A DNA stretch of 25,521 nt, from NCBI GenBank assembly GCA_016758965.1, contig JAEPRB010000399.1, forward strand, positions 1 to 25,521, given 5' to 3'. A model generated the notes under the pieces. The model did no database searches, was not told where the DNA came from, and saw nothing but the letters and a program-made list of their open reading frames with translations. A program made the translations under genes and the position numbers. The first letter of the stretch is position 1. Each line of letters begins with the position of its first letter. The DNA comes from Circinella minor (Eukaryota; Mucoromycota; Mucoromycetes; Mucorales; Lichtheimiaceae). This document shows, in pieces, positions 1 through 25,521 of this stretch.

Positions 1-3000
1 ATGCAAATGGAATACAATGAGGAGTAACTATGTGATGATTCGTGATGCATGTGGTCTTACTGGTGTGGGGGGAGAGCATCCAAACGTGAACTAGATTTAT
101 TATGATAAAGTTGGACAGATTTTGAAGCACTTGTTTTAAATTCAATTGTTGAATATCATTTACAATATCATATAATTCAGGTTGAATTGGATTTCCAGTC
201 ATTTCTATTGTACAATGATATCCACAAATTTGATCTTTTACTTCATTTTGTTGTTCCATAATTAACTAAAAAAAAGTTTTTTTTTAATGAGTTAAAGTTT
301 CACATTAACTAAATTCACATGGTGTAAAATATATATATATATATATACAAACACACCTGACATTGATGATTGTTGTTTAATAAATGTTGTTGCTGTCTTA
401 TAATCCAACTATCCGAAAATGTCATGGTTTCCAATCCTCGATAAATAACACCAAGATCTGATGAATTAAAAAAATGTTTAACCGTAAACATATGCTTATC
501 CATAGTATTGTTTTTATCCTTATCCTTGGTTTTATTATACAAATGACATAATTCTAATAAATTGGTTTCTTGTTGATTTTGTGGTTCCATAGTCATCCGT
601 AATACAAGATCATGACTTTCTATTCCCATGTACTGATTAAAAATTCGAGGTAACACATGGAATTCTTTTTTGTTATTCTTCTTTCTTCTTTTTTTTTGTT
701 GCGCCGCAGTCATGCAATAATTTCCATTTTTAGCCATTATGTTGTTGTCATGGAGAGTCGTTGTAGTAGGTTTACACCACATTTCTAAAGTATGAATTAA
801 TTGTCTTAAATCACTACCCATGGTTGCTACAAGATAAAATAAATCGGATGGATTTATCATATAACCTTCCTTGAAACATAAAAGCTGTAAATAAGGAATT
901 AAGGATTGTGTTGTTTGAGGAACAATTTCAATGGCTTTTTCTATTTTCATTGTGTCGAGAGGTACCATATCCGTATCTAAATCATATATATATATTTATC
1001 GAGTTAGATATAAATATATATATATAAAAAAAAGAGAGAGAATATATAGATATACTCAAATACTTTACCATTACAAGTCATAATAATAGGTCGTTTACTT
1101 TTTTGAACTAGTTCTAATACAGCCGTCCAAAATCCTTTATCTTCTTCATAAAGTATATCCACTTCTTCCAATAAGATTAAACTTTGTTTTGTAGGTACAA
1201 TTCTTTGTTGTTGTTCAGTGATTGATTCATTATCAATCGCATCAACATCCATATCTTCATCTTCTACTACTTCTTCTTCTTCTTCTCGTTCAGAAACCAT
1301 AAATGGATCTACAGAAGACTTGACGCGAGCAAAATGACTCATGATGGATGAACCCGCAGTCTTTTTTTGAATCGATGTTACAGTGCCACTTTTTGTTGTT
1401 GCTGTTGTTGTTGTGCGGCGCTTTTTGGTAAACATTGGATCTTCTTTCGAATCTTTTTCTTGTTGAATTCGTTTTTTCGATACCATCGTTGTTGTTAAAG
1501 TTTTTTGAAACATACTTGAAATATCTTTTTGATTGGATGGTAGTTGTTGCGATTGTACTTCTTGTTGTCCAACAAAATTGACTTGATGACTTTCTGTCAT
1601 CTCCCCCACCAATGCCATTAAATCTTTTCCAGCACGTCGCATACCAGGATGAATTTCAAATACTTCATATCCAACTTGATTTGCAGCTGTATAAATACTG
1701 GCTGTTTTCCCAACCCCATGAGGTCCAAATATAAGCATTAAATTTGAATTTACTTTTTTTTGAACTTGTTCTTTCACTTGTCGTCGTTGGGGTCGACTTC
1801 TTTTACGTGTTTCTTGTTCCATCATAAAATCAGAATCATTCTCGTCATCATCACTCTCTTGATCATTATCAGAGAATGATGGATAATCCCATTCATCCAT
1901 TTCTTCCCGTTGTTGTTGTCCATCCAAAGATAAATTTTCAAATGCTAATTCAGATGATGATTCCTTTTTTCCTTCTCGTCGTTGTCGTTTCTTTTGTAAT
2001 TTACTTTGTTCTTTATCTTGATGTTCTTGTGGTTGATATTCAAAAGAATGAGAATTTACTTTTAATTGTTGTAACCAATCCAGTAAATAATTATATGCAT
2101 GATGATCACCCAATAAATCAGTAACACAAATAGGTCGATGTTTTTCAGTCCATGGTAATTGATCTTTTTCTTTTTCTTGATCATCCTCACTTTCTGAACT
2201 GTCATTAGAATCATGCTCATCACCAAATAACGATGTATATAATGATTGACATGCTGGTATCTCTTTCCAATGACTCTCTGGATAAATACCATTCATTAAA
2301 TTTTCAATATCATCATGAGATAATAATTCAATTCCTTCTTTTTTCATGGTCGATCGTTGTTGTTTCTTTTTCGCAGATAACACTTCTTTTGTTTTACTAT
2401 TATCTCGAACTGCATATTGTTTATAATCATCCTTGTTATTATTTTTTTTGTCATTTTGCTCATCCTTTTTCAGCTGTTGTTGTTTTTCTTGTTGTCGTCG
2501 TGCTATAGCCATGGATTCAAAAAATGCTCGGCCTCGACTTTTTGCGATATCTTTGATATAAGTAGTAGATTTTTCACTGGTTTTGTTATGACTCTGTTTT
2601 AAATCCAACATGGTTATATCCATCGATGTTGATTCTTGTCGTTCTTCTTGTTGTCGAATATGTCCACCTTGATACATATTTTTATCTGGCCATAGAGCAG
2701 GACCTTTTTGCATATAGACTGGTTTTTCTTCTTGTTGTTGTTTATCTTTTTCAATTGTTACTGATAATGTACCATAAAAATCCAATCGAATTTGATCTTG
2801 TAACGATAATTTTCCTAATTCCTGTTGTTGTTGCTGTTGTTGTTCAATGATCATACGTTGTTGATCTTTTAATACTTGTTGATATCTTTCATAACGTTTA
2901 GCAGCTGAAGTAGAACTTTCAGGTGGATATTTTTTTAATGTTTCTTGTTGTTCTTTTTTTAATTGACGTAATTGGTGTTGTCTTGTTTTAATAAAATTAG

Positions 3001-3298
3001 AACCATTATAAAAGGAGTGTTTTTTCTTTTGAAACTTGTTACTGAAAGTAGTGGTAGGCGTTGGTTTTTTGTTTTCTTTTTGTTGTTGTTTGTGTTCCTC
3101 ATGAGTGAGTTCGTCTATCATATCATTATTCTCTTTCATATTATTATTGCTGTTATTAAGTTTCTTTCTTTTATTACTTGTAGTATTCATATTTTTTTTG
3201 TTATTATTGGTTTTATAAGTTGCTTTGTTGGGTTGCATTTTCATAAAGAAAGGATGCAATGTAGTGTTGGATTGAGATTGACTTGTATTGGCCGTCAT
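1..3298 (-). CDS. ATAD5/Elg1-family PCNA-unloading clamp-loader subunit (partial, 3 exons visible)
   Basis: Large subunit of the Elg1/ATAD5 RFC-like complex, a nuclear AAA+ ATPase that removes PCNA from DNA after replication. Exons read 3298-1069, 976-357 and 265 to the window edge. The ATG at 3298 opens an N-terminus with LHPFF at residues 14-18, then about 350 residues of Q/N/K-rich low complexity. Family signatures follow: PWTEKHRP near residue 382, Walker A GPHGVGKT at 525-532, an EVFEIHPGMRRAGKDL-like stretch soon after, a long charged insert, and Walker B LILLEEVD at 707-714, with EE in place of the canonical DE as in ATAD5. The chain continues across intron 1 as TCN-DTD-MVPLDT, then helices including SDLRQLIHTLEMW and a C-terminal GLETMTFSDSW. 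Exon 3 is open to position 1, but GTAAGA at 60-55 could be a further donor, so its end is uncertain. The C-terminus lies outside the window. Family call is strong; exon 3 is less sure. Confidence 0.88.
266..356 (-). other. Intron 2 of the ATAD5/Elg1-like gene
   Basis: 91-nt phase-0 intron. The donor is CAG|GTGTGT at 356 and the acceptor is a T-tract plus TAG ending at 266. It contains a TA microsatellite. The following exon opens TTA ATT ATG GAA CAA CAA and stays open to position 1. The acceptor is inferred from the pyrimidine tract. An earlier TTTAG in the same intron is possible. Confidence 0.68.
977..1068 (-). other. Intron 1 of the ATAD5/Elg1-like gene
   Basis: 92-nt phase-1 intron. On the minus strand it begins GTAAAG at 1068 and ends GATTTAG at 977, with a CTAAC branch-site match about 25 nt before the acceptor. 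Without it the reading frame runs into an AT-repeat and stops. Removing it joins TCN to DTDMVPLDT in the alignment expected of the family. Much of the intron is TATA microsatellite. Confidence 0.88.
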
Positions 3299-4044
3299 TC
3301 TTTTTTTTTTTTTTTGCGTATAAATATCTTTTCTTTTTTGAACGAAATGATTTATAATTGAATAAAGTTGATTTATCGTTAATGAAAAAAAGGAAAAGGG
3401 ATTATTTAGGGTATTATTGTGAAAAAAAAAAAGAAACGCGAATAAATTTAGTGGATATAAAACGCGAAGTTTTAAAAAGCGCGTTATGTTAGTTTAATTT
3501 TGCTGAGTGTTAATTCATTAATATAGTTTTATTCATTCGGTCCGGTTTGAAATATATTGATAGAGAATATTGTAGTAAAGTAGTCCTATAATTAATAATA
3601 CTAAAATAAATTACTTTTTTTTATGCAATTTAAAAGCTTATTAATTTTATATATCAATATCTGTTATGTTCTTCAGACGACCAGTATGAATTCATGTTCA
3701 AAAAATAGATTACGTAAGAATGGTTAACTTTTTCCTTTTTTATATGCAAAGTTATAAATTTTAGTAGTTAACACACAAAACATATATTCGGCTTACTGTA
3801 CTAATAAAATAAAACATAAACAATCCAAACGTATACATTTTTCATGACAAGATGATACAAAATGTAGCAGGAAAAAAAAGGTATGTTTTTGCTCATACGT
3901 ATTGATTTATATGGACAAAACCCAACATGTCAATCTATTTTATGGTAAGTCCGAGGGTTTGATAAACTCTAAAAGTAAAATTAAAAGGTCAATGCTCAAA
4001 CAAAATATTTATCAAAAAAATATCAATAGAAGAATAAAATAAAT
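3299..4044. promoter_or_regulatory. Upstream region of the ATAD5/Elg1-like gene; unique flank before the array
   Basis: No credible gene. The 190 bases next to the ATG hold a poly-T run (3301-3315) and three CGCG sites, described separately. From about 3500 to 4044 the DNA is AT-rich and I find no match to the repeated units that begin near 4045, so this is probably the single-copy boundary of the array. Confidence 0.55.
3436..3484 (-). promoter_or_regulatory. Cluster of three MBF/E2F-like CGCG sites
   Basis: ACGCGAA at 3436-3442 and 3462-3468 (TTCGCGT on the coding strand) and GCGCGT at 3479-3484 lie 138-186 bases upstream of the ATG at 3298. Such sites resemble the ACGCG core of MCB/MBF elements and the TTCGCG core of E2F sites, which drive G1/S expression of DNA-replication genes in fungi and animals. 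Three CGCG tetramers within 49 bases stand out in DNA this AT-rich. The binding factor is inferred. Confidence 0.5.
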
Positions 4045-5180
4045 GTACATAATCATACAAAGAGTATTAGAAAACTCTTGTACGTATTAAATTTCAGTAG
4101 ATTATGTAGAGTTTGAAGCAAGTGACTGTAGATAACAAAATTATTATTGCTATCACTGGACTTTTTTTTTCAATTTAAATCCGTATTTACTGGTAGTATG
4201 ATGACGAACGTTACATAGTGTATAGAACCCGGCCATATAAGAATCCTATTTACAGCTTTCCAATAGCTTCTAATGTCGTAATGTAATATTACTAGCTAGT
4301 AAATGTTAGGCATGTTTTTTTTATAAATTGAGTGAGAAATAAATACAAAATATTAAGAGTATCGATAATTATGTAATGAATCTGTTATCAGATCATTGGT
4401 AAAAACGACTACAGGAACACTTTAAATGCTTCCATGAAGTAACAAACAGAAACAAACACTCATGGGGCACGCATAACCAATCATCTATATATTTGTGTCT
4501 ATTATCCTCCTAATTTAAGAAAAAAATAGGGTCTTAACGTGAATAAAAAGTAAATTATATGGTAGCATATATACATCTATCCAACCATTTACTGCGTAAT
4601 AAGTATTTTTATTTTTGCACATATATTATTCTTGCACAGATTCAGGAACAGAAATGTTACAATTTTCAACTTTTTTATATTACTTGTTTTATATACTTTA
4701 TGAAATAGTTCTCTTTCTTTCTTTTTGCCTAGATATAAATGTCATTATTTCATTTTATATTTGCCCTATTATACTACTCTTATTCTTAAAATGTTTTTTT
4801 TCTTGGTTTCTATACAGTAACATGGTAATTATAAATAATACCATTCTAATGAGTTACTTATGATAACTATTACAAATAATAGATAATATATAATTGACGA
4901 CAGAAGATTCATTGCTATTTTTATTATTATATAAAATATAATACACACATCATCTGTCAATAAAATTACCACATAATGTTTCTTGGACACATTGTATCTT
5001 GCTTGGATAATTACTACATTTACTGTTAATAATTTTTATATGGTGACAAACATTAGTGTAATCGTAGGTATCTGATGGGTGAGTCTATGAATAGTAGCGT
5101 TAATTACAAGTACATCCCTTGTTACTGCTTGTATAATCAAGAATAAAGACACATCAATAAAATAAGTTTCCAAGCATCTT
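4045..5180 (+). repeat. S block, unit 1 (left end of the array)
   Basis: First copy of a spacer module that recurs near 8570, 12961, 18750 and 24459. It begins with TACATAATCATA. It contains landmarks shared by all or most copies: GAGTTTGAAGCAAG, TTTACTGGTAGTATGATG, ATTGGTAAAAACGACT and GACACGCATAACCAA (GGCACGCATAACCAA here). No gene is supported. An ATG-less open frame at 4615-4863 is not shared by the other copies and is rejected. Confidence 0.75.
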
Positions 5181-6255
5181 AATATTCCCTAAATATTAAA
5201 CTAATCTCTGTTATACTAATTTTCTTATAAAAATTATAGTACTAGTAGTAGCAGTGCAGTAAGTAAAATAAAATAAAATGATCGGTGATGTGCTATCAGA
5301 ATACCTTACGCTATATTACGTATAAGTATTATCATCTTGCATAAATCAAAACAATATGAGGTAGGTCACACAAGGAGCACCTTTTTGCTGCCTTTGTAAT
5401 GCACATTTTTCTGTAATGTACACAAGAAATTATACCTATTTGAGAATTTTAGGAGCAAAGTATACGCCGATGTTTTTCATTTCGAATATCCCCTGAAAAA
5501 TGTCAAACTACCATTTCAGCCATATGTCCGTATTACAGCTCAAAAATTTTATTGCTAGCTACTACTTTTTTTTTTCTTTTGAAATGTTATGTCTTAGTGT
5601 ATTAAAGTAGATTACAGCAATTGACTAGTATTAGCCATTTAATTATGCTGATCTTTTGGATGATACTTTTTTATTTCGTTTAAATACTGCGTACTAATAT
5701 AAAATGGCTATATTGTGTGATATAAAAGAAAGTGTCATTGTCGGTAAAGTCAAGTAAATAGTTATAATATTACGATAAATTAAAGTTATAAAATATTTGA
5801 AAACCAAAATGATGTATTAAAAAATATACTCTATGCTTTACAGGAGTGTTATATTTCTTCGATAGCGGCAAAGATAACAAAGTTAGAAAAGAGTTTGTCA
5901 TAACATACATCTGAATTTTATAGTTGTGGGAGAGGGATGTTCTGATGCAATTTGGAGAAACCGCTCTACTAATAATTAACAAGCATACACATAGTTTTAT
6001 CAATTTCCCTCCCCCCTGAGTTTTTACGTCGTCATGGGGTAAAGTAGATGATTGACAACCTATTCATTTCTTTTATCACCATGAATAGCAACAGCTAAAA
6101 TCATGATTATTTTTCTTCTAGCAATACAGAGTGCGTTTTTTAACACAAAAACGAGCTCGACGAAAAATGTTACAAGATCAATTAAAACTATAAACTGGGA
6201 AGTATTAGTAAGAATAGAAACGTCTTTTTTGTCAGTAATATCAAAGAATGCTTTC
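5181..6255 (-). repeat. M block, unit 1, inverted relative to units 2-4
   Basis: This stretch is the reverse complement of roughly 9730-10785. For example ATCGGTGATGTGCTATCAGAAT at 5281 pairs with the complement ending at 10692, and long stretches between about 5281 and 5760 are almost identical when flipped. The S block on its left and the P block on its right are in normal orientation, so only this module is inverted. A short non-homologous stretch, 6256-6375, lies at the right junction. No protein-coding gene is supported. Confidence 0.85.
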
Positions 6256-6750
6256 TTTGCTGAAACCAGGTAGTCAATAAAACTATTTGCGAAATATGAT
6301 ATTACCCACGCAGTATCTAATTAAACTTCTGAGAAAACGAATGTATAATATAAGCGATTACGTTGATAATGTAGTATAAATCAAAAGTAATACATAATAA
6401 TAGCATCATGCGGTTATAATACAAATAATATGTTGTTCAGAACATTTCTTGGGAACGAACAAAGACGTACATTTACTGGGGTAATACAAAAAAAAGTGAG
6501 AGAGTTAAGCATGATAAATATTCTATATCCTTTTTGCAATAATACGAGTATTTGAAAATCATGTTATACATTCAAATAAAACTCACTTTTTCGGTACGTC
6601 ACTAACAATTTTATAATATACACTAATATTTTAGTAACTATAGCTGAACTCCCCACTTGATACTTTTTTTTTAAAAAAAAAAACTCCATAGTTTCATAAT
6701 GTGGGCGTAATCAAAGTTCAATAGAGCTCTATAGAAAAAATAACTCCCAT

Positions 6751-6764
6751 CAAGTGCTAACTTG
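6751..6764. promoter_or_regulatory. Dyad CAAGT-N4-ACTTG upstream of gene 1
   Basis: A perfect 5-bp inverted repeat around the spacer GCTA. Equivalent dyads sit at 11154, 16913, 21379 and (altered) 22908. The spacer varies between copies while the arms stay fixed, which suggests a dimeric regulator site. Confidence 0.4.
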
Positions 6765-7219
6765 TTCTCTGAATATTATTATATACACTTAGTGTACCTA
6801 TGCATAATATATTTTTGTCCCTTTTAATGCTAATAATCGAGCTACAATAATTACTTATTCGTAGATTGATGGGCGTTACACGTTTTACACTGGGAATAGA
6901 AACAAGAAGATATCTTTATTCATTACGAAAGTGGTCTGAGAAGTAACATCATCAGATAAATATTAAAAGTGGACAAAGTTAATAATTGGTATATTCATTA
7001 CTGTCACTCGGAGTAGTCGTAGTATAAAATTGTGCATTCTTTATTTGAGTATCAATATTAAGTAACAAAATTGAACAGAATAATAGAGAAGTGTGATGAT
7101 CAACGATAACAGCTCCTGAAATGCAAACCCCCTTCCCTTTTTTCTTCTTCTATGTACAACAAAAATGAATGATCATTTTCAAAAATCTACTCCCATACTT
7201 CCAGACTTAAAAAAATCAA

Positions 7220-7228
7220 TATAAATAG
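7220..7228 (+). promoter_or_regulatory. TATA box, peptide gene 1
   Basis: TATAAATAG lies 58 bases before the ATG at 7278. The same TATAAATA element precedes each paralogue by 57-72 bases. Confidence 0.6.
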
Positions 7229-7277
7229 TAGACAAAAATCTAAGTAATATTCTTATCTTCAGTACATTTTATTTATT

Positions 7278-7499
7278 ATGCGCCATTTCACTTCCGTTGT
7301 TGCCTTCGTTAGTTTGGCTCTTTTTGCAATCTCTTCTGTATCAGCTACCGGTTCTGGTGATTTACAAGGTTCCTCTGAACAAAAAAGAGACGTCAATGCA
7401 GCTCCAGTAAAAAGAGAAACAGACGCTGAATACTGTGAAGCATGTAAGATGGCTCCGGATCCAGAGTGCATACCATTTTGCGCTAGCCTTGAGTATTAG
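7278..7499 (+). CDS. Secreted four-cysteine prepropeptide, paralogue 1
   Basis: 73 residues, intronless, ATG at 7278. Residues 1-23 form a signal peptide: MR-, a hydrophobic core VVAFVSLALFAISS, and probable cleavage after SVSA. Residues 24-37 are a propeptide ending EQKR, and 38-46 are the spacer DVNAAPVKR. Both KR pairs are Kex2/furin-type sites, so processing in the secretory pathway should free a 27-residue peptide (47-73). That peptide has C53, C56, C64 and C68 (C-x2-C-x7-C-x3-C), P60, and a net charge near -6. The 46-residue leader is almost identical in four further genes of the window, while the C-terminal peptide differs. Function unknown: effector, toxin-like peptide, signal or metal-binding peptide are all possible. 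Leader conservation and the Cys frame make the coding call secure; the family is not one I recognise. Confidence 0.87.
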   Translation: MRHFTSVVAFVSLALFAISSVSATGSGDLQGSSEQKRDVNAAPVKRETDAEYCEACKMAPDPECIPFCASLEY

Positions 7500-7706
7500 T
7501 CAAAACCCGCAAGTTCAAAAAACTTTGGTAAAAATAATCATGACGGCACCAAGATATCATGAATTATCAAGATTACAAAACGATCATTTCAATAATGGAC
7601 GTGAATGATATGATATATTATGATATATTACTCTTATTTTTTTTTTACTTTACTTTACTTCTATTTGTCTGTTCCTTTTGTAATTGTCGAATAATTTAAA
7701 TTAACA

Positions 7707-7712
7707 AATAAA
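7707..7712 (+). terminator. Probable poly(A) signal, gene 1
   Basis: AATAAA about 210 bases after the stop codon, in a block conserved after all paralogues. Copy 3 has AATAAT here. Confidence 0.4.
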
Positions 7713-7892
7713 TTATTTTGGTTTTACTCTATATCTTCTCTTCTTTATAACAATCAAAAAGAATAGATTTCAAAGCATAGCTTAATATATCACTATTTGG
7801 TTATTTATTATGGGATTTAGCTGTCATTTTAATTTTTGTTTTTCTTAAAAAAAATCATTATCTATAAAAGCAAAGCTTGTAGACAAGCAAGA

Positions 7893-7909
7893 AGCAGTTT
7901 AATACTGCT
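7893..7909 (+). repeat. Hairpin AGCAGT-TTAAT-ACTGCT
   Basis: A perfect 6-bp stem with a 5-base loop, about 390 bases after the gene 1 stop, preceded by a second stem GCTTGT-AG-ACAAGC (7875-7888). The first-named stem recurs at 12288, 18024, 22523 and 24069 with an identical TTAAT loop and changes that keep pairing if G-U is allowed. Confidence 0.45.
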
Positions 7910-8569
7910 ATGTGGGCACAGTTTTAGTCACTTATTGCCCGTTCTTTTTCTTGAAATAACAACACAAGGGCTCATTCAAAAACTACAGTATACAAGTTGT
8001 AAATATATAAGACCTTGAATAAAATACCCTACTTTCTAAATTATTAAATGTCATTTTTCGACCTGTATTTTTTCTTTATAATCATTAATTTATTGAAAAT
8101 GTTTAAAGGCAAGTCTCTTGGAAGTGACATTATGTAAATTAGATACTCTTACCACTACTCAAATGTACGCTCATTTATCAAAGCAAATTTTAATCTTCTT
8201 TTTTTTTCTTATCAAAGCTTTAGGTGAGAAAGAACAAATCACTGACTTTGGAATGAAAATTTTAAACTACAATAAGAAAACTTTACGAACGTGATCGTTT
8301 TGCTTGTGAGAAAAAAAAAGAATCTTGTTTTATTGAACTGTTCATAAAGAACAAAAAAACATTAATACATGTGTTGCTCTAAAGCAGAGCTGAACAGAAT
8401 ATCAATATCAATAAGATTAAACACCATTTAATTTAACATCAAAAGTGTTTATCCAATTACATGTTTAGAAATGCTACTGAAAAGAAAATGACTAGATGGG
8501 GCGCGCCATTTTTGAGTTGGCATCTTATTAACAGGGTAAATACCTCTAGTCAGCGCCTCTCCCAAAATA

Positions 8570-9690
8570 AAAATACATAATCATATAAAGAAAACTAGAA
8601 TTTCTGTCTTGAATTTTAATAGATTATATTGAGTTTGAAGCAAGCCGCAGTGAACTTCTTGATAGATAATAAGAAAAATGATATTTTTTATCATTGAGTT
8701 TTTTATTTTCGATTTGAATCCATTTATTTACTGGCAATATGATGGCACCTGTTACAGATTCTATACCTATATAAGAATTTTATTTACATCCTCTCAATAT
8801 GTCGTGATGTAATATCACCAATAAACGCTACAACATATGTTTTTTTTAAAAAAAATGATATGAGAGATTAATCCAGAACAAACGAGTACCAGTAATCACT
8901 GAATATATCTGTCGTTAGATTATTGGTAAAAAACGACTGTAGAAACACTATTTGCGTCTTTGAAGTAACAACAGAATTAAATACGTATTAGACACGCATA
9001 ACCAACTACTACCTATTTGTGTCTGATACTTTCTCAGATTAAAAAAAAAATACAGTTTAACATGGCTAGAAAGTATGTTATACATGGTAATCTATATACA
9101 AACTATCCAGCCGTTCAGCACTTAACTATTTAAATATTATACTTGTACGAATTAAAAATAAAATTGCAACGATATCCATATTTTATATTACTTTTACTTG
9201 TATACTTTATGAGAAACGTTTTCTTTTTTATAGTTTTCTATTTGATATAAACTTGACTCTTTTACATATTCGACGTATTATACTTTTCTTTGGAGAAATT
9301 TTTTATCGCTTACTTTCTATGTAATAACATGAGGACAACCATAAAATGAAATAAATGACACTGCCTTAATGAGTTACTTATGAAGACTACTATAGATCAT
9401 GGGTAATATATTTTTAAAAAGAGGTTTGATGCTACTGTTACTGTAAAGATTATAATATAACATGTCGCTCATTAATAAAAACAACGCATAGTGTTTCTCA
9501 GGCACGTGATGTCGCGAATATATCTTCCATTAATAATATTTATGTTGAGGAGACAACTACTAAGTAACAGTAGGTATCCGATGGGTGTGTCCGTATCAAT
9601 ATCCTTACGTACTTTTAAGTCGTTTCTTTACTATAATTAAGAATGAAACCAAATCAATGAAATAAATTTCCATATGTACTGTTTTAATGT
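8570..9690 (+). repeat. S block, unit 2
   Basis: Direct repeat of 4045-5180, starting at TACATAATCATATAAAG. Shared with units 3-5. No gene visible. Confidence 0.75.
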
Positions 9691-10790
9691 GTTTTTACTA
9701 TAATGGCTTAATATACACACTTTGGGTAAAAAGAAACTTTCTTTGGTACTACTGAAGGGGAGACGTTTTTATTGTTACTATTATTGTTCAGTTTATAGGT
9801 TTAATTGATCTTGTAACATTTTTCTTCGAGCTCATTTTTGTGTTAAAAAACGCACTCCGTATTGCTAGAAGAAAAATAGTCAAGATTTTAGCTGTTGCTA
9901 ATAATCATGGTGATAAAAGAAATGAATAGGTTGTCAATCATCCACTTTAATCCATGATGACGTTAAAACTCAGGAGGGAGTGGGATTGATAGAATCACTT
10001 TCATGCTTGTTAATTATTAGTAGAGCGGTTTCTCCAAATCGCATCAAAACATCCCTGTCTCACAGCTATAAAATTCAAATGTATGTTACGACTCGCTCTT
10101 TTCTAACTTTGATGTCTTTGCCACTGTCGAAGAAATATAACATTCCCTAGCATAGAGCGCTTTTTCTCTTTAATTTACCAAATATTCTAACTTTAATTTA
10201 TCGTAATATTATTACTATTTACTTGACTTTACCGACAATGACACTTTCTTTTATATCAAGCAATATAGCGACTTTATAGTGCGCAGTATTTAAACAAAAT
10301 AAAAAAGTATCATCCAAAAGATCAGCATAATTAAATGGCTAATACTAGTCAATTGCTGTAATCTACTTTAATACACTAAGACATAACATTTCAAAAGAAA
10401 AAAAAAAGTAGTAGCTAGCAATAAAATTTTTGAGCTGTAATACGGACATATGGCTGAAATGGTAGTTTGACATTTTTCAGGGGATATTCTAAATGAAAAA
10501 CATCGGCGTATACTTTGCTCCTAAAATTCTCAAATAGGTATAATTTCTTGTGTACATTACAGAAAAGTGTGCATTACAAAGGCAGCAAAAAGGTGCTCCT
10601 TGTGTGACCTACCTCATATTGTTTTGATTTATGCAAGATGATAATACTTATACGTAATATAGCGTAAGGTATTCTGATAGCACATCACCGATCACTTTAT
10701 TTTATTTTACTTACTTCACTGCTACTAGTAGTATAATTTCTATAAGAGAATTATATGACAAAGACAGTTTAATATTTATTATTAATCAAA
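9691..10790 (+). repeat. M block, unit 2
   Basis: Same orientation as in units 3 and 4, opposite to unit 1. Landmarks: GAAGGGGAGACG, AAAAACGCACTC, GGTTGTCAATCATC, ACTAGTCAATTGCTGTAATC, CATATGGCTGAAATGG, and TATTTTACTTACTTCACTGCTAC at its right end. An ATG-less open frame (about 9985-10149) is shared with units 1 and 4 but has no start codon and is broken in unit 3. It is not called a gene. Confidence 0.75.
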
Positions 10791-11153
10791 AGTAATATAT
10801 AACAATAGCATTATGCGGTTATAATACAGATAATGTGTTCATGAGAACATTTCTTGAGAACGAACAAAGGCATACATTTACTGGGGTAATAAAAAAATGG
10901 AGAGAATTAAGTACGATAAATATTCTATATCCTTTTTGCAGTAATACGAGTATTTGAAAATCATGTTATACATTTAAATAAGACTCACTTTTTTTTCGGT
11001 ATGTGACTTACAGTTTTGTAATACACACTAATATTTTAGTAACTCCCTACTACATGGTATATTTTTTTCTAAAAAAAAAGATAACTACATAGTGTCATTA
11101 TGTGGGCGTAATCAAAGTTCAATACAGCTCTATAGAAAAAAAAATAACCCCAT

Positions 11154-11167
11154 CAAGTAATAACTTG
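11154..11167. promoter_or_regulatory. Dyad CAAGT-N4-ACTTG upstream of gene 2
   Basis: Same arms as at 6751, spacer AATA. Confidence 0.4.
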
Positions 11168-11622
11168 CTCTCTGAATATTAGTGTACCGTATATACTTAG
11201 AAAACCTACGCAGAATATATTCCCGTCCCTTCAAATGCTAATAATCGAGTTACAATGTTACTTATTCATAGATTGATGGGCGTTACACATTTTGCACTGG
11301 GGATAGAAACAAGAAGATGTCTTTATTTACTACGAAAGTAATCTGAGGAGTAACATCAGATAAATATAAAAAGTGAACAAAGTTAATAATTGGTGTATTC
11401 ATTACGGTCACTCGGAGTAGTCGTAGTATAAAATTATGGATTATTTATTTGAGTATCAATACTAAATAACAAAATTGAACAGAATAATAGAGAAGTGTGA
11501 TGATCAACGAAAACAACTCCTAAAATACAAACCCCCTTCCCTTTTTTTCCTCCTATGTACAACAAAAATGAATGATCATCTTCAAAAATCTACTCTCATT
11601 CTTTCAAACTTAAAAAAATCAA

Positions 11623-11630
11623 TATAAATA
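11623..11630 (+). promoter_or_regulatory. TATA box, peptide gene 2
   Basis: TATAAATA, 57 bases before the ATG at 11680. Confidence 0.6.
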
Positions 11631-11679
11631 TAGACAAAAATCTGAGTAATATTCTTATCTTCAGTACATTTTATTTATT

Positions 11680-11913
11680 ATGCGTAATTTTACTTCTGTT
11701 GTTGCCTTCGTTAGTTTGGCTCTTTTTGCAATTTCTTCCGTATCAGCTACTGGTTCTGGTAATTTACAAGGTTCCTCTGAACAAAAAAGAGACGTCAATG
11801 TAGCTCCAGTAAAAAGAGAAACAGACATTGAATACTGTGACTCATGTGCGATGGACCCGGATAGCGAGTGCATGGAATATTGTAACGCATTGTTAGATAG
11901 TCAAAACCAGTAG
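11680..11913 (+). CDS. Secreted four-cysteine prepropeptide, paralogue 2 (longest C-terminus)
   Basis: 77 residues. The 46-residue leader differs from paralogue 1 at three residues (H3N, D28N, A41V), with SVSA before the likely signal cleavage, EQKR at 34-37 and PVKR at 43-46. The predicted 31-residue product keeps C53, C56, C64, C68 and P60 but changes nine of the 22 residues up to C68. Its last five residues (DSQNQ) are encoded by DNA that aligns with the 3' UTR of paralogue 1, where AGTCAAAACC follows the stop. Small changes around the stop thus lengthened the peptide. The product is acidic, with nine D/E and no K or R. This is the closest relative of paralogue 1 in coding and flanking DNA. 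Confidence 0.87.
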   Translation: MRNFTSVVAFVSLALFAISSVSATGSGNLQGSSEQKRDVNVAPVKRETDIEYCDSCAMDPDSECMEYCNALLDSQNQ

Positions 11914-12960
11914 GTTCAAAAAACTTTGGTAAAAATGATCATGACGGCACCAAGATATCATGAAGTATCAAGATTACAAAACGATCATTTCAAGAATGGA
12001 CATGAATGATATGATATATTATGATACATTACTCTTATTTTTTTTTTACTTTACTTCTATTTGTCTGTTCCTTTTGTAATTGTCGAATAATTTAAATTAA
12101 CAAATAAATTATTTTGGTTTTACTCTATATCTTCTCTTCTTTATAACAATCAAAAAGAATAGATTTCCAAGTATAGCTTAATATATCACTATTTGGTTAT
12201 TTATTATGGGATTTAGCTGTCATTTTAATTTTTGTTTTTCTTAAAAAAATCATTATCTATAAAAGCAAAGCTTGTAGACAAGCAAGAAGCAGTTTAATAC
12301 TGCTATGTGGGCATAGTTTTAGTCACTTATTGCCCGTTCTTTTTCTTGAAATAACAACACAAGGGCTCATTCAAAAACTACAGTATACAAGTTGTAAATA
12401 TGTAAGACCTTGAATAAAATAGCTTACTTTCTAAATTATTAAATGTCATTTTTTCGACCTGTATTTTTTCTTTATAATCATTAATTTATTGAAAATGTTT
12501 AAAGGCAAGTCTCTTGGAAGTGACATTATGTAAATTAGATACTCTTACCACTACTCAAATGTACGCTCATTTATCAAAGCAAATTTTAATCTTCTTTTTT
12601 TTTCTTATCAAAGCTTTAGATGAGAAAGAACAAATCACTGACTTTGGAATGAAAATTTTAAACTACAATATAAAATATAAAATTATGAACGTTGTCGCTT
12701 TGCTTATGAAAAAAGAAAAGATTATGTTTTATTGAACTGTTCATAAAGAACAAAAAAACATTAATACATGTATTGCTTCAAAACAGAGCAGGATCGAATA
12801 TCAAGGTTAATAACCCCAAACAACCTTTAGTTTAACAACAAAAGTATCTATCCGATTACTTGTTTAGAGATGCCACTGAAAAAAGAATAGCGAGAGAAGC
12901 CACATTTTTGAACTAGCATCTTAGTAACATGGTGCGCCTCTAGTCAGCTCCCCTCTCTAA
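11914..12960 (+). repeat. D block: downstream module of unit 2
   Basis: Nearly the same as 7500-8569. It holds a poly(A) signal AATAAA at 12103, the AGCAGT hairpin at 12288-12304, and at 12816-12953 a 138-base stretch identical to 18597-18734. A 73-codon open frame at 12514-12735 has no ATG at its start and is not kept in units 3 and 5. Confidence 0.7.
12103..12108 (+). terminator. Probable poly(A) signal, gene 2
   Basis: AATAAA about 190 bases after the stop, at the position equivalent to 7707. Confidence 0.4.
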
Positions 12961-14065
12961 AAAAAGTATATAATCATATAAAAAAACTAGAATTTCTGTC
13001 TTTAATTTTTATAGATCATTTAAAGTTTGAAGCAAGTCCCAGCAGGTTTTTTGGTAGATATAATAAGAGTGATATTTTTATCACTGGATTTTTTTTATCT
13101 TCCATTTAAATCTACATATTTACTGGTAGTATTATGAAGACCGCTACATCATATTATATACCTATATAAGATTAATAGTTACATCTTTCCAATGAGTCGT
13201 GATGTAATATCGCCAATAAACGCTACGTGTGTTCTTTTTAATGCATGAAAGGTATATCCAGAACAAGAGAGTATCAGTAATTACTGGATGGATTTGTTAT
13301 TAGATTATTGGTAAAAAATACTATAGGAACATTATATGCGTCTATGAAGTAACAACAGAATTAAATACGTATTAGACACGCATAACCAACTACTACCTAT
13401 TTGTGTCTGATACTTTCTCAGATAAAAAAAAACAGTCTTAACATGACTCGAAAGTATGTTATATGGTAATCTATATACAAACTATCCAGCCGTTTAGCAC
13501 TTGATTATTTATACTTTTGCAGAAATATTATTCTTGCGCGGATTAAGAACAAAATTGCAAAGATATCCATCTTTTATATCATTCTCTTTATATATACTTG
13601 ATATAAACTTTCTTTCTTTTAATTTTTGGCCAATAATACTTTTATTTCCAGAATATTTTTAGTTTCTTACTTTCTATGCAATAGCATAATAATTTTAAAG
13701 TGAAATAACTAATACCATTTTTATGAATTACTTATAATAACTATTATAAATAATAGCTAACATATAATTATTTCCAAAAAGATGTAATGTTATTATTAGT
13801 AATTATTTATGTTAATTATGCGAAATATAATATATGTCCCTTATTACTAAAAACACGATGCTTTACAGGTATATGACGCGGATACATTTTCTGTTAATGA
13901 TTTTTATGTGGAGACAAAGATTGATTTAAGAGCAGTAGGTGTCCGATAGGTGTGACTGTATTAATAGTCTTACAAGTACATTTTTTGTTATAATTAAGAA
14001 TAAGCAAATCAATTAAATACATTTTCACGTATTTTGATATTGTTTTTTATAATGTTTTATATTAT
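12961..14065 (+). repeat. S block, unit 3
   Basis: Direct repeat of the S blocks of units 1, 2, 4 and 5. The stretch ACGTATTAGACACGCATAACCAACTACTACC near 13367 is shared exactly with unit 2. No gene seen. Confidence 0.72.
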
Positions 14066-14350
14066 ACAGTCACTTTCTCAGATGTTTAATCAGGTACTGA
14101 GTGAATAATATTTTCCAAATGGTTCAATTAAGGCTGTCTATCAGACTTGCAGATAGAGTGCTATGATCATAATTCTTTCGTTATTACCGAAACAAAACAA
14201 ATATAATAGTTACATAAAAACAAAATAAAACTAATGTAAATATTATCATGGAATCTTGGTCATTGAAAGCGAAGCCAGAAGAACGGGAGGGAGGGTGTGA
14301 CTCCCTATCAGTTCAGATTCGTCCAGTCGTTCGATGGACTGAACGAACAA
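14066..14350. other. Unit-3-specific insertion with a GC-richer patch
   Basis: About 0.28 kb absent from the same place in units 2 and 4, where the S and M blocks meet directly. The right part (14251-14350) is clearly richer in G+C than its surroundings. It contains GGGAGGGAGGG at 14285-14295 and an imperfect stem TTCGTCCAGT/ACTGAACGAA (14318-14327 with 14338-14347, one mismatch). It has no open frame of note. Origin unknown; a mobile-element remnant is possible. Confidence 0.5.
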
Positions 14351-14681
14351 CAGTTTAAGTTAAAAAAAAAAGATTTTTCTTGATACTACTAAAAGAAAGA
14401 CACTTCTATTGTAATTTATACAATTCGGTTTATAGGTTTTAATACGCTTTTCTCCGGGTTCGTTTTTCTGTCAAAAAAAAAACACTATGTATTGATAAAA
14501 GAAAAATAGTCAAGATTTTAGCTGTTGTTATCCATGATAATAAAAAACGTGATTGGGTTGTGAATCATCTACTTTACTCCATGGTGCCGATAAAACCTAG
14601 GACAGGAGGGAAATTGATAAAACCATCTTCATGCTTGTTAATTAGTAGTTGAGCGATTTCTCGTAATTGTACCAAAGCATC
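14351..14681 (+). repeat. M block, unit 3, left part
   Basis: Matches the start of the M blocks of units 2 and 4 (TTGATACTACT, CGGTTTATAGGTTTTAAT, AGTCAAGATTTTAGCTGTT). It stops at about 14681, where an insertion interrupts it. Confidence 0.65.
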
Positions 14682-14761
14682 ACAACATAAAAAATAATAC
14701 CTACATTATACTTAATATATGTAAAACATATACTTTATTCAAACACCATTTTAAAGAATTA

Positions 14762-14935
14762 TTCAGGCATTATTTAAGCACTAAATTTTAAAGCATTATT
14801 CAAGATGAGTTGCGTTCAGGAAATATTTAGACATTAATTAAAAATGAGATAGATTCAGGCAGTATTTAGGCATTAAACGAAAATAAGCTGGGTTCAGGTT
14901 ATTAGGCATTATTCAAGTCTCATTTAGTAATGGCC
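14762..14935. repeat. Degenerate short tandem repeat (period 39)
   Basis: TTCAGG motifs start at 14762, 14815, 14854 and 14893. The last three are exactly 39 apart and the first gap is 53. Most are followed by a variant of TATTTAGGCATTAA and an A-rich stretch. The units are diverged, so this is an old minisatellite. Confidence 0.55.
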
Positions 14936-15026
14936 AGTAACTCTTGAAGTTGATGAAGTATTTGTATGCTAAAAATCCTTAACAATAGCAAAAAGAAGCT
15001 ATAGCTTGTTATACTATATCCAATGT

Positions 15027-15052
<26 letters not shown>
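15027..15052. repeat. TA microsatellite, 13 units
   Basis: Uninterrupted (TA)13 inside the unit 3 insertion. Confidence 0.9.
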
Positions 15053-15057
<5 letters not shown>

Positions 15058-15126
15058 GAGTGAGTTTACCTTGTTTTTTATTCAGATTTTCAAATAAACA
15101 TATTTTTAATAACACCATGAATCATG

Positions 15127-15150
15127 ACCATTACCACAAGGTGGTAAGGT
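15127..15150. repeat. Strong hairpin in the unit 3 insertion
   Basis: TTACCAC-AAG-GTGGTAA is a perfect 7-bp stem with a 3-base loop (15131-15147), extended by ACC/GGT past one bulged A. No role is known. Confidence 0.5.
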
Positions 15151-15803
15151 ATCATTCTTGCCCAAATAAAGTATGATCGAGTACTATGAGACAGCATCTC
15201 ACAAAAATTATATATGTTGTATACACGAAATCAGTGCTAGGTCGCTCATATACATAAACTGGTACTAATATTTATGTTTTTACTCTTGCTTACATACATA
15301 TGTACCATCAAAAATGAAATTTCACCAAAATAATGTTGTAACACTATTGCATCAATTGAGCTTTTTCCTTTAAGTACATAAGTTTCTAAAAAGTTTATTG
15401 TTAATTTTATATTTACGTTATTTTAACTACATGTAATATTCTTATATTTTAATAAATAACAGCAACATACACATACTCGTTCGACTCTATTCTAACAATA
15501 TAAGCCGCCCAACTGATTTTTCTATAAGTAATGAAATTACGTACTAAAAAATGTATTATGGTTTTTTTTATGTATTCACATCAAATATACAATAATTTTT
15601 TAATTCATTGAATACGTGGTTTATTAGGTTTTTTAATATTTTTAATAAAAAGATAGTCTTGTAGTTTTTATACAGTAACGCTTTTAAGTAAGTCTGTGAT
15701 TAAACAGTAATATATAATCACATCACCTATCAAACAAGAATAATTTTATGTCTGAATATAGCCTGAAATAAAGAGTAGTTAAGTTTAGAAGTCTGTTTAG
15801 TGA

Positions 15804-16525
15804 TATCCCTGCCCCACAACTATAGAATTCAGATATATGTTATGACACTCGCTCTCTAACTTCTTGTCTTATTTTGTACTGTCGAAAAAACATAACATTT
15901 CTATGCACAGAGTATTTTTTTTCTTTAATCTACTGTTTGTCATTTGGATATTATAATTTCTTAATTTTACTGACAACAGTTTATATCAAACAATAAAGTA
16001 ATTCCATAGTATGTAAACAATATTGAAAAAAAAATTGTCCAAAAGATCAGCATAATAATATGCTTAATATTAGTCAGCTGTTGTATTTTACTTTGATATA
16101 GTAAGACATAAAACTTAAAGAAAAATCAAGAAAGCACTAGCAATAAATTTTTGAACTATAGAAACATGGACATATGACTGAAATGGTTAGTTTGGCATTT
16201 TTTCAGGGGATATTATAAAAGAAAAAAGCCGACATATATCATATAGTATTTTTTGTTCCTGAAATTTTTAAATTGGTATAATTTCTTGTGTACGTTACAG
16301 AAAAGTGTGCATTACAAAGATATCAGAAAGACGCTCCCTGATATTATATTAATTTATGCAAGATGATAATACGTATAAGTAATATGATGTAAGATATTCT
16401 GATAGCACATCGCCGATAATTTATTTCGTGGTTTATAGCACTTTATTTTATTTTACTTACTTCACTGCTACTAGCACTATAATTCTTATAAGAGAATTAG
16501 TATAACAAAGACTGTTTAATATTTA
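15804..16525 (+). repeat. M block, unit 3, right part
   Basis: Resumes the M block at ATATCCCTGCCCCACAAC and runs to TTACTTACTTCACTGCTACTAGC. It is more diverged from the other units than their M blocks are from each other. Confidence 0.65.
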
Positions 16526-16912
16526 TTAAAAATCAAAAGTAATACATAATAATAGCACGATGCGGTTATAATACAGATAATATGTTCATGAGAACATTTC
16601 TTGAGAGCGAACAAAGACATACATTTACTGGGGTAATAAAAAAAAGGGAGAGAAATAAGTACGATAAATATTCCCTATCCTTTTTCCAGTAATACGAGTA
16701 TTTGAATAAATCATGTTATACATTCAAATAAAACTCACTTTTTCGGTATGTGACTTACAGTTTTGTAATACATCATACTAATAATTAATAACTATAGCTG
16801 AACTCCCTACTTGATATATTTTTTTTTTTAAAAAAAAAAAAAAACTGCATAGTGTCATAATGTGGGCGTAATCAAAGTTCAATACAGCTCTATAGAAAAA
16901 AAATAACCCCAT

Positions 16913-16926
16913 CAAGTAATAACTTG
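16913..16926. promoter_or_regulatory. Dyad CAAGT-N4-ACTTG upstream of gene 3
   Basis: Same arms as at 6751, spacer AATA. Confidence 0.4.
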
Positions 16927-17384
16927 CTCTCTGAATATTAGTGTACCGTATATACTTAGAAAACCTACGCATAATATATTCCCGTCCCTTCAAATGCTAA
17001 TAATCGAGCTACAATAATTACTTATTCGTAGATTAATGGGCGTTACACGTTTTGCACCAGGGATAGGAACAAGAAAATGCCTTTATTTACTACGAAAGTG
17101 GTCTGAGAAGTAACATTAGATAAATATAAAAAGTGAACAAAGTTAATAATTGGTATATTCATTACTGTCACTCGGAGTAGTCGTAGTATAAAATTGTGCA
17201 TTCTTTATTTGAGTATCAATATTAAATAACAAAATTGAACAGAATAATAGAGAAGTGTGATGATCAACGAAAACAACTCCTGAAATGCAAACTCCCTTCC
17301 CTTTTATTTTCTTCTATGTACAACAAAAATGAATGATCATCTTCAAAAATCTACTCCCATTCTTTCAAACTTAAAAAGAATCAA

Positions 17385-17395
17385 TATAAATATAG
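17385..17395 (+). promoter_or_regulatory. TATA box, peptide gene 3
   Basis: TATAAATATAG, 69 bases before the ATG at 17454. Confidence 0.6.
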
Positions 17396-17453
17396 ACAAA
17401 AATCTGAGTAATATTCTTATTTTTAGTACATTTTATTTATTATTATTGTAATC

Positions 17454-17669
17454 ATGCGTCAATTTACTTCTGTTGTTGCCTTCATTAGTTTGGCTCTTTT
17501 TACAATTTCTTCCGTATCAGCTACCGGTTCTGCTGATTTACAAGGTTCCTCTGAACAAAAAAGAGACGTCAATGTAGTTCCACAAAAAAGACAAACGGAT
17601 GCAGAAATTATATGTTTCGCATGTTCACAGGACCCTGCTAACGATTGCACGGCAGCATGCGGTTTCTAA
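17454..17669 (+). CDS. Secreted four-cysteine prepropeptide, paralogue 3
   Basis: 71 residues with the same 46-residue leader layout: signal 1-23, propeptide to EQKR at 37, and spacer DVNVVPQKR to 46. The second site is PQKR rather than PVKR/PIKR but keeps KR. The predicted 25-residue product begins with Gln, which could cyclise to pyroglutamate after Kex2 cleavage (inference). One extra residue before the first Cys shifts the frame to C54, C57, C65 and C69, with the same C-x2-C-x7-C-x3-C spacing and Pro at 61. The C-terminus is CGF, as in paralogue 5. It is the least acidic member (four D/E) and has no K or R. Unknown function. Confidence 0.86.
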   Translation: MRQFTSVVAFISLALFTISSVSATGSADLQGSSEQKRDVNVVPQKRQTDAEIICFACSQDPANDCTAACGF

Positions 17670-18749
17670 CGCTATGTAAATTTAAAGAGCTTGGGTAAAC
17701 ATCAAGATTACAAAACGATCATTCCAAGAACTGGCGTAAATGATATGATATATATATTATGATACATGATTCTTATTTGTTTTACTTTACTCCTATTTGT
17801 CTGTTCCTTTTTGTAATTGTCGAATAATTCAAATTAACAAATAATTTTTTTTGGTTTTACTCTATATCTCATCTTTATCACAATAAAAGAAAATACAAGG
17901 CTATAAAGCACAACTTAACTTTTAACTATTTCGCTATTTATTATAGGTTTTAACTGTCATTTTTACTCTTGTTTTTCTTAAAAAATCCTTATCTATATAA
18001 GCAAAACGTGTAGACAAGCAAGCAGCGGTTTAATACTGTTTTGTTAGCATATTAGTCACTTATCTCCCGGTTCTTTTTTTTTTTTTTTTGCCATAGCAAC
18101 ATAAAAGCTAATTTCAAAGCTATAGTATATAAGTTGTAAATACATAAAGCTTTGAATAAAATATCTTACTTTCTAAATTATCAAATGTCATTTTTCAGCC
18201 TTCATTCTTTTTTAAAAATCATGTTTTCTATCAACCTATTGAAAATGCTTGAGGGCAAGCTGGAAGTGACATTACGTAAAGTGGGTATCTTTCCTTAATA
18301 CTACTCAAATGTACGCTGATTTATCAAAACAGGTTTTAATTGTGATTGTTCAAGTAGAATAACCATAGTGATTTTTCCGCTTACTAAAGTTTTGAATGAG
18401 AATGAACAAACCATTGACTTTACAATGAAAATTTTAAACTACAGTGTAAAAAAATAAAAAATTATGAACGTTGTCGTTTTGCTCATGAGAAAAGAAAGGA
18501 TCTTGTTTTATTAAACTGTTCATAAAGAACAAAAAACAACATTAATATATGTATCGCTTCAAAACAGAGCAGGACCGAATATCAAGGTTAATAAGTCCAA
18601 ACAACCTTTAGTTTAACAACAAAAGTATCTATCCGATTACTTGTTTAGAGATGCCACTGAAAAAAGAATAGCGAGAGAAGCCACATTTTTGAACTAGCAT
18701 CTTAGTAACATGGTGCGCCTCTAGTCAGCTCCCCACCCCAAAAAAAGAC
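17670..18749 (+). repeat. D block: downstream module of unit 3
   Basis: Homologous to the other D blocks. AATAAT replaces AATAAA at the poly(A) position (about 17839). The hairpin at 18024-18040 reads AGCGGT-TTAAT-ACTGTT. The final 138 bases before 18734 are identical to unit 2. No gene beyond the peptide gene. Confidence 0.7.
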
Positions 18750-19865
18750 GTACATAATCATATAAAGAAAATTAGAATTTCTGTCTTGAAATTTAATAGA
18801 TAATGTAGAGTTTAAAGCAAGCTCTAGTGAACTTTTTGGTAGATAATAGAAATGATATTTTTATCACTGGGTTTTTTTATCTTCCATTTAAATCTATATA
18901 TTTACTGGTAGTATGATGACAACCGCTACATCATATTGTATATCTATATAAGAATTCTAATTACATTTTTCCAATGGGTTGTGATGTAATATAACCAATA
19001 AACGCTACGCGTGTTTTTTAATTACATGAAAGGTAAATCCAGAATAAAAAAAAAGTATTAGTAATCACTGGATAAATCTGTCATTAGATTATAGGTAAAA
19101 ACGACTATAGAAACACCATATGCGTCTATAAAGTAACAACAAAAGCAAATACGCATTAGACACACATAACCAACTACTACCTAATTGTGTTGTCTGATAC
19201 TTTCTTAGATAAAAAAAAAATACAGTCTTAACATGGTTCGAAAGTACGTTATATGGTAATCTATATACGACTATCGAACTGTTTAGCACTTGATTAATTA
19301 TATTTTGTATTAATATTATTTTTGCGCGAATTAAGAACAAAATTGCAACAGTATTTACTTTTTATATTACTTGCACTTGTATACTTTTTGAGGAACTTTC
19401 CCTTTTTATAATTTTCTATTTAATATGAGCTTGACTTTTTATATATTTGACCTACTATACTAATATTCGGAAAATATTTCATTCCTTGCTTTGTATGCAA
19501 TAACATAACGAAAGCTTCAAAATGAAATAAATGATACCACTCTAATGAGTTACTTATGATAACTATTATAAATAATATATAATATATAATTAAAAAGAGG
19601 TTCGATGCTACTGTTACTGTAATAATTATAATATTATCCATGTAGAATATAATATATGTCTCTCATTAATAAAAACAACGTATAATGTTTCTCAGGCACG
19701 TGATGTCGCGAATATATCTTTCATTAATAATATTTATGTTGAGACAACTATTAACGTGACAGTAGATGTCCAGTGTGTGTGTCCGTATCAATAGTCTTAC
19801 GTATTTGCAAGTCGTTTCTTTATTATAAATAAGAATAAAAACAAATCAATCAAAGAAGTTTTCCA
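18750..19865 (+). repeat. S block, unit 4
   Basis: Direct repeat of the other S blocks, with TACATAATCATATAAAG at its start and GCACGTGATGTCGCGAATATATCTT near 19696, shared with unit 2. Open frames on the minus strand here are not conserved in other units. Confidence 0.72.
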
Positions 19866-20990
19866 AGTGTTTTATTATTGTTTTTATTATAATGGCTTAA
19901 AATATACATACTTTGGGTAAAAAAAAAAAACTTTTTTTTGATACTACTGAAGGGGAGACGCTTTTTTATTGTTATTAATACTGTTCAGTTTATAGACTTT
20001 AATTAATATTGTAACATTTTTGTTCGAGCTCGTTCTTGTGTTAAAAAACGCACTCTGTATTGCTACGTAGAAGAAAAATAGTCAAGATTTTAGCTGTTCC
20101 TATTCATGGTGATAAAAGAAATGAATAGGTTGTCAATCATCTACTTTAATCCATGATGACGTTAAAATTCAGGGGGGGGGAGTGGGATTGATAGAATCAT
20201 TTTTATGCTTGTTAATTATTAGTAGCGCGGTTTCTTCAAATTGCATCAAACCATCCCTGTCTCACAGCTATAAAACTCAAATGTATGTTACGACACACTC
20301 TTTTCTAACATTGTTGTATTTATCCTGTCGAAGAAATATAGCATTTCCAAGCATAGAGTATTTTTTTTGGATATTCTAACTTTGATTTATCGTAATATTA
20401 TTACTATTTACTTAGCTTTACCGACAATGACACTTTCTTTTATATCACACAATATAGCCATTTTATATTAGTACGCAGTATTTAAACGAAATAAAAAAGT
20501 ATCATCCAAAAGATCAGCATAATTAAATGGCTAATACTAGTCAATTGCTGTAATCTACTTTAATACACTAAGACATAACATTTCAAAAGAAAAAAAAAAG
20601 AAGTAGCGAGCAATAAATTTTTTAACTATAATACGGACATATGGCTGAAATGGTAGTTTGACATTTTTTCAGGGGATATTCTAAATGAAAAAACATCGGC
20701 GTATATTTTGCTCCTAAAATTCTCAAATAGGTATAGTTTCTTGTGTACATTACAGAAAAGTGTGCATTACAAAGGCAACAGAAAGGTGCTCCTTGTGTGG
20801 CCTACCTCATATTGTTTTGATTTATGAAAGATGGTGCTTATACGTAATATAGCGTAAGGTATTCTGACATCACATTACCAATTAATTTATTTTGTGGTTT
20901 AAAGACCTTTATTTTATTTTACTTACTTCACTGCTACTAGTACTATAATTTTTTTAAGAAAAATTAGTATAACAAAGATAGTTAATTACT
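19866..20990 (+). repeat. M block, unit 4
   Basis: Same orientation as unit 2 and very similar to it. It contains a G9 run at 20172-20180 that has a different length in every copy. The open frame starting at 20182 begins with GTG, not ATG. It aligns with ATG-less frames in units 1 and 2 and is broken in unit 3. Confidence 0.72.
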
Positions 20991-21378
20991 CCCTATTAAT
21001 CAAAAGTAATACTTTACAGTAATAGGGTATTATACTATAGATGATGTGTTCGAGAGCAAATTTCTTGAATACGAACAAAGACATGCATGCTGGGGTAAGA
21101 AAACAAGAAAGGACCGAAATAAGTACGATGAATATCCTTTTTTGTTCTGCAGTAATACGAGTATTTGAAAATCATGTTAGACATTCAAACGAAACTCTGT
21201 TTATTTCTGTGTGTACGTAACATTAATGTATACATACTAAATATATATTTTACTAACTATCATACAATTGAACTCCCTACTTGGTATTTTTTTTAAAAAA
21301 AAGAAAGTGCATAATGTCATAACGTGGGCGTAATTGAAGTTTAATACAGTTCTATAAAGAAAAAAACACCACTCCCAT

Positions 21379-21392
21379 CAAGTGATAACTTG
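21379..21392. promoter_or_regulatory. Dyad CAAGT-N4-ACTTG upstream of gene 4
   Basis: Same arms as at 6751, spacer GATA. Confidence 0.4.
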
Positions 21393-21837
21393 TTTTCTGA
21401 ATATTTATTGTATAAACTTATTATACCTATGCATAATATATTTCCGTCCCATCCAAATATGCTAATGATCGAGCTAAAATGTTTTTCACCGGGCATAGAA
21501 ATAAGAAGATGCCCCTATTTACTGCGAAAGTGGTCTAAGGAGTAACATCAGAGGAATATAAAAAGTGAACAAAGTTAACACTTGATATACTCATTACCGT
21601 TGCTCGGAGTAGTAGTAGTAGTATAAAATTGTGCATTATTTATTTGAGTATCAATATTAAACAGCAGAATTGAACAGAATAATAGAGAAGTGATGATCAA
21701 TGAAAACAACTCCTGAAATACAAACGCCCTTTCCCTTTTTTTTTACTGCTATATGTTATGGAGTATGTACAACAAAAATGAAATGATTATCTATAAAACT
21801 CTACTTCCAGACTTCCAGACTTGAAAAAAAAAATCAA

Positions 21838-21846
21838 TATAAATAG
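21838..21846 (+). promoter_or_regulatory. TATA box, peptide gene 4
   Basis: TATAAATAG, 70 bases before the ATG at 21908. Confidence 0.6.
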
Positions 21847-21907
21847 TAGATAAAAATCTGAGCAATGTTCTTATTTTCTGTACATTTTATTTATTATTAT
21901 TATTATC

Positions 21908-22123
21908 ATGCGCCATTTCACTTCCGTTGTTGCCCTCGTTAGTTTGGCTCTCTTTGCAATTTCTTCCGTATCAGCTACCGGTGCTGATGATGTACAAGGA
22001 TCCTCTGAACAAAAAAGAGACGTCAATGTAACTCCAATAAAAAGAGAGACAGACGAAGAATACTGTGCCGCATGTGATGAGTTCCCTGATGACGAATGCG
22101 TGGATTATTGCTTTACTCCATAA
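21908..22123 (+). CDS. Secreted four-cysteine prepropeptide, paralogue 4 (most acidic)
   Basis: 71 residues. The leader has the common signal peptide ending SVSA, a propeptide TGADDVQGSSEQKR and the spacer DVNVTPIKR. The predicted 25-residue product (47-71) carries C53, C56, C64 and C68 and P60. It has ten Asp/Glu and no Lys or Arg, the strongest negative charge in the family. It ends CFTP. Compared with paralogue 5 it differs at 15 of the 22 codons from residue 47 to the fourth Cys, all replacements, while their leaders differ at 9 of 138 bases. Such acidity argues against a classical cationic antimicrobial peptide. Function is not known. Confidence 0.86.
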   Translation: MRHFTSVVALVSLALFAISSVSATGADDVQGSSEQKRDVNVTPIKRETDEEYCAACDEFPDDECVDYCFTP

Positions 22124-22665
22124 TAATTAGTAAAAATATGCAGATTTAAAAAACCTTAGTAAAACTAATTATAACGACAACACAATATTGTGAATTATCA
22201 AGATTACAAAACGATCATTCCAAGAACTGGCGTAAATGATATGATATATATATTATAATACATGATTCTTATTTGTTTTACTTTACTCCTATTTGTCTGT
22301 TCCTTTTTTGTAATTCTCGAATAATTCAAATTAACAAATAAATATTTTTGGTTTTACTCTATATCTCATCTTTATCACAATAAAAAAAAATACAACAAGG
22401 TTATAAAGCATAACTTAACTTTTTACTATTTCGTTGTTATTATGAGTTCTAACTGTCATTTCTATTCTTCTTCTTTATAAAAAATTGATAGTTATATAAG
22501 CAAAGTTTATAGACAAGCAAGCAGTAGTTTAATACTGCTATGTTAGCATATGAGTCACTTATTGCCCTTTTTTTTTCTTGTCATAGCAACACAAAAACTA
22601 ATTCAAAAACTACAGTATACAAGTTGTAAATATATAAGACCTTGTTGAATAAAATAACTTATCAC
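22124..22665 (+). repeat. D block of unit 4, truncated
   Basis: Matches the first half of the other D blocks, with a poly(A) signal AATAAA at 22337 and hairpin AGTAGT-TTAAT-ACTGCT at 22523-22539. It breaks off near 22665, before the part that elsewhere leads to the S block. Confidence 0.65.
22337..22342 (+). terminator. Probable poly(A) signal, gene 4
   Basis: AATAAA at the position equivalent to 7707. Confidence 0.4.
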
Positions 22666-23467
22666 ATGCTCCGAATTTTTTCTTAAATAAAAATTGTGAC
22701 TATAAATCATATTACGTACTCCCGGTTTTGCTTTTTTTTTTTTTGTATGTAACTAACATTGTTGTATACATACTAATATTTTAGTAACTATAGCTGGACT
22801 CCCTACTTGGTATGTTTTTTTTTTTAGAAAAAAAAATTGGATAGTGTCATGAAGTGGGCGTAATTGAAGTTCAATACAGTTCTATAAAGAAAAAACATCA
22901 CTCCCATCAAGAAGTAATAACTTGTTTTTTGAATATTATTGTATACACTTAGTGTACCTATGCATAATATATTTCTGTCCCATTTAATCCTAATAATCGA
23001 TCTAAAATGTTACTTATTCGTAGATTGATTGGCGTTCTACGTTTTGCACGGGGCATAGAAACAAGAAGACGCCCCTATTTGCTGCGAAAGTGGTCTGGGG
23101 AGGTAGCATTAGATAAAAATAAAAAGTAATCAAGGTTTATAAATGATATATTTATTACCATCACTCGGAGTAAGTGCAGTATAAAATTGTGCATTATTTA
23201 TTTGAGTATCAATATTAAATAACAAAATTGAACAGAATAATAGAGAAGTGATGATCAATGAAAACAACTCCTGAAATACAAACGCCCTTTCCCTTTTTTT
23301 TTACTGCTATATGTTATGGAGTATGTACAACAAAAATAAAATAATCATCTACAAAACTCTACTCCCATACTTCCAGACTTGAAAAAAAAAATCAATATAA
23401 ATAGCAAACAAAAATCTGGCAGTAATATTCTTATTTTCAGTACATTTTATTTATTATTATTATAATC
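22666..23467 (+). promoter_or_regulatory. Deletion junction and P block upstream of peptide gene 5
   Basis: From about 22740 this is the right three-quarters of a P block: T/A tract 22815-22836, GTGGGCG at 22854, a modified dyad CAAGAAGTAATAACTTG at 22908-22924, CACTCGGAGTAA at 23162, and a TATA box at 23396. About 75 bases of unassigned DNA (22666-22740) join it to the truncated D block. The rest of D, the S and M blocks and the start of P are missing. Confidence 0.65.
23396..23404 (+). promoter_or_regulatory. TATA box, peptide gene 5
   Basis: TATAAATAG, 72 bases before the ATG at 23468. Confidence 0.6.
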
Positions 23468-23680
23468 ATGCGTCGTTTTACTTCCGTTGTTGCCCTCGTT
23501 AGTTTGGCTCTCTTTGCAATTTCTTCCGTATCAGCTACCGGTGCTGCCGATGTACAAGGACTCACTGAACAAAAAAGAGACGTCAATGTAGCTCCAATAA
23601 AAAGAGATGAGATTGATGATGTGTGTGACGCATGTTCAGAGAACCCTAATAACGATTGCACAAATGTATGCGGTTTCTAA
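23468..23680 (+). CDS. Secreted four-cysteine prepropeptide, paralogue 5
   Basis: 70 residues, the shortest member. Signal peptide 1-23 ends SVSA. The propeptide TGAADVQGLTEQKR differs from the usual GSS before EQKR. The spacer is DVNVAPIKR. The predicted 24-residue product (47-70) starts with Asp instead of the usual ETD/QTD, has C53, C56, C64, C68 and P60, and ends CGF like paralogue 3. It has seven D/E and no K or R. Upstream DNA is nearly the same as for paralogue 4, yet the C-terminal peptide shares only seven of 22 residues up to the fourth Cys. Role unknown. Confidence 0.86.
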   Translation: MRRFTSVVALVSLALFAISSVSATGAADVQGLTEQKRDVNVAPIKRDEIDDVCDACSENPNNDCTNVCGF

Positions 23681-24458
23681 AGATATGTAGATTTAAAACG
23701 CTTGGATAAACATAATCATGACGACAGCAAAAAATTGTTAATTATCAAGATTACAAAACGAGCATTACAAGAACTGGCGTGAATGATATGACATTTATCA
23801 TGATTCATTATTCTTATCTGTTTTACTCTACTTCTATTTGTCTGTCCCTTTTGTAACTGTCCTATGATTCAAACTCATAAATAAATTCCTTTGATTTTAC
23901 TCTATATCTCTTCTTTATTACAATAAAAAAAAAAAAGAAGTTTCAAAGCATAACTTAACCTATCACTATTTGGTTATTTATTATGGGTTCTAACTGACAT
24001 TTTTATTCTTATTTTTTTTTAAAAAAAAAATTGTTATCTATATAAGCAAAGCTTATAGACACACGTAAAGTAGTTTAATACTGCTATGTGAGCATATTTT
24101 TAGTCACCTGTTGCCAGTCCTTTTTCGTACCATAGCAACACAAAGGCTAATTTAAAAACTACAGTAAATATATAAGATCTTGAATAAAATAGCTTACTTT
24201 CTAAATTATTAAATGTCATATTTCGACCTCCAAATTTTTAAAAAGTATCCTATGTTTCATCAATCTACTGAGAATATTTAAAGGCAAGTTCCTTGGAAGT
24301 GACATTATGTAATAAATTAGATATCCTTACCAGTACTACTCAAATGTACGCTGCTTTTTTATCAAAATCGGTTTTAATTTTGATCTTTCAAGTAGAATAA
24401 TTATAGTAATGTTTCTCTCCTTACTAAAGTTTTGGATGAAAAAGAATAAACCATTGAC
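23681..24458 (+). repeat. D block of unit 5, right end deleted
   Basis: Homologous to other D blocks, with AATAAA at 23880 and hairpin AGTAGT-TTAAT-ACTGCT at 24069-24085. It ends near AAACCATTGACAG (24458), where several hundred bases present in units 1-3 are missing and the S block starts part-way in. Confidence 0.62.
23880..23885 (+). terminator. Probable poly(A) signal, gene 5
   Basis: AATAAA about 200 bases after the stop. Confidence 0.4.
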
Positions 24459-25355
24459 AGGAATTTTTTTTTTATTATCTTTGATTTAACTCCATCTATT
24501 TACTGGTAGTATGATGGCGACTGCTACATATTGTACACCCCTATTAAGAATCATACTTACATCTTCCCAATGGGTCTTGATGTAATATTACCAATAAACG
24601 CTACGTATGTTTTTTAAGAACAACTTTTGCATAATACTTACTGAATGGATCTCTCATTAGATTATTGGTAAAACAACTACAGGAACACCATATGCGTCTA
24701 TAAAGTAATAACAAAATCTGATACGTCTTAGACACGCATAAACAAACATCTATTTGTGTCTATTATTTTTTTAATTAAAAGAAATACAGTTTTAACATGA
24801 ATAAAAAGTAAATTATATGGTAACATATTTACAATTATTTAGCCGTTAACGCTTGATTATTTATATTTCTGTATAAATGTTATTCTTTCACAGATTAAAA
24901 AAACAAAATTGCAATAATATCTATTTTTTATATTACTTTTTCTCTAGGGTCGTTTAATAAGAGACGTCTCTTTATTTGATTCTCTATTTGATATGAATTT
25001 TAGTTTATTTTATATCTTTGGCCTGTCATACTTTTTACTCCCAACATATATTTTGTCCTTTGCTTTCTATGCAAGAATATAACATGAGAATTTTAAAATA
25101 AAATAAATAGTAGGTAATATATCATTGACAAAAAAAAAATACACTGCTATTATTATGTTGATTATGTGGAATATAATATAACATAATACTTATTAATAAG
25201 ACAATATATACAGAATGTTTTTGAGATATATGTCTCGGTCGATACATTCTTTATTATTAGCTTTACGTGGAGACGAGCATTAGTGTAACAGTAGGTGTTG
25301 TCCAATAGGTATACCTGTTATAATTAAGAGTATAAATGAATTAATCAAATAGGTT
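24459..25355 (+). repeat. S block, unit 5 (5'-truncated)
   Basis: Begins inside the module at TTTACTGGTAGTATGATGGCG and follows it to TATAATTAAGAGTATAAATGAATTAATCAAAT. This is the last recognisable piece of the array. No gene seen. Confidence 0.68.
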
Positions 25356-25521
25356 TTGATTATTCTTTTCTTAATAATTTAGCTTACCAGAGAGTACATT
25401 TTTTTTCTCCACAAGGTCCTGAACCATCTTTTTTATTCTGTGTAATAAATAAGGTTATATGCCAACAAGAAAAAGGTTTTTTAAAAAAAAACATTCCCAA
25501 TGTTTGGTCATAATAGGAGTT
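25356..25521. other. Right edge, not part of the repeat unit
   Basis: After about 25355 the match to the repeat unit ends and no M block follows. The stretch 25388-25437 could be a short minus-strand exon (see findings). If so, the array ends here and a different gene begins. Confidence 0.35.

Follow-up and report, generated by a model that had tools for sequence, protein, structure and literature searches.

Gene array and its flanks

The window, a stretch of 25,521 nucleotides from Circinella minor (Mucorales), carries a tandem array of five open reading frames of 70-77 aa, all on the plus strand, each with an ATG and a stop codon and apparently intronless. An earlier note had described five intronless tandem genes of 70-77 codons, and all of them were found again at their positions. 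As read from the open reading frame, the alignment, the hydrophobic stretch and the -3/-1 rule, gene 1 (7278..7499, 73 aa) comprises a signal peptide (7278-7346), a propeptide extending to a KR pair (7347-7388), the spacer DVNAAPVKR (7389-7415) and the mature peptide (7416-7496); the end of the signal peptide is presumably where the cleavage rule puts it. Open reading frames and alignment place the leader and mature peptide at 11680-11817 and 11818-11910 in gene 2 (11680..11913, 77 aa), at 17454-17591 and 17592-17666 in gene 3 (17454..17669, 71 aa), at 21908-22045 and 22046-22120 in gene 4 (21908..22123, 71 aa), and at 23468-23605 and 23606-23677 in gene 5 (23468..23680, 70 aa), the mature peptides of genes 3 and 5 being of the CGF-ending type. 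The C-terminal tail of gene 2 extends into DNA that corresponds to the 3' UTR of gene 1.

The common 46-residue leader with EQKR, the second KR and DVNxxPxKR, as well as the pattern C-x2-C-x3-P-x2-[DE]-C-x3-C in the mature peptide, both pointed out in that note, are present in all five genes of the alignment. A degenerate DNA pattern, covering EQK and the first two positions of a following Arg codon, matched six times in the window, five of these inside array genes, while shuffled sequences would give 0.23. The first three Cys codons are TGT, TGT and TGC in all five genes, and the fourth is TGC in four of them. In a neutral star-tree simulation of 100,000 five-gene sets, run at roughly the divergence seen in the array, 287 sets stayed free of stops, and none of these also kept all four cysteines.

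The array genes are carried on repeat units, whose gene-spanning aligned stretches are 76-83% identical. According to the self-comparison, the unit around gene 1 (6369..9723, plus strand) aligns with 10774-14076, which holds gene 2, at 83%, and genes 3-5 lie in other units. Upstream of gene 1, a conserved block (7008..7113, plus strand) is shared with genes 2-5 and with a sixth copy on another contig, C446, at identities of 0.91-0.99 among the five genes and 0.80-0.87 to the sixth copy; 74 of its 110 columns (-275 to -165) are invariant in the six copies. Across the six copies, 160 of 240 upstream columns are invariant, compared with 361 of 865 elsewhere. Judged by this conservation, the block is likely a promoter element. 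A TATA-box-like TATAAATA (7220..7227, plus strand), 58 bases 5' of the ATG of gene 1, is kept in all six aligned copies. A transposon or dispersed repeat was rejected, the promoter and mid-unit DNA having matched only the array contig and C446 among the best candidates, with very common words skipped. A structured RNA was likewise dismissed, with no Rfam match at gathering scores.

Precursor layout and predicted processing

In sequence, each precursor begins with a hydrophobic stretch, followed by a pro-segment that closes with KR, a short spacer whose last residues are P-x-KR, and a peptide of 24-31 residues that is acidic and has four cysteines at fixed places. The N-terminal stretch reached Kyte-Doolittle values of 2.53-2.82 in the five proteins tested (genes 1 and 5, P0004, C446 and C59). 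KR pairs at residues 36-37 and 45-46 of all five array proteins provide a Kex2 motif after an N-terminal pro-domain, and the genome has at least two loci for Kex2-type convertases, as Peptidase_S8 was found together with P_proprotein at two loci. Proline stands at P4 of the second KR site in all eight array genes of C. minor and Circinella umbellata together, a residue that Kex2 accepts at this position, according to an excerpt of PMC8528282. Predicted secretion, Kex2 cutting and a single disulfide-bonded peptide from each gene, as put forward previously, fit the sequence evidence, and so does the proposal that diversity is reached by gene copies, which differ in their mature peptide. The claim of one product per gene was partly a simplification: each gene has one mature core, but the conserved spacer DVNxxPx would come free too. 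The nine mature peptides counted carry a net charge of -3 to -10, which makes a classical cationic antimicrobial peptide less likely. Most membrane-acting antimicrobial peptides are not acidic.

Divergence along the gene

A new observation is that divergence peaks in the predicted mature peptide, which stands out as an island against the leader and the flanks. With five related copies, columns taken as independent and the mature alignment anchored by hand on the cysteines, the pooled difference per site was 0.453 at synonymous and 0.389 at nonsynonymous sites of the mature block, 0.133 and 0.083 in the leader, and 0.150, 0.089 and 0.155 in far upstream, near upstream and downstream non-coding DNA. 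Accordingly, 47 of 69 columns vary in the mature block, but only 27 of 138 in the leader, 50 of 266 near upstream, 89 of 293 far upstream and 149 of 482 downstream. None of 20,000 segments simulated at the flank rate got to a divergence of 0.39. Since dN lies above dS in only three of ten pairs, the excess in the mature block holds against the surrounding DNA and not within the block.

A change-point fit with two breaks over the five copies placed the hypervariable block, shown on gene 1, at 7416..7528 (plus strand), beginning at the base that directly follows the codons of the second KR and ending about 30 nt past the stop. The optimal breaks lie at 138 and 251 from the ATG, with 136-141 and 250-253 within 2 lnL. 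As the island starts at the second KR, the proposed cut at this site gains independent, evolutionary support; as it extends about 30 nt beyond the stop of gene 1, it is not strictly coding. Genes 1 and 2 differ by 0.31 in the mature block and by 0.01-0.06 downstream. The closest pairs shift along the unit: genes 2 and 3 far upstream, genes 1 and 2 downstream, and both 1-2 and 3-4 alike at 300-450, while in the mature block genes 3 and 5 form the second closest pair.

Relatives, family searches and predicted fold

The sixth, diverged C. minor copy (C446:1772-1957) encodes 62 aa with a single KK site and the pattern C-x2-C-x10-C-x3-C, without the Pro. In Circinella umbellata, three relatives were found whose locus tags are consecutive; all three kept the scaffold, with SR instead of the first KR in P0006. 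Named protein relatives were found only in Circinella, plus P0007 matching in the leader. The leaders cluster by species, identity within minus between species being +0.159; of the 56 label sets, 1 attains this value. The mature peptides do not cluster in this way (-0.044, attained by 52 of 56). The earlier note, made from one window only, did not mention that divergence is concentrated in the mature peptide, nor any relatives outside the window.

Its statement that the genes belong to no recognised family was borne out by the Pfam and PDB searches, and a known family was rejected on the results by sequence and by fold. In Pfam, no family scored over the cut-off for the five genes, the weak matches, with E up to 1, being CD20 (gene 2) and z-alpha (gene 5), nor for the P0004, P0007, P0008, C446 and C7 proteins, with a weak RXLR match of P0007 (E 0.1). 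Neither the mature profile nor the mature peptide of gene 2 matched the PDB by sequence, and six weak matches of the C59 protein (E 0.39-1.5) look like chance. AlphaFold modelled the 31-aa mature peptide as a two-helix hairpin (helices 3-12 and 16-30) with a mean pLDDT of 86.4 and a pTM of only 0.44; the precursor reached a mean pLDDT of 61 and a pTM of 0.32, with pLDDT under 50 at 21-38. Foldseek gave no PDB match at E up to 10 for the 31-residue helical model, a poor query.

Comparison with known systems

Conotoxins are made with a prepro-leader that carries a basic cut site. In part of PMC3823881, they are described as keeping both the Cys and the Cys codons constant while the residues in between are hypervariable, and the evolutionary pattern of conserved leader, hypervariable mature region and fixed Cys is present in the array, whose peptides are, in contrast, fungal and acidic, with no venom organ and no sequence relation found in Pfam. 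Mytilus CRP-I genes are tandem duplicates as well, with a highly conserved signal and propeptide and extreme diversity of the Cys-rich mature region, but are animal, cationic and have six Cys; positive selection is reported for them, whereas the array displays a relative excess only (passages of PMC10138031).

Alpha-hairpinins, the surveyed family being one of plants, have four Cys like the array peptides, and a helix-loop-helix with two disulfides of the kind predicted for these, but their motif CX3C-X4-20-CX3C differs from the C-x2-C-x7-C-x3-C of all five genes (sections of PMC11591084). Signal peptide and dibasic Kex2 sites are common to the array, where the signal peptide is predicted from hydrophobicity, and to the Kex2-processed repeat proteins or KEPs (portions of PMC6339444 and PMC7329392), which the 2020 survey detected in 38 of 39 Mucoromycota strains (PMC7329392). 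That survey, as given in the same portion, demanded that a precursor contain at least three repeats, each 8 aa or longer, between its Kex2 sites, so that it misses the array with its two KR sites and one core per gene. Surveys demanding repeats inside one precursor would overlook such genes. Circinella is not known as a plant pathogen. Kex2-processed pro-domain (K2PP) effectors, with one N-terminal pro-domain removed by Kex2 and one mature product, a plan that the array precursors would share, are described from plant pathogens in the excerpt of PMC8528282. Among the matches listed in open-licence papers, no paper on such peptides was found for Mucorales.

Origin and possible function

Taken together, we consider it somewhat better than an even chance that the array encodes Kex2-released helical-hairpin peptides diversifying in the fashion of conotoxins or mussel CRP-I, with recombination keeping leader and flanks alike. 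The products would be secreted prepropeptides, cleaved at the KR sites by a Kex2-type convertase in the secretory pathway; the released peptide would have two short helices and a turn, held by two disulfides, which we take to be C1-C4 and C2-C3 by analogy with alpha-hairpinins. Unequal crossing-over and gene conversion may homogenise the array, while selection, as in conotoxins or mussel CRP-I, would preserve or create peptides that differ on a common scaffold.

A serious competitor, though short of even chances, is that the mature peptides are not fast-evolving, being old types already present before C. minor and C. umbellata diverged, with gene conversion having made leader and flanks look young. 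Synonymous sites of the mature block as diverged as nonsynonymous ones, mature peptides without species clustering and closest pairs that change along the unit all speak for it; conversion tracts would, however, need to stop repeatedly at the KR codons without selection separating the types, so that selection is still needed. Because synonymous divergence of the mature block is also high (0.45), old types that escaped gene conversion are no less plausible than recent positive selection. Old types and diversifying peptides overlap as readings, the latter leaving the conversion mechanism open. Owing to the abrupt break at the second KR, the contest between selection and gene conversion lends itself to a direct test.

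As to the role of the diversifying peptides, our first, tentative guess is a set of target-binding peptides against other organisms of the habitat. Recognition or signalling comes second and seems rather unlikely, as does the rival view of the products as the fungus's own peptide signals or pheromone-like self-recognition factors, whose diversity would be an identity code: the copies share a conserved leader and promoter, and alpha-type pheromones of Ascomycota are Kex2-processed secreted peptides, but the sex signals of Mucoromycotina are apocarotenoid (both from part of PMC6339444), and a tandem array puts all copies within one genome. The oxidising secretory pathway, to add a general point, favours disulfides. 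This counts against secreted metal-binding peptides, in which four Cys and acidic residues would bind zinc, copper or iron without disulfides; CxxC and CxxxC spacing and acidic composition suit this improbable reading, while a metal ligand does not explain the divergence between the Cys. That the copies are ordinary decaying duplicates, in which only the leader matters and the mature ends drift, agrees with dN close to dS but was rejected by the simulations as very improbable, with frame and four Cys kept in all five genes and in none of the neutral sets, divergence above that of the non-coding flanks and the scaffold kept in all three C. umbellata genes.

The venoms of cone snails and the defence peptides of mussels are the best-known examples of the pattern, and the array, if the reading as diversifying peptides is true, would be a compact fungal case. 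It is possible, if somewhat doubtful, that an early-diverging mould independently evolved a conotoxin-like system with one prepro-leader and one helical-hairpin scaffold, in which selection holds types across species and conversion evens out whatever lies outside the Kex2 cut. Further cargo may be attached to this leader as well, namely a six-Cys peptide on C59 and a His-rich repeat precursor on C7.

Divergence of the Mature Peptides

Reading of the ORFs and alignment recovered the five plus-strand genes just as the earlier note had described them, with 70 to 77 residues each and starts at 7278, 11680, 17454, 21908, and 23468; they are coding and conserved, and their divergence is strongest in the four-cysteine mature part, which follows the second KR. 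The pooled pairwise difference in alignments of these five copies was 0.133 (S) and 0.083 (N) in the leader (residues 1–46) and 0.453 (S) and 0.389 (N) in the mature part, counted without the 2 and 6 residues by which genes 1 and 2, respectively, overhang the aligned columns common to all copies; non-coding DNA gave 0.150 far upstream, 0.089 near upstream, and 0.155 downstream. With its five invariant columns removed, the mature part reached 0.485 (S) and 0.491 (N), and dN exceeded dS in three of ten pairs there and in one of ten in the leader. Treating columns as independent, the excess of variable columns in the mature part over every other region was significant (Fisher P 1e-8 to 2e-14). 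In a two-break fit over bases -150 to 450, counted from the ATG, the breaks fell at 138 and 251 (lnL -296.7 vs. -333.2 without breaks); the first is the first base past the second KR codons, and the second lies about 30 nt past the stop of gene 1, in a stretch into which the frame of gene 2 extends.

Between species, we compared eight array genes, a small set of five from C. minor and three from C. umbellata, excluding those on contigs C446 and C59 and, for the mature part, also its first residue and the overhanging residues of genes 1 and 2. Identity within C. minor, within C. umbellata, and between species was 0.84, 0.87, and 0.69 for the leader, 0.78, 0.77, and 0.50 for residues 24–46, and 0.42, 0.56, and 0.50 for the mature part. 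When labels were permuted, the leader's observed value was reached by 1 of 56 sets and that of the mature part by 52 of 56 (2 and 18 of 20 without genes 3 and 5). The divergence pattern is compatible with a changing binding partner, which it does not specify, or with selection for distinct peptides.

Relatives of the Family

Three word-based searches of 5.8 billion proteins, a method that distant relatives escape, returned 4 proteins at E up to 1 and, at E up to 10, 7 and 8. The eight distinct proteins comprise window genes 1, 4, and 5, C. umbellata BDC45DRAFT_510454, 510455, and 510456, the C59 protein, and an ENA protein (P0007) matching in the leader. The BDC45DRAFT locus tags are consecutive, which suggests that the C. 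umbellata genes, too, are arranged in tandem. Among the papers listed in the literature searches, chiefly open-licence ones, the family was mentioned in no title or abstract opening.

C. minor belongs to the Lichtheimiaceae in the Mucorales, and its genome (46.6 Mb in 619 contigs, the window being complete contig C399 of 25,521 bases) was searched with four family members, one at E up to 1 and three at E up to 10. All four recovered the five array genes together with a sixth copy, located on contig C446, and the DNA upstream of that copy shares 69% identity with the array over 243 bases. Two weak leader-sharing ORFs were matched by three queries (contig C7, E 0.01–0.9) and two queries (C59, E 0.64 and 0.04), and neither by the remaining query at E up to 10. 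The former (C7:376001–376363; 1501–1866 of locus L007; 121 aa; leader 44% over residues 1–50, E 0.01) continues with His-rich HAT-type repeats separated by KR/KK/RR sites and reads as a repeat-type Kex2 precursor, its leader possibly common with the array genes; as a query, it found itself, the five window genes (E 0.04–0.6), and two long unrelated frames. The latter (C59:139702–139974, minus strand, locus L008; 91 aa) is identical throughout to INT45_000876 [Circinella minor]. It has a leader resembling the family's, an RKR site, six cysteines, and a family-like end, possibly representing a distant branch (E 0.02–0.7); in its own genome it matched itself and the five window genes, the C446 copy not being among the matches.

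Expression Signals, Processing, and Predicted Structure

Upstream blocks, picked after viewing the conservation profile, are preserved even in the C446 copy, with 160 of 240 invariant columns vs. 361 of 865 elsewhere (six copies, P 5e-12; columns -165 to -130 in neither count), and include a TATA-like box. Two Kex2-type convertase loci of C. minor (C83:91164–91533 and C293:39533–39885) carry Peptidase_S8 and P_proprotein; both were read as exon frames rather than complete genes. One C. umbellata copy has SR in place of the first KR. The gene 2 mature peptide (31 aa), aligned with the other four, was modelled as two helices (3–12 and 16–30; mean pLDDT 86.4, pTM 0.44), with cysteines 7 and 10 in the first and 18 and 22 in the second, and these four cysteines would pair; a precursor model, poor overall, had the same fold in the mature part. 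We infer that the array peptides are secreted, cut, and disulfide-bonded, and antagonism is our guess at a putative role.

Array Layout

From gene 1 to gene 5, successive starts are separated by 4402, 5774, 4454, and 1560 bases. On self-comparison of the window, gene-spanning stretches aligned at 76–83% identity and the remaining ones at 66–90%; the closest pair shifts along the repeat unit, which argues that the array is a recombination mosaic. An inverted duplication (5190–6258 and 9730–10778) shows 90% identity and has a 457-base core that is 98% complementary, above the usual unit identity, and was perhaps copied recently. Unit-like DNA at 4036–5172 (66–70% identity), lacking a gene copy, is perhaps an old, truncated repeat unit. 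At 315–3298, minus-strand ORFs match AAA and an RFC1-type lid with scores short of the Pfam cut-offs; we take them to be probable exons of a clamp loader of the Elg1/ATAD5 kind.
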